From Myxococcales bacterium 68-20 (GTDB lineage Bacteria; Myxococcota_A; Polyangia; Polyangiales; Polyangiaceae): a stretch of DNA of 64,000 nucleotides. The stretch spans positions 314,023 to 378,022 of the forward strand of contig MKVQ01000004.1 of NCBI GenBank assembly GCA_001899635.1, in the 5' to 3' direction. The first letter of the stretch is position 1; each line of letters begins with the position of its first letter. Below, piece by piece: positions 1 through 64,000 of this stretch. Made by a program: the position numbers and the translations under genes. The notes under the pieces are model-generated. The model saw nothing but the letters and a program-made list of their open reading frames with translations. It searched no databases and was not told the origin of the DNA.

Positions 1-751
1 CGGCCGAGGCTCGCTGCTGGAGCGAACCCGCGATGCGCTCGAAAAAGGCCGCGAGCGTTCGCTCCATGTTGGCGTTGGTCCGCGCCTCGATCTCGGCGAC
101 GTGCTCGGCGACGGTGTCGCGCAGCACCTGACGGAGCGCCGAGAGGAGCGGGTTGCCGTCCCGCGACGTGACAGGAGCTACCGGTGCATTCGGACCAGCG
201 GCGTCACCGCCGCGAGCGCGAAGGGCGTCGACGACCGTGGAGAGGGAGCGCTCCGCCGTTTCGACGACACCATCGCCGCGCGAGGCCGAAGCGCTGACGT
301 GCGGCCATGCTTCGGCTTCGAGCGCGCGAACCACCTCGTCTGCAGAAAGAGCGTCGGGGAGGTCGGCCTTGTTGATCTGGACCACGACGGGGAGCTTGCG
401 CGTCGGATCGCTGGCAAGGATCTCGCGGACGGTCGCGAGGGACGCACGGTTTCGGTCGTGCGCGGCGGGGTCGGCGTCAGCGACGAAGACGACCCCGTCT
501 GCCTCGCGTAGGAGCTCCCGCACGCGCGCCTCGGACGGTACGCCTCGCGGCGTGACGAGCCTGACCGTGACCTCGAAGTCACCGAGCTCGGCTGGAGAAG
601 ACCTCGGTGTCCAGTCGCGCGCGAGCACGTCATCACCGCTGGAGCGAGGGCTGCCGAGACGCTCGAGGTTGGTCGCCTTTCCGGCCAGCTCGGGACCGAC
701 GTAGGCGATCGTCGCCTCGAGACGGCGTTCTCGAACGTTCAACTGGGCCAT
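1..751 (-). CDS. MglA-like Ras-type GTPase (partial, runs off left edge)
   Basis: The reading frame starts at ATG 751 on the minus strand and stays open to the window edge, so about 250 residues are visible and the C-terminus is missing. Near residues 20-30 it has a P-loop of the MglA kind (GPELAGKATNL; classical MglA has GKTTNL), and later the guanine-specificity motif NKAD. The stretch ADGVVFVADAD also matches MglA. The usual TVPGQ/DTxGQ G3 motif reads TPRGV, so hydrolysis may be altered. After the G domain comes a helical tail. MglA GTPases set polarity and motility with roadblock partners; a roadblock gene lies in the divergent operon at 3852. Family assignment is firm; function is inferred. 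Confidence 0.75.
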   Translation of the reverse strand, partial: MAQLNVRERRLEATIAYVGPELAGKATNLERLGSPRSSGDDVLARDWTPRSSPAELGDFEVTVRLVTPRGVPSEARVRELLREADGVVFVADADPAAHDRNRASLATVREILASDPTRKLPVVVQINKADLPDALSADEVVRALEAEAWPHVSASASRGDGVVETAERSLSTVVDALRARGGDAAGPNAPVAPVTSRDGNPLLSALRQVLRDTVAEHVAEIEARTNANMERTLAAFFERIAGSLQQRASA

Positions 752-1139
752 TGCTCTTCGCTCCGTCCACGCGTCAGTGCGGGCGCCACGGCAGCAGCAA
801 CGGCCATTCCAGCGTCCAGCAGCCCCGGTTTTCACGCGCCCGCGGAGCGCGGGTCCAGGAACTGGATGGGGATGTGTCCAAGATGTCCAGACACTGGACT
901 CCGACGGTCCAGACGGCGCCTCGGACAGACCGTAGCCGCTCGATACGGAGCGTCTTCGTGTGCGCTGGGAGCAACTCGTACATCGGTGGCATGGCCGCTG
1001 CAGACGTCATCGTGCGATGGCGACGGAGCGCGAGGCCTGCCGGTCGCGCGTGCCATTTCGTGTAGGGCGCGTGCGCTCTGGACGAACGAGGAGAACGGAG
1101 ATCGCTCGTGAGCGGCTCGTTTCACGTTTCGAGGTTCTC
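752..1139. promoter_or_regulatory. Divergent intergenic region with clustered TGTCCA/TGGAC motifs
   Basis: This gap separates the MglA-like gene from the DUF4388-like operon. Between 853 and 927 there are repeated TGTCC-type half sites in both orientations: GTCCA at 853, TGTCCA at 875, TGTCCA at 884 facing TGGACT at 895, GGTCC at 906 and GGACA at 923. The 884-900 pair forms a near-palindrome with a 5-bp spacer. The arrangement suggests operators for a regulator serving both directions. No credible gene was seen here. Confidence 0.4.
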
Positions 1140-2474
1140 ATGCTCGCCCCATCCATCGACCCGCTTCACGCAGTCACGAAGGAGAAGCGCCCTCTCGACG
1201 AGCTCGAGGGCGCGGTGCGCTCGCGGCGGTGCGGCGAGTTCATCTTCGCGACGAACAGTGTCGAGGTGCACGTCTTCTTGCAGCACGGTCGGCTCGCATG
1301 GGCGACCGACTCGTCGCACCCGTTCGAGTTCGCGCGATTCCTGAAGGCGCGTTGCGGGATCGACGACGAGGCGTTTCGAGAAGTGCTCGAAGAATGCCGC
1401 CGGTTGCGTACGCCGGTGGGGCAGACGCTCGTCGGCTGGGAGCTCGCGACGTGGGACGACGTTCGCGCGTCGCTCAGGAGTCAGATCGCGCTCGCCCTCC
1501 GCACGCTCGCTGCCCCCTCTGACGGAGCCACCATCTTCCTCACCCGCCAGCACTTCGCCGAGTACGACGAGAAGCTCACGTTCGAGCTCGGCGATCTGCT
1601 TCGGGAGGCCGACTCACCGCCGCCGGAGCCGCCGTCGAGCGTGTCGCTCCGGACCGCTCCAGCCGCGGACGCGCCGCCGGTCTCGGCGCTCCCGCTCTCG
1701 TCTCGAAGCTGGAGCGCGCAGAAGCTCCTCGAGCGGATTCGAGGTGCCTCGTGGGTGTCCGTCGCAGAGGGCCGAGCCGTCGACACGGCGACCGTGGGTC
1801 CGATGCCGCTGCTGCCCGCCGGCGTCGCGGATGCGACGCTCTACGATGGAGCCGACTTCGTCGCGCTGCGCTCCGCGGACGGATGCCTGATCGGCGCACG
1901 GCTCGCCCCGGCGAGTACCTCACCAGACGAGGCGGGCTCGGAGCTGTGGTGCATGCTCGGCAACTCGTCGGCCTTCCGGAAGGCGATCGCCGCGGTCGCT
2001 TCGCTGGGTCTCTCCCGGCAGAGTCGTCTCGACTGGCGCGTTGCTTCCGAGCCGATCGCGTGGCGCAAAGGCCATCTCGATGCGTCGTGGGCGAGCGAGG
2101 TCGAGCAGGTGTTCGCATACGGTGGAGAAGTCTACGCCGTCGCGCTGCTGTCGGCGGAAGGAGAGCTGGTCGCAGGCGTAGGCCGCTCGAGCCTCGACGC
2201 AGACACGTGCGCGGCTCTGGCCAGGCGGCGCGCAGGCGTCCTGTCGGTCGCCCTGGCCGAAGCGAACGGCGAGCTCGAGGCCCTCGGCTTCCGCTTCCGC
2301 ACGATGGTGACGGGCGAATCGTCGGTCTGGTGCTTCGGCGCCGAGCTCCACGGCCCGGGCCAGGCCGCGACGCTGTGGGTCATGGTCGGGCGAGAAGCCT
2401 CGCAGGGCGTCGGCTGGGCGTGTCTGACGGCGCTCTTGCGACACTGCCAGCAGCCTCCCGAGGTCAAGTCTTGA
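1140..2474 (+). CDS. DUF4388 (PATAN)-like protein with roadblock-like C-terminal regions
   Basis: A 444-residue protein. ATG 1140 was chosen because upstream codons in this frame read as arginine-rich noise. Residues ~10-130 resemble the DUF4388/PATAN domain (a phrase like FIFATNSVEVHVFLQHGRL, then a helical part), common in myxobacterial signalling proteins linked to GTPases and gliding. A proline/serine linker follows at ~150-190. The C-terminal 250 residues contain two alpha/beta units that look like diverged roadblock/LC7 or profilin-like folds; this is a weak impression. It overlaps the next gene by 4 bases, so the two are translationally coupled. Likely a scaffold in the operon's GTPase circuit; function inferred from neighbours. 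Confidence 0.55.
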   Translation: MLAPSIDPLHAVTKEKRPLDELEGAVRSRRCGEFIFATNSVEVHVFLQHGRLAWATDSSHPFEFARFLKARCGIDDEAFREVLEECRRLRTPVGQTLVGWELATWDDVRASLRSQIALALRTLAAPSDGATIFLTRQHFAEYDEKLTFELGDLLREADSPPPEPPSSVSLRTAPAADAPPVSALPLSSRSWSAQKLLERIRGASWVSVAEGRAVDTATVGPMPLLPAGVADATLYDGADFVALRSADGCLIGARLAPASTSPDEAGSELWCMLGNSSAFRKAIAAVASLGLSRQSRLDWRVASEPIAWRKGHLDASWASEVEQVFAYGGEVYAVALLSAEGELVAGVGRSSLDADTCAALARRRAGVLSVALAEANGELEALGFRFRTMVTGESSVWCFGAELHGPGQAATLWVMVGREASQGVGWACLTALLRHCQQPPEVKS

Positions 2475-3862
2475 GCTCGCTGGGCCCGCTGCTCGAGCTC
2501 CGCGGCTTCGGGGTCGGGTTTGGCGAGCGCATCGTCCTCGCGGACGTGACGCTCGACCTACCGCGGAGAGGGCTGACGACGATCGTCGGACCGGCGGCGG
2601 CCGGCAAATCCACTCTCCTTCGCACGATCGCCGGGCTGAACGATCCCCATCCTGCGCTGTCGACGTGGGGAACGTCGTCTTTCGGCGGTATCCCGCTCCA
2701 GGCGGCGCAGCCTGCCGTGGCGGGCGAGCTCCGTCGCGGCGTCGGGTTCGTGATGCAGCACGCGCGGTTCTTCCTCGATGACGTGCGGGAGAACCTCGTC
2801 TCGGGTCTCCCGAACCGCGCTGAATACGAGCCGGCGACGCAGACGAAGATGATCTCCGCGCTCCTCGAGGCACGGGGGCTTCACTCCCTCGTCGCTCGCC
2901 TCGACGAGGACGTGACGAGCCTCTCGACCCCGCTCCAGCGTCGCCTCGCGATCGTGCGAGCGCTCGCGGGCGACCCGCCGCTGCTGCTCGCAGACGAGCC
3001 GACGGCCGATCTCGACGAAAGCGACGCGATCGACGTGCTCGCGCTGCTCCGCATGGAAGCGAAGCTGCGATCCGTCGTGCTCGTCACGCACAACCAGAGG
3101 TTCGCGCGCGCGCTCGGGGGCAACGTGGTGCTCCTCGCGGCCGGCCGCGTGCAGGAGATCGCCCCTGCCGAGACGTTCTGGAGCGCGCCTTCGACGCCGA
3201 TGGGCCGGTCGTTCGTGGCCACGGGCGGCTGCCGCGAGCCGAGCCCCGATGCGCGCCCGGAGGATCTGGACTCATCGCCTCCTCCGCCGCCGCTCCCGGG
3301 CATCGCCCAAGCGCGGAACCGCTTCCTCGGACCGCGCGGCTTCTTCTGGCTGTCGCCCGGACGCCTCGGAGGCCTTCCACGGCCCGGCATCGTGGATGCG
3401 GTGGAGTCCGACCTCGACGGCCTCGTCCGCCTCGGCATCACGACGCTCGTCACGCTGGAGGAGTCGCCGACGGTCGATCCCGCGCTCCTCGACTTCCGGG
3501 ACATCGCATCGATTCACTTCCCCGTCGTCGACATGGACGTCCCCGATCTCGACGCGGCCGCGGCGTTCGCAACCGACCTCGACGAGCGCCTCGAGCGAGG
3601 CGAGGTCATCGCCGTGCATTGCCGTGCGGGGCTGGGTCGTACCGGCACGCTCCTCGCAGCGCAGCTCGTCTTCGACGGCGAGAACGCTCGCACGGCGATC
3701 GAACGCGTGCGCCGACTCAACCCGAAATGCATCCAGTCGAGCGTCCAGGTCGATTTCCTGGCGAGCTTCGAAGACTACCTGCGTGGACGTGATGCGACCG
3801 CCATCGCGCCCGCACCAATGAACAAGCGGTTGGAACGAGGAGAGAGCAACGATGTCGCTTGA
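2471..3862 (+). CDS. ABC-type ATPase fused to dual-specificity/tyrosine phosphatase domain
   Basis: A 463-residue two-domain protein starting at TTG 2471, overlapping the upstream stop. Residues 1-~235 are an ABC ATPase: Walker A GPAAAGKST (~40-48), Walker B LLLADEPTADLDE (~172-184) and H-loop VTHNQ (~206). The signature motif is degenerate (LSTPLQRR instead of LSGGQ). After a proline-rich linker, residues ~285-440 form a cysteine phosphatase with the P-loop HCRAGLGRTG (CX5R, Cys ~383) and an upstream loop ending VVDMDVPD that may supply the general acid. No membrane segment is present. The reading frame runs through both halves without a stop, so the fusion appears real. Its permease partner, if any, is not obvious; the membrane gene at 6059 is one candidate. 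Confidence 0.75.
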   Translation: MSSLGPLLELRGFGVGFGERIVLADVTLDLPRRGLTTIVGPAAAGKSTLLRTIAGLNDPHPALSTWGTSSFGGIPLQAAQPAVAGELRRGVGFVMQHARFFLDDVRENLVSGLPNRAEYEPATQTKMISALLEARGLHSLVARLDEDVTSLSTPLQRRLAIVRALAGDPPLLLADEPTADLDESDAIDVLALLRMEAKLRSVVLVTHNQRFARALGGNVVLLAAGRVQEIAPAETFWSAPSTPMGRSFVATGGCREPSPDARPEDLDSSPPPPPLPGIAQARNRFLGPRGFFWLSPGRLGGLPRPGIVDAVESDLDGLVRLGITTLVTLEESPTVDPALLDFRDIASIHFPVVDMDVPDLDAAAAFATDLDERLERGEVIAVHCRAGLGRTGTLLAAQLVFDGENARTAIERVRRLNPKCIQSSVQVDFLASFEDYLRGRDATAIAPAPMNKRLERGESNDVA

Positions 3863-4256
3863 TAGTGCACTGGTCAAGGCTCAGCAGTCCGTACCGGAGT
3901 GCGTGGCAGCCGGCTACGTCGACATGAGCACGGGCATGCTGCTCGGTGCGAAGACCGTGGACTCGCATCCCCAGGAGGTCCTCGACCTCGTCGCCGCCGC
4001 GACGGCGGACCTTTTCCAGGGCCAGAGCGTGAGCGCGATCGAGAAGCTGTTCCGCAAGTCTCGCGGGCAGACCGAGGACGGACACCACTACTTCAAGGAG
4101 ATCGTCGTCTTCAGCGACAACCTCCTTCACCTCTTCATGCGGTCGAAGAAGCACAGGGACCAGGCTGTCGTGTTCGTGTGCCGTGCGTCGGCCAACGTCG
4201 GCATGGTGCTCACCAAGGGCCGGCTCGCGCTCTCGGGCGTCGAATCCTCCATCTGA
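3852..4256 (+). CDS. Roadblock/LC7-domain protein (MglB-like)
   Basis: A 134-residue single-domain protein starting at ATG 3852 inside the end of the phosphatase gene, with a GAGGAGAG ribosome site upstream. It has the myxobacterial roadblock pattern: GYVDMSTGMLLG near residue 20, DSHPQEVLDLVAAATADLFQG at ~38-58, a GHHYFKEIVV strand, and a closing NVGMVLTKGRLAL segment. Roadblock proteins regulate Ras-like GTPases, with MglB acting on MglA as the model. Here the obvious partner is the GTPase at 1-751, transcribed divergently. Family assignment is confident; the pairing is inference from position. Confidence 0.8.
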   Translation: MSLDSALVKAQQSVPECVAAGYVDMSTGMLLGAKTVDSHPQEVLDLVAAATADLFQGQSVSAIEKLFRKSRGQTEDGHHYFKEIVVFSDNLLHLFMRSKKHRDQAVVFVCRASANVGMVLTKGRLALSGVESSI

Positions 4257-4275
4257 CGATCGCGGTGCAGCGTCT

Positions 4276-4300
4276 GCTGCCGCCCAGAGGAGGCGGCAGC
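4276..4300. other. Hairpin in operon gap
   Basis: A perfect 9-bp inverted repeat (GCTGCCGCC / GGCGGCAGC) with a 7-base loop lies 19 bases after the roadblock stop and before the ferredoxin-globin gene. No T-run follows, so it may be an attenuator or RNA-processing site rather than a true terminator. Confidence 0.4.
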
Positions 4301-4442
4301 GGACGTCGCGCGCACATCATGCAGCATGCGCTGGGGGGCGCAGAGCTCGCCCGCGCTTCCACCGGCCCTTCGGCTGCGGCCAGAACGGGAGGATCTCGAT
4401 CACGCTCGGTCATCGATACGTGAAGCCACGACGGAGTCGTTC

Positions 4443-6062
4443 ATGGTGAATATCCGCTTCGAAGGTCGAGAGTTCGATTGTCGTGAAGGCGAGACCGTCC
4501 TCGATGCGCTCCTGCGTCAGGGCCAGAACCCGCCATTTTCTTGTCGAAACGGCTCGTGTCTCGTCTGCCTCCGCAGGTGCGTGCGCGGCGAGCCGACCGA
4601 GGCTTCGCAGCGAGCGCTGCGTCCGAGCCTGCGCCGTGCCGGCTACTTTCTCCCGTGCAAGTGCAAGCCGCAGGGCTCGATGGAGATCGAGCCGCCGCGT
4701 GCGGCCGACCTCTTCAGCCGAGCCGTCGTCGCGGAGAAGGAGATCGTCGGTGACGTCTGCGTGCTCCGACTCGAGTCGGCCACGTCGCTCTACTATCACG
4801 CCGGCCAGTTCCTGAATCTCCGTCGCGAAGACGGTCTGATGCGCTCGTACTCGCTCGCGAGCCTCCCGACCGAGGACTATCTCCTCGAGGTCCACGTCAA
4901 GCGCATGCCCGGCGGCGCGATGAGCGAGTGGATCTTCGACACGCTCACGGTAGGCGACGAGCTCGACTACCAAGGACCGAACGGACGCGTCTATTACGTG
5001 TCGGGGTCGCGAATGGAGGATCAGGACCTCCTCCTCGTCGGCAACGGGACCGGAGCCGCTCCCCTCCTCGGGATCGTCCGCGACGCGATAGACGTCGGGC
5101 ATCGCGGCCGCATCCGACTCTTCTTCGGCAGCCGCACCCGCGACGGGCTCTACCTCCACGACCGGTTCACCGCGCTCGCAAACGCGCATCCGAGCATCGA
5201 GTACGTCCCTTGTCTCTCGGGTGAGCACGTGCCGGAAGGCTTCGCGCGGGGTCGCGTCCACGAGATCGCCCTCGCCCGCTGCCCCGAGCTCCGCGGTCAG
5301 CGCATCTTCGTGGCCGGCCATCCGGCGATGGTGGCGGCAGTCGAGGCGGCGGCCCTTACCGCAGGCCTCGATCCATCGGAGGTGCATGCCGACCCGTACG
5401 AGGTACGGAGCGCGCCCGAGAAGCCGACCCCCATCGCGGAGGGAGCCACCACACGGCGGGCGGAGATCGGCACGGCGGATCCGGAGATGTGGCAAGCCCT
5501 CCGTGAGGGCGAGCTCCTTCGAGAGATCCTCCACGACTTCTACACCGACGTCTTCGAGGACAGCATCCTCTCGCCCTACTTCCACAACGTGACGAAGGAG
5601 CGCGTCGTCGGACAGGTGTTCTCGTTCATGCGTGACGTGTTCAAGGGCGAGCGCAGCTACTTCGGCATGCGCCCGCGGACCGCCCACCACTGGATGGTCA
5701 TCTCCGACGCCATCTTCGATCATCGCGAGGCGATGATGGTGAGGACACTCCGGAAGCACGGGCTCCCCGAGCACCTCGTCTCGCGCTGGCGCAAATTCGA
5801 AGAGGGCTTCCGCGGGGACATCGTCAAGCCGACACCGTGGGCGCTCGTCATCGACGGGGTCGAGATGCCGCTCGACGGTTTCGGCGAGGAGGAGCTCACC
5901 GTCGGCACGATGTGCGACGGTTGCCAGCGCGCAGTCGAGGTCGGCGAGCGCGTGCGCTACCATCTGCGGCTCGGACTGACCTACTGCGCGACATGTGCAT
6001 TCTCCGAGCGGCGCCAGAGCTCGGCGCCGACGGCATCGCCGACGGGGGGCGTACGCGCGTGA
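4443..6062 (+). CDS. 2Fe-2S ferredoxin / FAD-NAD(P)H reductase / truncated globin / zinc-ribbon fusion
   Basis: A 539-residue multidomain redox protein. ATG 4443 begins directly at the ferredoxin domain. Residues ~1-90 are a plant-type 2Fe-2S ferredoxin with Cys in SCRNGSCLVC and a later PCKC. Residues ~95-330 are a ferredoxin-NADP reductase-like module with the FAD motif RSYSLAS (~134) and the nucleotide site GNGTGAAPLL (~200). Residues ~345-460 match a truncated globin; the likely proximal heme ligand is the His of AHHWMVISDAIFDH (~414). The last 60 residues carry two CxxC pairs (CDGC, CATC) of a zinc ribbon. Such chains can move electrons from NAD(P)H to a heme for NO or O2 chemistry. The 4-base overlap with the next gene marks an operon. 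Confidence 0.8.
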   Translation: MVNIRFEGREFDCREGETVLDALLRQGQNPPFSCRNGSCLVCLRRCVRGEPTEASQRALRPSLRRAGYFLPCKCKPQGSMEIEPPRAADLFSRAVVAEKEIVGDVCVLRLESATSLYYHAGQFLNLRREDGLMRSYSLASLPTEDYLLEVHVKRMPGGAMSEWIFDTLTVGDELDYQGPNGRVYYVSGSRMEDQDLLLVGNGTGAAPLLGIVRDAIDVGHRGRIRLFFGSRTRDGLYLHDRFTALANAHPSIEYVPCLSGEHVPEGFARGRVHEIALARCPELRGQRIFVAGHPAMVAAVEAAALTAGLDPSEVHADPYEVRSAPEKPTPIAEGATTRRAEIGTADPEMWQALREGELLREILHDFYTDVFEDSILSPYFHNVTKERVVGQVFSFMRDVFKGERSYFGMRPRTAHHWMVISDAIFDHREAMMVRTLRKHGLPEHLVSRWRKFEEGFRGDIVKPTPWALVIDGVEMPLDGFGEEELTVGTMCDGCQRAVEVGERVRYHLRLGLTYCATCAFSERRQSSAPTASPTGGVRA

Positions 6063-6643
6063 GCCCCCTGCGTACGAGGCGCGAGCTCGCGATCGCGAGC
6101 TGGGCGATCGGCGGCGTGGCGCTCACCTTCGTCGAGGCGATCGTGCGTATGGCCGCACGCGCCGTCCATTTGCTGCGCGGGGAGATGGACGCCCCGCGAT
6201 GGCTCTGTCTCATCATGGTGGTCGCGCTCTTCTGTTACGGCGAGGGCTACCGCGCGCTGCAAAGGCGCTTCGTCCCGCACGTCGTCGAACGCGCCGCTGA
6301 ATTCAGTGCCAGCGCGTCGGGCTGTCTCACGATCCTCTCGGCGCCGCTGCATGCGCTGTCACTCATGGGAGCCAGTCGCCGCGAGCTGGCGCGCGCGTGG
6401 CTCGGCGTGGGGCTCATCGTGGGAGCCGTCCTCGTGGTCCGCGCGCTTCCGCCCGTCTGGCGAGGACTGGTCGATGCGGGCGTGGCCGCTGCGCTCTCGT
6501 GGGGCCTCGTCGCGCTCGTCACCACGTTCATCCGCGCGATCGTCGCGCCGCGCTGGTCCAAGCCGAGCGACGGCGCTCCACTGCGCGTTGAAGGGCCGCG
6601 TGGGCAACACGATGTGGCCTCCATGGGAACGCCGCTCGCCTGA
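6059..6643 (+). CDS. Small multi-pass inner membrane protein
   Basis: A 194-residue protein starting at GTG 6059, overlapping the preceding stop (GTGA). It shows about four hydrophobic spans: one near residues 12-32, one at ~48-62 (WLCLIMVVALFCYGEGY), and two after residue 115 (LGVGLIVGAVLVVRALPPVW and VAAALSWGLVALVTTFIRAIV). No family motif was recognised. It closes the operon with the redox-globin fusion, so it may anchor that protein or serve as the membrane partner of the ABC ATPase; both are inference. Confidence 0.55.
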   Translation: MSPLRTRRELAIASWAIGGVALTFVEAIVRMAARAVHLLRGEMDAPRWLCLIMVVALFCYGEGYRALQRRFVPHVVERAAEFSASASGCLTILSAPLHALSLMGASRRELARAWLGVGLIVGAVLVVRALPPVWRGLVDAGVAAALSWGLVALVTTFIRAIVAPRWSKPSDGAPLRVEGPRGQHDVASMGTPLA

Positions 6644-6806
6644 CCTGCTACGGCCGCCGGCGCCGCTCGAGTCCGAGCCCGATCACGCGCTCGACCATCG
6701 CATCCACGACATCCACACGCGCTCGAACCGGATGCCGAGCGATCCGAACGAGTGCGCGATCCGTCACCTCTCACCCCCCACGGACATCCCGCGAGGATTC
6801 CCAGGC

Positions 6807-7645
6807 TCATCGGCTGAAACGAACACGCACCGTCACCTCGGCGGCGACGCTGCGTCCTGACTTGTCGAGCGCGGGAGTGAAGCTCGATGCGGTCAGGCAG
6901 CGTCGCGCGGCAGCGCCGAAGCCTTGGCCGGACGGGCTCTCGCTCGCGACCGACGCGCGCGCGACCTTCCCCGACGGGAGCACGACGAGGGAGACGGCGG
7001 CGCTCCCGGAGTCGGCCGTGGCTTCGTTCGGGTAGAACCCTCCGCAGGGATCGTCGCCTTGCAGGCGCGCGGGTCGACTGAGCGACGCTGCTGGAACGAT
7101 GCCGTCGCCGTTGCCCGTCCCCGTCGCGACCGGTGGGGCCGGAGGAGCGACCACACGCGGACGTCCTCCTGTGCTCTGCTCCGCGGTTCCTCCGCGCGCG
7201 ACCACGCCGCTTCCGTACGAGGTACCCATGGGATCGGTGACGAAGTCGACGAGATCTTCGCTCCCTTTGGCCGCCGGATCCGCGGCGACGACCGCTCCCG
7301 CGCGCGCGGCGGCCGGTGGTGACGGCGCGGCGGCGGCGGCCGCGGCGGGAGCGGCGCGCGGAGGGGGCGCCTTCGCGGGCGCTTCCGTCGGAGCTGGCGG
7401 CTCTTCGTTCGGTGGCGGTGGCGGAGGTGGAGGTGGAGGTGCGGGAGGCGGACGCCAACCGCTCCGCAGAGCGCCACCCAGCCGGCAGGGCGATCGTTTT
7501 TCAGCCCGAACACCGGCGCGAGCCCGATCGGTGCTGCCGTCGGCGTCGCGCGCGCCTCCTCGTCGGCAGGCGCGGAGGAGCTCGTCCGGGCGACGCCCGG
7601 CGCGCTCTTCGGGACGCCGCGGTCACGGCGGTCGGTCGACATCAT
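6807..7645 (-). CDS. tonB: TonB-like energy transducer with apparent frameshift
   Basis: Start ATG 7645 overlaps the exbD stop as ATGA. The first ~65 codons read a TonB-like N-terminus (short hydrophobic stretch RPAGWVALCGAVG), but that frame then becomes a His/Arg-rich shadow. The continuation, with a run of about eleven prolines, an Ala/Pro linker and a TonB C-terminal domain (GFYPNEATADSGSAAVSLVVL to EVTVRVRFSR), lies in another frame. The switch falls at roughly 7440-7475, in a (GGT/GGA)n-rich tract. No usable start exists for the downstream frame alone. Either a base is missing or added here, or the gene is broken or recoded. TonB passes proton-motive energy from ExbBD to outer-membrane receptors; a receptor gene lies divergently at 9025. 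Confidence 0.65.
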
Positions 7646-8076
7646 CGAGGGCTGTTCTCCCGCGGACGTGCGCTCGCCGGATCGGACGCGAAGGCGATCT
7701 TCACGATCCCACCCGAGCGGAGAGCGTCGACGGCGCCCAATACCGCTTCATGACGAGCAGCTCCGGCGGCCTGGACGACCGTTCGCGTCTCGGGGTTTTC
7801 ACGAAGTGCGGCGGACGCGAGCGGACCGAGCTCGGTCTCGGTGACGGGACGACCGTTGGCGAAGAGGTGTCCATCCGCGTCGACGGAGACGGTGAAGATG
7901 GTCTGAGTCGCGTCCGCGGTCGCCGCCTTCGGCAGGTCCATCGGGATGCCCTGCTGAGTGATCAGCTTGGCCGTGACCATGAAGATGATGAGGAGTACGA
8001 GCGTGATGTCGACGAGCGGCGTGACGTTGATCGCGACGATCTCGCCGTCATCCGTCGTTTCGGTAGCACCGGCCAT
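7642..8076 (-). CDS. exbD: ExbD/TolR-family biopolymer transport protein
   Basis: A 144-residue protein with the ExbD layout: a short cytoplasmic N-terminus, one membrane span after INVTPLVDITLVLLIIFMVTA (residues ~17-36, containing the conserved Asp of the proton path), and a periplasmic domain ending near residue 130. It starts two bases after the exbB stop and overlaps the tonB start, so the three form one operon. With ExbB it makes the proton-driven motor for TonB. Confidence 0.92.
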   Translation of the reverse strand: MAGATETTDDGEIVAINVTPLVDITLVLLIIFMVTAKLITQQGIPMDLPKAATADATQTIFTVSVDADGHLFANGRPVTETELGPLASAALRENPETRTVVQAAGAARHEAVLGAVDALRSGGIVKIAFASDPASARPRENSPR

Positions 8077-8077
8077 T

Positions 8078-8782
8078 TCATGCCTCCGCGAGCATCGAGG
8101 TCGAAAGGGACGGACGAGTAGTAGTCGCGACCAGCGGGCGCTGAGCCTCGAGCCACGACATGAGCACGTGGGTCAACGTCTGCGTGTTCGAGACGACCCC
8201 GCGGATGCGCCGCTGGAAATAGTTGTAGACAGCAACTGACGGGATCGCGACCGCGAGGCCGATCGCCGTGGCGACGAGTGCTTCGGCGATGCTCGACATC
8301 ACCCCGGTGGGCGCTGCCCCGGAGGCGCCGTTCGCCTCGCCGAGCTGGTCGAACGCCATGATGATGCCGACCACCGTGCCGAACAGCCCGACGAACGGCG
8401 CGTTGTTTCCGAGCGTGCCGAGGAAGCCCAGGCCACGTTCGAGCTTCTTGCGTTGCACCGCGGTTGCTGCGGCCATCGCCTCGGAGGCGGCGCGGGCTCC
8501 GCGATCGGCCTTGGCTAGGCCGACGAGGACGACCTTCGCCTCCGCCGACGGCGACCGGCTCATCTTGGCTTGCGCGCCGGCGATGTCGCCGGTCTCGAGC
8601 GCCGTCTCGAGCTCACGTGCGAGTCGCTCGAGATCGTCCGAGGCGCGGACGAAGAACCAGGCGCGTTCGAGCGAGATGGCGAGCGCGATGATGCTGAGGC
8701 CGATCATCAGGAACATCACCGGCGATGTTCCCATAGCGAGCATGACCGCCTTTCCCTGAGCCACGATGTTGGTGTGTTGCAT
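8078..8782 (-). CDS. exbB: ExbB/TolQ/MotA-family proton channel protein
   Basis: A 234-residue membrane protein with three spans: residues ~15-40 (MLAMGTSPVMFLMIGLSIIA region), ~110-135 (LGTLGNNAPFVGLFGTVVGI, the family hallmark) and ~155-180 (ALVATAIGLAVAIPSVAVYNYF). This is the ExbB/TolQ pore subunit. It is first in the exbB-exbD-tonB operon and diverges from the TonB-dependent receptor. The shared promoter region carries the GCGGACA array at 8867-8923. Confidence 0.92.
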   Translation of the reverse strand: MQHTNIVAQGKAVMLAMGTSPVMFLMIGLSIIALAISLERAWFFVRASDDLERLARELETALETGDIAGAQAKMSRSPSAEAKVVLVGLAKADRGARAASEAMAAATAVQRKKLERGLGFLGTLGNNAPFVGLFGTVVGIIMAFDQLGEANGASGAAPTGVMSSIAEALVATAIGLAVAIPSVAVYNYFQRRIRGVVSNTQTLTHVLMSWLEAQRPLVATTTRPSLSTSMLAEA

Positions 8783-8866
8783 TCTGTTCTCCTGGCGGCC
8801 CTACGGAGCAGGGAGCGTGCCACGGGGAAAGCGCGCAGAACGCGGGCGAACCAGCTCGTCGCGTGG

Positions 8867-8923
8867 TGTCCGCGAGTGTCCGCGGACAGCGGGCCGGACA
8901 CTTCGGCGGACAGCTCGCGGACA
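8867..8923. promoter_or_regulatory. Operator array of TGTCCGC/GCGGACA motifs
   Basis: Five TGTCC/GGACA half sites lie within 57 bases between exbB and the receptor gene: TGTCCGC at 8867, the perfect palindrome TGTCCGCGGACA at 8877-8888, GGACA at 8896, GCGGACA at 8906 and GCGGACA at 8917. The last two are 11 bp apart, one helical turn. This is the layout expected for a dimeric repressor or activator controlling both directions. Confidence 0.5.
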
Positions 8924-9024
8924 GGCGCTCGATCCACAGAGCACGCTTTTTCCGGCGGCTCACTCGTGGCACGACCGCTGCCTGGGCGGGCCGGCACATG
9001 TCGCCCTCACCCCCGTATCCGGAA

Positions 9025-11649
9025 ATGCGTCGCTCGTATGCGACCTCTCGACGATCGGCGTGGCTTACGCCTCTCCGGAGGCGCCGCCTTTCGGTCTGCG
9101 TCCTCGCTCTCGTTCTGGCGCTCCCGACCTCGGCGCTCGCGCAGCAAGCGGCGGTCGCGCCTCCGGAGCTCGTCACCAACGCCACGCCCGAGTATCCAGA
9201 GTCGAAGAAGGGGTCCGGCGAGGCGGCCACCGTCGTACTCACGCTGACGATCGACAGCGAGGGGCGAGTCACGAATGCGGCCGTCCAGACGAGCGGCGGC
9301 GAAGCCTTCGACGAGGCGGCGGTCGTCGCGGCGAGGCGCCTCGAGTTCAAACCGGCGCAGAAGGAAGGGCGCGCGGTCGCGTCGCGGATCCCGTTCCGCT
9401 TCGACTTCGCCGTCGGCGAAGAGCCGCCGGCCGACACGCGGCCAGGCGAGATCAGCGGCTCGGTGCGTACTCCGACCGACGCCCCAGTCGCCAACGCGCG
9501 CGTGAGCGTCACGTCGGGCTCGGGCACGCGGACCGACGTCGTCACCGATGAGAAGGGCGAGTTCCGAGCGCCGAACCTCGTGCCCGGGAGCTACACCGTG
9601 CACGTCGAGGCGGAGGGCTTCATGCCGACCGACATGCGCGAGGAGGTCGCCGCAGGAGAAGCGACGGCGGTCATCTATCGCCCCGGTCTCGCGAAGACGC
9701 CGCCGCAGGAGCCGGCCGAGGCGATGGAGATCTCCGTGCGGGGGGAGCGGCCGCCACGTGAAGTCACGCGCCGCGTCCTCGAACAGCGCGAGGTCCAGAA
9801 GATCCCCGGCACCAACGGCGATGCGCTCCGCGCGATCGAGAACATGCCCGGCGTCGCGCGACCGCCCGGAAGCACGGGCGCCCTCATCGTGCGAGGCTCC
9901 GCTCCTCAAGACACGGGCATCTTCGTCGACGGCACGCAGATCCCGATCGCCTATCACTTCGGCGGTGTCACCTCGGTGATCCCCTCCGAGATGCTCGCCC
10001 GGATCGACTTCCTGCCCGGCAACTTCGGACCGGAATACGGACGCGCGATGGGCGGCGTCGTCGACATCGGCATTCGCTCGCCGGCGAAAGACAAGCTGCA
10101 CGGCGTCTTCAAGGTGGACCTGCTCGATGCGCGGCTCTCGGTCGAAGGCCCGCTCGGCAAGACCACGCGCTTCCTCGCCGGCGCGCGGCGCTCGTGGGTC
10201 GACGCCTGGATTGGTAGCGCGCTCGAGGCGGGAGGCTCGACGACGATCACCGCGGCGCCGGTCTACTACGACTATCAAGCGGGGATCGAGCAAGACATCG
10301 GCTCGCACACGACCGCACGCCTCTTCCTCCTCGGCTCGGACGATCGGCTGAAGATCGTCCTCGACGCTCCCGGGAGCAGCGACCCGGTCGGTGGCGCGAT
10401 CCGCAATCACACGCGCTTCTATCGACTGCAGGCCCGCACCGAGACTCGCCTCTCCGAGAACGTGCGGTGGATGAACATGGTGTCGTACGGAATGGACCGG
10501 CTCGAGCTCGGGGTCGGCGAGATGTTCAGCCTCGACGTGCGCACGAACCCGCTCACGTTCCGCTCGGACATCCGCGCGAAGTTGAGCGACATGTTCACGC
10601 TCGTGGGAGGCATGGACGCGGTGTGGACTCAGGCCGACGTCCGCGTGCTCGCCGCTCCGATCTCCGACCAAGAGGAGGGTAGCGGCCCGTTCTTCGCGCG
10701 CCCGCGTCGCCTGCAGACGCTGCAGGGGGACATCTTCCAGCCGGCCGCCTACGCGATGCTCGAGGTCGCTCCGGTGAAGAGCCTGAAGCTCCTTCCGAGC
10801 GTGCGCGCCGACTACTCGAGTGCCATCCGCGATTGGCGCGTCGCGCCGCGCTTCGCCGCTCGCTACGACGTCGTGCCTGGCTACCCGCGCACGACACTCA
10901 AGGGAGGACTCGGCCTCTTCAACCAGCCGCCGCAGCCCGAAGAGAGCCTCCGGCCGTTCGGGACTCCGAACTTGCGACAGAACCAGGCCACGCACGCGTC
11001 CGCCGGCTTCGAGCAGCAGCTGAGCCAGCAGGTCGAGCTGTCGGTCGAGGGCTTCTTCAAGAAGCTCGACTACCTCGTCGACCAGAGCCCGGACGCGACG
11101 GGCTCGGCCGGCGGCTCGCGCTATGCGAACACCGGCAGCGGGCGCGTCGCCGGCGGTGAGCTCCTGCTCCGTTACAAGCCGGACACGCGCTTCTTCGGCT
11201 GGGTCGCGTACACGCTCTCGCGAAGCGAGCGTCGGGCGGACGACAGCGAGGCCTTCCGCACCTTCGCCTATGACCAGACGCACATCCTCACTGCTCTCGC
11301 GAGCTACAAGCTCGGTCGCGGCTGGGAGATCGGCGGGCGCTTTCGCTACGTGACCGGTAGTCCATACACGCCGACCACATCCGCCCTCTACGACGCGGAC
11401 GCCGGCGCCTACTCACCCATCTACGGCGCGCTCTACTCGGACCGCAATGCCGCCTTTCATCGACTCGACGTTCGCGTCGACAAGACTTGGGAGCTCGGCG
11501 TCCTCAAGCTGACCGCCTACCTCGATCTTCAGAACGCGTACTTCCGGCAGAACCCGGAAGGGCGCAGCTACAACTTCAACTATTCGCGCTCGGCGGTGGT
11601 GAGCGGACTGCCGTTCCTCCCCACGCTCGGCCTTCGAGGTGAACTGTGA
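9025..11649 (+). CDS. TonB-dependent outer-membrane receptor with built-in TonB C-terminal domain
   Basis: About 874 residues. ATG 9025 gives a signal peptide ending ALPTSALAQQ; ATG 8998 is an alternative. Residues ~45-125 are a TonB_C-like domain (PEYPESKK to FRFDF), unusual on a receptor. Residues ~140-215 resemble a carboxypeptidase regulatory-like (CNA-type) fold. The plug follows (RAIENMPGVARP, LIVRGSAPQDTGIFVDG), then a 22-strand-type barrel ending with an aromatic strand. Myxobacteria often carry such fusions. The ligand is unknown. The stop overlaps the start of the lipoprotein gene, so the two probably act together, fed by ExbBD-TonB encoded divergently. Confidence 0.85.
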   Translation: MRRSYATSRRSAWLTPLRRRRLSVCVLALVLALPTSALAQQAAVAPPELVTNATPEYPESKKGSGEAATVVLTLTIDSEGRVTNAAVQTSGGEAFDEAAVVAARRLEFKPAQKEGRAVASRIPFRFDFAVGEEPPADTRPGEISGSVRTPTDAPVANARVSVTSGSGTRTDVVTDEKGEFRAPNLVPGSYTVHVEAEGFMPTDMREEVAAGEATAVIYRPGLAKTPPQEPAEAMEISVRGERPPREVTRRVLEQREVQKIPGTNGDALRAIENMPGVARPPGSTGALIVRGSAPQDTGIFVDGTQIPIAYHFGGVTSVIPSEMLARIDFLPGNFGPEYGRAMGGVVDIGIRSPAKDKLHGVFKVDLLDARLSVEGPLGKTTRFLAGARRSWVDAWIGSALEAGGSTTITAAPVYYDYQAGIEQDIGSHTTARLFLLGSDDRLKIVLDAPGSSDPVGGAIRNHTRFYRLQARTETRLSENVRWMNMVSYGMDRLELGVGEMFSLDVRTNPLTFRSDIRAKLSDMFTLVGGMDAVWTQADVRVLAAPISDQEEGSGPFFARPRRLQTLQGDIFQPAAYAMLEVAPVKSLKLLPSVRADYSSAIRDWRVAPRFAARYDVVPGYPRTTLKGGLGLFNQPPQPEESLRPFGTPNLRQNQATHASAGFEQQLSQQVELSVEGFFKKLDYLVDQSPDATGSAGGSRYANTGSGRVAGGELLLRYKPDTRFFGWVAYTLSRSERRADDSEAFRTFAYDQTHILTALASYKLGRGWEIGGRFRYVTGSPYTPTTSALYDADAGAYSPIYGALYSDRNAAFHRLDVRVDKTWELGVLKLTAYLDLQNAYFRQNPEGRSYNFNYSRSAVVSGLPFLPTLGLRGEL

Positions 11650-12602
11650 GTCCTCACACCCGCGCGCTCGGGCGCGCCTTCGCGCTCTTCCTCTTCACGC
11701 TGGTCGGCGTCGCGGCGTGCGGTACCGACTTCGAGCCGGGGTCCCGCGTCGTCGACTTCCGGCTGCTCGCGGTCGCCGCCGACAAGCCATTTGCAGCGCC
11801 GGGCGAGACGGTTCGGCTGACGACGCTCCATCACGAGCCGTTCGGCCGGCCGCTCACCTGGGCGTGGACGACGTGCCCGCTCCCACACGACTCGACCGTG
11901 AACGGGTGCCTCGCGCGACTCGCCGAGCTCGCACGGACCTCAGCCGCTCCTCCCTTCACGGTCGAGCAAGGCCGGAGCTCGTTCGAGGTCACCATCCCTC
12001 CGGACATCCTCGACGGGATCCCGGAGGAGGCGAAGGGCAACGCCATCGTCGGCGTCGTGACGATCGTGTGTCCCGGCAACTTGTCGCTGAAGGACCTCGC
12101 CGATATACGCAGCAGCCAGCTACCGTTTCGATGCATCGAAGCGGGAACAGGTGTCGAGCTTGCCTATGAACGCTACGCCGTTGCGGTCAAGCGCATCTAC
12201 CTCTACAGCCGTGACAAGAATCAGAACCCGGCGATCGCCGACGTCACGTGGGATGGCGCTTCTTGGCCCGAGGGAGAGATCAAAGAGGCGCGTGTGTGTG
12301 ACTTCGACTCGAACTCGTTCGAGGACTGCAAAGGGGAGAGGCACGAGATCTCGGTCAACGCCGTTCCAGCCACGGCCGAGACGGGCACGAGCGAATACGG
12401 AACGCCGTTCCGCGAGGACGTCGTGATCCAGCACTACGCCACCGAAGGCGTATTCGAGTACGACGTGAAGACGCTCGCGCAGCCGAAAACCAGGTGGGCG
12501 GCGCGAGCCCGGTCGCGCGGTCAGACGATCACGATGTGGTTCGTCATCCGCGACAATCGTGGAGGCGTGACGTGGACCTCTCGGCAAGTCCGGGCGTTGT
12601 GA
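11646..12602 (+). CDS. Outer-membrane-associated lipoprotein of unknown function
   Basis: A 318-residue lipoprotein starting at GTG 11646, overlapping the receptor stop. The signal peptide ends in a lipobox (GVAAC, Cys ~25). The mature part is beta-rich with several Cys residues (DSTVNGC, IVCPGN, FRCIEAG, ARVCDF, EDCKG) that could form disulfides. No catalytic motif was seen. Coupling to the receptor suggests a surface or periplasmic partner in substrate capture. It also overlaps the downstream regulator start (GTGA), so the operon may continue into the two-component genes. Confidence 0.65.
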   Translation: MSPHTRALGRAFALFLFTLVGVAACGTDFEPGSRVVDFRLLAVAADKPFAAPGETVRLTTLHHEPFGRPLTWAWTTCPLPHDSTVNGCLARLAELARTSAAPPFTVEQGRSSFEVTIPPDILDGIPEEAKGNAIVGVVTIVCPGNLSLKDLADIRSSQLPFRCIEAGTGVELAYERYAVAVKRIYLYSRDKNQNPAIADVTWDGASWPEGEIKEARVCDFDSNSFEDCKGERHEISVNAVPATAETGTSEYGTPFREDVVIQHYATEGVFEYDVKTLAQPKTRWAARARSRGQTITMWFVIRDNRGGVTWTSRQVRAL

Positions 12603-13978
12603 AGGAAAGAGCGAGCGGCGTGTCGACTGTGCTCATCGTCGACGACCAGGAGGCGGTGCGCGAGGCGCTCGAGCTCTTGCTCGAGGTCCACGGCCTGCGC
12701 GCCGAGAGCGTCGCCGGCGCCGAGGAGGCGCTCGCGCGCATCCGGCAGGGCGGGGTCGCGGCCGTCGTGCAGGACATGAATTTCAGTCGCGACACGACAT
12801 CGGGCGAGGAGGGGATCGAGCTCTTCCGCCGCATCCGGGCGATCCTCCCGACGATGCCGGTCCTCCTCATGACGGCGTGGACCTCGCTCGAGACGGCCGT
12901 CGCCCTCGTTCGCGAGGGCGCGGTCGACTACGTGCAGAAGCCGTGGAACGACGACAAGCTCGTCGCTTCGCTGAAGAACCTCGTCCGCCTGCGCGAGCTC
13001 CAGCTCGAGAACGAGCGTCTGCGCGCGGCCGCGCAACTCGATCGTGAGACCCTCGCCAGCGCCCATGACCTTCGCGGTCTCGTGTACGTGAGCTCGGTGA
13101 TGCACCGCACGGTCGAGCTCGCGCTCCGCGTGGCGGCGTCCGATGCGCCCATCCTCGTTCTCGGCCCGAACGGCTCAGGCAAGGAGAAGCTCGCCGAGAT
13201 CATCGCGTACAGCTCGCGGCGGAAGGACCGCCCGTTCGTCCGCGTCAACGCGGGGGCGATCCCGGACGCGCTCCTCGAGAGCGAGCTGTTCGGCGTCGAG
13301 GCCGGCGCCTTCACCGGCGCGACCAAGTCTCGCGGAGGGCATTTCGAGGCCGCCCACGGCGGCACGCTCTTCCTCGACGAGATCGGCAACCTCTCGCTCG
13401 CAGGACAGCAGAAGCTCCTGCGCGTTCTCCAGACCGGCGAGCTCCAGCGTCTCGGCAGCTCGCAGCTCCGGCGGGTCGACGTGCGCGTCATCAGCGCGAC
13501 GAACGAGGACCTCCGCGCGGCGATCGCGAACAAGACGTTTCGCGAGGACCTCTATTTCCGACTCAACGTGGTGGAGCTGACGCTACCGCGCCTGGCCGAG
13601 CGATCGGAGGACATCTTGCCGCTGGCCGAGGCCTTCCTCGCGCGCACGGCGAGCCCACACGAGCTCTCCGACGCCGCACGACGCGCACTGGCGAAGCACG
13701 ACTACCCGGGCAACGTTCGCGAGCTCGAGAACCGGATCACGCGCGCCACGCTCGTATGTCATGGCGGCGTCATTCAGCCCGCGGACCTCGGCCTCGAGAG
13801 CGCCGACGCCGGGCGGCCGCGAGAGATCACGCTGGAGCAGGACGCGATCGCGCGTGCCCTCGCCGAGCACGACGGGAACATCTCGCGGGCGGCGGCGCAG
13901 CTCGGCGTCAGCCGCCAGGCGCTGTATCGCCGGATGGACAAGCTCGAGATGTCGAGCGGACGGAAATCCGGGTCGTGA
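12599..13978 (+). CDS. Sigma54-dependent response regulator (NtrC/PilR family)
   Basis: About 459 residues, with GTG 12599 overlapping the upstream stop. Receiver domain at ~10-125 (acidic pair VDD, phospho-acceptor Asp ~59 in VVQDMNF, later Lys in VQKPW). AAA+ domain with Walker A GPNGSGKE, an intact GAFTGA loop (VEAGAFTGATKSRG) and Walker B TLFLDEIG. C-terminal Fis-type helix-turn-helix (NISRAAAQLGVSRQALYRRM). It activates sigma54 promoters when phosphorylated. The partner kinase overlaps by 4 bases. Position before the Flp/Tad genes suggests pilus control, but coupling to the receptor operon is equally possible. Confidence 0.9.
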   Translation: MKERASGVSTVLIVDDQEAVREALELLLEVHGLRAESVAGAEEALARIRQGGVAAVVQDMNFSRDTTSGEEGIELFRRIRAILPTMPVLLMTAWTSLETAVALVREGAVDYVQKPWNDDKLVASLKNLVRLRELQLENERLRAAAQLDRETLASAHDLRGLVYVSSVMHRTVELALRVAASDAPILVLGPNGSGKEKLAEIIAYSSRRKDRPFVRVNAGAIPDALLESELFGVEAGAFTGATKSRGGHFEAAHGGTLFLDEIGNLSLAGQQKLLRVLQTGELQRLGSSQLRRVDVRVISATNEDLRAAIANKTFREDLYFRLNVVELTLPRLAERSEDILPLAEAFLARTASPHELSDAARRALAKHDYPGNVRELENRITRATLVCHGGVIQPADLGLESADAGRPREITLEQDAIARALAEHDGNISRAAAQLGVSRQALYRRMDKLEMSSGRKSGS

Positions 13979-15393
13979 GCACGAGGGAGGGCCGCGCCCG
14001 GCTGATCCTGCTCGTCGCCGCTGTGCTGGCGGTGTTCCTCGTCACCAGCGCCGTCCGTGCGCTCGACATCGGCGGTCTTGCCTCGTCCGCGCTCGTTGCG
14101 CTCGTCCTCGGCGCGCTCTTCTTCGTCGCGGCGACGGTGTCGAGTCATGCGGAGGAGAAGCGGGCACGTGCATTCGCCGCGCGCCTCCGCGCCCGCGACC
14201 TGAGTGCGGTGTCGGCGTCGGACAACCCCACGCTCGATCCGATCCACCACGAGTTGCTCGACATCGGCGGCGAGCTCCGACGTAGGGAACGAGCGCTCGC
14301 AGAAGGCGAGGCGCTGCTCCTCGCCGTCGTCGAGATGACGCCGGCCGCGCTGCTGCTCATCGGCTCGAATGGCGCCGTGCTCGCGACGAACGAAGCGTCT
14401 CGTGCTCTCTTCTTCGGCGGAGAAGACGTCGTGGGTCGAGGAATGCTCGAGCTCCTCAGGCGAGCACCGCCCATCCTCAGGCGCGTGCTCGCGGCGACGG
14501 GTGACGAGCTCCTCGTCGTCGAGGACGCCGACGGCGCGACGTACACGCGCCACTTGATGAAGCGCTATTTCCAGCTCGGCGGCGAGGACGTCGTCCTCGT
14601 CATGGTCAGCGATCTGTCGCGCGAGATCGCGCGACAGGAGGTGGACGTCTATAGGCGTGTCATCCGCGTTTTGTCCCACGAGGTGAACAACTCGCTCGCG
14701 CCGATCTCGAGCTTGATGCACTCCGCCCGACTCCTCTTGAAAGACGACGATGGGCAGGAGCCCCTTCAGGCGGATGCGCAGGCGATCACGAACGGTCGCG
14801 CGGACGAGCGCCTCCGAAAGGTCTTCGACACCGTGGCCGAGCGCGCGGAGCACCTGCGTCGCTTCCTCGATGGCTATTCCGAGCTGGCGCGGCTGCCGCT
14901 GCCGAAGAAGGTGCCCGTCGACTGGGCTTCCTTCCTCGAGCGCGTTGGCGCGCTCTATCCGGGGATCGCGCTCGGCCTCCCCGCGGTAGACGCGGGCAAC
15001 GGGACCGAGGCCGGCTGGTTCGATCGGGCGCAGCTCGAGCAGGTCATCGTCAACCTGATCAAGAACGCCGAGGAGGCCGGCAGCGCCCGAGGCGACATCG
15101 TCGTCGACGTCGAAGCGAGCGCCGATCGCGGCTCGCGTGTCGTCGTGCGCGACCGCGGTCGCGGCATGTCCCCCGACGTGATGAAGAACGCCCTCGTGCC
15201 GCTCTTCTCGACCAAGGAGAACGGCAGCGGTCTCGGGCTGGCGCTTTGCCGCGAGATCGTCGAGGCGCACGGAGGAACGCTCCGGCTGATGGCGCGCGAG
15301 GGCGGCGGGCTCGAGGTCGTGATCCGCTTGCCGCCACGCTCACGAGCGAAGGTCCGGAGCTTCTCCGGCCCGATCACGGCGATGCGAATCTGA
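13975..15393 (+). CDS. Membrane sensor histidine kinase (NtrB/NtrY-like)
   Basis: A 472-residue kinase starting at GTG 13975, overlapping the regulator stop. Two membrane spans lie at ~8-28 and ~36-56 with almost no periplasmic loop, so the signal is probably sensed in or below the membrane. A HAMP-like/PAS region follows at ~90-210. The H-box is RVLSHEVNNSLAPISS. The ATP-binding domain has N (VNLIKNAEEA), G1 (VRDRGRGM), F (PLFSTK) and G2 (GSGLGLALC) boxes. The HEVNNSLAP form is typical of NtrY-like kinases that pair with NtrC regulators. Confidence 0.9.
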   Translation: MSTREGRARLILLVAAVLAVFLVTSAVRALDIGGLASSALVALVLGALFFVAATVSSHAEEKRARAFAARLRARDLSAVSASDNPTLDPIHHELLDIGGELRRRERALAEGEALLLAVVEMTPAALLLIGSNGAVLATNEASRALFFGGEDVVGRGMLELLRRAPPILRRVLAATGDELLVVEDADGATYTRHLMKRYFQLGGEDVVLVMVSDLSREIARQEVDVYRRVIRVLSHEVNNSLAPISSLMHSARLLLKDDDGQEPLQADAQAITNGRADERLRKVFDTVAERAEHLRRFLDGYSELARLPLPKKVPVDWASFLERVGALYPGIALGLPAVDAGNGTEAGWFDRAQLEQVIVNLIKNAEEAGSARGDIVVDVEASADRGSRVVVRDRGRGMSPDVMKNALVPLFSTKENGSGLGLALCREIVEAHGGTLRLMAREGGGLEVVIRLPPRSRAKVRSFSGPITAMRI

Positions 15394-15681
15394 GTGTCCG
15401 CCACTGAGCGAAGGCACGACACCGCGCCATGACCGCGGTCCGTACGTCGTTTCCCCAGCACGCCGCAGGTGACGACGTATGAACGTCGGGTTCGCTCGCG
15501 AGCGTTCCGTGGAGCACGACGGTCGCCGTTCCTGAATTTGCGCAACCGTGCGCGGAGTGGGCCGACCGAGTGCCCACGGTGAAAACCGTGCTGAAGCATC
15601 GTGCCACGCCCTCGACGGCCAGATCGAGCCGTCGCCCAAACCGGCCATTTGGCCACCACGAAGAAAGAAGAGAAGAGAGTC

Positions 15682-15873
15682 ATGAATGCAATCCAGCCCA
15701 ACGCTCGCCGCATGCTCCGCTCCAAACGCGGCGCCAACATGGTCGAGTACATCATCCTCGTCGGCGTCGTCGCGCTCCTGGCAATCGGTGGCTTCGGCTT
15801 GTTCAAGGGCAGCGTGGTCAAGAAGATCACGAGCCAGGGCACTCAGGTGGAGAACGTCGAACAGGGCCAGTAG
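15682..15873 (+). CDS. Flp/Fap-type pilin precursor
   Basis: A 63-residue pilin with ATG 15682 behind a purine-rich ribosome site (AGAAGAGAG). The short leader ends in RSKRGANMVEYIILVG: the G/A cleavage site for TadV-type prepilin peptidase is followed by the conserved Glu-Tyr of Flp pilins and a ~22-residue hydrophobic helix (YIILVGVVALLAIGGFGLF). The tail is short and polar. The Tad motor, secretin and peptidase genes are not in this window. Upstream (15394-15681) is a 288-base promoter region. Confidence 0.85.
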   Translation: MNAIQPNARRMLRSKRGANMVEYIILVGVVALLAIGGFGLFKGSVVKKITSQGTQVENVEQGQ

Positions 15874-16142
15874 GACGAGCACGGATCGGACGGACTCGCT
15901 CTGTCCAAACGACCTCGCCGAGACATTCACTGAAGGCGGCTCGCCCGATCACGGAGGCCGACGTGGTTCGGAAGCGCATCAACGCAATGCTCCAACGATC
16001 GGAGAACGCACGACACTGCGCCCGCGGAGACCGGAGATGAGCCGGAGCTTCGCGGGCGCAGCCCATTTCTCGCCGCGCGTCGCGAGGGTGCCGTCGAGAT
16101 CCCACGCAACCGAACGGCGAGGCGGCCGAACGGCCCTCCACG

Positions 16143-16757
16143 ATGACGGACGCGAACCAACCGCCGCGCATGGATGTGCCGCCTGGGCCGACGGCCTTGT
16201 GCCGGTGCCTCTGGGGCGACGCGAGCGGAGCAGTCTACGTCGAGTTCATCATCGCGTTCATGCCCGTGTTCGTCTTCTTCCTCTGCCTCCTCCAGCTCGC
16301 GTTGCTCTTCTCCTCGCAGCTCCTCGTCGAGCACTCGGCGGTGCAGGGCGCACGCGCGGCGGCGGTGGTCTTCGGCGACGAGCCCGGGCCGTACGGCGAG
16401 CACGGCGACGACCCAGTGAACGCGCTCGGCGCGTCGCGGCGGAGGGCGGTGCGCGACGCGGTCCTCGTCTCGCTCGCGCCGCTCGTCCTCGACGGCTCGA
16501 TCGCCACGGTGGACGTCGCCTTTCCGCATGAGGACGCGCCGGGCGGCAAGGACCAGCCGGAGAACGCGCCGCTCGAGCCGATCACGAACGCGGGACCGCA
16601 CATGATCCGCGTCCGCGTCGAGGCCGACGTCGTCTGCAAGATCGCGATGGCGAACGCCATCATGTGCAACCGCGGCGCGCGGCCGGGGCTGCGCGTGACG
16701 AAGACCGCCGCCGAGAGCCTCTACCCGTACCAGGGAGCGCGCTATGCCTACGAGTGA
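16143..16757 (+). CDS. TadE-like minor pseudopilin
   Basis: A 204-residue protein starting at ATG 16143. The N-terminal hydrophobic helix (residues ~30-55) has the TadE pattern GAVYVEFIIAFMPVFVFFLCLLQLALL with the prepilin-type Glu, followed by a periplasmic domain with two Cys residues. TadE/TadF proteins are minor pilins of Flp pili. It overlaps the next gene by 14 bases. Confidence 0.75.
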   Translation: MTDANQPPRMDVPPGPTALCRCLWGDASGAVYVEFIIAFMPVFVFFLCLLQLALLFSSQLLVEHSAVQGARAAAVVFGDEPGPYGEHGDDPVNALGASRRRAVRDAVLVSLAPLVLDGSIATVDVAFPHEDAPGGKDQPENAPLEPITNAGPHMIRVRVEADVVCKIAMANAIMCNRGARPGLRVTKTAAESLYPYQGARYAYE

Positions 16758-18405
16758 GCGCCTGCGCCGGCTCGCGCGCGGCGAGGACGGCGCGATCATG
16801 GTGATGGGCATCTTCATGTGCTCGTGCCTGGTCGGCGCGCTCTGGTACCTCGCCGGGATCGGCGACGCGATCCTGCTCCGCGAGCGGGCGCAGGAAGCCG
16901 CCGACGCGATGGCCTTCAGTGACGCCGCGCTCCACGCGCGCGGGATGAACCTGATCGTCCTCGTCAACCTCGTGATGGCATGCATCCTCGGCGTACGCGT
17001 CGCGCTCAAGATCGCGCGCGCCGTCTGTCTGATCGCAGGCGCGGTCTTCGGCTCGCTCGGCTTCCTCTGGCCACCGCTCTTCGCGCTCGCCGCGCCGTGT
17101 TTGGCCGCGGCGCAGGCGCTCGAGATGGTCATCGCGTCGTCGCGCGAGCCGATCAACCAGTCGCTCCAGGCATTGAGCTTCACGCAGGACGGCATCTCCG
17201 CGCTGACGCCCGGCGCCGCCCGCGCCGGCGCCCGCCTGATGGCCGGCGACAAGTACGCGGCCGCCGTCACGCGCGTGGGCGTAGCGCACATCGGGAGCGA
17301 GACGAGCCTTCCGATCGCGAACGGCAGTCAGGACAAGCTGTGCAAGGAGGCCGGGCATGCAGCAGGCTTCATCTCGACCTGGGCGCTCGGGAGGGCCGGC
17401 CTCGGCAAGGTCCACTCGAACGGGGCCGCGTGGCTCGGGAACAAATTCGCGTGGGTCGCGAGCACGAGCCCGCAGTACTTCTGCGAGCTCGGGTCGGCCA
17501 CCGGTGATCCCGACCTGAGCGAGCTCTTCGCCGAGTCCGCGAAGGACCGCTGCGAGAACGGCAGCGCGGAGAGGGAGCTGCGCTCGCTCGGCGACACCGA
17601 AGACGCGTGGCAGGAGAAGTGCCGTGCCTACGGCGTGACTTGCACCGGCACGGACGACAAGGGCAACCACCTCGAGAAGGGCACGCAGACCGGCGGCGTC
17701 GCGACTCCGGCGCAGCAGGCCGAGCTCGATCGGCTACGCCTCGTCCGCGACCAGCAGGCCCGCTCGGCGCGCGAGTACGAGAAGCGCTTCGGCGACGGCG
17801 CGGGAGGCGGCGAGCAGGCCGAATGCCGGAAATGGGCGATCGACGATGCCAAGCGCCGCCAGCGCGAGCAGAACGCTCTCGCGCAGCAGCAGCGGCAGCA
17901 AGATCCGAGCGGACCTTCGGACGGCGAGAACGACGTCACGCCGAAGAAGGTCGCCCCCGACTTCCGAAACGGCCACGTCGACGCACAGGTCGCCGGCGGC
18001 GCGCTCGTCGATGCCTCACGGCTCCGGCGCTCGTCGCGCCTCGTCCGCATCGGTGCATGGGACCGCTCCAAGGCGGCGGCGCGCCCCCCGGAAGGCGCCG
18101 AGCTGCCGTCATGGGCGCAGGCCGAGTTCTTCTACGACTGCGCCGGGAAGTGGGAGCAGTGCAACGAAGACGAGGATGCGATGTGGCACCTGAAGTGGCG
18201 CCCCCGCCTTCGCCGATGGAACGAGCCCGTGGAGCTCGACGCGGCGATCGCCGAGATGGGCCTTGCGGGCAACATGCGCCTCGATCTCGCGCGCTTCGCC
18301 GAGCGCGCGCGGGCGATGCCCGTCGGGGCGTACGCGCCCGACGCAGAGCTTCGCGAGGAGCTCGATCGAGCGCTCGTCGCCGCTCGCCGCCGAGGAGTGC
18401 ACTGA
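16744..18405 (+). CDS. TadG-like pilus assembly protein with large hydrophilic domain
   Basis: A 553-residue protein. Residues ~10-45 are a TadG/TadE-type N-terminal segment (GEDGAIMVMGIFMCSCLVGALWYLAGIGDAI, then ERAQEAADAMAFSDAALHARGMN). Two further hydrophobic stretches follow at ~60-85 and ~90-120. The rest is a long soluble region with several Cys residues and a Gln/Arg-rich coiled stretch at ~330-390. No von Willebrand MIDAS motif is evident, unlike classical TadG. It overlaps both neighbours, so it belongs to the pseudopilin operon. Confidence 0.6.
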   Translation: MPTSERLRRLARGEDGAIMVMGIFMCSCLVGALWYLAGIGDAILLRERAQEAADAMAFSDAALHARGMNLIVLVNLVMACILGVRVALKIARAVCLIAGAVFGSLGFLWPPLFALAAPCLAAAQALEMVIASSREPINQSLQALSFTQDGISALTPGAARAGARLMAGDKYAAAVTRVGVAHIGSETSLPIANGSQDKLCKEAGHAAGFISTWALGRAGLGKVHSNGAAWLGNKFAWVASTSPQYFCELGSATGDPDLSELFAESAKDRCENGSAERELRSLGDTEDAWQEKCRAYGVTCTGTDDKGNHLEKGTQTGGVATPAQQAELDRLRLVRDQQARSAREYEKRFGDGAGGGEQAECRKWAIDDAKRRQREQNALAQQQRQQDPSGPSDGENDVTPKKVAPDFRNGHVDAQVAGGALVDASRLRRSSRLVRIGAWDRSKAAARPPEGAELPSWAQAEFFYDCAGKWEQCNEDEDAMWHLKWRPRLRRWNEPVELDAAIAEMGLAGNMRLDLARFAERARAMPVGAYAPDAELREELDRALVAARRRGVH

Positions 18406-18962
18406 TGATTGCGTCCCCCGTCGCCGCCAGAGTCCGCACCGGAACGCGAGCGACAGCGCGCGGCGCGATCCTCGTCGAGGCGATCGTCGTGATCAGCTTC
18501 TTCATCACGTGCTTCATCGGCGTCGTCTACTTCCGCGCGCTCTACGTCCAGAAGCTCCACCTCCAGCGACTCGCGCGCAGCGCCGCGATCGCCCATGCGA
18601 TGGGCGCATGCGCGTCCGATCCGCGCGCGGCGATCGAGCGAGACGTCGGCGCACGGCGGCTCGAAGGGCGAACCGAGTCGGGGATCCCCTTCGACGCGAT
18701 CCCGACCGTCCCTGCCCTCCCTCACGGCGAAAACGGAGCGACCGCGCTCGCGCGAGCTCGCGAGAAGAACGGCGACAGTGGTCTCGACCAGATCACCGTG
18801 GTCCGCCTCGAGGGCGACGCCTCGGCGACCACGCGCGGGCCGGACGGTCGCGAAGCAGGCTACCGGTCGACCCCGTCATCGACGTCGTACGTCGTCTGCG
18901 CCGACGAGGCGCCGGACGATCGCTACGAGGGCATCGTCGAGCAGATCGCCAACCTCTTCTGA
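18405..18962 (+). CDS. TadE/TadF-like pseudopilin
   Basis: A 185-residue protein with ATG 18405 overlapping the previous stop (TGATG). The N-terminal helix ARGAILVEAIVVISFFITCFIGVVYFRALY (residues ~18-45) has the TadE-type Glu after a small residue, and a soluble domain follows. This is a third pseudopilin-like protein in the cluster and may be a tip or initiation component. Confidence 0.65.
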   Translation: MIASPVAARVRTGTRATARGAILVEAIVVISFFITCFIGVVYFRALYVQKLHLQRLARSAAIAHAMGACASDPRAAIERDVGARRLEGRTESGIPFDAIPTVPALPHGENGATALARAREKNGDSGLDQITVVRLEGDASATTRGPDGREAGYRSTPSSTSYVVCADEAPDDRYEGIVEQIANLF

Positions 18963-18978
18963 CGAACGAGCCAGGATC

Positions 18979-19986
18979 ATGACACCGCGTTCCTTCCACT
19001 TCTCGCTCCTGCGCCTCGCGCGCTTCGTCGTTCGCCTCGCGATCCCTTCGATGCGGCAGGTGCGGCTGGCGGCTTACTCGCTCGTCGTCTTCGGAGCGCT
19101 CGCGTTCGTGGCGGCACGCTCGGTCTACGCCGACGTCCGCGAGATCGGGCTCGGCGTCGGTCACCAGCTCGCAGAGCTCGAGGACTTGACCGGCGGCGCG
19201 TACGTCGTTCGTGTCAACGGCGCCGAGGTCCACTGGGCAAGCGCGCGCACGGAGCAGAGCGTCGCGCAGGTGCTCGATCGCTACGAGGAGCACTGCCGCC
19301 GAAGCCCCTCGGCGCTCGGCGCCGCGCTCGAGGACATCCCGCGCGCGCTCGAGGATCACGTCACGCTCGCGAAGAGCGACCCCGCCCGCGCAGGCATCGT
19401 CCGCGACGAGCAGAACGGCCGCGGGATGGTCGCATGCTTCGTCCGCGAGCACACGAGCGGCGATCTCGACGAGGTACGTCGCTCGCTCGAGGCGCTCGCT
19501 CGCACGGGCGATCTCGCGAGCATGGGGCAGCTCCGCTACGTCTTCGCCGAGCGGAGCGAGCGCGGTGGCACACGCGTCGTGACGATGTGGTCGGACGGCT
19601 CGCTCGATCTCGGGCGCATGTTCCCGCCCGAGGGCGATGCCCCCGGCACCGACTCGAGCGTCGTCCCGCGCCCCGCCGGGAGCCGCCGGACGCTGAGCGC
19701 ATCGGTAGTCGGGTTCCCTGCCGCCGTCCGGATCTACGAGAGCGATGCGCTCCCTGCCGAGCTCGTCTCGAACGCAGGCAGAGCGCTTCGCGCCGCCGGG
19801 TTCGAAGAGGCGGTGCCCACACGTCCGAGCGGCGAGCGTGTCGCGCGCGCCGCATGGGTCCGGAGAGACGGCGCCGAGATCATCCTCTCGGCAGCGGCGC
19901 GCGGCAGACGAAGCACTCTCTCGGTGGTGGAGGCGAGCGGCGCGTCCGTCGCGGGGATCGAGGTCACGTTGGAGAAGGTCCGATGA
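18979..19986 (+). CDS. Membrane-anchored hypothetical protein of the pilus cluster
   Basis: A 335-residue protein starting at ATG 18979, 16 bases after the previous stop. One N-terminal span lies at ~30-50 (LAAYSLVVFGALAFVAARSVYA); the rest looks periplasmic with little low-complexity sequence. No domain was recognised. Spacing and the ATGA overlap with the next gene place it in the Tad-like operon, so a role in pilus assembly or regulation is likely but unproven. Confidence 0.5.
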   Translation: MTPRSFHFSLLRLARFVVRLAIPSMRQVRLAAYSLVVFGALAFVAARSVYADVREIGLGVGHQLAELEDLTGGAYVVRVNGAEVHWASARTEQSVAQVLDRYEEHCRRSPSALGAALEDIPRALEDHVTLAKSDPARAGIVRDEQNGRGMVACFVREHTSGDLDEVRRSLEALARTGDLASMGQLRYVFAERSERGGTRVVTMWSDGSLDLGRMFPPEGDAPGTDSSVVPRPAGSRRTLSASVVGFPAAVRIYESDALPAELVSNAGRALRAAGFEEAVPTRPSGERVARAAWVRRDGAEIILSAAARGRRSTLSVVEASGASVAGIEVTLEKVR

Positions 19987-20678
19987 AGCAGCAGTCGAAG
20001 AAGACGGATCCGTTCGTGCTCGTGCCGGTGCTCCTGCTCGCCATGGGATGCTCCGCTCCGGAGACGGAGGACCACTCGAAGCTCTCGATGACGGCCGACA
20101 TCTTGGTGACGAGCGATCCCGGCCACGGGCTCGGCGGAGCGGAGCTCCTTGCCTCGGAGCAGCGCGTGGCCACGACGAGCGACGACGGACGCGCGAGCGT
20201 CGACCTCGAAGGCGTCGAAGGCGACACCGTCACGCTCACCGTTCGGTGCCCCGCCGGCTTCGAGTCGCCCGCCCCCGTTCGCGTCGCGCTCCGACGACTA
20301 TCGAAGGACTCACGCCCACCGCGCTTCGATGCGCGCTGCGCTCCCACCGAGCGTACGTTCGTCGTCGGGATCCGCACGGAGAACGGCCCTGACCTCCCGA
20401 TCTACCGGTTCGGCAAGCTCGTCGGGCGCACCGATGCGTCGGGCGCGGCCCACGTGATCGTCCGGGCGAAGGCGAACGAGCATGTCAGCTTCACGCTCGA
20501 CACGAAGCGCGTCGAGCGGCGGCCCGCGCTCCGCCCCGAGAGCCCGACGCTCACGTTCGTCGCCAGCGACCGCGACGAGGTCGTCGTCCTCGAGCAACGC
20601 TTCGAGGTCGAGCGGGCGGTCGCGGTCCGCCGCTCGGCGCCCGCTCCAGCCCCACTCCCCGCGCCGACGCGCATCTGA
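19983..20678 (+). CDS. Putative lipoprotein, last gene of Tad-like operon
   Basis: A 231-residue lipoprotein. ATG 19983 overlaps the previous stop. The signal peptide ends in the lipobox LLAMGC (Cys ~22). The mature protein reads as two beta-sandwich-like modules (ILVTSDPGHGLGGAELLAS and FVVGIRTENGPDLPIYRFGKLVG), reminiscent of carboxypeptidase-regulatory or PEGA-like folds. It ends in a Pro/Ala tail. Two hairpins lie downstream before the next gene. Confidence 0.55.
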   Translation: MKQQSKKTDPFVLVPVLLLAMGCSAPETEDHSKLSMTADILVTSDPGHGLGGAELLASEQRVATTSDDGRASVDLEGVEGDTVTLTVRCPAGFESPAPVRVALRRLSKDSRPPRFDARCAPTERTFVVGIRTENGPDLPIYRFGKLVGRTDASGAAHVIVRAKANEHVSFTLDTKRVERRPALRPESPTLTFVASDRDEVVVLEQRFEVERAVAVRRSAPAPAPLPAPTRI

Positions 20679-20730
20679 GCCCGCGACACGCGGCGCGGCT
20701 CAATCGAGGGCCGCCCGTTCGACGAGCGCC

Positions 20731-20780
20731 GGAGGTGGACCTCCGCGGGATTTGGGCGCCTCTGCGGGTGCCCAAATCCC
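20731..20780. terminator. Tandem hairpins downstream of Tad-like operon
   Basis: Two inverted repeats lie in the gap after the lipoprotein: GGAGGT-GG-ACCTCC at 20731-20744 and a perfect 11-bp stem (GGGATTTGGGC / GCCCAAATCCC, 20747-20757 with 20770-20780, 12-base loop). There is no T-run, but the pair could end transcription or stabilise the message end. Confidence 0.45.
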
Positions 20781-20899
20781 TCGCAGAACACGGGGACTCC
20801 GCTGTGAGAAGGAGTGACGCCCTGACCCGAAGGATGGTAGCGTCCCGAAAGAACATGCGCGGGTGGACAAGGCGGGTCACCGGAGCACGACGTGAGGGC

Positions 20900-22339
20900 A
20901 TGCGACGCTTCTCGCTTCACGGATCGGCCGCCCTCGTCGCGGCGCTCGCCACCACGCTCGCATCGCCGGCAGCCGCCGACGAGCCCGTCGCCGCGAAGGG
21001 CCCTCGCCTCCTCCGCGAGACCGGCGAGAACACGACGGTCATCGACGCGTTCGACGAGGACGATCCGTTCGACGCGAACCTGCTCCTCACGCTGAGGCAG
21101 TCGTGGAAGAGCGCGAACATCCGCCGCGAGACGACCATCGCCCAGCCTGGCCTCGCCACCGGCGGCTTCACCGCTGCGAACGAGAACGTCGCCACCTACA
21201 AGCAGTCGCTCACGGTCCTCGAGGTCGGCGGCGACATCGGCATCTACAAGGACCTCGCGCTCTCGCTCCGGCTCCCGCTCATCCTGGCGGACTCTCGCGA
21301 GCTCTCGGACCTCGAGGGCTCCTCGCGTAACCCGCAGCGTCTCCAGGATCCCTCGGGCGAGCAGCTCTTCAGCCTCCCGTTCAAGAGCCCGACGCGCAGC
21401 GGCGTCGACTGGTTCAGCGTCGCCCTCAACTACGCGATCTTCAACCAGACGCGCGACGAGTCGAAGCCCACCTGGGTCATCGGCGCAGAGGGCCGCTTCG
21501 CGATCGGCGACCGGCTCCACGCCTGCAACGACAACGCTACGATCAAGTGCCCCGATCCCGCGAACCCGACCCGCAGCAGGGATCCCGGAATCTCGCGCGG
21601 CATGCACTCGATCATCGTGAGCACCGTCTTCTCTCGGCGCTACGGCTACATCGAGCCGTACACCGGCTTCCGCATGCACGTCGACCTCCCGCAGTCGAAC
21701 AGCGACTTCGGCGCGACCAAGGACATCAAGGGCTCCCTCCTCAACCGGCCGCCGCTCATCGGCACCTTCACCGTCGGCATGGAGGTGATCCCCTGGGAGA
21801 ACCGCGAGGCGTTCCAGCGCGTCGGCCTCGATTTCAAGCTGCGCGGCAGTTACCACTCGCCGGGCCGCGACTACTCCGAGCTCTTCGACGCGCTCGGCTC
21901 GTCGACGGCCAACTCACTCCGCGCTCCGAATCCGAGCGCGTACAAGGCCGGCCCCGACGGCTTCACGAGCATCGCCGATCCGAACGCCTCGAAGGTCTTC
22001 TTCACCGGCATCACCGATCAGCAAGCGTTCGGATCGTTCGGCGCCTCCGCCGGCGTCACCTGGCAGGCCGGCGAATACGTGAAGTTCAACGCCGGCCTCG
22101 GCCTCACCTACGTCCAGAGCCACCTCATCACCGCAGCCGACGCCTGCAATCCCAGCTTCAAGTCGGATGCCGGCGCCTCCGGACCGTGCCGCACCGGCGC
22201 GCAGACCGCGGGCGGCGGCAGTGCGACGGGCATCCCGAACCCCAACCACCGGCAGGTCATCGACTTGCCCGGACGCCGCTTCTCGGTCGACGACACGACG
22301 ATCGTGGACCTCTGGCTGAGCGGCGTCGTCATGTTCTGA
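20900..22339 (+). CDS. Predicted outer-membrane beta-barrel protein
   Basis: A 479-residue protein. ATG 20900 gives a clean signal peptide (SLHGSAALVAALATTLASPAAADE); earlier in-frame codons lack one. The mature chain has alternating hydrophobic strands, Tyr/Phe-rich turns and an IVDLWLSGVVMF ending with C-terminal Phe, the usual barrel sorting signal. No named family was recognised. The next gene follows after 3 bases, so they are likely a pair. Confidence 0.6.
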   Translation: MRRFSLHGSAALVAALATTLASPAAADEPVAAKGPRLLRETGENTTVIDAFDEDDPFDANLLLTLRQSWKSANIRRETTIAQPGLATGGFTAANENVATYKQSLTVLEVGGDIGIYKDLALSLRLPLILADSRELSDLEGSSRNPQRLQDPSGEQLFSLPFKSPTRSGVDWFSVALNYAIFNQTRDESKPTWVIGAEGRFAIGDRLHACNDNATIKCPDPANPTRSRDPGISRGMHSIIVSTVFSRRYGYIEPYTGFRMHVDLPQSNSDFGATKDIKGSLLNRPPLIGTFTVGMEVIPWENREAFQRVGLDFKLRGSYHSPGRDYSELFDALGSSTANSLRAPNPSAYKAGPDGFTSIADPNASKVFFTGITDQQAFGSFGASAGVTWQAGEYVKFNAGLGLTYVQSHLITAADACNPSFKSDAGASGPCRTGAQTAGGGSATGIPNPNHRQVIDLPGRRFSVDDTTIVDLWLSGVVMF

Positions 22340-22342
22340 GCC

Positions 22343-23875
22343 ATGCGCGCGCGCGCCCTCATCCTCGCGTGCGCAATCGCGACGAGCACGCTCGTTCTCC
22401 GCAGCTCGGACGCGCGCGCGGCTGACGAGGAGGCCGACTCGACGACAGCGCCGGCGGAGACGCCGCCCGCCCCCTCGCCCCCGACGACCACGCCAGCGCC
22501 CACGAGCACGAGCGCCACGCCCGTGGCCGACAAACCGATCGTCGTCTGGCCGACGCTGACGCCCGCAGGCGACGAGGTCTCGGGAGCACCCCTGCACAAG
22601 CCTGCTCCGGCCGAAGGGACCATTCACGCGCGAGCGATGGAGCTCGACGCCACCTTGCGCGATGCCGTGCAGGACCTCGGCTACGCGCTCGACGTGGCAG
22701 ATGCAGGACCGGCGAAAGGCCACGCCCGGGACCTCGACATGCTCGAACGCGCGCAGCGATCGAGCGCGCACACGCCCCGCCCTGAAGATGCGGGCACGTG
22801 GCTCGTGAGCCCCCGGCTCGAACCCGCATCCGGCGACTCGTTCATCCTCCGCATCGTCGTCGTTCCACCGCGAGGCAAGCAGCTCCGCATGCGTGTCGAG
22901 CGGGTCTCCGGAGCCGATGTCTCCGTGCGCGGCCTCGTGCTCCTGCGCGATCTGCTGTCGACACCTCCCGTCCCGACGACCGACGGATTGCGGCGACCGG
23001 AGGAGTCCGCGAGCATGGGCATCATGGCCCCGTCGCGTTCCCCGGGCCGCGCCGTCCTCGCCGCGAACGCCGCGCTCTTCGGCGCATTCATGGCGTTCAG
23101 CGTGCAGCGCGCGAGCGGCTCGGAGGATCCTCGCCTCCTCTATCCGCTCCTGACGCTCGGAACCGGGCTCGGCCTCGGCAGCGCGCTCCTCGTCGCCGAG
23201 GAGTGGAACGTCTCGACGGGCGACGCGTGGACCCTCGCGGGAGGCGCGTGGTGGGGCGCCGCGTCCGGCATCCTCGTCGCGAACGGCCGCAAGGTCCCGC
23301 TCACCGATCGCTACGCGTGGGGCGTCGGCGGCGGGCTCATCGGGCTCGGGCTCGCCACGTTCTCCCTCACACGCGGCAAGGCCGACGAAGGCGAAGCCGT
23401 CCTCGTTCATTCGGGCGCCAGCCTCGGGCTCGGCCTCGGCGCGCTCACCGACTACTTCCATCGCGGCGATCTCAACAAGACTCCGTATACCGGCGCGGGC
23501 TATGGCTCGGCGCTCGGCCTCATCGCCGGCGGGACGCTCGCGAAGCTCACCAAGGTGCCCGCGTCGCGCGTCCTTCTCGTCGATCTCGGTGCCGGTCTCG
23601 GAGCCGCCGCTGGCGCCGCAATCGGCAGCCCGCTCGTGTTCGAGCAGGTGACCCCCGAGAAGACCCGCGGCTTCGTTGCTGCCACGCTCGGCGGCACGCT
23701 CATCGGCGGCGCCGCGGCTTGGTGGTTCACGCGCGATCGTACGAGCGCTCCCCCTCGCCCGCCTTCCTCACCCGCCGCCTTCCGAATCGCTCCGTACGGC
23801 GGGACCATCGGCGCGTCGCAGACACGTGACGGCGTCGTACCGGCCTACGGCGCCGGCGTCCACGGCACGTGGTGA
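22343..23875 (+). CDS. Secreted/membrane protein with glycine-rich hydrophobic repeats
   Basis: A 510-residue protein with a signal peptide (ALILACAIATSTLVLRSSDARA), a Pro/Thr/Ala-rich low-complexity stretch at ~30-65 and a soluble part to ~210. After it come about eight hydrophobic Gly/Ala/Leu segments at ~235-470 (LGTGLGLGSALLVAEEW, WWGAASGILVANG, GGLIGLGLATFSL and others) that repeat a ~35-residue pattern. This could be a helical membrane bundle or a glycine-zipper outer-membrane domain. No homolog was recognised. It is coupled to the upstream barrel gene. Confidence 0.5.
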   Translation: MRARALILACAIATSTLVLRSSDARAADEEADSTTAPAETPPAPSPPTTTPAPTSTSATPVADKPIVVWPTLTPAGDEVSGAPLHKPAPAEGTIHARAMELDATLRDAVQDLGYALDVADAGPAKGHARDLDMLERAQRSSAHTPRPEDAGTWLVSPRLEPASGDSFILRIVVVPPRGKQLRMRVERVSGADVSVRGLVLLRDLLSTPPVPTTDGLRRPEESASMGIMAPSRSPGRAVLAANAALFGAFMAFSVQRASGSEDPRLLYPLLTLGTGLGLGSALLVAEEWNVSTGDAWTLAGGAWWGAASGILVANGRKVPLTDRYAWGVGGGLIGLGLATFSLTRGKADEGEAVLVHSGASLGLGLGALTDYFHRGDLNKTPYTGAGYGSALGLIAGGTLAKLTKVPASRVLLVDLGAGLGAAAGAAIGSPLVFEQVTPEKTRGFVAATLGGTLIGGAAAWWFTRDRTSAPPRPPSSPAAFRIAPYGGTIGASQTRDGVVPAYGAGVHGTW

Positions 23876-23891
23876 TCGATCACCGCCGGGC

Positions 23892-25472
23892 TCACTTCGC
23901 GATCGGGCGCGGCGAGCCGTCAGAGGCGAGCCCGCCTCGCTTCACCTGGCCGCCTCCGCGCGGCAGGCGTCGCTTCTTCGTGAGGGCGGAGGCGGACGCC
24001 GCCGCGGGCGCGGGCACCGCGCTTGCCGTGCTCGTCGCGAACGGAGCGACGGCGGATGCGGAGGGCGCGGGCGGAGCGGGCGAGGGCTCCGGCGGCATCG
24101 CGACGGCGGGAGGCGGCGCCGTCGCGCTCACCGGAGCGCCGCTGCCACGCGTGGCGATGACGGCGATCGCGACCGCTGCTGCGAGCGCCACCCCGACGCC
24201 GATCCCGAAGAGCACGGGCGCACGCGACCCGCGCCGGCCATCGGCGGCGACGAAGTCCGACGAGGCCCGTATCGTCGCGAGGTCGGTCGGCTCCTCGCCG
24301 AGGGAAACAGGAGTCCGCGTGTCCGAACGGGCAGTCACCCGCGGCGCCGACGCGGTCATCGCCCACTGCGCCTGCACCTCCCCCGAGCTGTGCGCGGGCC
24401 GCCCGACGTCGGTCGGGATCTCCGAGAACTGACGGCGACGCTCGGCCTCCTCGAGCGCCGCGCGGAGCTCAGGATCGGTAGTCGACGCGTCCGGCGCAGG
24501 GATCGAGTCGCGCTGGACCGCACGCACGAGGTCGGCGCGCTCGGCGAGCGCCGACGCCGCGATGCGCCCGACCCATGCCCCGATCTCCTTCGCGCGCGGG
24601 AGCGCGATCGCGTCTTCGATCGCGAGCGCCATCTCCTCCGCGCTGGCGAAGCGACCGTCAGAGTCGCGCTCGAGCCCGCGCAGCGTGATCGCCGCGAGCT
24701 CGAGCGGCACCTCGGGCGCCCACCGCTGCGGCGAATCGATCGGATCGTTGAGGATGCACGCCATCGTCTCCGTGCTCGTATCGCCGCGGAACAGCCGCCG
24801 CCCGGTGAGGAGCTCCCAGAGCAGGATCGCGGCAGCGAAGACATCGGTGCGCCGATCGACGGGGCGGTGCTGGAGCTGCTCCGGCGCCATGTACGCCGTC
24901 TTGCCTTTCAGCTGACCGCCCTCCGTCGACGCCGAGCGTGACGCCGCCTTGGCGATGCCGAAGTCGAGCACACGCGCGACACCGTCGATCCCGACGAGCA
25001 CGTTGTGCGGAGACACATCACGATGGACGATCCCGAGCGGCGTGCCGTTCTTGTCGCGAGCCTCGTGCGCACCATGAAGACCATGCAGCGTCTGCGCGAC
25101 GATCGAGGCCGCAAGCGGGACAGGCATCCGTTCGCCCGCCGCGAGCGCGAGCTTCGTGAGGCTCGCGAGCGACTCGCCCTCGACGTACTCCATGACGACG
25201 AGCAGCTCGTCCTCCTCGGCAACGACGTCGAGCGTGGGGACGACATTGGGATGACGGATCACCGAGGCGAGCCGCGCCTCGTCGAGGAGCATGGCGACGA
25301 ACTCGGGGTCGCACGCGTAGCCGTCGTGGAGCCGCTTGATCGCGACCATTCGGGAGAAGCCCGCCGCCCCGATCAGGCGCCCGAGATGGACGGTGGCCAT
25401 GCCGCCCGACGCGATGCGGCGATGCACCATGTACCGGCCGACGCGCCGGCCTGCCTCCAGATCCCGATCCAT
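23892..25472 (-). CDS. Membrane-anchored Ser/Thr protein kinase
   Basis: A 526-residue Hanks-type kinase. Kinase domain at ~10-280: Gly-rich loop IASGGMATVHLG, Lys in VAIKRL, catalytic loop HRDVSPHNVLV, DFGIAKA and APE (YMAPEQL). A ~130-residue linker follows, then one membrane span at ~412-432 (VLFGIGVGVALAAAVAIAVIA) and a Pro/Ala-rich external tail ending in basic residues. HRDVSPHN is the form common in myxobacterial kinases. Its substrate is unknown; the FHA regulator at 25568, encoded just upstream on the same strand, is a natural phospho-reader. Confidence 0.9.
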   Translation of the reverse strand: MDRDLEAGRRVGRYMVHRRIASGGMATVHLGRLIGAAGFSRMVAIKRLHDGYACDPEFVAMLLDEARLASVIRHPNVVPTLDVVAEEDELLVVMEYVEGESLASLTKLALAAGERMPVPLAASIVAQTLHGLHGAHEARDKNGTPLGIVHRDVSPHNVLVGIDGVARVLDFGIAKAASRSASTEGGQLKGKTAYMAPEQLQHRPVDRRTDVFAAAILLWELLTGRRLFRGDTSTETMACILNDPIDSPQRWAPEVPLELAAITLRGLERDSDGRFASAEEMALAIEDAIALPRAKEIGAWVGRIAASALAERADLVRAVQRDSIPAPDASTTDPELRAALEEAERRRQFSEIPTDVGRPAHSSGEVQAQWAMTASAPRVTARSDTRTPVSLGEEPTDLATIRASSDFVAADGRRGSRAPVLFGIGVGVALAAAVAIAVIATRGSGAPVSATAPPPAVAMPPEPSPAPPAPSASAVAPFATSTASAVPAPAAASASALTKKRRLPRGGGQVKRGGLASDGSPRPIAK

Positions 25473-25567
25473 CTCGGTCGGTCACCACTCCAAGGCGAGC
25501 CGTGTGAGTACACGACCGCCTGAAGCGAGCGTAACACAGCGCCCGTTGGCTTCGTCTCGCCGGTCGG

Positions 25568-26968
25568 TCAGGCCCGCTGCCCGCCGCCCCGTGGACGTGG
25601 GAGGTTGTACTCGCCGAGACGCGAGACCAGCGTGCGGCGCGAGATCCCCAGGAGCTGGGCGGCCTTCGTCTGGTTGCCGGCGCACTTCTCGAGCGCCTCG
25701 ACGATACGCTGTCGCTCGAACGCAGCGAGATCGTTGCGGAGCCGAGCTCCCGCGGCGTCGTCGGCGGCGTCGCCCGCAGGGAGCGCCATCGGGTCGAGCG
25801 TGTCTCCCTGGGAGAGAAGGACCGCGCGCTCGATCGCGTTCTTCAGCTCGCGGACGTTGCCGGGCCAGTCGTAGCTCTCGAGCCGCGCGAGCGACTCCTT
25901 CGTCAGCGCCATCGGCGGGCGATTCGCGTCGGCGCAGGCCTTCACGAGGAGCTCGCTCGCGATCGCAGAGATCTGGTCGCGGCGCTCACGGAGCGGCGGG
26001 ACCTCGATCGTGATGCCGTTCAGCCGGAAGTACAGGTCCTCGCGGAACAGGCCTTCCGAGACCATCGCGCGGAGGTCGCGGTTGGTCGCCGCGATGAAGC
26101 GGACGTCGACCTTGCGCGGGGCCACCGTGTCGACGCGGATCACCTCGTTGCGCTCGAGGACGCGGAGCAGCTTCGCCTGCGTGCCGAGCGGGAGCTCGGA
26201 GACCTCGTCGACGAGCACGGTGCCGCCGTTCGCGGCCTCGAAGAGGCCCGGCTTCTCACCCTCGCCGAACAGCTCGCGATCGAGCAGGTGCTCAGCGAGC
26301 GCAGCGGCCTCGACCCGGAAGAAGGCAGCGTTGGCGCGGCGCGATGCGCGGACGACGCGCTCCGCGATGACCTCCTTGCCGGTGCCGGTCTCGCCGGTGA
26401 TGAGGACGTGGATGTTGCCGGCAGCGACGAGCTTCACGAGCCGCTCGAGGCGCTGCATCGGAGTCTCGTTCGCACGCGCGCCGGGCGGAGCGACCGTCGA
26501 AGACGCCGAGGGCGGGAGCCTGAACGAAGGCCGGGGCGTGAGCTTGACCGGCGGGACGCGCTCGGCCGCGGTCGGATCGCCTGCCTGGATGACGACGACG
26601 ACGTTGCCGATCTCGATGACCTCGCCGGGCGCCACCGGGACGGGCATGCTCGTCACGGAACGGCCCGCGATGCGCGTGCCGTTCGCGCTGCCGGCGTCCT
26701 CGATCCTGTGGACCGTGCCGAGGTGGAGCACCGCGTGCTTGCGAGAGACGGACGAATGCTCGATGCGGACGTCGCACGCGGAGGAGCGCCCGATCGTGAG
26801 CGAGCCGGACGCGGGAAGGATTCGCGAGAGCGAGCCTCCGTCCCAGAACGCCGTGAGACGCGGCGCTTCGGAGGTATCGCCATCCTTGGTCAGCTCTGTG
26901 CGGCCGCCCGGGTCGGTTCCTTCCGAATCCCTCGAAGACATCCTCTTCGTAAGTACTGCGAATGCCAT
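25568..26968 (-). CDS. FHA-domain AAA+ transcription regulator lacking the GAFTGA loop
   Basis: About 466 residues. ATG 26968 was chosen because GGAGGG sits ~9 bases upstream. FHA domain at ~50-135 (GRSSACDV, VSRKHAVL, SANGT), which binds phosphothreonine. AAA+ domain with Walker A GETGTGKE and Walker B TVLVDEVS. Where sigma54 activators carry GAFTGA, this protein reads ELFGEGEKPGLFEAANGG, so the sigma54-contact loop is deleted. The C-terminus is a Fis-type helix-turn-helix (NQTKAAQLLGISRRTLVSRL). It probably binds DNA as an ATP-dependent oligomer but should not open sigma54 promoters in the usual way. Confidence 0.85.
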   Translation of the reverse strand: MAFAVLTKRMSSRDSEGTDPGGRTELTKDGDTSEAPRLTAFWDGGSLSRILPASGSLTIGRSSACDVRIEHSSVSRKHAVLHLGTVHRIEDAGSANGTRIAGRSVTSMPVPVAPGEVIEIGNVVVVIQAGDPTAAERVPPVKLTPRPSFRLPPSASSTVAPPGARANETPMQRLERLVKLVAAGNIHVLITGETGTGKEVIAERVVRASRRANAAFFRVEAAALAEHLLDRELFGEGEKPGLFEAANGGTVLVDEVSELPLGTQAKLLRVLERNEVIRVDTVAPRKVDVRFIAATNRDLRAMVSEGLFREDLYFRLNGITIEVPPLRERRDQISAIASELLVKACADANRPPMALTKESLARLESYDWPGNVRELKNAIERAVLLSQGDTLDPMALPAGDAADDAAGARLRNDLAAFERQRIVEALEKCAGNQTKAAQLLGISRRTLVSRLGEYNLPRPRGGGQRA

Positions 26969-27202
26969 GGCGACGCTACCCTCCGCGTTGGCGACACTGC
27001 AGCCGCCGTACCGCGCTCGAGCTCGGCATCGACTGCGCCGCGACTCGCGCAACTCGCGCACGTACTGACCCAGTGCACCCGTCAGGTCGGGGCCCGACGC
27101 GGCGTTCGACCTGGGCGAAGAGGATGGATCAAACCTCCCCCTCGATCACCCGTTTCCCTACACATTGTCCGCTATTTCTCGAAAATTCCGCGCTCCGAGC
27201 CA

Positions 27203-27218
27203 TGGCACGCAAGTAGCA
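27203..27218 (+). promoter_or_regulatory. Candidate sigma54 (-24/-12) promoter
   Basis: TGGCAC, five bases (GCAAG), then TAGCA fits the TGGCAC-N5-TTGCA consensus with one mismatch and correct GG-GC spacing. It lies just upstream of the lipoprotein gene at 27232, so the expected transcript would start almost at the ATG, which is a weakness. Confidence 0.4.
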
Positions 27219-27231
27219 GTATCGAGGTCGC

Positions 27232-28422
27232 ATGGGAGCCAGGTGGTTGGTCGGCGTTGCTGGAATGGTGGTCGCGGCGACGCTCGCAGCGTGCTCCGCG
27301 CCGACCGATGAAGCGGTCGGCGGTGACCGCGCCAGCGTCAGGCAGGCGGAGTTCGACAAGAACGCCGTGCTCACCGACACCGTCCTTCGCGATGCGAAGT
27401 CCCTGAGCGCTGCAGACATCCAGGCCTTCCTCGAGAACACCCCGTGGGGCCAGACCTCGGTCCTCGCCACGTACGAGGAGGACGGCAAGAGCGCCGCCGA
27501 GATCATGCACGATGCCGCCACGAAGCACGGCATCAACCCCCTCGAGCTCCTCGTCCGCGTGCAGATGGAGCAGGGCCTCATCAACAAGGCGACGGCGTCC
27601 GAGGAGTCGATCTCGATCGCCTTCGGCTGCGGCTGCCCGCACAGCCCCGTGTGCTCGTCGAAGTACGAGGGCTTCGCAAACCAGGCCGACTGCGCCGCGG
27701 GCACCCTGAGCCGCTCGATGGATCGCGCGCTGACGTCGAACGGGACGGCCAGCGGCTGGAGGAAGGGCGAAGAGAAGCTCACCCAGGACAAGATCGAGGT
27801 CGTCCCGACGAACGCCGCAACAGCTGCACTCTACACGTACACGCCTTGGGTCGGCGAGGCCGGCGGAGGACGGAAGGGTGTCGGCGGCGCGAGCCTCCAC
27901 TATCAGGTGTGGGAGCGCTTCGCCGACGCGGTCGGCTACGGCGTCGCCGCGAACAACGACAGCCCGCGCCAGAGCGAGGTCCTCGATGCCGGCGCGCCGG
28001 GCGACGACCCGAACGACGGCGAGGAGGAGGCGGATCCCGTCCTCGAACCGGAGACCGACGCGGGCGCTCCTCCCAGCGCCGACGCGGGCGCTCCTCCCAG
28101 CGCCGACGCGGGCGCCGGTGAGGAAGAGGAGCCGGGCAAGGGCAAGGCCGAGAGCGAGGGCGAGGACGACGACGACATCCTCAGCGAGGGCAACGCGCCG
28201 CCGTCGACCAACGTTCCCCCGCCGCGTGAGGGCAAGTCGCGCTCGAAGAGCAGCAGGGGCGGCGACGAAGACCTCAGCGAGGCAACCGAAGAGGAGCTCG
28301 CCGGCAAGAAGCGCTCGGCCGGCGGCTGCTCGAGCACCGGTGGCAACACGAGCGACGCCTCGCTCGTCGTCCTCGTGATGGCGGCCGCGTCGCTCGTGGC
28401 GAAGCGCCGCCGCCAGGCCTGA
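27232..28422 (+). CDS. Lipoprotein with MYXO-CTERM-like C-terminal sorting tail
   Basis: A 396-residue protein. The N-terminus has a lipobox (TLAAC, Cys ~21). Residues ~40-230 form a folded domain with a conserved-looking FGCGCPHSPVCSS cysteine cluster and a glucosaminidase/transglycosylase-like flavour (GINPLELLVRVQMEQGLI), suggesting a peptidoglycan-active or bacteriocin-like lysozyme fold; this is tentative. A 110-residue Asp/Glu/Ala/Pro linker includes a 9-residue tandem repeat (GAPPSADA, DNA ~28067-28120). The end, GGCSSTGG, a hydrophobic stretch and KRRRQA, matches the MYXO-CTERM layout (Cys, helix, Arg cluster) used for surface anchoring in myxobacteria. Having both a lipobox and MYXO-CTERM is unusual. 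Confidence 0.65.
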   Translation: MGARWLVGVAGMVVAATLAACSAPTDEAVGGDRASVRQAEFDKNAVLTDTVLRDAKSLSAADIQAFLENTPWGQTSVLATYEEDGKSAAEIMHDAATKHGINPLELLVRVQMEQGLINKATASEESISIAFGCGCPHSPVCSSKYEGFANQADCAAGTLSRSMDRALTSNGTASGWRKGEEKLTQDKIEVVPTNAATAALYTYTPWVGEAGGGRKGVGGASLHYQVWERFADAVGYGVAANNDSPRQSEVLDAGAPGDDPNDGEEEADPVLEPETDAGAPPSADAGAPPSADAGAGEEEEPGKGKAESEGEDDDDILSEGNAPPSTNVPPPREGKSRSKSSRGGDEDLSEATEEELAGKKRSAGGCSSTGGNTSDASLVVLVMAAASLVAKRRRQA

Positions 28423-28501
28423 GCCGCCTTTCGATCGAACGAGCGGCCGACCACTCCGGTCACGTGGTCACGCAGCCTCCGCGCCGATCCGAAGCGCCGG
28501 C

Positions 28502-29335
28502 TCAGCCCGCGTTTTCGACGCAACCCCGGACGAACGGGACCAGATGCGCGTTGACCGCGGCCGGGTCCTCGAGCGCGGACATGTGGCCCGCACCTTCGAT
28601 GATCTCGAGCCTCGCACGAGGGATCCCCTTCGCGATCGCCTCGCTCTGCTCCGGCGGTGTCGACCGATCCTCGCGCCCGCAGATGACGAGCGTGGGCGTG
28701 TTGATGCGCGGAAGGTCCGGGAGGATCTTCTTCCGGTGGACGACGACCGCGATGGCGGCTCGCGAGAGGCCGGCGCGATCGAACGACATCATCCGGCGAT
28801 ACGCGGCGTCGATCAGCTCCGGAGACTCGACGCGCACGCGAGGCCCGAACATCAACGGGGCAAGCTCGCGCTGGAAGAGCGAGAACGGGAACCCGATGCG
28901 ACGGTGCATCGCGATGAACGCGCGGAACTTCACGCGCTGCGCGAGCGGCTCGGCATCCGCGCTCGCGTCGAGGAGAGCGAGGCCCGCGACCTTTCCAGGG
29001 TGCTGGAGCGCGAGGCGCATCGCGACCATCCCACCCCATGACAACCCGACGACCACCGCCCGATGGATGCCGAGCTCGCCGAACGCGTCGAGGAGCGCAT
29101 CGGCGTGCTCCTCGAGCATGAAGCGCGGTGCCGGCTCGCTCCTGCCGTGTCCCGGCCCGTCGAGGATCACCACGCGACCGAGCGCAGCGAGTGGCTCTAC
29201 CTGCCCACGCCACATCCCTCCGTCGAACAGGAGGCCGTGCAAGAGGACGATCGCAGGATCGCCGGAACGACGCTGCGCGCCGCGCTCTTCGTAGAACAGG
29301 CGGCCGAGCCGAGTTCGAACGTACCCCATCGCCAT
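28502..29335 (-). CDS. Alpha/beta-hydrolase
   Basis: A 277-residue soluble enzyme of the alpha/beta-hydrolase fold: oxyanion HGLLFDGG near residue 33, nucleophile elbow GLSWGG (Ser ~98), acid in VICGREDRSTPP (~220) and catalytic His in IEGAGHMSALEDP (~248). It resembles small esterases and 3-oxoadipate enol-lactonase-like hydrolases; the substrate cannot be named. It is transcribed convergently to the lipoprotein gene. Confidence 0.85.
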   Translation of the reverse strand: MAMGYVRTRLGRLFYEERGAQRRSGDPAIVLLHGLLFDGGMWRGQVEPLAALGRVVILDGPGHGRSEPAPRFMLEEHADALLDAFGELGIHRAVVVGLSWGGMVAMRLALQHPGKVAGLALLDASADAEPLAQRVKFRAFIAMHRRIGFPFSLFQRELAPLMFGPRVRVESPELIDAAYRRMMSFDRAGLSRAAIAVVVHRKKILPDLPRINTPTLVICGREDRSTPPEQSEAIAKGIPRARLEIIEGAGHMSALEDPAAVNAHLVPFVRGCVENAG

Positions 29336-29373
29336 CGAAGATAGCGCGGGTCGAGCGCGGCAGGGGCGCGACG

Positions 29374-30825
29374 TCAGCCGGACAGGAGGACGAAGCTTCC
29401 GCCCAGTACGACGAGAGCCGCGACGCCGAGCACGATGAGCAGGATGAGCACGAGCCCACCCTGTTTTGGCTTCGACGTGCTCGCCAGCTGATGTGCGATC
29501 GGCTGGGCACGCGGCTCGACACGAGGAGCGATCGCTGGCCCCAGCTCACCGGCGAAGCTCGGCGCCGCCGCTCCGACGTTCGAAGCGCTCGCGAGCGTCG
29601 CGCCAGTCGCCTGGCGCCTGGCGATGGGCAGATCGGGTCGCGTCGCGTGGGCCATCGGTTCGGTCGTGCCGTGCGTCTTACCGTCGGTGCCAGCTGCGAC
29701 GCGCGCCGGCGGCGCATCTCTGCGGGTGGTTGGGGCGCGATCCCCGGCTTCGCGTGCCACGTGGGCCGGACCGGGATCCACCGACGACTCGACGCGCACG
29801 CGCTCGCGAGCTGGAAGCGCGTCCGCGTCGATCCGCAGCGACGGCTCCGTCGTCTCCATGAAGGGCTCGACGGCCATGATCGCGCGGGCCTCCGCGAGGG
29901 CGCTCCGGAGCGAGCGCGCGGTCGGGAAGCGCTCCTCCGGAGTCTTGCGGAGACAGCGGAGGATCACGCTAGCGAGCACCGCCGGAACGTCGGGGCGATG
30001 CTGGGTGATAGGCGTCGGAGGGTCACCCAGGATCGCCGCAACGAGCGCCGCCTCGGGGGACGCGACGAAGGGATGCTTGCCGGCCACGAGCCGGTAGAGG
30101 CACGCTCCGAGGGCCCAGATGTCCGTGCGCTCGTCGACCGAGCGCGAGCTCTTGATCTGCTCCGGCGCCATGTACGAGAGCGTCCCGACGAGATCGCCCA
30201 TCCGCGTGATCGTCTGGAGCTTGCCGATGCGCCCGCCGACGGCGCGCGCGATCCCGAAGTCGAGCACGCGGAGGATGGGCGGGCCGCCATGCACGGTCGC
30301 GAGGAAGAGGTTCTGAGGCTTCAGGTCGCGATGGATGAGCCCCGCATCGTGCGCCTCCTCGACGGCCTCGCACGCTTGATCGATGTACGAACACGCCTCG
30401 TCGAACGGCAGCGGCCCGCGCTCCGCGAGGAGCTGCGAGAGGTCCTTCCCCTCGAGGAGCTCCATCACCATGAACGGAAGCCCGGTGGCGAGCGCACCGA
30501 CGTCGTGAACACGGACGGTGTGCTTGCTCGACAGCGCCGCCATTGCACGCGCCTCGCGAGCGAACCGCTCCTTCGCGTCGACATCGGACTCGAGCGAAGG
30601 GTCGAGCACCTTCATCGCGACGGCATGACCGAGCTCGATGTGCCGCGCAGCAAGCACGTGGGCCATGCCGCCCGAGCCGACGAGTCGCTCGACGCGATAA
30701 CGGCCGGCGACGAGCTCGTCGATCCGCGGAAGCCCGGCCGGCGGCTCGCGCACCGTCGCGGGAGCCTCTTCGTTCTCCAGGCGACCGCTCCTCCGGGTCG
30801 TAGGGATCGACGTCGGGCTGCCCAT
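29374..30825 (-). CDS. Membrane-anchored Ser/Thr protein kinase
   Basis: A 483-residue kinase. Kinase domain at ~40-300: VGSGGMAHVLAA, AMKVLDP, IHRDLKPQNLFL, DFGIARAVGG, MAPEQI and DIWALGACLY. A ~150-residue Pro/Ala/Arg linker leads to a C-terminal membrane span (GLVLILLIVLGVAALVVLGGSFVLL) with only a few residues outside, so unlike the kinase at 23892 it has no external sensor domain. A PP2C phosphatase is encoded just upstream on the same strand. Confidence 0.9.
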   Translation of the reverse strand: MGSPTSIPTTRRSGRLENEEAPATVREPPAGLPRIDELVAGRYRVERLVGSGGMAHVLAARHIELGHAVAMKVLDPSLESDVDAKERFAREARAMAALSSKHTVRVHDVGALATGLPFMVMELLEGKDLSQLLAERGPLPFDEACSYIDQACEAVEEAHDAGLIHRDLKPQNLFLATVHGGPPILRVLDFGIARAVGGRIGKLQTITRMGDLVGTLSYMAPEQIKSSRSVDERTDIWALGACLYRLVAGKHPFVASPEAALVAAILGDPPTPITQHRPDVPAVLASVILRCLRKTPEERFPTARSLRSALAEARAIMAVEPFMETTEPSLRIDADALPARERVRVESSVDPGPAHVAREAGDRAPTTRRDAPPARVAAGTDGKTHGTTEPMAHATRPDLPIARRQATGATLASASNVGAAAPSFAGELGPAIAPRVEPRAQPIAHQLASTSKPKQGGLVLILLIVLGVAALVVLGGSFVLLSG

Positions 30826-31034
30826 CGGGCCATCTTACGACGACTCGCACCGACGAGCCCGCCCTTGGGCCGAGTCCGTCGTTCGCTGCCGAATCACGTG
30901 GCCCCGCCCTTGAACGAAGCCCGCGTGATCCGAGCCGCGAACGTCGAGCCATGACTCGGCGTGCACTCGTCCTTCTTTCGTGCCGAGCCCGAGGTCGGAC
31001 TCGCGACGGTTCGCGATGCGGCGGCGTGAGGACG

Positions 31035-32603
31035 TCAGGTCGGGCGCGACGACGGCCGGCCCGCTTCGACGATCCGAAGAAGGACGACGGTAACGTCGTC
31101 CTTGCTGCCGTGCGCGTTCGCGAAGAAGACCAGACGCTCGACCGCCGCACGCGGGTCTTCCTCGTGGAGGAGCTGCGTCGCGATCGTCCCGTCGGGGATC
31201 ACCTTCGTGAGGCCGTCGGAGCAGATCAGGTACACATCGCCGAGCGCGGGCGCGGCCATGATCACGTCGACCGAAACGGCCGGCCACACGCCGAGTGCTC
31301 GGCTCAAGTGCGCACCTTCCGGACCGGCCACGCCGTAATCGGACATGGTGTGATCGGTCGTCAGCTGCTTCATGATGCCGTCGCGAATGCGGTAGCAGCG
31401 GCTGTCGCCGACGTGGCCGACGAACATCCGCTCCATGTCTTCCGTGAAGCGCGCGGCGCACAGCGTGCTGCCCATCCCTTTCAGCTCCGGCTGCTTCTTC
31501 GCCGCGAGGAAGACGGCGGCGTTCGCCATCTGGATCGAGCGCGCGAGCTCGGAGGCCGCGAGCGGGATGTCCTCGTGCGCGGCAGCGTCGAAGCGCCGAC
31601 GCGCGAATGCATCGCCGATGATCTTCACGACGAGCTTGCTCGCGAGCTCGCCCGTGCCGTCTGCCCCCATGCCGTCGGCGACGAGGAAGACGGACTCCTT
31701 CTCGAGCACGAGCAGGCTGTCCTCGTTGCGCTTCCTCCGCTTGCCTGGGACGGTCTGCGCGAAGACGCGCACGGCAAGGCGCGGTGAGGTGCCTCCGATC
31801 ACTGCGGTGTCGGCGCCTTCGTCGATGACGATCTTCTCGACGCCCGGCTGGATCGCCTCCCCCTTTGGAAGATCCTCGAGCTCCACGACCGCGAGGACAT
31901 CGCTACTGCTCGCTTCGATGCGCGGAAGCTCGGAGAGGACGTCGGGATCGATCGTTCGCCCCGCGGGGGCGCTCGCGGACGAAGACGCCGGCTGCGCCAC
32001 CTTCGCCGTTGGAGGCGCGGAAGACGCCTTCGAAGCGGACGCGGCGCCGGCAACTGGCTTCGGCTCGCGCTTCGGCGCGTCGCTCTTCACCGGCTCGCGC
32101 TTCGGTGCGTCGACCTTCACCGGCTCGTGCTTCGGTGCGTCGCTCTTCACCGGCTCGGGCTTCGGTGCGTCGACCTTCACCGGCTCGAGCGGCGGCGCGT
32201 CGCTCTTCACCGGCTCGTGCTTCGGCGCATCGACCGTCACCGGCTCGTGCTTCGGTGCGTCGACCTTCACCGGCTCGTGCGTCGGTGCATCGACCGTCGC
32301 CGGCTCGAGCGGCGGAGGCTCGTTCGGCGCGCTCACGCCGTCCGGGACAGCACTGCTCTCGGAGGGCGGAGCCGGCCGTGCAGATGCCGACTTCGCTCGA
32401 GCGAGCATCTTCGGCGGGATCTCCGACTCCGGCCGGAGCGCCGGTGGCATCGTCTCTGCGGCGCGATCATCGAGCGGCGATCCGCTCGGATCGCGAGCAC
32501 CGCGCGTCGCGCCCGATCGGAGGACGCGGGTCCACACGAGATAGGCCGCCCCCGCGGCGGCGAGCAGCAACGACAGGATGCCGAAGACGTCGATGTCGGC
32601 CAT
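31035..32603 (-). CDS. PP2C-family Ser/Thr phosphatase with repeat-bearing membrane-anchored N-terminus
   Basis: A 522-residue protein. An N-terminal span (residues ~5-24, FGILSLLLAAAGAAYLVWTRV) anchors it. Residues ~95-185 contain eight copies of a decapeptide like VDAPKHEPVK. After an Ala/Ser linker, the PP2C domain (~275-515) has RNEDS, VADGMGADG, GSTLCAA, HVGDSRCYR, ICSDGLT and DDVTVVLLR, covering the metal-binding Asp residues. It probably reverses phosphorylation by the neighbouring kinases. The repeats likely form a spacer through the periplasm or along the membrane. Confidence 0.9.
   Translation of the reverse strand: MADIDVFGILSLLLAAAGAAYLVWTRVLRSGATRGARDPSGSPLDDRAAETMPPALRPESEIPPKMLARAKSASARPAPPSESSAVPDGVSAPNEPPPLEPATVDAPTHEPVKVDAPKHEPVTVDAPKHEPVKSDAPPLEPVKVDAPKPEPVKSDAPKHEPVKVDAPKREPVKSDAPKREPKPVAGAASASKASSAPPTAKVAQPASSSASAPAGRTIDPDVLSELPRIEASSSDVLAVVELEDLPKGEAIQPGVEKIVIDEGADTAVIGGTSPRLAVRVFAQTVPGKRRKRNEDSLLVLEKESVFLVADGMGADGTGELASKLVVKIIGDAFARRRFDAAAHEDIPLAASELARSIQMANAAVFLAAKKQPELKGMGSTLCAARFTEDMERMFVGHVGDSRCYRIRDGIMKQLTTDHTMSDYGVAGPEGAHLSRALGVWPAVSVDVIMAAPALGDVYLICSDGLTKVIPDGTIATQLLHEEDPRAAVERLVFFANAHGSKDDVTVVLLRIVEAGRPSSRPT
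32061..32310. repeat. In-frame 30-bp tandem repeat inside the PP2C gene
   Basis: About eight units of 30 bp encode PKHEPVK(V/S)DA variants. Unit-to-unit changes are mostly in the two bases that switch K/T, H/R/P or V/S. There are no unique spacers, so it is not CRISPR. Copy number in such coding repeats can vary between strains. Confidence 0.85.
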
Positions 32604-32722
32604 GCAGGGGGCCGATGACTTTACATCTTCCCCCCAGGCAAACGCAGAAAAGCGGGGAAGTCCGCGAGAACGTCGCCGTCCTCGGGTCTTCCCCGCCCTC
32701 GTTGGAACGGGTCTTCGACCTA

Positions 32723-32741
32723 GAGCGCTAGCTTAGCGCTC
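32723..32741 (-). terminator. Hairpin at the end of the glutamate dehydrogenase gene
   Basis: A perfect 8-bp stem (GAGCGCTA / TAGCGCTC) with a 3-base loop touches the stop codon of the gene at 32740. A second, longer inverted repeat (CGGGGAAG ... CTTCCCCG, about 32652-32693) follows before the PP2C start. Together they probably separate the two transcripts. Confidence 0.5.
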
Positions 32742-34077
32742 AGGGGAAGATCTCGCGCTCCTTGTAGACGGCCTCGATGCGCTGAAGCGCGAGCGCGTAG
32801 GCCGCGATGCGACGGTCGACCTTGTGCTGGCGCGCGAAGTCGGCGACCTCGCGGTACGCACGCGTCATCGCCTTCTCGAGCTTCGCGTCGACCTCTTCTT
32901 CGGTCCAGCTCTCCGAGCGCTTGTTCTGCACCCACTCGTAGTAGCTGACGGTGACGCCGCCGGAGTTGCAGAGAACGTCGGGAAGGATGTCGACGCCCTT
33001 CTCGAGGAGGATCCGCTCGCCGGCCGGGTTGGTCGGGCCGTTCGCGCCCTCGACGATGACCTTGCAGTCGAGGCTCTTCCCCTCGCTCTCGCCGACCTGG
33101 TTCTCGAGCGCGCAGGGCGCGAAGATGTCGGCCTTCACCTTGAAGAACTCTTCGCGGGTGATCGCCTTGCCGCCGGGGTAGCCCTGGATCGAGCCCTTGG
33201 CCTGGACCCAGTCCTGGAGCTTGTGCGCGTTGAAGCCCTCGGGGTTGTGCAGGTAGCCGGTGTGGTCTCCGACGGCCACCGTCGACACGCCCATGCGCGA
33301 GAGGATGACGGCGAGGTGCGAGCCGACGTTGCCGAAGCCCTGGAGGGACATCGTCGAGCCTTCGAGCTCGAAGCCCTTCTCCTTCGCCCACTCGATGACG
33401 CAGTAGACGGCGCCCTGAGCGGTGGCCTTCGCGCGACCGAGCGTTCCGCCGGACGCGACCGGCTTGCCGGTGACGACGCCCTTGACGCTCTGCTTGTTCG
33501 CAGCGCCGACCATGTTCGAGTACGTGTCCATCATCCACGCCATCGTCTGGCTGTTCGTGCCGACGTCGGGCGCGGGGATGTCGTACTCGGGTCCGATGTT
33601 CTCACCGAGCGCGTGGGTGAAGCGACGCGTGATCTTCTGGAGCTCGTTCTTCGAGACCCCGTGCGGGTCGAACTTGACGCCGCCCTTGCCGCCGCCGAAC
33701 GGGATGCGCATCAGCGCGCACTTCCACGTCATCATCGCAGCGAGCGCCTTGACGTCGTCGAGCGTGACCGACGAGTGGTAACGCACACCGCCCTTGAACG
33801 GTCCGAGCAGGTTGTTGTGCTGGACGCGGTAGCCCTTGAAGAGCTTCACCTCACCGTTGTCCATGCGGACCGGGAAGTTGATGATGAGCTCGTTCTTCGG
33901 CTGGCTCAGGATCGTCCGAACGTGATCGGCCAGATTGATCGTGCGGGCTGCGCGGTCGAGATAGTCCTGGACGACCTTGAAGAAGTCGTACTCCTTCACG
34001 ATGATCGTGCGCGACGATCCGGGAGCAGTTGGAACCACGTTCTGCGGGGTAGCGCTCGGTGAATCTGCGGGTGTCAT
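32740..34077 (-). CDS. Glu/Leu/Phe/Val dehydrogenase (glutamate dehydrogenase type)
   Basis: A 445-residue enzyme of normal family length. ATG 34077 was preferred over the 41-codon longer frame, whose leader is Arg-rich noise. Substrate/catalytic region: KGGVRYHSSVTLDDVKALAAMMTWKCALMRIPFGGGKGG, with the catalytic Lys region, and PAPDVGTN. Rossmann NAD(P) site: LQGFGNVGSHLA near residue ~240. It interconverts glutamate with 2-oxoglutarate and ammonia, or acts on branched amino acids; sequence alone does not settle which. A single housekeeping-type gene with its own terminator. Confidence 0.9.
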   Translation of the reverse strand: MTPADSPSATPQNVVPTAPGSSRTIIVKEYDFFKVVQDYLDRAARTINLADHVRTILSQPKNELIINFPVRMDNGEVKLFKGYRVQHNNLLGPFKGGVRYHSSVTLDDVKALAAMMTWKCALMRIPFGGGKGGVKFDPHGVSKNELQKITRRFTHALGENIGPEYDIPAPDVGTNSQTMAWMMDTYSNMVGAANKQSVKGVVTGKPVASGGTLGRAKATAQGAVYCVIEWAKEKGFELEGSTMSLQGFGNVGSHLAVILSRMGVSTVAVGDHTGYLHNPEGFNAHKLQDWVQAKGSIQGYPGGKAITREEFFKVKADIFAPCALENQVGESEGKSLDCKVIVEGANGPTNPAGERILLEKGVDILPDVLCNSGGVTVSYYEWVQNKRSESWTEEEVDAKLEKAMTRAYREVADFARQHKVDRRIAAYALALQRIEAVYKEREIFP

Positions 34078-34228
34078 CGCGGCTTCTCTTAGCCCATTTG
34101 CCCCAGCGGCCAAGGCGAAATTCTTTCGGCTGGCCTCGCCGCATTGCGTCGTCGGACTCGGCCGAACTCGCCTGTTTTTCGTCACTCTTCCACGCGTCAC
34201 GACCTGGGACCGACCTTCTCCGAAACCG

Positions 34229-35122
34229 TCAATGCGGCAAGAACCAGAGTGAATACAAATACGTCACTGCGCTCGTGAGCATCAGGGCGTCGACGCGGTC
34301 GAGGATGCCGCCGTGTCCGGGAACAATCGCACCGGAATCCTTCACTCCGAAGGAACGTTTCAACAACGACTCGCCGAGGTCACCGGCCTGACCGAGCGCA
34401 CCGGCGACGAGCGCCAGAGGGATGCCATGCGCGAGGGACAGACTCGGCAGGAACCAGAAATGCGCGAGAAGCGCCCCGATCACGCTCCCGGCAAGCCCCC
34501 CGATGGCTCCTTCGACCGTCTTCTTCGGTGAGACGGCCTCATAGAGCTTGTGCCGCCCGAGGAAGCGTCCAGCGAAGTAGCCGCCAGTGTCGCCGAACCA
34601 CGCGAACATGATCGCGAGCACGACGAAGCCCGCCCCCGCGTCTCCGAGGTCGCGACGAATCATCGCGAGGAGCGTCACCGGGACCCCGACGAAGAGCGGC
34701 CCGAAGCCCATCGCGCATGCGCGGAGCGCGGCGGTCTTCATGTCGCCGAGACGTACGAGCGTGAGGAGCGGCCCCGCGAGGGGCACGCAGATCATCGTCG
34801 TGACGATGATGCGCGCGTCGCCGTCCGCGAAGTAGGTCGCCGCGGACGTCACCGCCGCCATGCCCACACCCATGAGCTGCGATGGGCGATCGCCGGGGTG
34901 GGTCATGCTGAAGAGCTCCCACGCCGCGACCAGCGTGGCCGGCAGAGCCAGCAGGTAGAAGCCCCACGGCGCGCCCTTGTAGAGGAGCAGCAGGATCAGC
35001 GGCGTACCGATCGCTGCGGTGGCGATACGAACAGCGAGGTTGCTGTTTGCCGCCTTCGCCTGCTCCTTCGTCTCGCGGGGGGCGCGTACGCCGCCGTCCG
35101 AGCTCGCCTTCGCCTCGGCCAT
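34229..35122 (-). CDS. cdsA: Phosphatidate cytidylyltransferase
   Basis: A 297-residue inner-membrane protein with about eight hydrophobic spans. The C-terminal third has the family signature: DTGGYFAGRFLGRHKLYEAVSPKKTVEGAIGG, then GDLGESLLKRSFGVKDSGAIVPGHGGILDRVDAL, containing the metal-binding Asp residues. It makes CDP-diacylglycerol for phospholipid synthesis. It follows uppS in the common uppS-cdsA order on the same strand. Confidence 0.95.
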   Translation of the reverse strand: MAEAKASSDGGVRAPRETKEQAKAANSNLAVRIATAAIGTPLILLLLYKGAPWGFYLLALPATLVAAWELFSMTHPGDRPSQLMGVGMAAVTSAATYFADGDARIIVTTMICVPLAGPLLTLVRLGDMKTAALRACAMGFGPLFVGVPVTLLAMIRRDLGDAGAGFVVLAIMFAWFGDTGGYFAGRFLGRHKLYEAVSPKKTVEGAIGGLAGSVIGALLAHFWFLPSLSLAHGIPLALVAGALGQAGDLGESLLKRSFGVKDSGAIVPGHGGILDRVDALMLTSAVTYLYSLWFLPH

Positions 35123-35231
35123 CGTCGCTCACGGCAATAGCACGCCCGACGCCGGCCGTCGTCGACCAGCGTGTGGCGAACGGATGAGGTCAGGCGGCAA
35201 GGCGGGGCGGCGCTCGACGTTCGCGCAGCGC

Positions 35232-36053
35232 TCAGCCGACGAGACGGAGGACCGTCGCGATTGCCTCCGAGCGCGGCGTTGGCTCGTCGACCGACGGGGC
35301 CGCCGGGTCGTCCGCGAGGATCGGCTCGACGCCCTTGCCCACGAGGCCGAAGCGGCGCTCGCGGCGCTGAAAGCTCGCGATCGCCTCGTAGAGGTCGCTC
35401 GCGCCAAAGTCGGGCCAGAGCACATCGGCGAAGTGAAGCTCCGCGTACGCGAGCCCGTAGAGGAGGAAGTTCGAGATGCGCCGCTCGCCGCCCGTCCGGA
35501 TGACGAGGTCCGGATCGCCGACGCTGAGGCTCGGCATCCGCGCGCGCAGCGCATCCTCCGTCAGGTCCTCCGGGCTCATGTTGCCGGCCGCGACCTCGCG
35601 TGCGAGCTCGCGCGCTGCGTTCGCGATCTCTTCCCGGCCGCCGTAGCTGAGCGCGAGAGTGAGCGTCATCTCCTCGCGGCCTGCGCTCTCTTTCCGGAGC
35701 GGATCGAGGACGGTGCGGACGACCGCCGGGAGGCGACCGAGGTTGCCGATCGCGTTCAGGCGGATCCCGTTGTCGAGGATCTCGTCACGCTCGGAGAGGA
35801 GGAACTCCCGGAGCAGCTGCATCAGAGCGTCGACCTCGAGGTCGGGGCGAGCCCAGTTCTGCTCGCTGAACGCGTAGAGCGTGAGCGCCCGGATCCCGAG
35901 GCGGCGCGCGGCGCGGACGATGCGGCGAACGGCCTTCGAGCCCTCGCGATGCCCCTCGACGCGATCACGGCCGCGGAGCTGAGCCCAGCGTCCGTTGCCG
36001 TCCATGATGATCCCGATATGCGAAGGAAGATTCTGTGCTTCGACGTAAACCAT
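35232..36053 (-). CDS. uppS: Isoprenyl (undecaprenyl) diphosphate synthase
   Basis: A 273-residue cis-prenyltransferase. ATG 36053 starts just before the hallmark HIGIIMDGNGRWA (catalytic Asp); an ATG 12 codons upstream (36089) is possible. The long open frame further upstream is only the shadow of the gene on the other strand. GHREGSKAVR, LYAFSEQNW, ALSYGGREEI and PDLVIRTGGERRISNFLLY complete the family pattern. It makes the C55 carrier for cell-wall synthesis, upstream of cdsA. Confidence 0.95.
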   Translation of the reverse strand: MVYVEAQNLPSHIGIIMDGNGRWAQLRGRDRVEGHREGSKAVRRIVRAARRLGIRALTLYAFSEQNWARPDLEVDALMQLLREFLLSERDEILDNGIRLNAIGNLGRLPAVVRTVLDPLRKESAGREEMTLTLALSYGGREEIANAARELAREVAAGNMSPEDLTEDALRARMPSLSVGDPDLVIRTGGERRISNFLLYGLAYAELHFADVLWPDFGASDLYEAIASFQRRERRFGLVGKGVEPILADDPAAPSVDEPTPRSEAIATVLRLVG

Positions 36054-36254
36054 GGGCGTCGCTGAATAAAAGGAGTGGTTCGGTACCATGAAAAGTCCCG
36101 GCAAGCTACGGGTACGCCGTGGCCGGCCCGCCGTCGATGCCCGACTCTTTTCCCGGTCCCGGGCGCCGGGGGAGCGGTCGTCCCCCCTGCCCGAACGGTC
36201 GGGGGCACCGTCGCCCTTAAGTCGGCGGGCCGGATCCACTAGCCTGCGGCCGAC

Positions 36255-37586
36255 ATGATCGGCACCAAGGTCACCCTCCGCCTGCGCATGGGCGCCCACG
36301 ACGCTCACTACGCCGGCGAGCTCGTCGACGGGGCGCGCATGCTCGCTCTGTTCGGCGATCTCGCCACCGAGCTCCTCATCCGCCTCGACGGCGACGAAGG
36401 CCTCTTCCGCGCCTACGAGTCCGTCGAGTTCCTCGCGCCGGTCTTCGCCGGCGACTACATCGAGGCGACGGCGGAGCTCGTGAGCGTCGGCAACACGAGC
36501 CGCAAGATCCGGTTCCAGGCTGCGAAGGTCATCTCGAACGTGCGCCAGGTTGGCGTCCCGGCGAGCGCCGCCAGCGTCCTCGCCGAGCCGATCGTCGTTT
36601 GCCGCGCCCTCGGCACCTGCGTGACACCGAAGGAGATGCAGCGGAAGCCGCGCGAGCTCTACATGCCTCAGCTCCCCGCCGGCGAGCGCCCCGTCCCGGA
36701 GGCCGTCGTCACCCCTGCCGCGGCCGACAGCGGAGCCCCACGCACGCTCGGGTCCACGGAGGCGCACGTCGCCGACGTGATCCTCACCGCGGCGATCGTC
36801 GGCGCCGAGATCACGCGCGAGCAGACGCCGCATCTCCCGATCACCGCGCAGGAGATCGCCGACGAGGCCGCACGCTGCCGTGAGGCTGGTGCCGCCGTGA
36901 TCCACCTCCACGTCCGCAACGACGACGGGACGCCGACGCAGTCGCGGGAACGCTTCGCCGAGGCGATCGAGAAGATCCGCGCGAAGACCGACTGCATCAT
37001 CCAGGTATCGACGGGCGGCGCCATCGGGATGTCGATCGACGAGCGCGCGCAGCCGCTCGATTGCCGTCCGGAGATGGCGACGCTCAACTGCGGAACGCTC
37101 AACTTCGGCGACGACGTGTTCATCAACACGCGCCCGCAGATCCGCGATCTCGCCGCGCGCCTCCGCGCGTCGGGGGCCGTCGCCGAGCTCGAGTGCTACG
37201 AGGTCGGTCACGCGGAAGAGGCGCTCCTCCTCGCCGAGAAGGGCCTCATTCCGAAGCCGCTCCACTTCCAGTTCGTGATGGGCGTCCCCGGCGGCATCGG
37301 CGCCACCGAGCAGAACCTCCGCTACCTCATCAGCCTGATGCCGGCGGCGGACGCGACCTGGGCCGTGGCCGCGGTCGGCCGGCACCAGCAGACGATGACC
37401 GAGCTCGCGATGCGTCTCGGCGGTCACGCGCGCGTCGGGCTCGAGGACAACATCTACCTCTCGAAGGGCGTCCTCTCCGAGGGCAGCGCGCCGCTCGTCG
37501 CTCGCGCGGCGAGCTATGCGCGCTCGATCGGGCGCACCCCCGTCGAGCCGTCCCGTGCACGCACGCTCCTGCTGAGGCAGTCATGA
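36255..37586 (+). CDS. kce: Fused 3-aminobutyryl-CoA ammonia-lyase (Kal) / 3-keto-5-aminohexanoate cleavage enzyme (Kce)
   Basis: A 443-residue bifunctional enzyme starting at ATG 36255. Residues 1-~130 are a hotdog-fold Kal domain ([56 protein letters not shown]). After a ~35-residue linker, residues ~170-440 are a BKACE/Kce TIM barrel ([69 protein letters not shown]). These are two steps of the lysine fermentation route, normally separate genes. Neither lysine aminomutase nor the other route genes are seen here. It overlaps trpE by 4 bases. Confidence 0.85.
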
Positions 37587-39049
37587 AGATCGCAACACGT
37601 ACGCTCGTCGCCGACGCGCTTACGCCGGTCCGAGCCTACGCAGCGCTGCGCCAGGCGGATCCGGAAGGAGCGTCGTTCCTCCTCGAGAGCGTCGTCGGCG
37701 GAGAGCGCTGGGGACGCTGGTCGATCCTCGGCTACCGCCCGCGTTACGAGGCGGTCCTCGATCGTCATGGCTGGAAGCTCCATCCCGGCAGCGGCGATCC
37801 GACGGGCGCGCGCCTGCCGTCGTTCGAGACCACGGACGGCGATCCGATCGCCTCGTCGGGTCGGCTCTTCGCGCGCGCGTACGAGGAGAGCGATGGAACC
37901 GCTCCCCCCTCGATGGCCGCCCGCTTCGCAGCCGCGCACGTGGGTTACCTCGCGTGGGACATCGTCCATCTCATCGAGAAGGTGCCGCCCGGCAACGACG
38001 CCACGTGGAGCAAGCACTTCGTCCCGCTCGCCCGCTTCCTCGGCGGAGCCACCGTCGTCGTCTTCGACGCGCTCGCGCAGACGGTGACGATCGCCGCGGA
38101 GGACGAGGCCGATGTCGAGCGCGCGCTCGCCGATCTCCAACGCGCTCCCGTGCTCCGCGACATCAAGGTGCCCGATCGCTCGCGCATCCCGTCGAACGTG
38201 ACGACCGACCTCGACGACGAGAGCTACAAGCAGCGGGTACTCCAGGCGCAGGAGTACATCGCGGCGGGAGACGCCTTCCAGATCGTCCTCGCGCGCACCT
38301 TCTCGGTGCCGCGCGAGGGCCGCGATCCGTTCGACGTCTACCGCGCGATGCGGCTCGTGAACCCATCGCCGTACATGTACTTCCTCGATCTGCCGGGCAC
38401 GCCCGGCGGCGGCGGCGAGCGACTTCGCATCGCCGGCGCGAGCCCGGAGACGATGGTGCGGCTCGAGGACGGCGCGATGACCGTGCGCCCTCTCGCCGGC
38501 ACGCGCCCGCGCGGGAAGACGCCGGAAGAAGACGCCCGCCTCGAGGCCGAGCTCCTCGCCGATCCGAAAGAGTGCGCGGAGCACGTCATGTTGATCGACC
38601 TCGGAAGGAACGACGTCGGGCGCGTGGCGCGGATCGGCTCGGTGGAGCTCCTGCGCAAGATGGAGATCGAGCGCTACTCGCACGTGATGCACATCGTGAG
38701 CGAGGTGCGCGGTCAGGTCCCGCCCGAGGTCCCCCCGCTCGAGGTCGCACGCGCCGCGTTCCCCGCCGGCACCCTGAGCGGTGCCCCGAAGGTCCGGGCG
38801 ATGCAGATCATCCGCGAGCTCGAGGCCCGTCCGCGCGGGATCTACGGCGGAGCGATCGGCTACGTGGGCGCGGACGGCGATCTCGATCTCGCAATCGCGA
38901 TCCGCACGCTCGTCTGCAAAGGCGACACGTTCGAGGTCACCGCCGGTGCCGGCGTCGTCGAGGCGAGCGATCCACAGAGCGAGGCGGACGAGACCCGCAA
39001 CAAGGCGCGCGGAGTGCTCTGCGCGATCGAAGCAGCACCAGCGACCTGA
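37583..39049 (+). CDS. trpE: Anthranilate synthase component I
   Basis: A 488-residue enzyme with ATG 37583 overlapping the preceding stop (ATGA). N-terminal part has the tryptophan-site motif LLES near residue 33. The chorismate-binding C-terminal part shows [73 protein letters not shown] and GGAIGYVG. It converts chorismate to anthranilate with TrpG. No trpG or other trp gene follows; the sequence after the stop is mobile debris, and the last ~90 bases recur at 45563. Confidence 0.93.
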
Positions 39050-39071
39050 CCCGAGACTCAGCTCACTGCCG
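38963..39071 (+). repeat. trpE 3'-end segment, copy 1 of a 109-bp direct repeat
   Basis: The last ~87 coding bases of trpE, its stop and ~22 bases beyond match 45563-45671 with about seven mismatches and no gap. The copies are in direct orientation, exactly 6600 bases apart. This marks the left border of a rearranged segment. Confidence 0.9.
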
Positions 39072-39182
39072 AGGCGACGCCGGGGGGCGCCCTCACGCCC
39101 GCGTCGTCCATGCCGACCGTGAGCTCGTCTCCGCGCGCGGCACGCGCCAGCGTCGCCTTGGTGAAGTGGAGACGTCATCGCT

Positions 39183-40449
39183 TGGCGCGGACCCGCGCGT
39201 GGCCAGGTGATTCGATTCGATTCGAGCTTGAACCTGAACGTGCACTTCCACACGTGCTTCTTGGACGGGGTCTACGTTCGCGACGCGGCTGGACTCCTCG
39301 AGTTCCTCGGCGCACCGCCGCCGAACCGCGATGACCTCGAGCTTGTCGTGAGGATCGTGCATCGGCGTGCCCTCCGGTGGCTCGAGCGTCGTGGTCATCT
39401 CGAGCGCCCCCGCTCGAAGCGCCTTCGAATGAGACCGCCCTGCCATCCCCGATCGAAGCTTGCGCGGCGATCGCGACGCAGCGAGGGACGATGCGCACGC
39501 TCTCACCCTATGCCGCTGGCTCGACAGACGGTGCGCGAGAAGCCATGGGTCTCGACTCGGATGCTCCATCCCGCGAAGGAGGCACTGTAGAGCATGAAGG
39601 ATTCAATCTCCACGCGAGCGTCCGCATCGCTGCCGAAGATGATTCTGGTCGTGAGCGGCTTTGCAGATATGGGGCACGTCCTCCGTTCTCGCGCGAGCGA
39701 CTCCGGGTGCTTCCCGGTGGCCGCATCGCCTATCGGATCAAGAAGCTCCGTGCTGGTCGGGCGAAGCATCGGGTGATGCTGCCCGTCGAGCTGCTGGCGC
39801 GGCTTGCAGCTCTGGTACCGCCACCGCGCTATCCGCTCGTGCGCTATCACGGGGTGCTCGCGCCGCACGCGGCCTGGCGACGCGAGATCGTGCCCCGCCG
39901 CCGATAGCCTCCCGTACCGGCACCGCTGGGGCCGAACGCAAGAAGGGACCGTGCGGGCCGTCGACTCGTGGGGAGGCGATGCCCACGCACGGCGGAGCAT
40001 CACGCCGACCCGCTGGGCGTGCGGGCCGCGACAGCGAACCGAGTCGAAGTCCTGCGGTCGCGGGACGGACGGATGCTGTGCTCGGTGCAGTCGCCGAGCG
40101 CGATCGAGCACGCCTCACGGGCGACGGTCATGGACGCGACGCGTCCGTGGACGTGACGAACCTCGCGCCCAACATCCTGAGCGTCCGGCACTGGTCTCGC
40201 CTCCTCGGCGGGCTGCTGTACGCCACCTCACCTCGCCAGCGATGGCCGCAGCTCCTCCAGAGAACATTCGACGTCAATATCCTCGAGTGCCCGAAGTGCA
40301 AGGGCCGGCTTCGGCTCATCGAACCGGTCGTCGAGACAGGCGCCGCGCGCCACATCCTGGAACGCCTCGGCCTTCCGGTCGACGCTCCGCGGCTGGTCCG
40401 CGCCCGCGCTCCGACTACGCTCGACGACGACGAGCCCGACGCCGCGTAG
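39183..40449 (+). pseudogene. Decayed IS91-family transposase
   Basis: Three frames together rebuild the middle and C-terminal parts of an IS91-type (Y2 rolling-circle) transposase. From ~39207: IRFDSSLNLNVHFHTCFLDGVYV to [14 protein letters not shown]. From ~39590 in another frame: [39 protein letters not shown] and [12 protein letters not shown] to about 39905. From ~40150 in a third frame: WSRLLGGLLYATSPRQRW, RTFDVNILECPKCKGRLRLI to 40449. The N-terminal zinc-finger part is missing and there are at least two frameshifts, so it cannot be functional. Confidence 0.8.
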
Positions 40450-40505
40450 CGAGCGAGCCGTGCCAACCGCTGGCTCGAGCGGGACCGTGCGCCGTTGGAG
40501 GTGAT

Positions 40506-40611
40506 CAACGGGTCGACGTTTCCGCTCTTCCTAAACTTCGGACTTCGGGCGTTACGTCCACTCCGGAGCGGTCGGTCTCGACCGCTCTTCCCCGCCTGGA
40601 GCGCTTTGCGT
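40506..40611 (+). repeat. IS91-end-like dispersed repeat, copy A (with hairpin)
   Basis: This begins 57 bases after the transposase remnant. It starts AACGGGTCGACGTTTCCGCTC and contains a perfect 9-bp hairpin (GAGCGGTCG-GTCT-CGACCGCTC, 40566-40587). Related copies lie at 43724, 54550 and 57161. A hairpin just downstream of the transposase is what the origin end of IS91-type elements looks like, so these are probably element ends, most of them orphaned. Confidence 0.7.
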
Positions 40612-41374
40612 CTCCTTCTCGCCTCTCCGAGCACCGTTCCTGACGCCTTGGAGCTTGAGATGTACGCGCGGCTGTCGACCAGAGCGGTCCGCGCCGCCTC
40701 GACCCGGATTCTACCGCCGCTCGCCATAACATACTTCGCTGCATGCACGAGGTACGCGTCACGCTTCGTTGCGCCCATGTCCCTGTCTCCCGCCTTGCAG
40801 TAGTTCTGGGCCCATCTCGCGACGCCGCCAGCATCACTTTGTCATACGACGCCCTCACCCCCTCATGCAGGATTCACCCTTTTGTCGTTTTAGTCGCTCG
40901 CAACGATTTCATCTTGCATGGCTGCAATAAGCTTGGTAGGCAAAGCAGCAGAGGACTCCTGCGCACTCAGGCCGTGGGATTCAACAACGGGGGCCAGCGT
41001 GAACTATGCGCGCGCCGCGAGCAACGCCCGATCAGCAATCGGAACGTCGAGGGCTCGGTTCAAAAGTCTCGCCGGCGTGAGCATGACGTGAGCGCCGCCG
41101 TCCGATGGAAGTCCGGCATCGGCGAGAACGACATTCCATCTCCGTACTCTCTTCGTCGCGAGCGACGAGTCGAGACGATGGGCCTTACGCACCGACCTCC
41201 GCGAACGAGAATCCAGATGGCGAGCGCGCCTGCACAGGATTTGAGCCACTCCCGATCTAAGCAGCAGCACTTCGCGTCGACGTCGAGACATCTTCAATGA
41301 GCGGCACTCAACAATTCACGCCAACGCCAGATACCTCCACGCCAAACCCACCAATAAGCAAGCAAGAGTGTTAA
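40612..41374. other. Gene-less stretch with lower GC
   Basis: About 760 bases without a convincing gene. GC content falls from about 40800 on, towards that of the metalloprotease that follows, suggesting both came in together. Nothing else could be identified. Confidence 0.5.
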
Positions 41375-43273
41375 ATGAAATCCATGAACAAGTACGGCAT
41401 TATTGCCCTCGTCGCAATGACACCCCTCTCGACCGGCGCATGCTCGAGCGAGGCCATATCAAACGATCGCAACAATCCGGATGAAGACATCGGCGCTGCG
41501 CGAACCCATCTATATGGGCTCGGCGACATCGCTACGGCGTGGCCGGGGGGCGTCGTCCACGCGTGTTGGGCGGCCCCAAACCATCGGCGGGATCTTCAAG
41601 CAAAAGTTGTCGGCATACTAAAATCCACATGGAGCAGGTACGCAAACATAGACTTCTTGTTTTATGACTCCTGCGCGTCAGCGCCCGCAAATCGCGTATC
41701 CATCACATTCGTAGCAGGCACAAACGGATTCTGCTCTCCTTTCGGAGCCGCCGCTTCGACCATGCTGCTCAGGTCCGACGACACGACAGTTGGAATGCAG
41801 CAGTTTCGCTATCAGGTTATCCATGAGTTCGGTCATGCTCTTGGTTTTGCTCATGAGCAAGCCCGACCCGACAACTGGAATTCCGCCAATCCGCCTGCGC
41901 CTACGACCTGCACGGTGACCGCCCCGGGAGAAGGCGCGGCCAGCGGAGGCCTATACTGGACAAGCGCCGTGGATGACCGCTCGATAATGTGCTACGAAAC
42001 CGAATGGCAGACAGAGCTGAGCACTGGCGACATTAATGGCATCCGCGCGGCATACGGCGCGCGCACTTTGACACCACGGGGTCGACTGCTCGAGGCCTAT
42101 TATCTCAGTCCCGGACTCAGAATTCACCAGCTTACGCCCGACTCAAACGATGCATGGACGTTTGCCTTTCAGGACATAAATTCGTGGTACGGCACCGACG
42201 ACACCGCAAACTGGAAGCCGCTAAATCGATACAACGACTCGCCGTCACTCGTTGACACGTACTATCTAGCTCCAGGCCTACGCATCCATACGGCGAACCG
42301 CACTGGGCCGGCGTCATGGTCCTTTAGATATGATGACATAAACAGTGGTTACGGCGCGCCGGACATGGCCAACTGGAAGCCCGCGGACATCGACGGAGAT
42401 GGCCGTGAGGACCTCATAGATCCGTGGTTTGCAGGCATCGGACACGGCTTGCGCATCCACTACGCGCGATCCGTCGGCAGCGGGTGGACGTGGGGATATC
42501 AAGACATCAACCCAGCCTACGGCGCCAACGATATGGCAAATTGGAAAGTCGCTGACTTTGATGGCGACGGCAAGGATGATCTTGTAGCTCCGTACTATCT
42601 TGGCCCCGGAAAGGGACTTCGCATTCATCGCGCAAGAACGAACTATATTGGAAGCTGGACATTCAATTATCAGGATGTTAACGCCACCTACGGCAAGGCG
42701 GATTTGTCAAACTGGAAGGTAGCGGACGTGAATGGCGATGGCCGCGCCGACCTTGTGGAGCCCTGGCATGCGGGACCGGGCTTCGGCCTACGTATCCACT
42801 ATGTGATATCCAATCCGAACGGCACATGGACCTGGGGATATCAAGATGTCAACCCCGCGTACGGAAATACAAACATGGCAAACTGGAAGGTTGCGGACAT
42901 CAACGGCGATGGTCGCGCCGACCTTGTGGAGCCTTACTTCCTCGGCACGACCGGTTCTCCAAAAGGCCTTCGGGTGCATTCCATTATTTCAAATCCCGAC
43001 GACACTTGGACCTTCCAATATCAGGACATTGACAGCAGTTATGGCGCCAACGACATGGCCAACTGGAAGGTTATGGATGTCAATGGCGACGGCTTGGCCG
43101 ACCTCGTAGACCCATTTTTCCTTGGCACAGGGCTGGGCCTGCGTGTTCATTCGGCCATTTCGCGCGGAGATGGTACATGGCAATTTAAGTACAGTGACGT
43201 TAATGCCTCGTATGGACAGAGCAATGTGACAAAGTGGAAGGTTGGCGGGTTGATTCGCGGGCGGACCCAATAA
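41375..43273 (+). CDS. Secreted zinc metalloprotease with FG-GAP/VCBS-like repeats
   Basis: A 632-residue protein. ATG 41375 or 41384 gives a lipoprotein-like signal (TPLSTGACSS). Residues ~65-230 are a metzincin-type protease with the zinc motif HEFGHALGFAHEQ (three His ligands) and a later SIMCYE, the Met-turn region, as in astacin/matrixin-like enzymes. From ~235 to the end are about seven ~57-residue repeats of the form YYLxPGLRIH...W.F.YQDIN..YG.xxMANWK..DxNGDGRADLV; the DxDGDGxxD loops are Ca-binding in FG-GAP/VCBS-type repeats, usually for adhesion. GC is clearly lower than around it and codon choice differs, so it was probably acquired by transfer. Confidence 0.85.
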   Translation: MKSMNKYGIIALVAMTPLSTGACSSEAISNDRNNPDEDIGAARTHLYGLGDIATAWPGGVVHACWAAPNHRRDLQAKVVGILKSTWSRYANIDFLFYDSCASAPANRVSITFVAGTNGFCSPFGAAASTMLLRSDDTTVGMQQFRYQVIHEFGHALGFAHEQARPDNWNSANPPAPTTCTVTAPGEGAASGGLYWTSAVDDRSIMCYETEWQTELSTGDINGIRAAYGARTLTPRGRLLEAYYLSPGLRIHQLTPDSNDAWTFAFQDINSWYGTDDTANWKPLNRYNDSPSLVDTYYLAPGLRIHTANRTGPASWSFRYDDINSGYGAPDMANWKPADIDGDGREDLIDPWFAGIGHGLRIHYARSVGSGWTWGYQDINPAYGANDMANWKVADFDGDGKDDLVAPYYLGPGKGLRIHRARTNYIGSWTFNYQDVNATYGKADLSNWKVADVNGDGRADLVEPWHAGPGFGLRIHYVISNPNGTWTWGYQDVNPAYGNTNMANWKVADINGDGRADLVEPYFLGTTGSPKGLRVHSIISNPDDTWTFQYQDIDSSYGANDMANWKVMDVNGDGLADLVDPFFLGTGLGLRVHSAISRGDGTWQFKYSDVNASYGQSNVTKWKVGGLIRGRTQ

Positions 43274-43276
43274 GGC

Positions 43277-44416
43277 GCGGCAGGGGCAGATAGCTAACGC
43301 GGCGGAAGATCGGCTGAGCGGCAACAAGGGACAAAGCTCTCCAACGGTACGGTCGCCATCGATCCGCCGTCGCTGCTCGCGCGGCTTCTTGTAGAGCGGC
43401 GCGAAGATGCCGCCCCCGCACCGGCGCTCGCATCCTCGGCCCAGCTTCGGTGGAAGTCGAGAGCGAGGGCCTCGCGCTCGCGCGGTAGGGGCGGCATCCT
43501 CGTGCTTGTCGAAAGCCGAGGCCCTCGCCCCTCGATTTGGTGGTCGAGGGGTTCGTTCGGGATTTGTCTTGTGGGATGGGACCGGGAACGGTCGAACGAT
43601 CGGCGTCGCGGATGTCGACGCCGATCGCAGAGAGGCGGACGAGCGCACCGCCGAGGCATTCCTTGCGGACACGAAGCTCATCGCGGAGCACGTTGGTGTG
43701 ATGCTCACCCGCTTCTTGGACACCAACGGGTCGACGTTTCCGCTCTGCCTGAACTTCGTACTTCGGGCGTTACGTCCACTCCGGAGCGGTGTGTCTTGAC
43801 CGCTCTTCCCCGCCTGGAGTGCTTTGCGCTTCCGCGCCCGCGCCCGTCGAAACGGACCGTCGCCGCCATCTCGGAGTGGAGCTTGTTACAGCTGACTTCT
43901 CGTCCGGGAGTCGGGATTCGCGGTCGGGGGTCGCGAGTCGGGATTCGCGGTCGCGCTCGCAGGCGCGGACCACTGTATTGAGCGTTTCGAGCGCCGGACC
44001 CCAGTCGCTCGGCCCCGATCACCGCGGGCCTCAGCCCTGCGCGCAATCGGGCTGCCGCCGCCGGTCCATGCAGGCACGACGCCTTCGCTTCGTGGGTGAG
44101 CGGACAGCTGTGCCCGCCCCCGTCCGGCTGCGTCATGCCGATTGCGCCTCTGGGACCGAGGCCCGCGGCAATCGGGGCCTCGGGAGGCGATCACCATGCA
44201 CGCGTTCCGATTCTCGTAGCGTCGTCCGGATGCTCCTGCAGCGAGCACCAGCAGGAGGTACGCTCGAAACCAGTAGTGAGCGAGCGCCGTCGATCGCGGT
44301 GCTCGGCACCTGCGTGCGGGACGGCGCGGCGCCGCAGCTACGGTTCGTGACGGCTGACCGTTGCGAAGGAGTCGCGATCGCGCGACCGTGCTGCGTACCT
44401 GAGAAAGGGGGGACAC
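43277..44416. other. Gene-less debris region
   Basis: About 1.1 kb with only short, broken frames. It contains IS91-end copy B (43724-43828), an inverted repeat with 11-bp arms (43464-43474 and 43517-43527) and a near-tandem ~19-bp repeat (GAGTCGGGATTCGCGGTCG) at about 43907-43960. GC returns to the local average. No intact gene was identified. Confidence 0.5.
43724..43828 (+). repeat. IS91-end-like dispersed repeat, copy B
   Basis: It matches copy A over about 100 bases with scattered differences, from CAACGGGTCGACGTTTCCGC to GAGTGCTTTGCG. The hairpin is reduced to 7 bp (GAGCGGT / ACCGCTC). No transposase accompanies it. Confidence 0.75.
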
Positions 44417-45193
44417 GTGAGCACGAAGAAGACCAAGACGGAGCCGAAGTACGACGTCACGCTCGAGACGCTCGAGACCGCGCCTCACCGGGCGCTCGCA
44501 TTCCTGCGGGCGGTCGGAACATCGCGCGCGATCCGCGCGGCGATGTTCGGGCGGGGCTACACCGCGGAAGATCACCGCGAGGGCTGGAAGTACCTTCACA
44601 CCTGCGCCGGGTTCATCGAAGAGGCCGACGAGCTCACCGAGGAGCCCAGCATCCGCGAGGCGATCGAGGAGCTCGACGCGTGGGACGAGCCGGCGTTCCG
44701 CATCGTGCGCGCGACGCTCGAGCGGCGCTTCCCCGAGCAGGCGGCGTTCGTGATGAACGGCCTCAAGCCAGCCACCGGCGCCGCGGCCGTTCTGTCCGTC
44801 GAGCGCCTCCTCGATCGCCTCGACGCCCTCGAGCGCTCGCCCGAGCGCAAGGCCTCGCGCACGGAGGACGAGGCGGCGCTCGCCACCCTTCGTCAGCGTG
44901 GGATCGACGACGCGAAGCGAAAGCGCATGCGCGAGCTCGTCTCGACGGCGAAGTCCGTCGTCCCCCTCGTCCAGGTCGATCCTCAGGCCGTCGCGCAGGA
45001 GGACGCCGCGCGGCGCGAGGCGCTCAATAACCTGTATGCGTGGTACCGCGAGTGGACGGAGGTGGCGCGCGCGACCATCAAGCGCCGCGACTACCTCATT
45101 CGTCTCGGCCTCGCTTCGCGGCGGGCGCCCTCGGACGGCAAGGACACCGTCGCGCCGGACGCCGGTGGCGTAGCGGACCCCGTCGAGAGCTGA
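44417..45193 (+). CDS. Hypothetical protein, mostly alpha-helical
   Basis: A 258-residue protein starting at GTG 44417 behind a strong ribosome site (AAAGGGGGG, about 6 bases upstream). It lacks signal peptide and membrane spans. It is rich in Glu, Arg and Ala with long predicted helices; residues ~25-60 read LAFLRAVGTSRAIRAAMFGRGYTAEDHREGW, followed by acidic helices. A basic C-terminal helix (YAWYREWTEVARATIKRRDYLIRLGL) closes it. No family was recognised with certainty. It lies between mobile debris and the trpE-tail duplication. Confidence 0.6.
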   Translation: MSTKKTKTEPKYDVTLETLETAPHRALAFLRAVGTSRAIRAAMFGRGYTAEDHREGWKYLHTCAGFIEEADELTEEPSIREAIEELDAWDEPAFRIVRATLERRFPEQAAFVMNGLKPATGAAAVLSVERLLDRLDALERSPERKASRTEDEAALATLRQRGIDDAKRKRMRELVSTAKSVVPLVQVDPQAVAQEDAARREALNNLYAWYREWTEVARATIKRRDYLIRLGLASRRAPSDGKDTVAPDAGGVADPVES

Positions 45194-45562
45194 CGGACGC
45201 CCCGATGTGCGGCGCCGGACCGCGAAGGGGCGCCCATCCGCCTCCCGGCGCCGCCGCGAGGGCCTCCTGCGTGACCGAGAGGCCCTTGGTCTCCGGTCGG
45301 AGGCCTTCCGGAGCGGTCCGGAGGGTCTCCGACGCGCCAATAGAGGCTTGCGAATCCAGGACTTGGCCCCTCCGGCGCGCACCGGAGGGCGCTCCCGGCG
45401 CGCCGAAAGGCCTGATTTTCGCGTCGACGGCGCGGGCGCTCGCGCCGGAAGGCGGCGGGGCGGCGCCGGAAGCCTCGGGGACGCGCCGAAAGCTCGCGTC
45501 TGTGCCTGCTGGAGTCGGTGAGCCGAATTACCAACCGCGTCCCGCCTCGCCCGCGCGCCGCT

Positions 45563-45671
45563 GCGAGCGATCCGCAGAGCGAGGCGGATGAGACCCGCAA
45601 CAAGGCGCGCGGAGTGCTCTGCGCGAGCGAAGCAGCACCGGCCTTCTGACCCGAGACTCAGCTCACTGCCG
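45563..45671 (+). repeat. trpE 3'-end segment, copy 2 of the direct repeat
   Basis: A diverged copy of the trpE tail with stop codon and the bases beyond (see 38963). It carries no start or enzyme body, so it is not a gene. It sits at the right end of the 6.6-kb rearranged segment. Confidence 0.9.
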
Positions 45672-45870
45672 TCTGGAGCGCGCCCGCGCGCTCTTCGGAG
45701 AGAGCAACGCCAAGGCCGAGAAGTGGGTGGCGGATCGACTCCTCGCGCTCCTCACCGGCCGCAGCGGCGGCGACGTCGCGACGACCATCCGGTGGTGGGA
45801 GGCGCGCGACGGCAAGATCCCTGCCCCCTCCCGCCGCCGAAGGCTCGCCTCAAGATGGTCAAGTGATCGA
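45672..45870 (+). pseudogene. Possible transposase fragment
   Basis: One frame reads LERARALFGESNAKAEKWVADRLLALLTGRSGGDVATTIRWWEARDGKIP before running into noise. This vaguely recalls the middle of ISKra4-type transposases (FGxG..A..W...LL.G....V). There is no start and the frame decays after ~45850. The call is weak; it could be another broken gene. The bases 45870-45968 hold nothing recognisable. Confidence 0.3.
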
Positions 45871-45968
45871 TCTCCTTCAGCTCCCGGCCGCCGGAAAAGA
45901 GCCACCCCCATCGCGAATCACGAATCGCGCACGGCGAACCATGAGCTCGGGCCCGCGGCCCCCGCCAA

Positions 45969-48122
45969 TTACGGGTGCGCGATGACGACCAGGCTCGGCG
46001 CGCGCGCGAGCACCGTGTCGACGCAGCTCCGCAACGTGACGGGATCGAGAGCGCCGAAGGTCTCGTCGAGGATGACGAGATCGGCGCCCTGCAGGAGAGC
46101 GCGCGCGAGGAAGATCCGGCTTCGTTCTCCGTGCGAGAGCGGCCAGCCCGTCTCGCCCACGACCTGATCGAGGCCCGAGGGCATCCGGTCGAGCAGCCGG
46201 CCGAGCCCGAGCTGACGACATACCGCCTCGGCCTCGCGACGATCGCCCTCGGGAGCAGGCCAGCTTCGTCCCATGAGGAGGTTGAAGGCGAGCGTCCCCG
46301 AGAGCACGTGGTTCTCGTGGAACTGCGGAGCGCTGGCGACGCGCTGACGCCAGCCGCGCGCGCCGAGGGTCGCCGCGTCCAGACCGCGGAGCAGGATGTG
46401 GCCGCTCTCGGGCGCGCGATGTCCGACGAGCAGCGCCGCGATCGTCGACTTCCCGCCACCCGAACGGCCTTCGAGGAGCACGCGATCGCCTTCGCGCACG
46501 GTCAGCGCGCAGTCTCGCAGGACAGGATCTCCGGTCGGTCGGTAGCGATACGACACGCCGCGCGCGTCGAGCACGACGTCGTTGACGGCGTCGTGCGGGC
46601 GCGGGCGCGGGCCGGACGCGGGGCGCTCGATCGCGGCGGCCGGCAGACCGGCGGCAGGTAGGGCCGCGGCTGCATGGAAGAGATGACCGACGCTGCGCCA
46701 CGCGACATGCGCACCGAGGAGCGCCGTCGCGCTGGCGACGAGCGCTGCGAAGGCCGCCTGCGCTTGCAGGATGCCGCCAATCGAGACGGCGAGCTGCGCC
46801 GGCTCCGCGTGGGAGAGGATGGCCGGCAGGAGCCCCACGAGCCCGACGACGAGCCACCCGCGCGCCGGAAGCGCCGCGAGATGCGTGCTCGTGGCATCCA
46901 TCATGCGCGACGACGACAGGTACCGCGTGACCCGATCGTCCTCGATGCGATGCCACTGCCCTTCCGGCTGCTGCGCGATCCGCGTGCGATTGCCCACGAC
47001 GTTCTCGACGAACGAGCTCGTGAGCTCGAGTCGCTCCGACGTCCACGCCGTGCGCTGGCGGTGAGAACGCACGACGAGGCCGCCCATCAGCCCGCACCAG
47101 ACCGCCAGGAGCAGGACGTGGAGCGCCCCGCCGGCGCCGAGCGCGAGCACGACCGTTGCGCTCGCGAGCTGCAGCAGCGCCACGGCGGCGCCGAACGCGC
47201 CGGCCAGGCCCGCGGTCTCGATCGCCGTCGACTCCGAGACCGTGCCGAGCAGGCGACCCGAGCCCTGCGTACGAATGGTGTCCGGATCGAGCCGCAGCGC
47301 GCCCGTGAGCAGTCGCTGCTTGAGGACTGCGGCCACGTCGATGGCGAGGCGACCGCCGAGGTGCATGCTCGCGAGCTGCAGCGAGACGGCGGTGAGCGTG
47401 ATCAGCATCCACGTGACGAGCCAGCCCCGATCGAGCGCGCCGGAAAGCGCGCTCCGACCGAGGAGCGCCCAGCCCGAGATGCTCGCGACCACCTGCGCCA
47501 CGGACATGAGCGCGAACCACGCCGCGCGACGGAGCACGCCCACGCGACGGAGCTCGCCCCAGAACGACGAGCCCGGGTCCGCGCGAAGGAGCCACATCTC
47601 GCCGACGCGGCGCTCCTCGAGAAAGTGCTTCAAGAGCTCGTGTCGCGCCTTCGCGGCACGGCGCGTGCTCACCCCCGCGACCGCGAGCCAGGCGTCCACG
47701 CGCTGCGAAGGCCCGTCCTCCATCGACGCCGTGAGCGCTCGAAAGAGCGCGGAGGGCGAGATGCGACGATGCGCTAGCGACGGATCGATCACGACGAGGG
47801 CATCGCGACGAGACGACAGGACCGCCAGGGTGCGGCTCCCGCTCGACGTCGGCACGCGAACGAGCGCTGGACCGAGTGACGCGAGCACGCCGCTGAGCTC
47901 GCCGTAGGTACACTCGACCGGCTCCGCCTCGACCCCGACATGGTGCGCCATGGCCTCCATCCAGCGCGCACGGTTCGCGGGGCTGCCCGAGGCACCGCCA
48001 GGCGTCGACGTCGCGTCAAAGGCCGCGCGGGGGGAGAGACCCGCGGCGCGCGCGAGCGTGACGAGCGCCTCGTCGAGCGCGTCGTCGCTCCACGTCGCGT
48101 CCTCCAGGGCCGCGGTGCTCAT
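45969..48122 (-). CDS. Peptide-export ABC transporter, second subunit (NHLM ABC2-like), C-terminus cut short
   Basis: A 717-residue exporter. ATG 48122 overlaps the upstream stop. Residues ~1-150 resemble a C39-type domain without the catalytic Cys and His. About six spans lie between ~195 and ~440 (SVAQVVASISGWALLG, WLVTWMLITLTAVSL, VALLQLASATVVLALG and others). The ATPase has Walker A EGRSGGGKST, signature LSHGERSR and Walker B LVILDETFGALD. It stops right after the H-loop (VVIAHP), about 40-50 residues earlier than usual, where mobile debris begins. With the C39 transporter and HlyD protein it matches the three-gene NHLM export layout. Confidence 0.8.
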   Translation of the reverse strand: MSTAALEDATWSDDALDEALVTLARAAGLSPRAAFDATSTPGGASGSPANRARWMEAMAHHVGVEAEPVECTYGELSGVLASLGPALVRVPTSSGSRTLAVLSSRRDALVVIDPSLAHRRISPSALFRALTASMEDGPSQRVDAWLAVAGVSTRRAAKARHELLKHFLEERRVGEMWLLRADPGSSFWGELRRVGVLRRAAWFALMSVAQVVASISGWALLGRSALSGALDRGWLVTWMLITLTAVSLQLASMHLGGRLAIDVAAVLKQRLLTGALRLDPDTIRTQGSGRLLGTVSESTAIETAGLAGAFGAAVALLQLASATVVLALGAGGALHVLLLAVWCGLMGGLVVRSHRQRTAWTSERLELTSSFVENVVGNRTRIAQQPEGQWHRIEDDRVTRYLSSSRMMDATSTHLAALPARGWLVVGLVGLLPAILSHAEPAQLAVSIGGILQAQAAFAALVASATALLGAHVAWRSVGHLFHAAAALPAAGLPAAAIERPASGPRPRPHDAVNDVVLDARGVSYRYRPTGDPVLRDCALTVREGDRVLLEGRSGGGKSTIAALLVGHRAPESGHILLRGLDAATLGARGWRQRVASAPQFHENHVLSGTLAFNLLMGRSWPAPEGDRREAEAVCRQLGLGRLLDRMPSGLDQVVGETGWPLSHGERSRIFLARALLQGADLVILDETFGALDPVTLRSCVDTVLARAPSLVVIAHP

Positions 48123-50794
48123 CGCTCCACCTGCTCGACGGTGTCGACGAGACGACCGCCGGCGACGGTCTTCCGGGTCCACCGCGCCGACGACCACGTC
48201 TCACTCCGCAGGGCCTCGTCGGCGGTGACGAGCGCGCGATAGCGACTGCCCGGATCGGCGAGGAGCGCCGCGGGAGCGCCGTCCTCCACGATCTCGCCGC
48301 CGTCGACGACGAGCACGCGATCGAGCTCCTTCGTGTCGCTCACGTCGTGGCTCACGAAGAGCAGCGTCGCGCCACGCCAGCGTTCGCGCGCACGCGCGAG
48401 GAGCGCTCGGCGGCGCTGCCGCTCGAGGCCGCGAAACGGCTCGTCGAGGATGACGAGGCGCGGCTGCTTCCTGAGGAGCGCTCGCGCGAGCCGTACCCGC
48501 TGACCTTGTCCTCCCGAGACGCGCGCGCCGCCCTCGCCGAGATTCGCCTGCATGCCGTCTGCGAGGGCCTCGAGCACCTCGGTGAGATCCGCGCCGGCCA
48601 CGGCCTCCGGCAGCCGATCGAGCGGCACGTCGCCCTCGCCGAACGTGACGTTGTCGAGCAGCGAACGATTCCAGAGCTGCACCGCCGGGTCGACCCAGGC
48701 AAGCTCGCGGCGAAGCCGAACGATGCGATCGCCATCGAGCTCCTCGCCGTCGACGAGGACGGCACCCTCGGACGGCGCGAGCCACCCCAGCAAGAGCCCC
48801 ACGAGCGACGACTTGCCGGCGCCGGACGGGCCGACGATCGCGACGTGGCTCCCGCGCGGGATGCTCGCGCGCAGCTTGTGCAGGATGGTGTTGCCCGCGG
48901 GGCGCACCGTGACGTCGCGCAGCTCGACGTCTACGCCTCGCATCGGTATCTCCGTCGGATCGCCCGGCGCATATGCGCCGCGCACGGAGCGCGTGATCTC
49001 CGTCGCTCCGAGCGGCGCGAAGATACGCAGCGCGACGTTGCGCATGTCGCGATACGATGTGAGCGAGACCGCGAGCTCCTGACCGGCCGCCGGGATACGA
49101 AAGGCCCAGAACGCGATCAGGAGCAGCGCCGCGAGCGGCCTCTGGTCTCCCACGTAGGTCGCCACGAGCGCGACGGCGATGATGCTGCCCACGAGCGCCT
49201 GCAGCGCCTGGAGACGCGTGCTCTCCTGCTGTAGCGATCGCGCGGTGCGCGACCATTCGACGAGGAGCGCCTCGTGCTCGCGGCACACTGCGCGCTCCGC
49301 GCCGTGTACGCGAACGGGCGTCACCCCAAGCAGCGCATCGAGGTAGAAGCGGTCGAGCGTCGCCGCGTGCGTGCGGAGGCGCAGGCTCGTCTCGGTCAGG
49401 GGCCGGCGGATCGCGAAAGGGAGAAGGACGGAGATACCCGTCGCCGCGACGGCCCAGCCCAGCGCTCGCGGATGCAACCAGACGATCGCCGCGGTGGTGA
49501 CGACGAGGCCCGCGCCCGCTCGGGCGATCCGCGCCCCGAGCACCGGGATCTCGCGGAGGATCTGCATCTGGTGTCCGCGCGAGGCCATGTCCGACGTGGA
49601 GCGGCTCCGGAGGTAGCGGTCCTCGAGACGTGGGATCTTCTCGAGGAGCTGGACGCGCAGGCGCGTCTCGAGGCCGCGACCGACGCGGAGGATCATCGAC
49701 GAGAGGAACAGCTCGAGGCCGAGACCCGCACCGGCGAACACGGCGAGCGCGAGCAAGCCGCCTGCGCGCTGGTAGTCGAGCGAGAGGAAGCGGCCGAGAT
49801 CGATCGCGCCGCGCATGAGCAAGACGTCGATGCCGGCCACACACACGCTGGCGGCGATCGCGATCGCGATCGCGCCGAGCGCGCGCGGACGGTCGAGCTG
49901 GATGATCTGCAAGACGAGGCGCAGCGGATCCACGCGGCGATCGGCGACGACCTCACGGGTGCGCCCTGGTGGCACCGGTGCCGGGAGATGCTCGTCGCGC
50001 CCGGAGAAGTGCACAATCACCGCGCCGCGCACGGTCAGCTTCCCCGCCTGCGGGCCCGGCGAGACCCACCAGAACCGACGCGGGATGCCGTCGGCCGGCG
50101 TCGCGCCCTCGCTGAGCGTGCGCTCGAGGAGGCTCTGCAGGAGCGCCTCGGCGGCCTTGCCGCGCTCGAGGGCGTCGGCCTCGAGCAGCGCGGAGATCAT
50201 CCGGACGCCGGCGTCGAGCGCACCGAAGCCTCGCCAGCTCGGATCGGCGTGGGCAGCCGCGACGAACGTTCGGACCGCCACGTCACTCATTCCGCAAGCC
50301 CGCATCCGCGCGCAGAGCGGCGCGAGCGCGTTCTCCGATCCGGCCCAGCGGCGCCACTTCTCGACGGAGATCGGGATCGCGAGATCCGGCATCCGGTCGA
50401 ACAGCGCGCGCTTCCTCACCCACGCCCGCCCCCCGGACGGATCCATGATCTGCACGTAGGGACCGAGCGTCCTCCAGACGACGAGGAAGTGGAGCAGACC
50501 TCCGCTCGATCGCGTCACGACGATCGCCGGGAGGCAGTCGGCCTCGGGCAGGAGGAAGTGATCGCGCGGCACGAGGACCTGATGGCTCGCGAGGCCCAGC
50601 TCGGCAGCGAGCGCGGCGAGCGCATCGATCGATGTCCCGTCGATGTCGGTCTGGCAGCGCTCGCGCAGCGCCTCGTAGCTCGCTTCGATCCCGAAGCCCT
50701 CGAGCACGGCCGCGAGCGCCGCGGGCCCACAGTCCATGAGCGAGGTCTGGATCACCTCCGGCGCAAAGAACCTGCGTGAGGCCTTGTCCTTCAT
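48119..50794 (-). CDS. C39 peptidase-containing ABC exporter (NHLM ABC1-like)
   Basis: An 891-residue protein starting at ATG 50794 (overlap ATGA with the HlyD stop). Residues ~10-140 are a C39 peptidase with catalytic Cys in LMDCGPAAL, His in LLHFLVVW and Asp in IMDPSGG; this domain removes double-Gly-type leaders. A membrane domain follows at about 300-590. The ATPase has GPSGAGKSS, VSGGQGQRVRLARAL, LVILDEPFRGL and LFVSHD. It would cut and export the peptide encoded at 54344, the only candidate substrate nearby. Confidence 0.9.
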   Translation of the reverse strand: MKDKASRRFFAPEVIQTSLMDCGPAALAAVLEGFGIEASYEALRERCQTDIDGTSIDALAALAAELGLASHQVLVPRDHFLLPEADCLPAIVVTRSSGGLLHFLVVWRTLGPYVQIMDPSGGRAWVRKRALFDRMPDLAIPISVEKWRRWAGSENALAPLCARMRACGMSDVAVRTFVAAAHADPSWRGFGALDAGVRMISALLEADALERGKAAEALLQSLLERTLSEGATPADGIPRRFWWVSPGPQAGKLTVRGAVIVHFSGRDEHLPAPVPPGRTREVVADRRVDPLRLVLQIIQLDRPRALGAIAIAIAASVCVAGIDVLLMRGAIDLGRFLSLDYQRAGGLLALAVFAGAGLGLELFLSSMILRVGRGLETRLRVQLLEKIPRLEDRYLRSRSTSDMASRGHQMQILREIPVLGARIARAGAGLVVTTAAIVWLHPRALGWAVAATGISVLLPFAIRRPLTETSLRLRTHAATLDRFYLDALLGVTPVRVHGAERAVCREHEALLVEWSRTARSLQQESTRLQALQALVGSIIAVALVATYVGDQRPLAALLLIAFWAFRIPAAGQELAVSLTSYRDMRNVALRIFAPLGATEITRSVRGAYAPGDPTEIPMRGVDVELRDVTVRPAGNTILHKLRASIPRGSHVAIVGPSGAGKSSLVGLLLGWLAPSEGAVLVDGEELDGDRIVRLRRELAWVDPAVQLWNRSLLDNVTFGEGDVPLDRLPEAVAGADLTEVLEALADGMQANLGEGGARVSGGQGQRVRLARALLRKQPRLVILDEPFRGLERQRRRALLARARERWRGATLLFVSHDVSDTKELDRVLVVDGGEIVEDGAPAALLADPGSRYRALVTADEALRSETWSSARWTRKTVAGGRLVDTVEQVER

Positions 50795-52023
50795 CGGACG
50801 CTCGCGCGCGCCGGCCGCGCCGCCGGGTCAGAGTCGGTCTTCGCGACAGCACGTTCTTGCTCGCGGGTCGGCAGCGACGGCGGCGCGACGGCAGCGCCGA
50901 TGCCGCGCATGAGCAGCGCGAAAGGCGAAGCCTGCTCCACGCAGACGTCGACGGACGCAGGGAGGCCGTGCTGGATCGGTGCCCTCACCGCGTCGTCCGC
51001 GCGGATGACGAGCTCGACGCGCACCGTGCCGCCCGAGGGCTCGTTCGCGACGTCGACGACCGCGGCGTCGAGCATGCCGTATTCCGTCCACGAAAATCCG
51101 TTCAGGCGGACGCGCGCGCTCTGTCCCGGAAGCACGCGACCGACCGCGCCGGAGGGGGCGAGCTCGGCGACGACGTGGATATCGCTCTCCGGGATCACCG
51201 TCGCGATCACGTCACCGGCAGAGAGCACGTCGCCGATCTGGAGCGCGGAGATGCCTCCGAGCTTGCCCGCGATCGCCGCTCGTATCCTACGACGATCGAT
51301 CTGCGCCCGCGCCGTCTCGGCGGCCGCGAGGCTCGCCTGGCGCTCGGCCTCGAGATCTGACAGCTGCCGTTCGAGCTCGGCGGTGCGTGTGATCTCCAGC
51401 CTGTCCTCGTAGTGCTGCGACGCTCCCAGGCGCGCGATCTCCACCGCCGCGCCCTGCACCTTGAGCCGGCTGTCGGCGAGCTCGCCGTCGGCCTTCACCT
51501 TGTCGGAGCGCGAGAGCAGCTGGTTGTCGCTGAGGTTCTTCGTCATCACGCCGAGCTCCTCCTGCCGATCTCTCGCGGCCTGCGCCTCGTCGAGCTGCAG
51601 CTTCGCGCGGTCGGCGGCCACTCCGTTGAGCCGCCACCGGGCCCTGCGCACCTCGTTCGCCGCGTCTATCTGGTGGCGCAGCGCGTCGAGCCTGGGCTGC
51701 AGGCTTGCGGCGCGCGCGATCTCCTCGTCGAGGTGCCGCTGCTCGACCGTCGTGTCGAGGTAGACGAGGACCTCGCCCTCGGTGACCTGCCGTCCCAGCG
51801 CGACGTTCAGCGCCGTGATGCGGCCCGACTCCGGCGACGAGACGCGGCTCGGAAGGCGTCGCACCTCGAGCCGCGCCTGGGACGTGGACGCGCGGACGTC
51901 GATCCGCGCGCAGCCCATCCACGTGGCCCACGCGCCGAGCACGACGAGCGCCGCGACGAGACGCAACGGATGCGGGCCGCGGTCGTCCAGCGATCGCATC
52001 GTCCGTGAGAAGCTCGATGCCAT
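50791..52023 (-). CDS. HlyD-family membrane fusion protein (peptide export)
   Basis: A 410-residue adaptor with one N-terminal span (LVAALVVLGAWATWMGCA, ~22-40). Then come a split lipoyl/barrel-sandwich hybrid (SPESGRITALNVALGRQVTEGEVLVYLD at ~62-90, and GKLGGISALQIGDVLSAGDVIATVIPES at ~255-285), a long coiled coil at ~95-250 and a beta-barrel region. It bridges the ABC exporters to the outer membrane. It is 6 bases from the regulator gene and overlaps the C39 exporter. Confidence 0.88.
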   Translation of the reverse strand: MASSFSRTMRSLDDRGPHPLRLVAALVVLGAWATWMGCARIDVRASTSQARLEVRRLPSRVSSPESGRITALNVALGRQVTEGEVLVYLDTTVEQRHLDEEIARAASLQPRLDALRHQIDAANEVRRARWRLNGVAADRAKLQLDEAQAARDRQEELGVMTKNLSDNQLLSRSDKVKADGELADSRLKVQGAAVEIARLGASQHYEDRLEITRTAELERQLSDLEAERQASLAAAETARAQIDRRRIRAAIAGKLGGISALQIGDVLSAGDVIATVIPESDIHVVAELAPSGAVGRVLPGQSARVRLNGFSWTEYGMLDAAVVDVANEPSGGTVRVELVIRADDAVRAPIQHGLPASVDVCVEQASPFALLMRGIGAAVAPPSLPTREQERAVAKTDSDPAARPARASVR

Positions 52024-52029
52024 CGCTGC

Positions 52030-53178
52030 TCACTCCCCCGAGACGCGTCGGACGCCGAGGGATACGGCCGGGCGCGTACCGCTGGTGCTCGCTCCGGTCT
52101 TCGCGTCCTTGCGAGGCCGCGCGATGCGGTGCGCGTTCAGCTTGTTGGTGAGCGTCCGTCGCGACACGCCGAGCAGGCTGGCGGCGCGTGTCTGGTTCCC
52201 GCCCGCGCGCTCGAGCGCGGCGAGGATCCGCGCGAGCTCGAAGGCGCGGAGCTCGCCACGCATGTCACCGGCGTTCGGTCCGCCACGCGGTCCGGGAGCG
52301 ACGTCGCGTTCCGGCTCGTCCGGCGGGCCTGAGGGGACTGGGAGGACTGGCGAGCTCGCGAGCGCGAAGTGCTCCGTGTCGAGCACGGTGCCGGAGCAGA
52401 GCGCGACCGCACGCGAGATCGCGTTGCGGAGCTCGCGGACGTTGCCTGGCCACAGGTGATCGCGAAGGAGCGCCTCGGCCGCTTCGCTCAAGCCGAGCGG
52501 AGGCCGACCGAACTGGCGCGCCGTGCGACGGAGGAAGAGCTGCGCGAGCGCGAGGATCTCGGACCGGCGTTGCCGCAAGCTCGGGACGGTCACGCTCAGG
52601 CCGTCGAGGCGGAAGTAGAGATCTTCGCGAAACTCGCCGCGCGCCACGAGCATGCGAAGGTCACGATGAGTCGCCGCCACGAGGCGCACGTCGACCTGGC
52701 GCGGCCTCGTGCTTCCGACGCGCACGATCTCACCGGTCTCCAGCACGCGAAGCAGCTTCGCCTGCACGCGCAACGACAGCTCCCCCACCTCATCGAGCAG
52801 GAGCGTTCCCCCGTGAGCGGCGGCGAAGTAGCCCTCGCGCTCCGCGACGGCGCCCGTGAAGGCCCCGCGCTCGTGGCCGAAGAGCTCGCTCTCGACCATC
52901 GACTCACTCAAGCTCGCGCAGTTGACGCGCACGAAGCGGGCGCGCGCGCGTCCCGACTGCTGGTGGAGCCATTCGGCGGCCCCTTCCTTCCCCGAGCCCG
53001 TCTCGCCGAGCACCAGCACTGGCAGCTGCGTGGCCGCGACGCGCGCGAGCTCGGCGTAGACACGACGCATCTCGGGATCGATCACGACGTGCTCGTCCGT
53101 CTCGTCGCGCGCGCCCGTCGTCTCTCTCGCGCCGGGCGCCTCGCCGTCCGCGTAGTGGCTCGTGATCCCCATCCTCAT
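52030..53178 (-). CDS. Sigma54-dependent activator without sensor domain
   Basis: About 382 residues with only ~35 residues before the AAA+ domain, so no receiver, FHA or GAF module. Walker A GETGSGKE, intact GAFTGA (HERGAFTGAVAEREG), Walker B TLLLDEVG and arginine-finger region FREDLYFRLDG. A Fis-type helix-turn-helix (NQTRAASLLGVSRRTLTNKL) sits near the end. Lacking a sensor, it may be controlled by its own level or by binding another protein. It leads the export operon; a -24/-12 promoter lies just upstream. Confidence 0.9.
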   Translation of the reverse strand: MRMGITSHYADGEAPGARETTGARDETDEHVVIDPEMRRVYAELARVAATQLPVLVLGETGSGKEGAAEWLHQQSGRARARFVRVNCASLSESMVESELFGHERGAFTGAVAEREGYFAAAHGGTLLLDEVGELSLRVQAKLLRVLETGEIVRVGSTRPRQVDVRLVAATHRDLRMLVARGEFREDLYFRLDGLSVTVPSLRQRRSEILALAQLFLRRTARQFGRPPLGLSEAAEALLRDHLWPGNVRELRNAISRAVALCSGTVLDTEHFALASSPVLPVPSGPPDEPERDVAPGPRGGPNAGDMRGELRAFELARILAALERAGGNQTRAASLLGVSRRTLTNKLNAHRIARPRKDAKTGASTSGTRPAVSLGVRRVSGE

Positions 53179-53191
53179 GGCGCGTACTCAC

Positions 53192-53206
53192 GCAAGGCAT
53201 GTGCCC
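53192..53206 (-). promoter_or_regulatory. Sigma54 promoter for the export operon
   Basis: On the minus strand the bases read GGGCAC-ATGCC-TTGC, matching the TGGCAC-N5-TTGC consensus except for the first base. Spacing between GG and GC is 10. The predicted start is within a few bases of the regulator's ATG 53178, so the message would be nearly leaderless, or translation starts at a later codon. It suggests autoregulation. Confidence 0.55.
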
Positions 53207-53386
53207 CGCTGATTCGTCGGCAAATTTCATGATTCGGTGACCCCCGTTCGGGTGACAACCTGCGTCCGGAGCGCCCGCAGCGGCGCGAGGCGCGTCTCGC
53301 GCAGGACGCGCGGCTTGCGCATGGTGCGCATTGCGCCTTGCGCAGCTCGCGCATCTCTCCCTCACGTGCTCGCGTGCGAGCTCCGC

Positions 53387-54049
53387 TCAGGGGGCGACGT
53401 AGAGCACGCCGACCTTGACGAGTGCCTTGCTCAGGACGACCTGGTCCTCGCTCTCCAGCCCCGGCAGCTCGCGAACGTAGAACGCGTCCCACGACAGGGC
53501 GCGCTCGAGCGCCGGCGCGGCCCAGGCATCGACCCGGCACAGCACGACGGGCGTCTCGCTCTCGAGCACGATCTCGATCTTGCTCCGCTCTCGCCGGAGC
53601 GCGAGCGGCCGCCCCCACGACGCGCGCGCGACGCGGCTGCCGGTATGGATCGAGCGATCGTCGAACCACGCATCGGGGAGCTCGCCGAAGAGGGCCTCGT
53701 AAGCCGCTCGAAACTCGACGAAGCTCATCTGGGGGATCTGGAGAGCGTCGTTGCTCCCCGCCTCCGCCGGATCGTGATGAACGAACTTGCCGAAGAACGT
53801 TCGGGTGAGCTCGTCGTACTGCGCGGTGAACAGGACGAGCTGATGCCAGACCTCGTCGACGCGGCGCGAGAACATCGGGATCGGTCGAGACCGGTGCACG
53901 TCGCAGAGGACGAGGTACTTCTTCACCTCCTGGAAGAGGTCGGTAGCCTCGTCCGGGGTGCGGACGATCTTGAGACGAAGCAGCTTGTTGGTGAGATAGG
54001 GCGCTTCGACGCGGAGGAGCGCGGTCAAGCGATCGAGGGAGAAGGTCAT
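53387..54049 (-). CDS. GRDP-like (DUF1399-type) protein
   Basis: A 220-residue soluble protein. ATG 54049 was chosen over a 153-codon extension that is antisense noise overlapping the peptide gene. It has the GRDP/DUF1399 pattern RRVDEVWHQLVLFTAQYDELTRTFFGKFVHHDP at ~60-95, with the conserved Asp-x-x-Trp-His and double His, then a C-terminal part with several beta strands. The molecular role of the family is unknown. It lies between the export operon and the peptide gene, so it may bind, modify or give immunity to the peptide; this is inference. Confidence 0.65.
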   Translation of the reverse strand: MTFSLDRLTALLRVEAPYLTNKLLRLKIVRTPDEATDLFQEVKKYLVLCDVHRSRPIPMFSRRVDEVWHQLVLFTAQYDELTRTFFGKFVHHDPAEAGSNDALQIPQMSFVEFRAAYEALFGELPDAWFDDRSIHTGSRVARASWGRPLALRRERSKIEIVLESETPVVLCRVDAWAAPALERALSWDAFYVRELPGLESEDQVVLSKALVKVGVLYVAP

Positions 54050-54120
54050 GACCGCCGGCAGTGCGAAAATCACGCCGGGCGCCGGCGGCGAGACGCGACG
54101 AGCGAACGCGCCGAAGTCAT

Positions 54121-54180
54121 GGGAAGCAGACGTCCCACGCCGTGGAAGGTCGCTTCCCGCGTCGGGAAGGAGCGTTCCCA
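54121..54180. promoter_or_regulatory. Candidate activator binding sites (GGGAA/TTCCC repeats)
   Basis: Four half sites occur in 60 bases: GGGAAG at 54121, CTTCCC at 54153 facing GGGAAG at 54164 (perfect inverted repeat with a 5-base spacer), and TTCCC at 54175. They lie about 20-77 bases upstream of the -24 element at 54198, where a sigma54 activator could bind. Confidence 0.5.
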
Positions 54181-54197
54181 TCACAGTCCGCGTGCTC

Positions 54198-54214
54198 TGG
54201 CACGAAGACCCGCG
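54198..54214 (+). promoter_or_regulatory. Candidate sigma54 promoter for the peptide gene
   Basis: A perfect -24 element TGGCAC (54198-54203) is followed by a poor -12 (CCCGC with GC one base too far). The start would be near 54226, leaving a ~120-base leader before ATG 54344. Together with the upstream inverted repeat it is plausible but not certain. Confidence 0.4.
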
Positions 54215-54343
54215 TTTCAGGCGCGATCGGCGCGTGCTCGTGCGGTTGGCGTCGCTCGTGCAGAGGAGCGAGGCGGGGCGTCGGAAGCGAGACACTTCGA
54301 CCCGGCGCCCCCGCTTGTCAATCCCAACGACTGGAGCAATACG

Positions 54344-54502
54344 ATGAACATCGAAGAAGCGAATATCGAGACGCGCGAGATCGAGCAGCAGCCCCGCGAG
54401 CTGCGCCTCACCGTGGAGATCCCGACGGAGCTCTCGGCCGGCGCTGAGCCCGTCTGCCAGTGCGTGATGTGTTGCAACGGCCCGCACTCCGGCCCTCCCT
54501 GA
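54344..54502 (+). CDS. Putative Cys-rich ribosomal peptide precursor
   Basis: A 52-residue peptide. ATG 54344 follows GGAG at 7 bases. The first ~32 residues are an acidic leader with many Glu (NIEEANIETREIEQQPRELR then LTVEIPTELSAG). It ends AG or GA before the core. If cut after AG, Leu lies at -4 and -12, as in many leaders cleaved by C39 peptidases. The core is about 18 residues: AEPVCQCVMCCNGPHSGPP, with four Cys in a CxCxxCC pattern, one His and a Gly/Pro tail. No modifying enzyme such as a radical SAM or lanthionine synthase is seen. Own terminator 15 bases downstream. Confidence 0.65.
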   Translation: MNIEEANIETREIEQQPRELRLTVEIPTELSAGAEPVCQCVMCCNGPHSGPP

Positions 54503-54516
54503 GCCCATCCGCGCAG

Positions 54517-54545
54517 CCCGAGGCCCTCGTCGAGAGGGCCTCGGG
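54517..54545 (+). terminator. Strong terminator hairpin after the peptide gene
   Basis: A perfect 12-bp GC-rich stem (CCCGAGGCCCTC / GAGGGCCTCGGG) with a 5-base loop begins 15 bases after the stop codon. No T-run follows. It marks the peptide gene as a separate short transcript. Confidence 0.7.
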
Positions 54546-54549
54546 CGAC

Positions 54550-54594
54550 CAACGGGTCGACGTTTCCGCTCTGGCCCTAATTCGTACTTCGCGT
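54550..54594 (+). repeat. IS91-end-like dispersed repeat, copy C (truncated)
   Basis: It starts CAACGGGTCGACGTTTCCGC and matches copies A, B and D for about 45 bases, then diverges at GTACTTCGCGTGG. It begins 5 bases after the terminator of the peptide gene. Confidence 0.7.
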
Positions 54595-54671
54595 GGAGAC
54601 CCGTGGAGACCCGTCCTGAGCAACGTTATCGCGCGAGGCGTTGTGGGCGGAAGCGAGCGCGCCGCAGCTAA

Positions 54672-54776
54672 GGCGCAACTCAGTTGCGCCGATCCTGAAA
54701 GCTCGAAGCGGTCGGCTCACACGTACTCGCTTTGACCGGAAATTCACGCCCGCTCGCCCAACGGGCGGGCGTGAAT
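54672..54776. repeat. Two palindromic hairpins
   Basis: GGCGCAACT-C-AGTTGCGCC at 54672-54690 (9-bp arms) and ATTCACGCCCGC / GCGGGCGTGAAT at 54742-54776 (12-bp arms, 11-base loop). They lie just beyond the REP-associated transposase remnant and could be REP-type hairpins; the rest of 54595-54943 holds no gene. Confidence 0.5.
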
Positions 54777-54943
54777 CGGAGGTCCCTCCAAGTGAGCACC
54801 GCTATAGCATCGGCCCGACAGGGCGCCGATGAACCTGAGCAGGACCGCTGATACGCGGACGAGCGCCACGAACTCTGATGGGAACCGGTTGGCGTGCGGG
54901 ACGTCAGCCGTCTCGCTGTATGGGCGCGGGGCGCTCGCCTGAA

Positions 54944-55563
54944 TCAAGCGCACGTGGAGAGCGGCTCTGGCAGAGAGAGAAAGCGGCCGCGAATGCGATA
55001 GGTGCCGTGAGGAAAGACAACGTCGCAACCGCCTGTGAGGTAGCGGACGAGCGCGGCCAAGCGTCGTGCACGGAACGCGACGAGAGCGGCGAGCTCGCGG
55101 AGTCGTCGCCTCTTGTCGAGGCATGCGAGGTGGGGCCGAAGCTCACGCCGCGGTTCGACCGTCTTGGGCGAATCCGTCGGCTCAGCGCGGAGGACGGCCT
55201 TGCGTCCGAGCACACCACGACCGCCTGCTTTTCGCTCTTCGCGTGCGCTCTTCCTCGAGGTTCAGGGCCTCTCGGAGCTTCGCCACCCACGCCTCCTCCG
55301 ACAGCTCCTCGAAGCCGTCGGGCCGCTCGATACGGAGCGTGACGTCGTTGGGCATCTTGCCGTTGGACCGAAAGAACCCCCTCGGCCGCTTCACTGATTT
55401 CGTCGTCCCCGACAGGTTGCATCCCGAGAGAGCACGCTCCCGGCCAATCGCTAATCCGATCGACGAGGTGGTCGGCGAACGGATTGGCCAGCAGGTAGAC
55501 GAGCTTGGCGAAGCGATCGGCGGGCTCGACCAAGTAGACAGCGTTCGGTTGCTCGGTGGCCCA
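54944..55563 (-). pseudogene. Decayed REP-associated tyrosine (IS200-like Y1) transposase
   Basis: Three frames in order rebuild the C-terminal two-thirds of a REP-associated transposase. From 55563: WATEQPNAVYLVEPADRF, LLANPFADHLVDRISDWPGACSL. From ~55430: NLSGTTKSVKRPRGFFRSNGK, NDVTLRIERPDGFEELSEEAW. From ~55213: GRKAVLRAEPTDSPKTVEPR, LRPHLACLDKRRRLRELAAL, DVVFPHGTYRIRG. The N-terminal half with the HUH motif and catalytic Tyr is absent and there are two frameshifts. It joins directly to a lipoprotein N-terminus upstream. Recognition rests on recalled family sequence. Confidence 0.7.
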
Positions 55564-55719
55564 GAAGTGTCCATCGTTCGGCGTCGAGTCGGGAGAGGGC
55601 GACGAGTCGTAGCGATCGTCGAAGCCGTCGAGTGGGGTCGTCAGCAGACACGCGCTCGAGGCCGCGACGGCAACCAGCGCACAGACGACGGCGACGTGAC
55701 GAACGGCGATTCTCCCCAC
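55564..55719 (-). pseudogene. Lipoprotein gene N-terminal fragment cut by a transposase remnant
   Basis: GTG 55719 starts a lipoprotein signal (HVAVVCALVAVAASSAC) and about 27 mature residues (LLTTPLDGFDDRYDSSPSPD, then STPNDGHF) before the frame runs into the transposase remnant. The original gene's remainder was not found. Confidence 0.55.
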
Positions 55720-55748
55720 TCGCCGAGAATAGGGCTTCGACGAGCGGG

Positions 55749-56750
55749 TCACTTTGAGACCGAATCGCCGTTGTCGTCGAAGACGTTGCCGCTCCACACG
55801 ATGACCGAGGCTTCATCCCGGACGAGATGGGTGCCATAGGCCGCGGAATCTCGATAGAAGCGGTTGTTCGTGACCTTCACGTTGGTCGCCTGATCGCCGT
55901 TCTGCTCGTCGACGTAGAGTGTGTACGAGCCACCGCCGAGCCAGTTGCCGTTCATCTCGACGGCGTCGATGTCGCCCGCCCAGGCGGTGAGGTTGATGGC
56001 CCCTGTTTCCCCTCGCCACTCGTCCTTCGGGTCGGTCAGCCGGATGTTGTTACCCCAGAGCTTCGACGGAGCGCCGCCGCCGTACACCTCGATGCCATCG
56101 TAGTGCGCGCCGGGCTGACCGCCTTGCAGGCGATCGATGTAGTTCGCCTGAAGCATCGAACCACCGCCGACGGTCATGCCGTTCTCCCAACCATGGAGAT
56201 AGCTACCGCACACCGTCGTGTTGTCTGCATAGATGCCGATGTACGCCCCCTCGTCGGAGTAGACCTCCGAACGAAGGATCTTCGTGCCCGTGATGCCGCG
56301 CTTCACCTTGATCGCGATGTCGCTCGGTCCGCCGGAGACATGGACCTTGCTGTTCATGATGATGACGTCGTTCGCCTCGACGTTGATCGTTCCGGTGACG
56401 TCGCGCGCATCGATCACGGTCCCTGCAACCGTGATCGTCATGCCTGTCTCCGGCGTCAGCGTCGTTCCCGGTGGAACGCCCGTGTTCGCCGCCGTGGGTC
56501 TGACGCTGGGGAGCGCGGGGAACGTCGCGCAGAAGTCGCTCGCTCGAGCCGCGTCGGCTCCGCCATCGTAGACGCCGCCTTCGTTCGGACCGGACACTCC
56601 AGAGTCGATGAGCCCCGGTCCTCCGGCATCGCCACCGTCCGCCGTGCCCACGTCGGTCGCCGGCACATCCCCACAAGCAACGGCGACACACACGACCACG
56701 CCCATCGCGAAGCTCGTGATGCCAACGCCGAAGGAAAGGTCTCGCGTCAT
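55749..56750 (-). CDS. Lipoprotein with right-handed beta-helix domain
   Basis: A 333-residue lipoprotein. Lipobox VAVAC (Cys ~26) is followed by an Asp/Gly-rich linker to ~70. Residues ~100-330 show the ladder of a parallel beta-helix: TINVEANDVIIMNSKVHVSG, TKILRSEVYSDEGAYIGIYAD, TTVCGSYLHGWENGMTVGG, and VEMNGNWLGGGSYTLYVD. Such folds occur in pectate lyase-like enzymes and surface binding proteins; no catalytic residues could be assigned. Confidence 0.7.
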   Translation of the reverse strand: MTRDLSFGVGITSFAMGVVVCVAVACGDVPATDVGTADGGDAGGPGLIDSGVSGPNEGGVYDGGADAARASDFCATFPALPSVRPTAANTGVPPGTTLTPETGMTITVAGTVIDARDVTGTINVEANDVIIMNSKVHVSGGPSDIAIKVKRGITGTKILRSEVYSDEGAYIGIYADNTTVCGSYLHGWENGMTVGGGSMLQANYIDRLQGGQPGAHYDGIEVYGGGAPSKLWGNNIRLTDPKDEWRGETGAINLTAWAGDIDAVEMNGNWLGGGSYTLYVDEQNGDQATNVKVTNNRFYRDSAAYGTHLVRDEASVIVWSGNVFDDNGDSVSK

Positions 56751-56933
56751 CGCACGATCCTATGGAGGGTCACTGAGCGCGAGTCTGAAATCGACCCGTG
56801 CGGCGCTTCACCGTCGAGTCGGCGCACGTGCCGAATGCCCCCGCCGAAGGGGCGAACCGTTTGCTGGGAGGGCGATCCGGGGCGTCTTCTTTCCGCGCCG
56901 CGGAAAGCGCCCGGGCCGTGGAAGCCTCCCCTC

Positions 56934-57113
56934 CTAGAGGAGGTTCAGGTCGACGGATGGGATGACCTTCTTGAGCTCTTTGGCCAGAAGGAACTTCCAT
57001 CCGTCGTGCTCGTCCATCGGGATGAAGAGCACCCCCGAGAAGTCGGACGGGATCTCGGTCCCCGCCTTGTAGAACGCGCACACCTTCTTTCGCCCTAACA
57101 GCCCGTTGAAGAA
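56934..57113 (-). pseudogene. C-terminal remnant of a TIR-like (CAP12/Pycsar-type) nucleotide-binding effector
   Basis: The last ~58 residues read FFNGLLGRKKVCAFYKAG, TEIPSDFSGVLFIPMDEHDG, WKFLLAKELKKVIPSVDLNL. This matches the end of PF10137-type TIR-like domains found in phage-defence effectors and other predicted nucleotide-binding proteins. The frame upstream is noise, and IS91-end copy D begins ~50 bases away. The gene is truncated and inactive. Confidence 0.65.
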
Positions 57114-57160
57114 ACGGGCTGCTAGCGGAGGAGCGGCAGCAGAGCGTCGCCGTCCTCGTC

Positions 57161-57312
57161 CAATGGGCCGACGTTTCCGCTCTGGCTGAAATTCGTACTT
57201 CGGGCGCAACGTCCACTCCGGAGCGCCGCGCTGGCGCATGCCGCGCGCGGAGACGAGCTCACAGTCGGCACCCGCGACGCCCAACCGAGTGCTTTGCGTT
57301 TCCCTCTCGCCA
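57161..57312 (+). repeat. IS91-end-like dispersed repeat, copy D
   Basis: It starts CAATGGGCCGACGTTTCCGC and follows copies A/B to CACTCCGGAGCG at 57225. A ~65-base insertion follows, and the match resumes with GTGCTTTGCGTTTCCCTCTCG at 57290-57312. Confidence 0.65.
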
Positions 57313-57534
57313 AGGTCTCGCTCACGGTCCCAACCCAGTAGGTGTTCTCGGTTGAGCGGGAGCACAAGGCCCCGAAGGATGAGCTCCGTGACCTGCTCGT
57401 GACGTTCGAGCGATCAAATCTCGCGGTTCGAGAGATTCGATCCGTGCACCCCCGGGCATCCTCCCAAAGAACGACCGTGAGCAGATGGGCTTACGCGGAG
57501 GTGCCCGCGCGCGCGGCGCACAGGAGGCACATCG
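57313..57534. other. Short gene-less stretch
   Basis: One frame from about 57342 reads EREHKAPKDELRDLLVTFER, SNLAVREIRSVHPRAS and looks like a small fragment of a lost gene, possibly the end of a methyltransferase. There is no intact start or stop context. Confidence 0.3.
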
Positions 57535-58209
57535 ATGAACTGGCACTTGGCGAAACGGTTGGGGGTGGTACTGGCGATGACGTTGCTGGCGGCCTGCAGC
57601 GACGAAGGCGACGAAGGCGGCGACAGCAACCCGGACGACACCAGCAGCGGGGGTGACGAGCACCGCCCCGGGCTGGGGAAGTCGACGAAGGCGCCCGAAG
57701 GCAGGCCTTTCACGCTGCCCGCGGGGCTGACGCTGGAGACGCCCATCATGGGCTACGCGCCGGAAGATCCGGAGGACTGCGACGACATTTACGGCGACGA
57801 GGCCTACGGCCACGGGGCCAGGGTCCGGCTGTGCCTCATCTTCAACACCCCCACCGGGTCGCCCATCAACGTGACGCTGCCGCCCGGACTCATCTTCATT
57901 TCCAAGAATCTGAAGGTGCAGAACGGCATCCTCACGCAGGGCATCTCGTTCGAGGTCCCGGCCGGTACGCGGTTCTTCGCGCCGATTTTCATGTATTGCG
58001 CCAACAGCCCCCGCCGTCCCACCGATCCCTTGGACGAGTACGCTGTGGGGCCCATCACCGAGTACGAAGACTTCCAGGAGCTGTTCCGTTTGCTGGAGGG
58101 CAGGAGCATCTCCAGGGAGGAGGGCGGCTACATCCAGGTGGCGGTGCAGCACCTCACGGAAGGCAAGGGGCTGAGCGCGTCGGACCGCGCGACCATCGAC
58201 AAGATGTGA
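57535..58209 (+). CDS. Hypothetical lipoprotein
   Basis: A 224-residue lipoprotein. ATG 57535 follows a full AGGAGG site at 7 bases. Lipobox LLAAC (Cys ~21), then a ~30-residue Asp/Gly/Ser linker. The mature domain (~55-224) is beta-rich, with YAPEDPEDCDDIYGDEAYGHG, FNTPTGSPINVTLPPGLIF and a helical end (TEGKGLSASDRATID). No family was recognised. IS91 debris flanks it on both sides, so it may have been brought in with that material. Confidence 0.6.
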   Translation: MNWHLAKRLGVVLAMTLLAACSDEGDEGGDSNPDDTSSGGDEHRPGLGKSTKAPEGRPFTLPAGLTLETPIMGYAPEDPEDCDDIYGDEAYGHGARVRLCLIFNTPTGSPINVTLPPGLIFISKNLKVQNGILTQGISFEVPAGTRFFAPIFMYCANSPRRPTDPLDEYAVGPITEYEDFQELFRLLEGRSISREEGGYIQVAVQHLTEGKGLSASDRATIDKM

Positions 58210-58211
58210 GC

Positions 58212-58273
58212 TCGACGGGCGACGCTTCCGCTCTAAATGGCTCGGCGCGGGCCCACGCGTGGCCAGGTGATTC
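58212..58273 (+). repeat. Small IS91-like debris, copy E plus transposase scrap
   Basis: CGACGGGCGACGCTTCCGCTCT at about 58213-58234 resembles the start of copies A-D. Just after, CGCGGGCCCACGCGTGGCCA and GGTGATTC (58246-58273) match 39186-39213 next to the IS91 transposase remnant with two or three differences. Confidence 0.5.
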
Positions 58274-58364
58274 CCGACCGAGAAGGGTGACTTCAAGGTC
58301 TGGGACGAGGCAAGCAGGAGAGCGCGCGGCTTCGCGTACCGGCACTGGTCCTGCCGGACTTCGA

Positions 58365-58673
58365 CTAACGTTCGCCCGGCGGCGTGTCGCGGAGCCTTGC
58401 GCTGAGCGCCGCGACCTCCTCCCGGCTATGGCGCAGATGTCGGCGCACCGTGCCGGCGGGGTGATGCGTCAGTCCTTCGCCGGGCCGCCACTCGCCCGCC
58501 GGCCGGATGGGACGCGGGACGAAGCCGCCGCCACAATTGGGGCAGACATCGTGCAGCACGGTGTCGACGCAATCGGCGCAGAACGTACACTCATAGCTGC
58601 AGATACGGGCATCGGCCGCGTCGGGCGGCAGGTCGACATCGCAGCATTCGCAATTGGGTCTGAGTTCGAGCAT
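58365..58673 (-). CDS. DUF1272 zinc-binding protein
   Basis: A 102-residue protein starting at ATG 58673. It has the DUF1272 pattern almost complete: LELRPNCECC, LPPDAADARICSYECTFCAD, CVDTVLHDVCPNCGGGFVPR, with eight or more Cys arranged for two zinc sites. The C-terminal 45 residues are Arg-rich. It diverges from an Lrp-type regulator, a pairing common in proteobacteria. Codon style differs from the myxobacterial genes around it. Confidence 0.85.
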   Translation of the reverse strand: MLELRPNCECCDVDLPPDAADARICSYECTFCADCVDTVLHDVCPNCGGGFVPRPIRPAGEWRPGEGLTHHPAGTVRRHLRHSREEVAALSARLRDTPPGER

Positions 58674-58767
58674 GGGCTCCTCCTTGCCGGCATGCTTGTC
58701 GCCCGGATCGGCTTTGGATAAATCCGTTGATTGTCCGGCAGAGCCCGGCGCTTTTCCGGAGCCGGCC

Positions 58768-59190
58768 GTGATCGACGACAAGGATGCCGCCATTCTCGAT
58801 GCGCTCGCCGCCGACAGCCGAGCGCCGCTCAAGGCCATCGCCGCCGCCGTCGGTCTTTCGCGGTCCAGCGTCCAGGAGCGGATTGCGCGGCTCGTGGCGG
58901 ACGGCACCATTGCCGGCTTTTCCATCCGCCGTGGCGCCGAACAGAAGGGCGCCCGGGCCTATATGCTGGTCGCCACCGCCGGGGCCCAATGCGCCGCAGT
59001 TGCGCCGCGCCTGCTCGGCATCGCCGAGATCACCCGCTGCGACTCGGTAGCCGGGGAAACGGACATGGTGCTGACCGTCGAAGCCCGGGACGCGGCAGCC
59101 CTCCAGGCCGTGCGCGACCGCATCGCCTCGGTCGATGGGGTGACCGGGGTGGTGACGATGCCGGTCATGGTTGCGCGCTTCGCCCGCTAG
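58768..59190 (+). CDS. Lrp/AsnC-family regulator
   Basis: About 140 residues from GTG 58768, right at the start of the winged helix-turn-helix (DDKDAAILDALAADSRAPLK, then AIAAAVGLSRSSVQERIARL). An AsnC ligand domain follows (~65-138: GARAYMLVATAG, ITRCDSVAGETDMVLTVEAR). It likely controls the divergent DUF1272 gene across a 94-base shared promoter. Confidence 0.85.
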   Translation: MIDDKDAAILDALAADSRAPLKAIAAAVGLSRSSVQERIARLVADGTIAGFSIRRGAEQKGARAYMLVATAGAQCAAVAPRLLGIAEITRCDSVAGETDMVLTVEARDAAALQAVRDRIASVDGVTGVVTMPVMVARFAR

Positions 59191-59353
59191 TCCGACTCCG
59201 GTCGTCCCGTCATTTGTCGCGCGTATCGGGATCGCGATCTCGGCGGGAGGCGCGCTCGGCGGCGCCGGCTTCGTCTCCGCATTCGTGGGGTGCAAACACG
59301 CGGACGCGCAGCGTGAAATGGGGCACGCGATCCGAGCCGAACATTGAGACTTG

Positions 59354-59378
59354 TATTCCGAATAGTCATTCGCAAATA
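59354..59378. promoter_or_regulatory. AT-rich palindrome upstream of TetR gene
   Basis: TATTC-C-GAATA (59354-59364) followed by ATTCGCAAAT lies ~20 bases before the TetR start. In a GC-rich genome this AT-rich palindrome is a likely promoter/operator for self-repression. Confidence 0.45.
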
Positions 59379-59384
59379 GGTCCC

Positions 59385-60053
59385 GTGTCCAAGGCAAGAA
59401 CGACGAACGGTGCGACCGTCACCGACCTCGATGAACGGCCCAGGCTCGGTCGGCGTGCGCAGCTCGTGCGGGCAGACATCGTCCGGTCCGCCGCAAAGTC
59501 GTTCGCGTCCAAGGGCTTCGCCGGAACGACGATGGAGGACGTCGCACGCGACGCCGGCTTCGCGCCGAGCTCGCTCTACGGCTACTTCTCCGGCAAAGAG
59601 GAGCTCTTCGTCGCCACCCTCGACAAGATCGCGGAGCAGCTCCTCGAGGTCTTCGACGATCGGCTGCTTCAGGAGCTCCCGTACGTCGAGCGCATCTTTT
59701 GGAGCCTGCGGCGCGTGTGCCAGCTCATCGAGCCGAACCGAGAGCTCTTCGTTCTGCTCTTCGGTCACGCGCCCTTCATCGAGTGGAACGCGTCGTCCTC
59801 GGCCGAGGCGTCGAACGTCGGCAAGCGGGCCTATCGCCGCCTGATCCAGCGACTCGCCGACGAGATCGCAGCCGGTGATCCGCGGGAGCCGACGCAGGCC
59901 GATGCGCTGGACCTCGCGTACGTCCTCTCCGGTGCGTTCCAGACCTGGGTGTTCCGATGGCTTCACGGCGACATGCCCGACGGTCTCCAGGAGAGCCTCT
60001 CGCGCCTCTTCGTGAGGTTTCACGTGCTCCTCGACGTCGAGGTACACCAGTGA
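59385..60053 (+). CDS. TetR-family regulator
   Basis: A 222-residue regulator from GTG 59385. The helix-turn-helix at ~30-75 reads IVRSAAKSFASKGFAGTTME, DVARDAGFAPSSLYGYFSGK. The C-terminal ligand domain is all-helical. It overlaps the efflux adaptor start, so it probably represses the operon until an effector, likely a pump substrate, binds. Confidence 0.9.
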   Translation: MSKARTTNGATVTDLDERPRLGRRAQLVRADIVRSAAKSFASKGFAGTTMEDVARDAGFAPSSLYGYFSGKEELFVATLDKIAEQLLEVFDDRLLQELPYVERIFWSLRRVCQLIEPNRELFVLLFGHAPFIEWNASSSAEASNVGKRAYRRLIQRLADEIAAGDPREPTQADALDLAYVLSGAFQTWVFRWLHGDMPDGLQESLSRLFVRFHVLLDVEVHQ

Positions 60054-61186
60054 GCGCGCCGGACATCGCCCGCAAGGGCGTGCCTGCCCGGCTCGACATG
60101 GTGGGACGCGGCGCTCGGGCGTTACCGCTCGGACTCGTCGTCCTGTCACTGAACGGCTGCGGTGGTCGTGCAGAAGGACATGACCGCCGGGGTAGCGCTT
60201 CCGATGCGCCGCTTCAGCTCGCCACGACGACGACCGTGGCGTCGCCGACCTCGGGGGTCGTCGAGCTCTCCGGAGTCCTGGAGCCCGAGCGGCGGGTCGC
60301 GCTCGCGTCGAAGCTCCATGCCCGCGTGAGAGCGCTCTCCGCAGAGGAAGGGCAACGCGTCCGAGTCGACGAGACGCTCGTGCAGCTCGACGTCCGTGAC
60401 CTCCAGGCGCGACGCGCGCAGCTCCTCGCCAGTCAGACGGCGGCGGCGGCGCAGGCTAGTTGGTCCGAGGGCGAACTGAAGCGATCGCGCGCGCTCACCG
60501 AGAGCGGGGCCCTCCCTGGCGTGCAGCTCGACGAAGTACGTCGGGTCCATGACGTCGCTCAGGCGTCGCTCTCGGGCGTGAACGCGCAGCTCCTCGAGCT
60601 CGACGTGAACGTCGCGGACGCAACCATTCGGGCTCCGTTCGCCGGTGTGGTCGTGCGTCGGACGGTGGAGCTCGGTCAGTTCGCGGCTCCGGGACAGCCG
60701 CTCTTGCTGCTCGAGGACGACGCGACGTTGCGCGTCTCGATGGCTGTCAGCGCCGCGGAAGCCGCGGCGCTCACGGTCGGCCAACGCGTCCCCCTCCGGA
60801 TGGACGGTCCGCTCTCCGGTGAAGGTACGGTCACGGCGATCGTGTCCTCCGGTGATCCAGGCACGCCGGGGCTGCGCATCATCGTCAAGTTCGACAACTC
60901 CGCGCACACCTGGAGGGCAGGCGCCGTCGCCCATGCGGCGCTGCCGCTCCCGAGAACGAAAGCCGCGACGGTGGAGGTTCCTGCCGGCGCAGTGCGGTAC
61001 CGCGGTTCGCTCCCCGGCGTGTGGGTCGTGCGCGACGATCGGCTCGTCTTCACTTGGGTCCGAATCGCGAGGACGACGGACATGACGACCCAACTCTCCT
61101 CCGGAGTGGGGCTCGGCGAGCGGGTCGTGCGCAACGGCGGAGATCCTTCGCTTCGAGACGGACTTCACGTGGAAGCGATGCGATGA
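60050..61186 (+). CDS. RND efflux periplasmic adaptor (membrane fusion lipoprotein)
   Basis: About 378 residues from GTG 60050 (overlap with the TetR stop); ATG 60098 is an alternative that gives a tidier lipoprotein signal (LPLGLVVLSLNGC). Barrel-sandwich hybrid in two halves (HARVRALSAEEGQRVRVDET, IRAPFAGVVVRRTVELGQF) around a short coiled coil, then a beta-barrel and the membrane-proximal domain. It links the RND pump to the outer membrane. Confidence 0.88.
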   Translation: MSAPDIARKGVPARLDMVGRGARALPLGLVVLSLNGCGGRAEGHDRRGSASDAPLQLATTTTVASPTSGVVELSGVLEPERRVALASKLHARVRALSAEEGQRVRVDETLVQLDVRDLQARRAQLLASQTAAAAQASWSEGELKRSRALTESGALPGVQLDEVRRVHDVAQASLSGVNAQLLELDVNVADATIRAPFAGVVVRRTVELGQFAAPGQPLLLLEDDATLRVSMAVSAAEAAALTVGQRVPLRMDGPLSGEGTVTAIVSSGDPGTPGLRIIVKFDNSAHTWRAGAVAHAALPLPRTKAATVEVPAGAVRYRGSLPGVWVVRDDRLVFTWVRIARTTDMTTQLSSGVGLGERVVRNGGDPSLRDGLHVEAMR

Positions 61187-64000
61187 GCGGAGGCACCTTC
61201 TCGACGCGCGTCGCTGCGTTCTTCATCCGGTCGCACCTGACCCCCCTGCTCATCGTCGTATCGATCGCCCTCGGGCTGTTCGCCACGGTGACGACGGCAA
61301 AAGAAGAGGAGCCGTCGATCACGATCGCGATGTTCGACGTAGCCATCGCGTGGCCGGGGCATGACACGGCCGAGGTCGACGAGCGACTCGCTCGTCCCGT
61401 GGCAGCGTGGGTGCGAGAGCTGCCCGGCGCAGAGCACGTCCTGTCAGCGTCGGCTGACGACGCGACGCTCCTCGCGGTGCAGTTTCGACAGGGAGTCCGT
61501 CGAGAAGACGCCTTCACCCAGCTGAGCGAGCGATTGAACGCGCGAAGCTCGCTCCTCCCCGAGGGGGCATCCGTCCTGTCGTTCACCCCACGGGGGGTGG
61601 AGGACGTGCCGGTGCTCGCGTTCTCGATCACCAGCGACGCAAGCAGCCCTGAAGAGCTGCGGCGCCACGCGGTCGCCGTCTCACGCACGCTCGAGCAGCA
61701 GTCGAATGTCGCGAGCGTGGCCGTGCTAGGCGGGGCGCAGCGCGCGTTCCGCGTAGAGGTGGATCCCGCGAGGCTCTCCTCGTATCGGCTCGACATCGAC
61801 GCGGTGAACGGCGCGATTCGACACGCGAACCTCGAGCTGCCCGTGGGCCGCTTCGAGAGCGGCACGCGCGTCGCGCTCGTTCGCGCGGGGTCGACCATCG
61901 ACTCGGTGCACGATCTCGAAGGGCTTCCGCTCACGGAGACGAGCGCGGGCGTCGTCCGCCTTCGTGACGTGGCGTCGGTGCGCGACGTCGTGCGCGAACC
62001 GACGGCCTACGTCGCGCACGGCGGCCGCGACGGCGTTCATGCTCGTGTCTCCGATTCGGTGACCATCATGGTCTCGAAGGTGACAGGGGCAAATTCGGCA
62101 GAGCTCACCCAGCGCCTCCGCGCGTGGATGTCCACCGAAGGCGCGCGCCTGCTGCCGGGGGACGCGAGAGTTCACGTCGCGCTCGATACCGGCGCGACGG
62201 CGGAGGAGAGGGTTACGACGCTCTTCGAGCACATCGGTATCGCCACCGTCGTGGTGGTCGTGTTGATCGGTCTGTCGCTTGGCCGTCGCGAGGCGGCGAT
62301 CGTCGCCATCGTCATTCCGGCGACCCTCGCGATCGTCCCGTTCGTCTACCAGGCAGCAGGGTTCACGCTCAACCGCATCACCCTCGCGGCGATGATCTTC
62401 GCGATCGGCATCCTGGTCGATGACGCGATCGTCGTCGTCGAGAACGTGCATCGGCGGTTCCAGGAGGACGGCGGCCGTTCGGTCGACCTCCGAAGCCTCG
62501 CGGCCGAGGCCGTCGGTGAGGTCGCGAACCCGACCATCCTCGCGACGTTAACGGTCGTGGCGGCGCTGACGCCCACGGCGTTCGTCTCCGGCATGATCGG
62601 TCAGTACCTACGGCCCCTGCCGATCGGCGCGTCGGTCGCGATGGTGTTCTCGTTGGTCATCGCGCTGACGGTGACGCCGTACCTGAGCTACCGCATCCTG
62701 CGGAATGCTCACGCCGATCACGCCGTGAGCCCGGGCTGGCTTCGGCTCTATCGACGACTGCTCACGTGGACGCTCGCGAGGCCGCTGCGCGGGGCGGGAG
62801 TGTTGTTGGCGGGTGTGTCGCTGCTCCTCGGCGCGCTCGCGCTCCTGCCGACGCGCACCGTGCTGGTGAAGCTCCTGCCGGGGAGCGACGCGGCGGACAT
62901 GAGCGTCGTCATCGACCTCCCCGCTGGCACCTCGCTCAGTCGCGCCCACCAGGAGCAGAAGCTCCTCGCGGCGAAGCTCCTGGAGATCCCAGAGGTCGAG
63001 TCTCTCCAAGTGTACTCGGGACGACCGGGACCTTCGACCTTCCAAGGCGTCGCTCGTCACTACATGCTCCGAGCCGCCCCCCATCAGGGCGAGATCCAGC
63101 TCCAGCTCGTCTCACGCGGGAAGCGCTCACGTGACAGTCACGCCATCGCGGAGGAGGTTCGCCGCGTCACCGACGCCCACCTCTCGCCGCAGAACGCGAT
63201 CTTCACGGTCGCCGAGCCGCCGCCGGGGCCGCCGGTTCAAGCGGCGCTCGTCGCAGAGATCTACGGCGCCTCCGAGGAGGCACGGAGCGCGACCGCGACG
63301 CGCGTGCACGCTGCTTTCCTCGCCGAGCCGTCGCTCGTCGACGTGGACTGGACGCTACGCCCGTCGACGCCGCAGACCGTCCTCAGGACGGACACGACGA
63401 ACCTCTCGCTCCACGCTGTCTCGGGCGCGCGGCTCGTCGCGAGCCAACGCTCGCTGTTCGCGGGCGATGCGCTGGCGGAGCTCGAGATCCCCGGTGAGGT
63501 GGAGCGTGTCGCCGTCGTCGTCCAGGCGTCGAACGCGGCACAAACGCAGCCGAACGATATGCTGGACGTTCGCGCGGTATCGATGCGCGGGGCGTTGGTG
63601 CCGATCGCCGACATCGCGCGGCTCGAGCCTCGCGAGGGCCGACCGCCGCTGCTCCGCAAGGACCTCTTGCCTGTGGTGTTCGTCATGGGCGAGATGCGCG
63701 GGGCCGAAGCACCGGCGTACGCCGCGCTCGACATCACCCAGGCGCTGCGACGTGAGGGGGCTGACGTCGACGTTCAGTGGATGGAACGCGCCCCCGATGC
63801 CGCGCGCACGACGTTGCGCTGGGGCGGAGAGTGGACGACGACCTACGAGCTGTTCCGAGATCTCGGCGTGGCATTCGCCGCCGCGCTCGCGTTCATCTAC
63901 GTCACGCTCGTCGCTTGGTATGGCTCCTACGTCACGCCGATCGTCGTGATGATCCCGATCCCGCTCGCGCTCGTCGGGGTCGTGCCCGCGCACCTCCTGG
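61183..64000 (+). CDS. RND efflux transporter (AcrB/HAE1-like), cut by right window edge
   Basis: At least 939 residues, still open at the edge. ATG 61183 overlaps the adaptor stop. TM1 is LTPLLIVVSIALGLFATV; the first porter domain follows. TM2-TM6 at ~350-510 include the proton-relay helix AIGILVDDAIVVVENV with the paired Asp. The second porter half is at ~555-870 and TM8 follows. Features such as LPTRTVLVKLLPGSDAADM fit pumps for hydrophobic compounds or metals; the substrate is not clear. Three-gene TetR-adaptor-RND operon. Confidence 0.93.
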   Translation, partial: MSGGTFSTRVAAFFIRSHLTPLLIVVSIALGLFATVTTAKEEEPSITIAMFDVAIAWPGHDTAEVDERLARPVAAWVRELPGAEHVLSASADDATLLAVQFRQGVRREDAFTQLSERLNARSSLLPEGASVLSFTPRGVEDVPVLAFSITSDASSPEELRRHAVAVSRTLEQQSNVASVAVLGGAQRAFRVEVDPARLSSYRLDIDAVNGAIRHANLELPVGRFESGTRVALVRAGSTIDSVHDLEGLPLTETSAGVVRLRDVASVRDVVREPTAYVAHGGRDGVHARVSDSVTIMVSKVTGANSAELTQRLRAWMSTEGARLLPGDARVHVALDTGATAEERVTTLFEHIGIATVVVVVLIGLSLGRREAAIVAIVIPATLAIVPFVYQAAGFTLNRITLAAMIFAIGILVDDAIVVVENVHRRFQEDGGRSVDLRSLAAEAVGEVANPTILATLTVVAALTPTAFVSGMIGQYLRPLPIGASVAMVFSLVIALTVTPYLSYRILRNAHADHAVSPGWLRLYRRLLTWTLARPLRGAGVLLAGVSLLLGALALLPTRTVLVKLLPGSDAADMSVVIDLPAGTSLSRAHQEQKLLAAKLLEIPEVESLQVYSGRPGPSTFQGVARHYMLRAAPHQGEIQLQLVSRGKRSRDSHAIAEEVRRVTDAHLSPQNAIFTVAEPPPGPPVQAALVAEIYGASEEARSATATRVHAAFLAEPSLVDVDWTLRPSTPQTVLRTDTTNLSLHAVSGARLVASQRSLFAGDALAELEIPGEVERVAVVVQASNAAQTQPNDMLDVRAVSMRGALVPIADIARLEPREGRPPLLRKDLLPVVFVMGEMRGAEAPAYAALDITQALRREGADVDVQWMERAPDAARTTLRWGGEWTTTYELFRDLGVAFAAALAFIYVTLVAWYGSYVTPIVVMIPIPLALVGVVPAHLL

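Follow-up and report, generated by a model that had tools for sequence, protein, structure and literature searches.

An ABC ATPase-phosphatase and a predicted roadblock protein with GTPases and a reductase-linked globin as recurrent neighbours in Myxococcales bacterium 68-20 and other bacteria

Results

Organization of the locus

The window analysed here is a 64,000-nt stretch of Myxococcales bacterium 68-20, and the genes studied lie within its positions 1-6643. All six genes that an earlier note had proposed were present close to where it had placed them. Five form a cluster on the plus strand, encoding a DUF4388-like protein, an ABC-type ATPase fused to a phosphatase (ABC-PTP), a roadblock protein (RB1), a globin fusion and a membrane protein. 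The GTPase gene, G1, had been counted as a member of the same operon, which was not confirmed: it lies on the minus strand, divergent from the cluster, and 388 bp separate the two by ORF coordinates (752-1139, no strand).

Three gene pairs overlap (2474/2471, 3862/3852 and 6062/6059), and ABC-PTP starts with TTG in a 4-bp overlap with the preceding stop. The overlapping starts reported earlier hold for these pairs, but RB1 and the globin fusion are 186 bp apart (4257-4442). This gap contains a strong RNA hairpin (4270-4306, plus strand; fold of 4250-4330: −44 kcal/mol, z −3.12) directly past the RB1 stop, which has no U tract and was not scored as a terminator in the terminator scan. Given the gap and its hairpin, RB1 and the globin fusion may belong to separate transcripts. 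The promoter scan of 700-6900 gave no sigma-70-like match, and the terminator scan of the same region gave a single minus-strand terminator-like site, not above shuffled sequence. No Rfam match was found in 1-8000.

The last gene (6059-6643, plus) encodes a small membrane protein with 3-4 hydrophobic segments by hydropathy. At the thresholds applied, neither Pfam nor NCBIfam assigned it to a family; it is related to a membrane protein encoded in the paralogous cluster of contig C43 (E 1e-25, 41% over 148 aa). A second cluster in the same genome comprises DUF4388-like, ABC-PTP, RB1, second roadblock, kinase-like/metallophosphatase, GTPase and membrane protein genes. Tad-type pilus genes adjoin the window locus on the G1 strand, beyond G1 and a further GTPase gene, G2.

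The GTPases G1 and G2

G1 (2-751, minus) is MglA/Arf-like, with a Pfam Arf match (E 2.4e-8) and a long C-terminal tail. It runs past the window edge; the whole protein has 477 aa (L004:15341-16774, minus), of which the N-terminal 250 aa are inside the window. Its P-loop is degenerate (GPELAGKAT) and PGQ is absent, while NKAD is kept. The earlier description as an MglA-like GTPase is right as to family, but G1 does not carry the combination of intact P-loop, PGQ-type G3 and NKxD that marks the MglA type. The sole GTPase inside the window looks inactive. G2, next on the same strand and outside the window (L004:13656-15239, minus; Pfam Arf 4.9e-7), has the full combination (GIACAGKTT, SVPGQ and NKQD). 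The P-loop was retained in 10/10 G2 orthologs and lost in 8/9 G1 orthologs, the latter count excluding L062, whose start is missing, and L175, an ordinary GTPase in a long protein. By eye, the G2 tail is kinase-like.

A DUF4388-type gene lies alongside the window type of GTPase pair in 9 of the 11 loci examined. The G1-G2-DUF4388 arrangement was also found without a true RB1 or ABC-PTP, for example in L169, L170 and L171.

The DUF4388-like protein, ABC-PTP and RB1

The DUF4388 assignment of the first cluster gene (1140-2474, plus) has a Pfam match behind it, but a weak one (E 0.0036; 17.8 bits, under the cutoff of 25). Beyond this N-terminal domain the model suggests that the C-terminal part is roadblock-like, most distinctly over residues 315-436, where helix-strand-strand-helix-three strands-helix is predicted at low confidence (pLDDT 65.4). 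All 50 Foldseek matches listed had roadblock-type titles (E 1.2e-3 to 8.9e-3), none of them at E 0.001 or better. In one relative (L084:10408-11292), a DUF4388-type domain and an RB1-profile match (47 bits) occur within one ORF. The idea that RomX, a GEF of Myxococcus xanthus, has a DUF4388 domain was dropped: our literature search found no paper naming both, and the available text of one paper on RomX does not mention DUF4388 (PMC10329633).

ABC-PTP (2471-3862, plus) is the fusion that had been proposed, with Pfam matches to ABC_tran (2.6e-20) and to the DSP/PTP phosphatase families Tc-R-P (2.5e-17) and PTP-SAK (8.5e-17). It has Walker A (GPAAAGKS), Walker B (DEPT) and the CX5R motif (HCRAGLGR). 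Among 70 ABC-PTP ORFs of relatives, CX5R was found in 69, Walker A in 68, and Walker B, by a strict DEP pattern, in 47.

RB1 (3852-4256, plus; 134 aa) had been called a roadblock protein, and by its predicted fold it is one, although of a non-canonical kind: no Pfam, NCBIfam or PDB-sequence search supported the assignment. It did not match Pfam Robl_LC7, and the sole Pfam match listed was Skp1 (E 0.18). The model (pLDDT 88.9, pTM 0.81) contains H3-13, E17-24, E29-35, H40-56, H58-70, E83-87, E91-97, E104-111 and H116-132, which gives the alpha-beta-beta-alpha-beta-beta-beta-alpha fold of roadblock proteins. Its best Foldseek match (E 3.5e-7) was a roadblock. The 50 matches listed were titled roadblock, MglB, MglA-MglB, MglC, Ragulator/LAMTOR or MP1-p14, except three chains whose titles say no more than human heteropentameric or heteroheptameric complex; we take these to be Ragulator. 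The best PDB sequence matches were to ribosomal protein S5 (E 0.0048); because the predicted fold is that of a roadblock, these were regarded as chance. RB1 and its closer relatives share 59-84% identity in two alignments.

The globin fusion

The gene at 4443-6062 (plus) encodes 539 aa, with a 2Fe-2S ferredoxin, an FNR-type reductase, a group-1 truncated globin and a C-terminal CxxC...CxxC. Pfam Fer2, FAD_binding_6, NAD_binding_1 and Bac_globin all matched, bearing out the proposed ferredoxin/reductase/globin fusion. The closest PDB sequences to the reductase part were the P450 reductase 5ogx and BenC-type reductases, and the globin-domain profile matched group-1 truncated globins (best E 6.8e-14, 3aq5). 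Tyr27, His75 and the four cysteines of CxxC...CxxC are invariant in 24/24 aligned sequences. Our reading of the alignment suggests that Tyr27 is B10 and His75 is F8, so that similarity, B10 Tyr and proximal His would all agree with a group-1 truncated haemoglobin. The protein is not a flavohaemoglobin, in which an N-terminal 3/3 globin is followed by FNR; here the Fer2, FAD and NAD domains precede the globin, in this order, and the globin is of the truncated kind.

Unfused globins, whose ORFs contain no reductase, were found beside RB1, for example in L074, L084, L087 and L121. L167 has a second globin copy, which shares 85% identity with the L122 protein over the globin part. Opposite this copy lies a gene of the Rrf2 family, for which NCBIfam gave the NO sensor NsrR as best match (119 bits, under the model cutoff of 182). 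A regulator of the Rrf2 kind was seen by eye at 1/11 separate globin loci, the profile scan covering that locus alone.

Distribution of the gene set

The search profile for RB1 was largely myxobacterial and gave 455 relatives, of which the best 80 loci were compared, so distant forms of RB1 are under-sampled; labels of MAGs among these loci may be wrong. Flanks of 6 kb or more on either side were available for 54 of these loci, and the profiles used to score neighbours include sequences from the counted loci. ABC-PTP was encoded on the RB1 strand no more than 6 kb away in 54/54, and within 500 bp in 49. A GTPase was found by the same 6-kb rule in 25 and none was seen in 29; a canonical or other extra roadblock gene was present in 23. 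The globin was present in 19, or in 22 when either strand within 10 kb was counted, and absent from 32. After collapsing RB1 sequences at least 80% identical into 34 groups, ABC-PTP was found in 34 (within 500 bp in 31), a GTPase in 14, and the globin in 11 (14 on either strand within 10 kb). With the window proteins alone as queries, ABC-PTP matched in 73/80 RB1 loci and the globin part in 30/80.

Of the 27 genomes with an RB1 match in the order survey, 4 were left out because their best match stayed under 59% identity; the globin fusion had matches in 50 genomes, of which 33 were left out for matching the reductase part alone. On this basis, 14 of 183 order genomes had both RB1 and the globin, nine RB1 only, three the globin only and 157 neither. 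By genus the counts were 12, 4, 2 and 65 (83 genera; p 1.5e-9, not corrected for phylogeny). The globin was on a different contig from RB1 in 8 of the 14 genomes with both, and a globin of the same subfamily was missing from 13 of 20 RB1 genomes searched at E 1e-15. In a class sample of 274 genomes, RB1 was found in five and a close globin in three, all with RB1, these three being genomes already brought into the analysis.

Some beta- and gammaproteobacteria have all of GTPase, ABC-PTP, RB1, canonical roadblock and globin fusion in what looks like a single operon. L122 is an example: its small GTPase gene is followed, on one strand, by those for ABC-PTP, RB1, a canonical roadblock (Robl_LC7 5.1e-15) and the globin fusion. 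GTPase, ABC-PTP, RB1 and globin also share an operon in Thiobacillaceae or Thiohalophilus. The GTPases near ABC-PTP/RB1 are of two kinds, small MglA-type in proteobacteria and MglA-type with a kinase-like tail in myxobacteria. Comamonas testosteroni has ABC-PTP and RB1 only, and Thiohalophilus has them with the globin.

Tad-pilus genes were present in 4/54 well-flanked relatives, 2/34 collapsed groups and 0/8 loci centred on G1 relatives. The suggested co-occurrence with motility genes is thus seen beside the window locus but rarely elsewhere, which makes the link to secretion or motility weak.

Discussion

The gene set is real and conserved, and is a variant of prokaryotic GTPase-roadblock systems. 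The earlier note had asked whether its order was unique to this genome; the set recurs in relatives, and since it does so in unrelated genomes, the clustering exceeds chance. Domain make-up, the RB1 fold, conservation of catalytic motifs, recurrent clustering and co-occurrence of RB1 with the globin can be read directly from sequence, predicted fold or gene order. The combination of GTPase, roadblock, phosphatase and globin was recognized correctly in that it recurs, also outside myxobacteria, but its steadiest pair is ABC-PTP and RB1, and 29 of the 54 well-flanked loci have no GTPase on the RB1 strand within 6 kb. From the locus counts and the one-operon cases we take this pair as the core, and GTPase and globin as recurrent optional partners.

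We judge it an even call that the window cluster is one local version of a conserved signalling module built from several proteins, with GTPase and haem parts plugged into the core. The soluble ABC-PTP and RB1 would probably form one complex. Two recurrent parts would be added to it, an MglA-family GTPase system, represented in the window genome by the divergent pair of degenerate G1 and intact G2, and a self-sufficient haem protein composed of ferredoxin, NAD(P)H-dependent FNR, group-1 truncated globin and metal knuckle. The DUF4388/roadblock protein would stand between the GTPase half and the core half. The haem protein would take electrons from NAD(P)H and bind or turn over NO or O2; haem ligand state, redox state or NO removal would set the roadblock platform, which would then alter the GTPase nucleotide state and the output of the ATP-dependent phosphatase. 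Complex formation, signal direction, ligand and output are what we infer here, and the functions of the module may include sensing of gas or redox state, removal of NO and control of pili, with the Tad pilus as a weak lead for the output. Against this reading stand the loci that lack a GTPase or a globin, the RB1 genomes in which no globin of the subfamily was found, the globins on other contigs than RB1, the use of counted loci in building the neighbour profiles, the hairpin gap and the apparent inactivity of G1.

A plain NO dioxygenase, performing flavohaemoglobin-like detoxification and accompanying ABC-PTP/RB1 only because NO or low oxygen favours having the two, without any signal passing between them, is an unlikely explanation of the globin fusion, but one with several points behind it. 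The group-1 truncated globin has the invariant Tyr and His and its own Fdx-FNR electron source, a trHb with FNR-type reductase is an established NO-dioxygenase pattern (PMC3820574), the L167 copy faces the NsrR-like gene, and globin and RB1 are often on different contigs. An enzyme of this kind fits poorly with the invariant C-terminal CxxC...CxxC and with the reductase-less copies beside RB1, and such a regulator was seen at one separate globin locus only. Less probable still, in our estimate, is that ABC-PTP and RB1 are a self-contained ATP-driven phosphatase device and that the GTPases and the DUF4388 protein, a separate two-GTPase system, are neighbours by accident. The near-universal pairing of ABC-PTP with RB1, the patchy presence of GTPases and the G1-G2-DUF4388 loci without the pair would agree with this; however, two kinds of GTPase sit with the pair in 14/34 collapsed groups, and extra roadblock genes are frequent. 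Chance neighbourhood with no functional link is very improbable, and already disfavoured for ABC-PTP/RB1. Myxobacterial genomes are large with loose gene order, and the exact order ending in the membrane protein was seen in the window genome only, but ABC-PTP accompanied RB1 at every well-flanked locus, reading frames overlap, and RB1 and the globin co-occur by genus.

Beyond the module of core and added parts, a bolder version is possible, though we would not expect it to be right in full. It is an undescribed, widely distributed machine in which ABC ATPase and RB1 would gate the phosphatase, the reductase-fed globin would give an NO, O2 or redox input, and MglA-type GTPases would relay its state to the cell surface, in myxobacteria as a GTPase/degenerate-GTPase pair with roadblocks, like the Rag GTPases and Ragulator. 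To our knowledge, the input has been established for few prokaryotic GTPase-roadblock systems. A set in which proteins of this kind are repeatedly joined by ABC-PTP and a globin fed by a reductase, and which is present in culturable bacteria such as C. testosteroni (core pair only) and Thiohalophilus, makes the question of input testable. The constant pair, until now annotated piecemeal, can also be named, as can the GTPase/degenerate-GTPase pair with its roadblock partners.

Comparison with known systems

The earlier note knew of no described system with this set, and none came up in our literature search either. A polarity module of the MglA/MglB kind is marked by a roadblock protein that acts as GAP on the GTPase and governs polarity or motility. 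The polarity module of M. xanthus (MglA/MglB/MglC/RomR) is alike in combining an MglA-family GTPase with several roadblock proteins, but the available text describes it without ABC-PTP or globin (PMC10329633). In Foldseek the model of RB1 is similar to the structures of MglB and MglC, although the PDB search gave no sequence-level match to Mgl roadblocks, and the GTPases at this locus differ from MglA in their long C-terminal tails, one of them being degenerate.

Group 3 MglA systems of beta- and gammaproteobacteria have a receiver/winged-helix protein, MglA and one or two MglB consecutively (PMC4316618). L122 and its relatives may be of this kind, with a conserved uncharacterised protein, a small MglA-type GTPase and a canonical roadblock in succession; GTPase and Robl_LC7 agree, and the first protein fits by eye, without a Pfam or NCBIfam match. 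The available text on Group 3 describes no ABC-PTP, RB1 or globin, and a word search of the paper returned no instance of globin or of phosphatase (PMC4316618). This arrangement is absent from the window, whose genome has other GTPase types.

Actinobacterial conservons are GTPase and roadblock operons to which a haem protein is sometimes added, a fifth, accessory cytochrome P450 of the CvnE type (PMC13343842). A conservon operon comprises genes for a histidine kinase, a roadblock, a CvnC-type protein and a GTPase; the window cluster does not, the Pfam scan finding no histidine kinase or CvnC-type domain in the six genes. The haem protein of the cluster is a globin with its reductase in the same chain, and conservons have no ABC-PTP in the available description (PMC13343842). 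HGbRL of Methylacidiphilum infernorum couples a globin to a Roadblock/LC7 domain, and gas-to-roadblock signalling was proposed for it (PMC4476040). As described in the available text, it is a single protein with a flavohaemoglobin-like globin, without reductase or ABC-PTP (PMC4476040), whereas in the window set the partners are individual proteins and the globin is a group-1 truncated one. The NO dioxygenases of the flavohaemoglobin and trHb/ferredoxin-reductase types share the union of globin and FNR-type reductase (PMC3820574). The window fusion differs from these, as far as the available text describes them, in its Fdx-FNR-globin order, its C-terminal truncated 2/2 globin, its extra metal knuckle and its ABC-PTP/RB1 partners.

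Gene layout at the window locus

The window lies in an 11.9 Mb genome (G000:C4:314023-378022) and carries a five-gene cluster on the plus strand, encoding a DUF4388-like protein (1140-2474), an ABC-ATPase/PTP phosphatase fusion (ABC-PTP, 2471-3862), a non-canonical roadblock protein (RB1, 3852-4256), a ferredoxin/FNR/globin fusion (4443-6062), and a membrane protein (6059-6643). Adjacent genes overlap at every junction except that between RB1 and the globin fusion. This gap is 186 bp long, with a strong hairpin lacking a U run (4270-4306) directly 3′ of the RB1 stop, which is possibly a 3′ stabiliser or a partial terminator. Of six relatives whose gaps were folded, without shuffle control, four (L096, L074, L122, and L106) have a hairpin of differing sequence at this position after RB1.

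The earlier note had included a GTPase in the operon. This placement does not hold, since the gene concerned (G1, 2-751) is on the minus strand, divergent across 388 bp. Beyond G1, upstream of the window, are a second GTPase (G2) and then Tad-type pilus genes (L004:9155-13611, minus strand), recognised by eye as prepilin peptidase, RcpC/CpaB, secretin, TadB, and TadC. Tad genes also adjoin the module in L106, L122, L128, and L138. The cluster neighbours at 6807-11649, also assigned by eye, are TonB-like, ExbD-like, and ExbB/TolQ-like genes (minus strand) and a TonB-dependent receptor (plus strand).

Recurrence of the module

The RB1 alignment was scanned over 84,980 species genomes and gave 455 relatives, of which the best 80 were kept. 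Their titles place these 80 in Myxococcota, Planctomycetota (Planctomycetales bacterium 10988, a complete genome, among them), Vicinamibacteria, and the beta- and gammaproteobacteria, which include isolates of Comamonas testosteroni, Pseudomonas indica, Xanthomonas massiliensis, and Thiohalophilus. Profile counts cover only those 54 loci that are flanked by 6 kb or more on each side. ABC-PTP was found on the same strand within 6 kb of RB1 in all 54, and within 500 bp in 49. Near RB1 there was a GTPase in 25 loci, another roadblock protein in 23, a globin in 19 (22 when both strands are counted out to 10 kb), a globin with Fdx-FNR in 15, a DUF4388-type gene in nine, and Tad genes in four. At 80% RB1 identity the 54 loci collapse to 34 groups, with ABC-PTP in 34 (31 within 500 bp), GTPase and other roadblock in 14 each, globin in 11 (14 by the wider, two-strand count), globin with Fdx-FNR in seven, DUF4388-type in eight, and Tad in two. 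Because the profiles were built in part from the counted loci, tblastn with the window proteins alone as queries is the cleaner check; it found ABC-PTP in 73 of these best 80 loci and the globin part in 30. The gene linkage of the module is directly observed.

In the window's order, RB1 was matched in 27 of 183 genomes (identity at least 59% in 23) and the fusion query in 50, with the globin part covered in 17 of these. RB1 and globin occurred together in 14 genomes, RB1 alone in nine, globin alone in three, and neither in 157. By genus the counts were 12, 4, 2, and 65 (Fisher p 1.5e-9, which ignores phylogeny). The two genes were at most 10 kb apart on one contig in six of the 14 genomes, and on different contigs in eight. 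In two of the globin-only genomes, G048 and G051, the ABC-PTP profile gives a match close to the globin gene; the third, G123, has a distant roadblock match only. Against a strict rule, no such globin was found at E 1e-15 in 13 of 20 RB1 genomes from the wide scan.

Proteins of the module

The domain make-up was read from motifs, profiles, and models. RB1 gave no family match by sequence in Pfam, NCBIfam, or PDB-sequence searches. Its model, folded with 39 relatives (pLDDT 88.9), has roadblock topology, and the Foldseek matches listed are roadblock-type structures, with MglB (Thermus, Myxococcus) and MglC among them. The DUF4388-like protein was modelled poorly (pLDDT 65.4, pTM 0.42); in this low-confidence model, residues 315-436 have the element order of the RB1 roadblock, and the 50 Foldseek matches listed again carry titles of roadblock type, with E values between 1.2e-3 and 8.9e-3, all of which miss 0.001. 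A relative carries DUF4388-type and RB1-like domains in a single frame (L084:10408-11292).

The window ABC-PTP retains Walker A, DEPT, and HCRAGLGR. Its relatives keep Walker A in 68, the strict DEP motif in 47, and CX5R in 69 of 70. The globin part belongs to the group-1 truncated globins (top PDB profile match E 6.8e-14); Tyr27, His75, and the CxxC...CxxC end are invariant across 24 aligned sequences. The nearest relatives of the reductase part are P450-reductase and BenC-like electron-transfer proteins.

GTPase pairs and related clusters

Two GTPases with a DUF4388-type gene are the usual picture around G1 relatives (9 of 11 loci examined, window included), several of these loci also having a weak roadblock match. 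GK[ST] is kept in 10/10 G2 orthologs and PGQ in 9/10. G1 orthologs have GK[ST] in 1/9, PGQ in 0/9, and NKxD in 8/9; from this motif loss, therefore, G1 is probably a degenerate partner.

A further GTPase pair in the window's genome is accompanied by divergent roadblock-like and DUF4388-like genes (L174). Contig C43 of this genome carries a paralogous cluster, and the membrane protein encoded there shares 41% identity with that of the window. The GTPase of the C43 cluster is split across overlapping plus-strand frames (L005:12848-13171 and 13168-14475), by either an assembly error or a real frameshift. The slot of the globin fusion is occupied there by a plus-strand gene (L005:11329-12939) for a kinase-like domain (by eye) with a calcineurin-like phosphoesterase (Metallophos_2, 3.9e-15).

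In a Thiobacillaceae MAG (L122), one strand carries in order a 374-aa protein, a small GTPase (ATP_bind_1, 3.5e-7), ABC-PTP, RB1, a canonical roadblock (Robl_LC7, 5.1e-15), a cysteine-rich protein (weak CxxCxxCC, 0.0066), and the globin fusion. Beyond it, on the opposite strand, lie Tad genes. The first protein had no Pfam or NCBIfam match and, by eye, appears to begin receiver-like.

Proposed mechanism

We infer the binding, ligand, direction, and output of the module as follows. ABC-PTP and RB1 would form one complex, the haem protein would inform it, and the DUF4388/roadblock protein would couple it to the GTPases. The chief alternative is plain NO removal by the globin fusion, an activity described elsewhere for group-1 globins with FNR-type reductases in the part of the source consulted (PMC3820574). 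The genome of L122 has a second fusion copy opposite an Rrf2-family gene (L167:3158-3649, plus strand) whose best model is NsrR, with a score below that model's cutoff, and this also favours NO removal. Signalling is favoured, though not decisively, by the unfused globins that adjoin RB1 and by the invariance of the metal knuckle. Both views can hold, provided that the signal is set by NO removal.

Comparison with known systems

A full-text literature search, judged mostly from listings and with most subscription journals outside its scope, found no description of this gene set, and we therefore count it as a variant among prokaryotic GTPase-roadblock systems. The closest known systems are the MglA/MglB/MglC module, Group 3 MglA systems, actinobacterial conservons, and HGbRL. 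According to the portions of the sources consulted, the accessory gene of some conservons encodes a P450 haem protein (PMC13343842), HGbRL is a globin-roadblock fusion (PMC4476040), and the Group 3 MglA neighbourhood holds a receiver/winged-helix protein, MglA, and one or two MglB (PMC4316618). L122 resembles the last, but adds ABC-PTP, RB1, and the globin. The ABC-PTP/RB1 pair is absent from the descriptions of all four systems in those portions, and it is this core that we call the novel feature among prokaryotic GTPase-roadblock systems.
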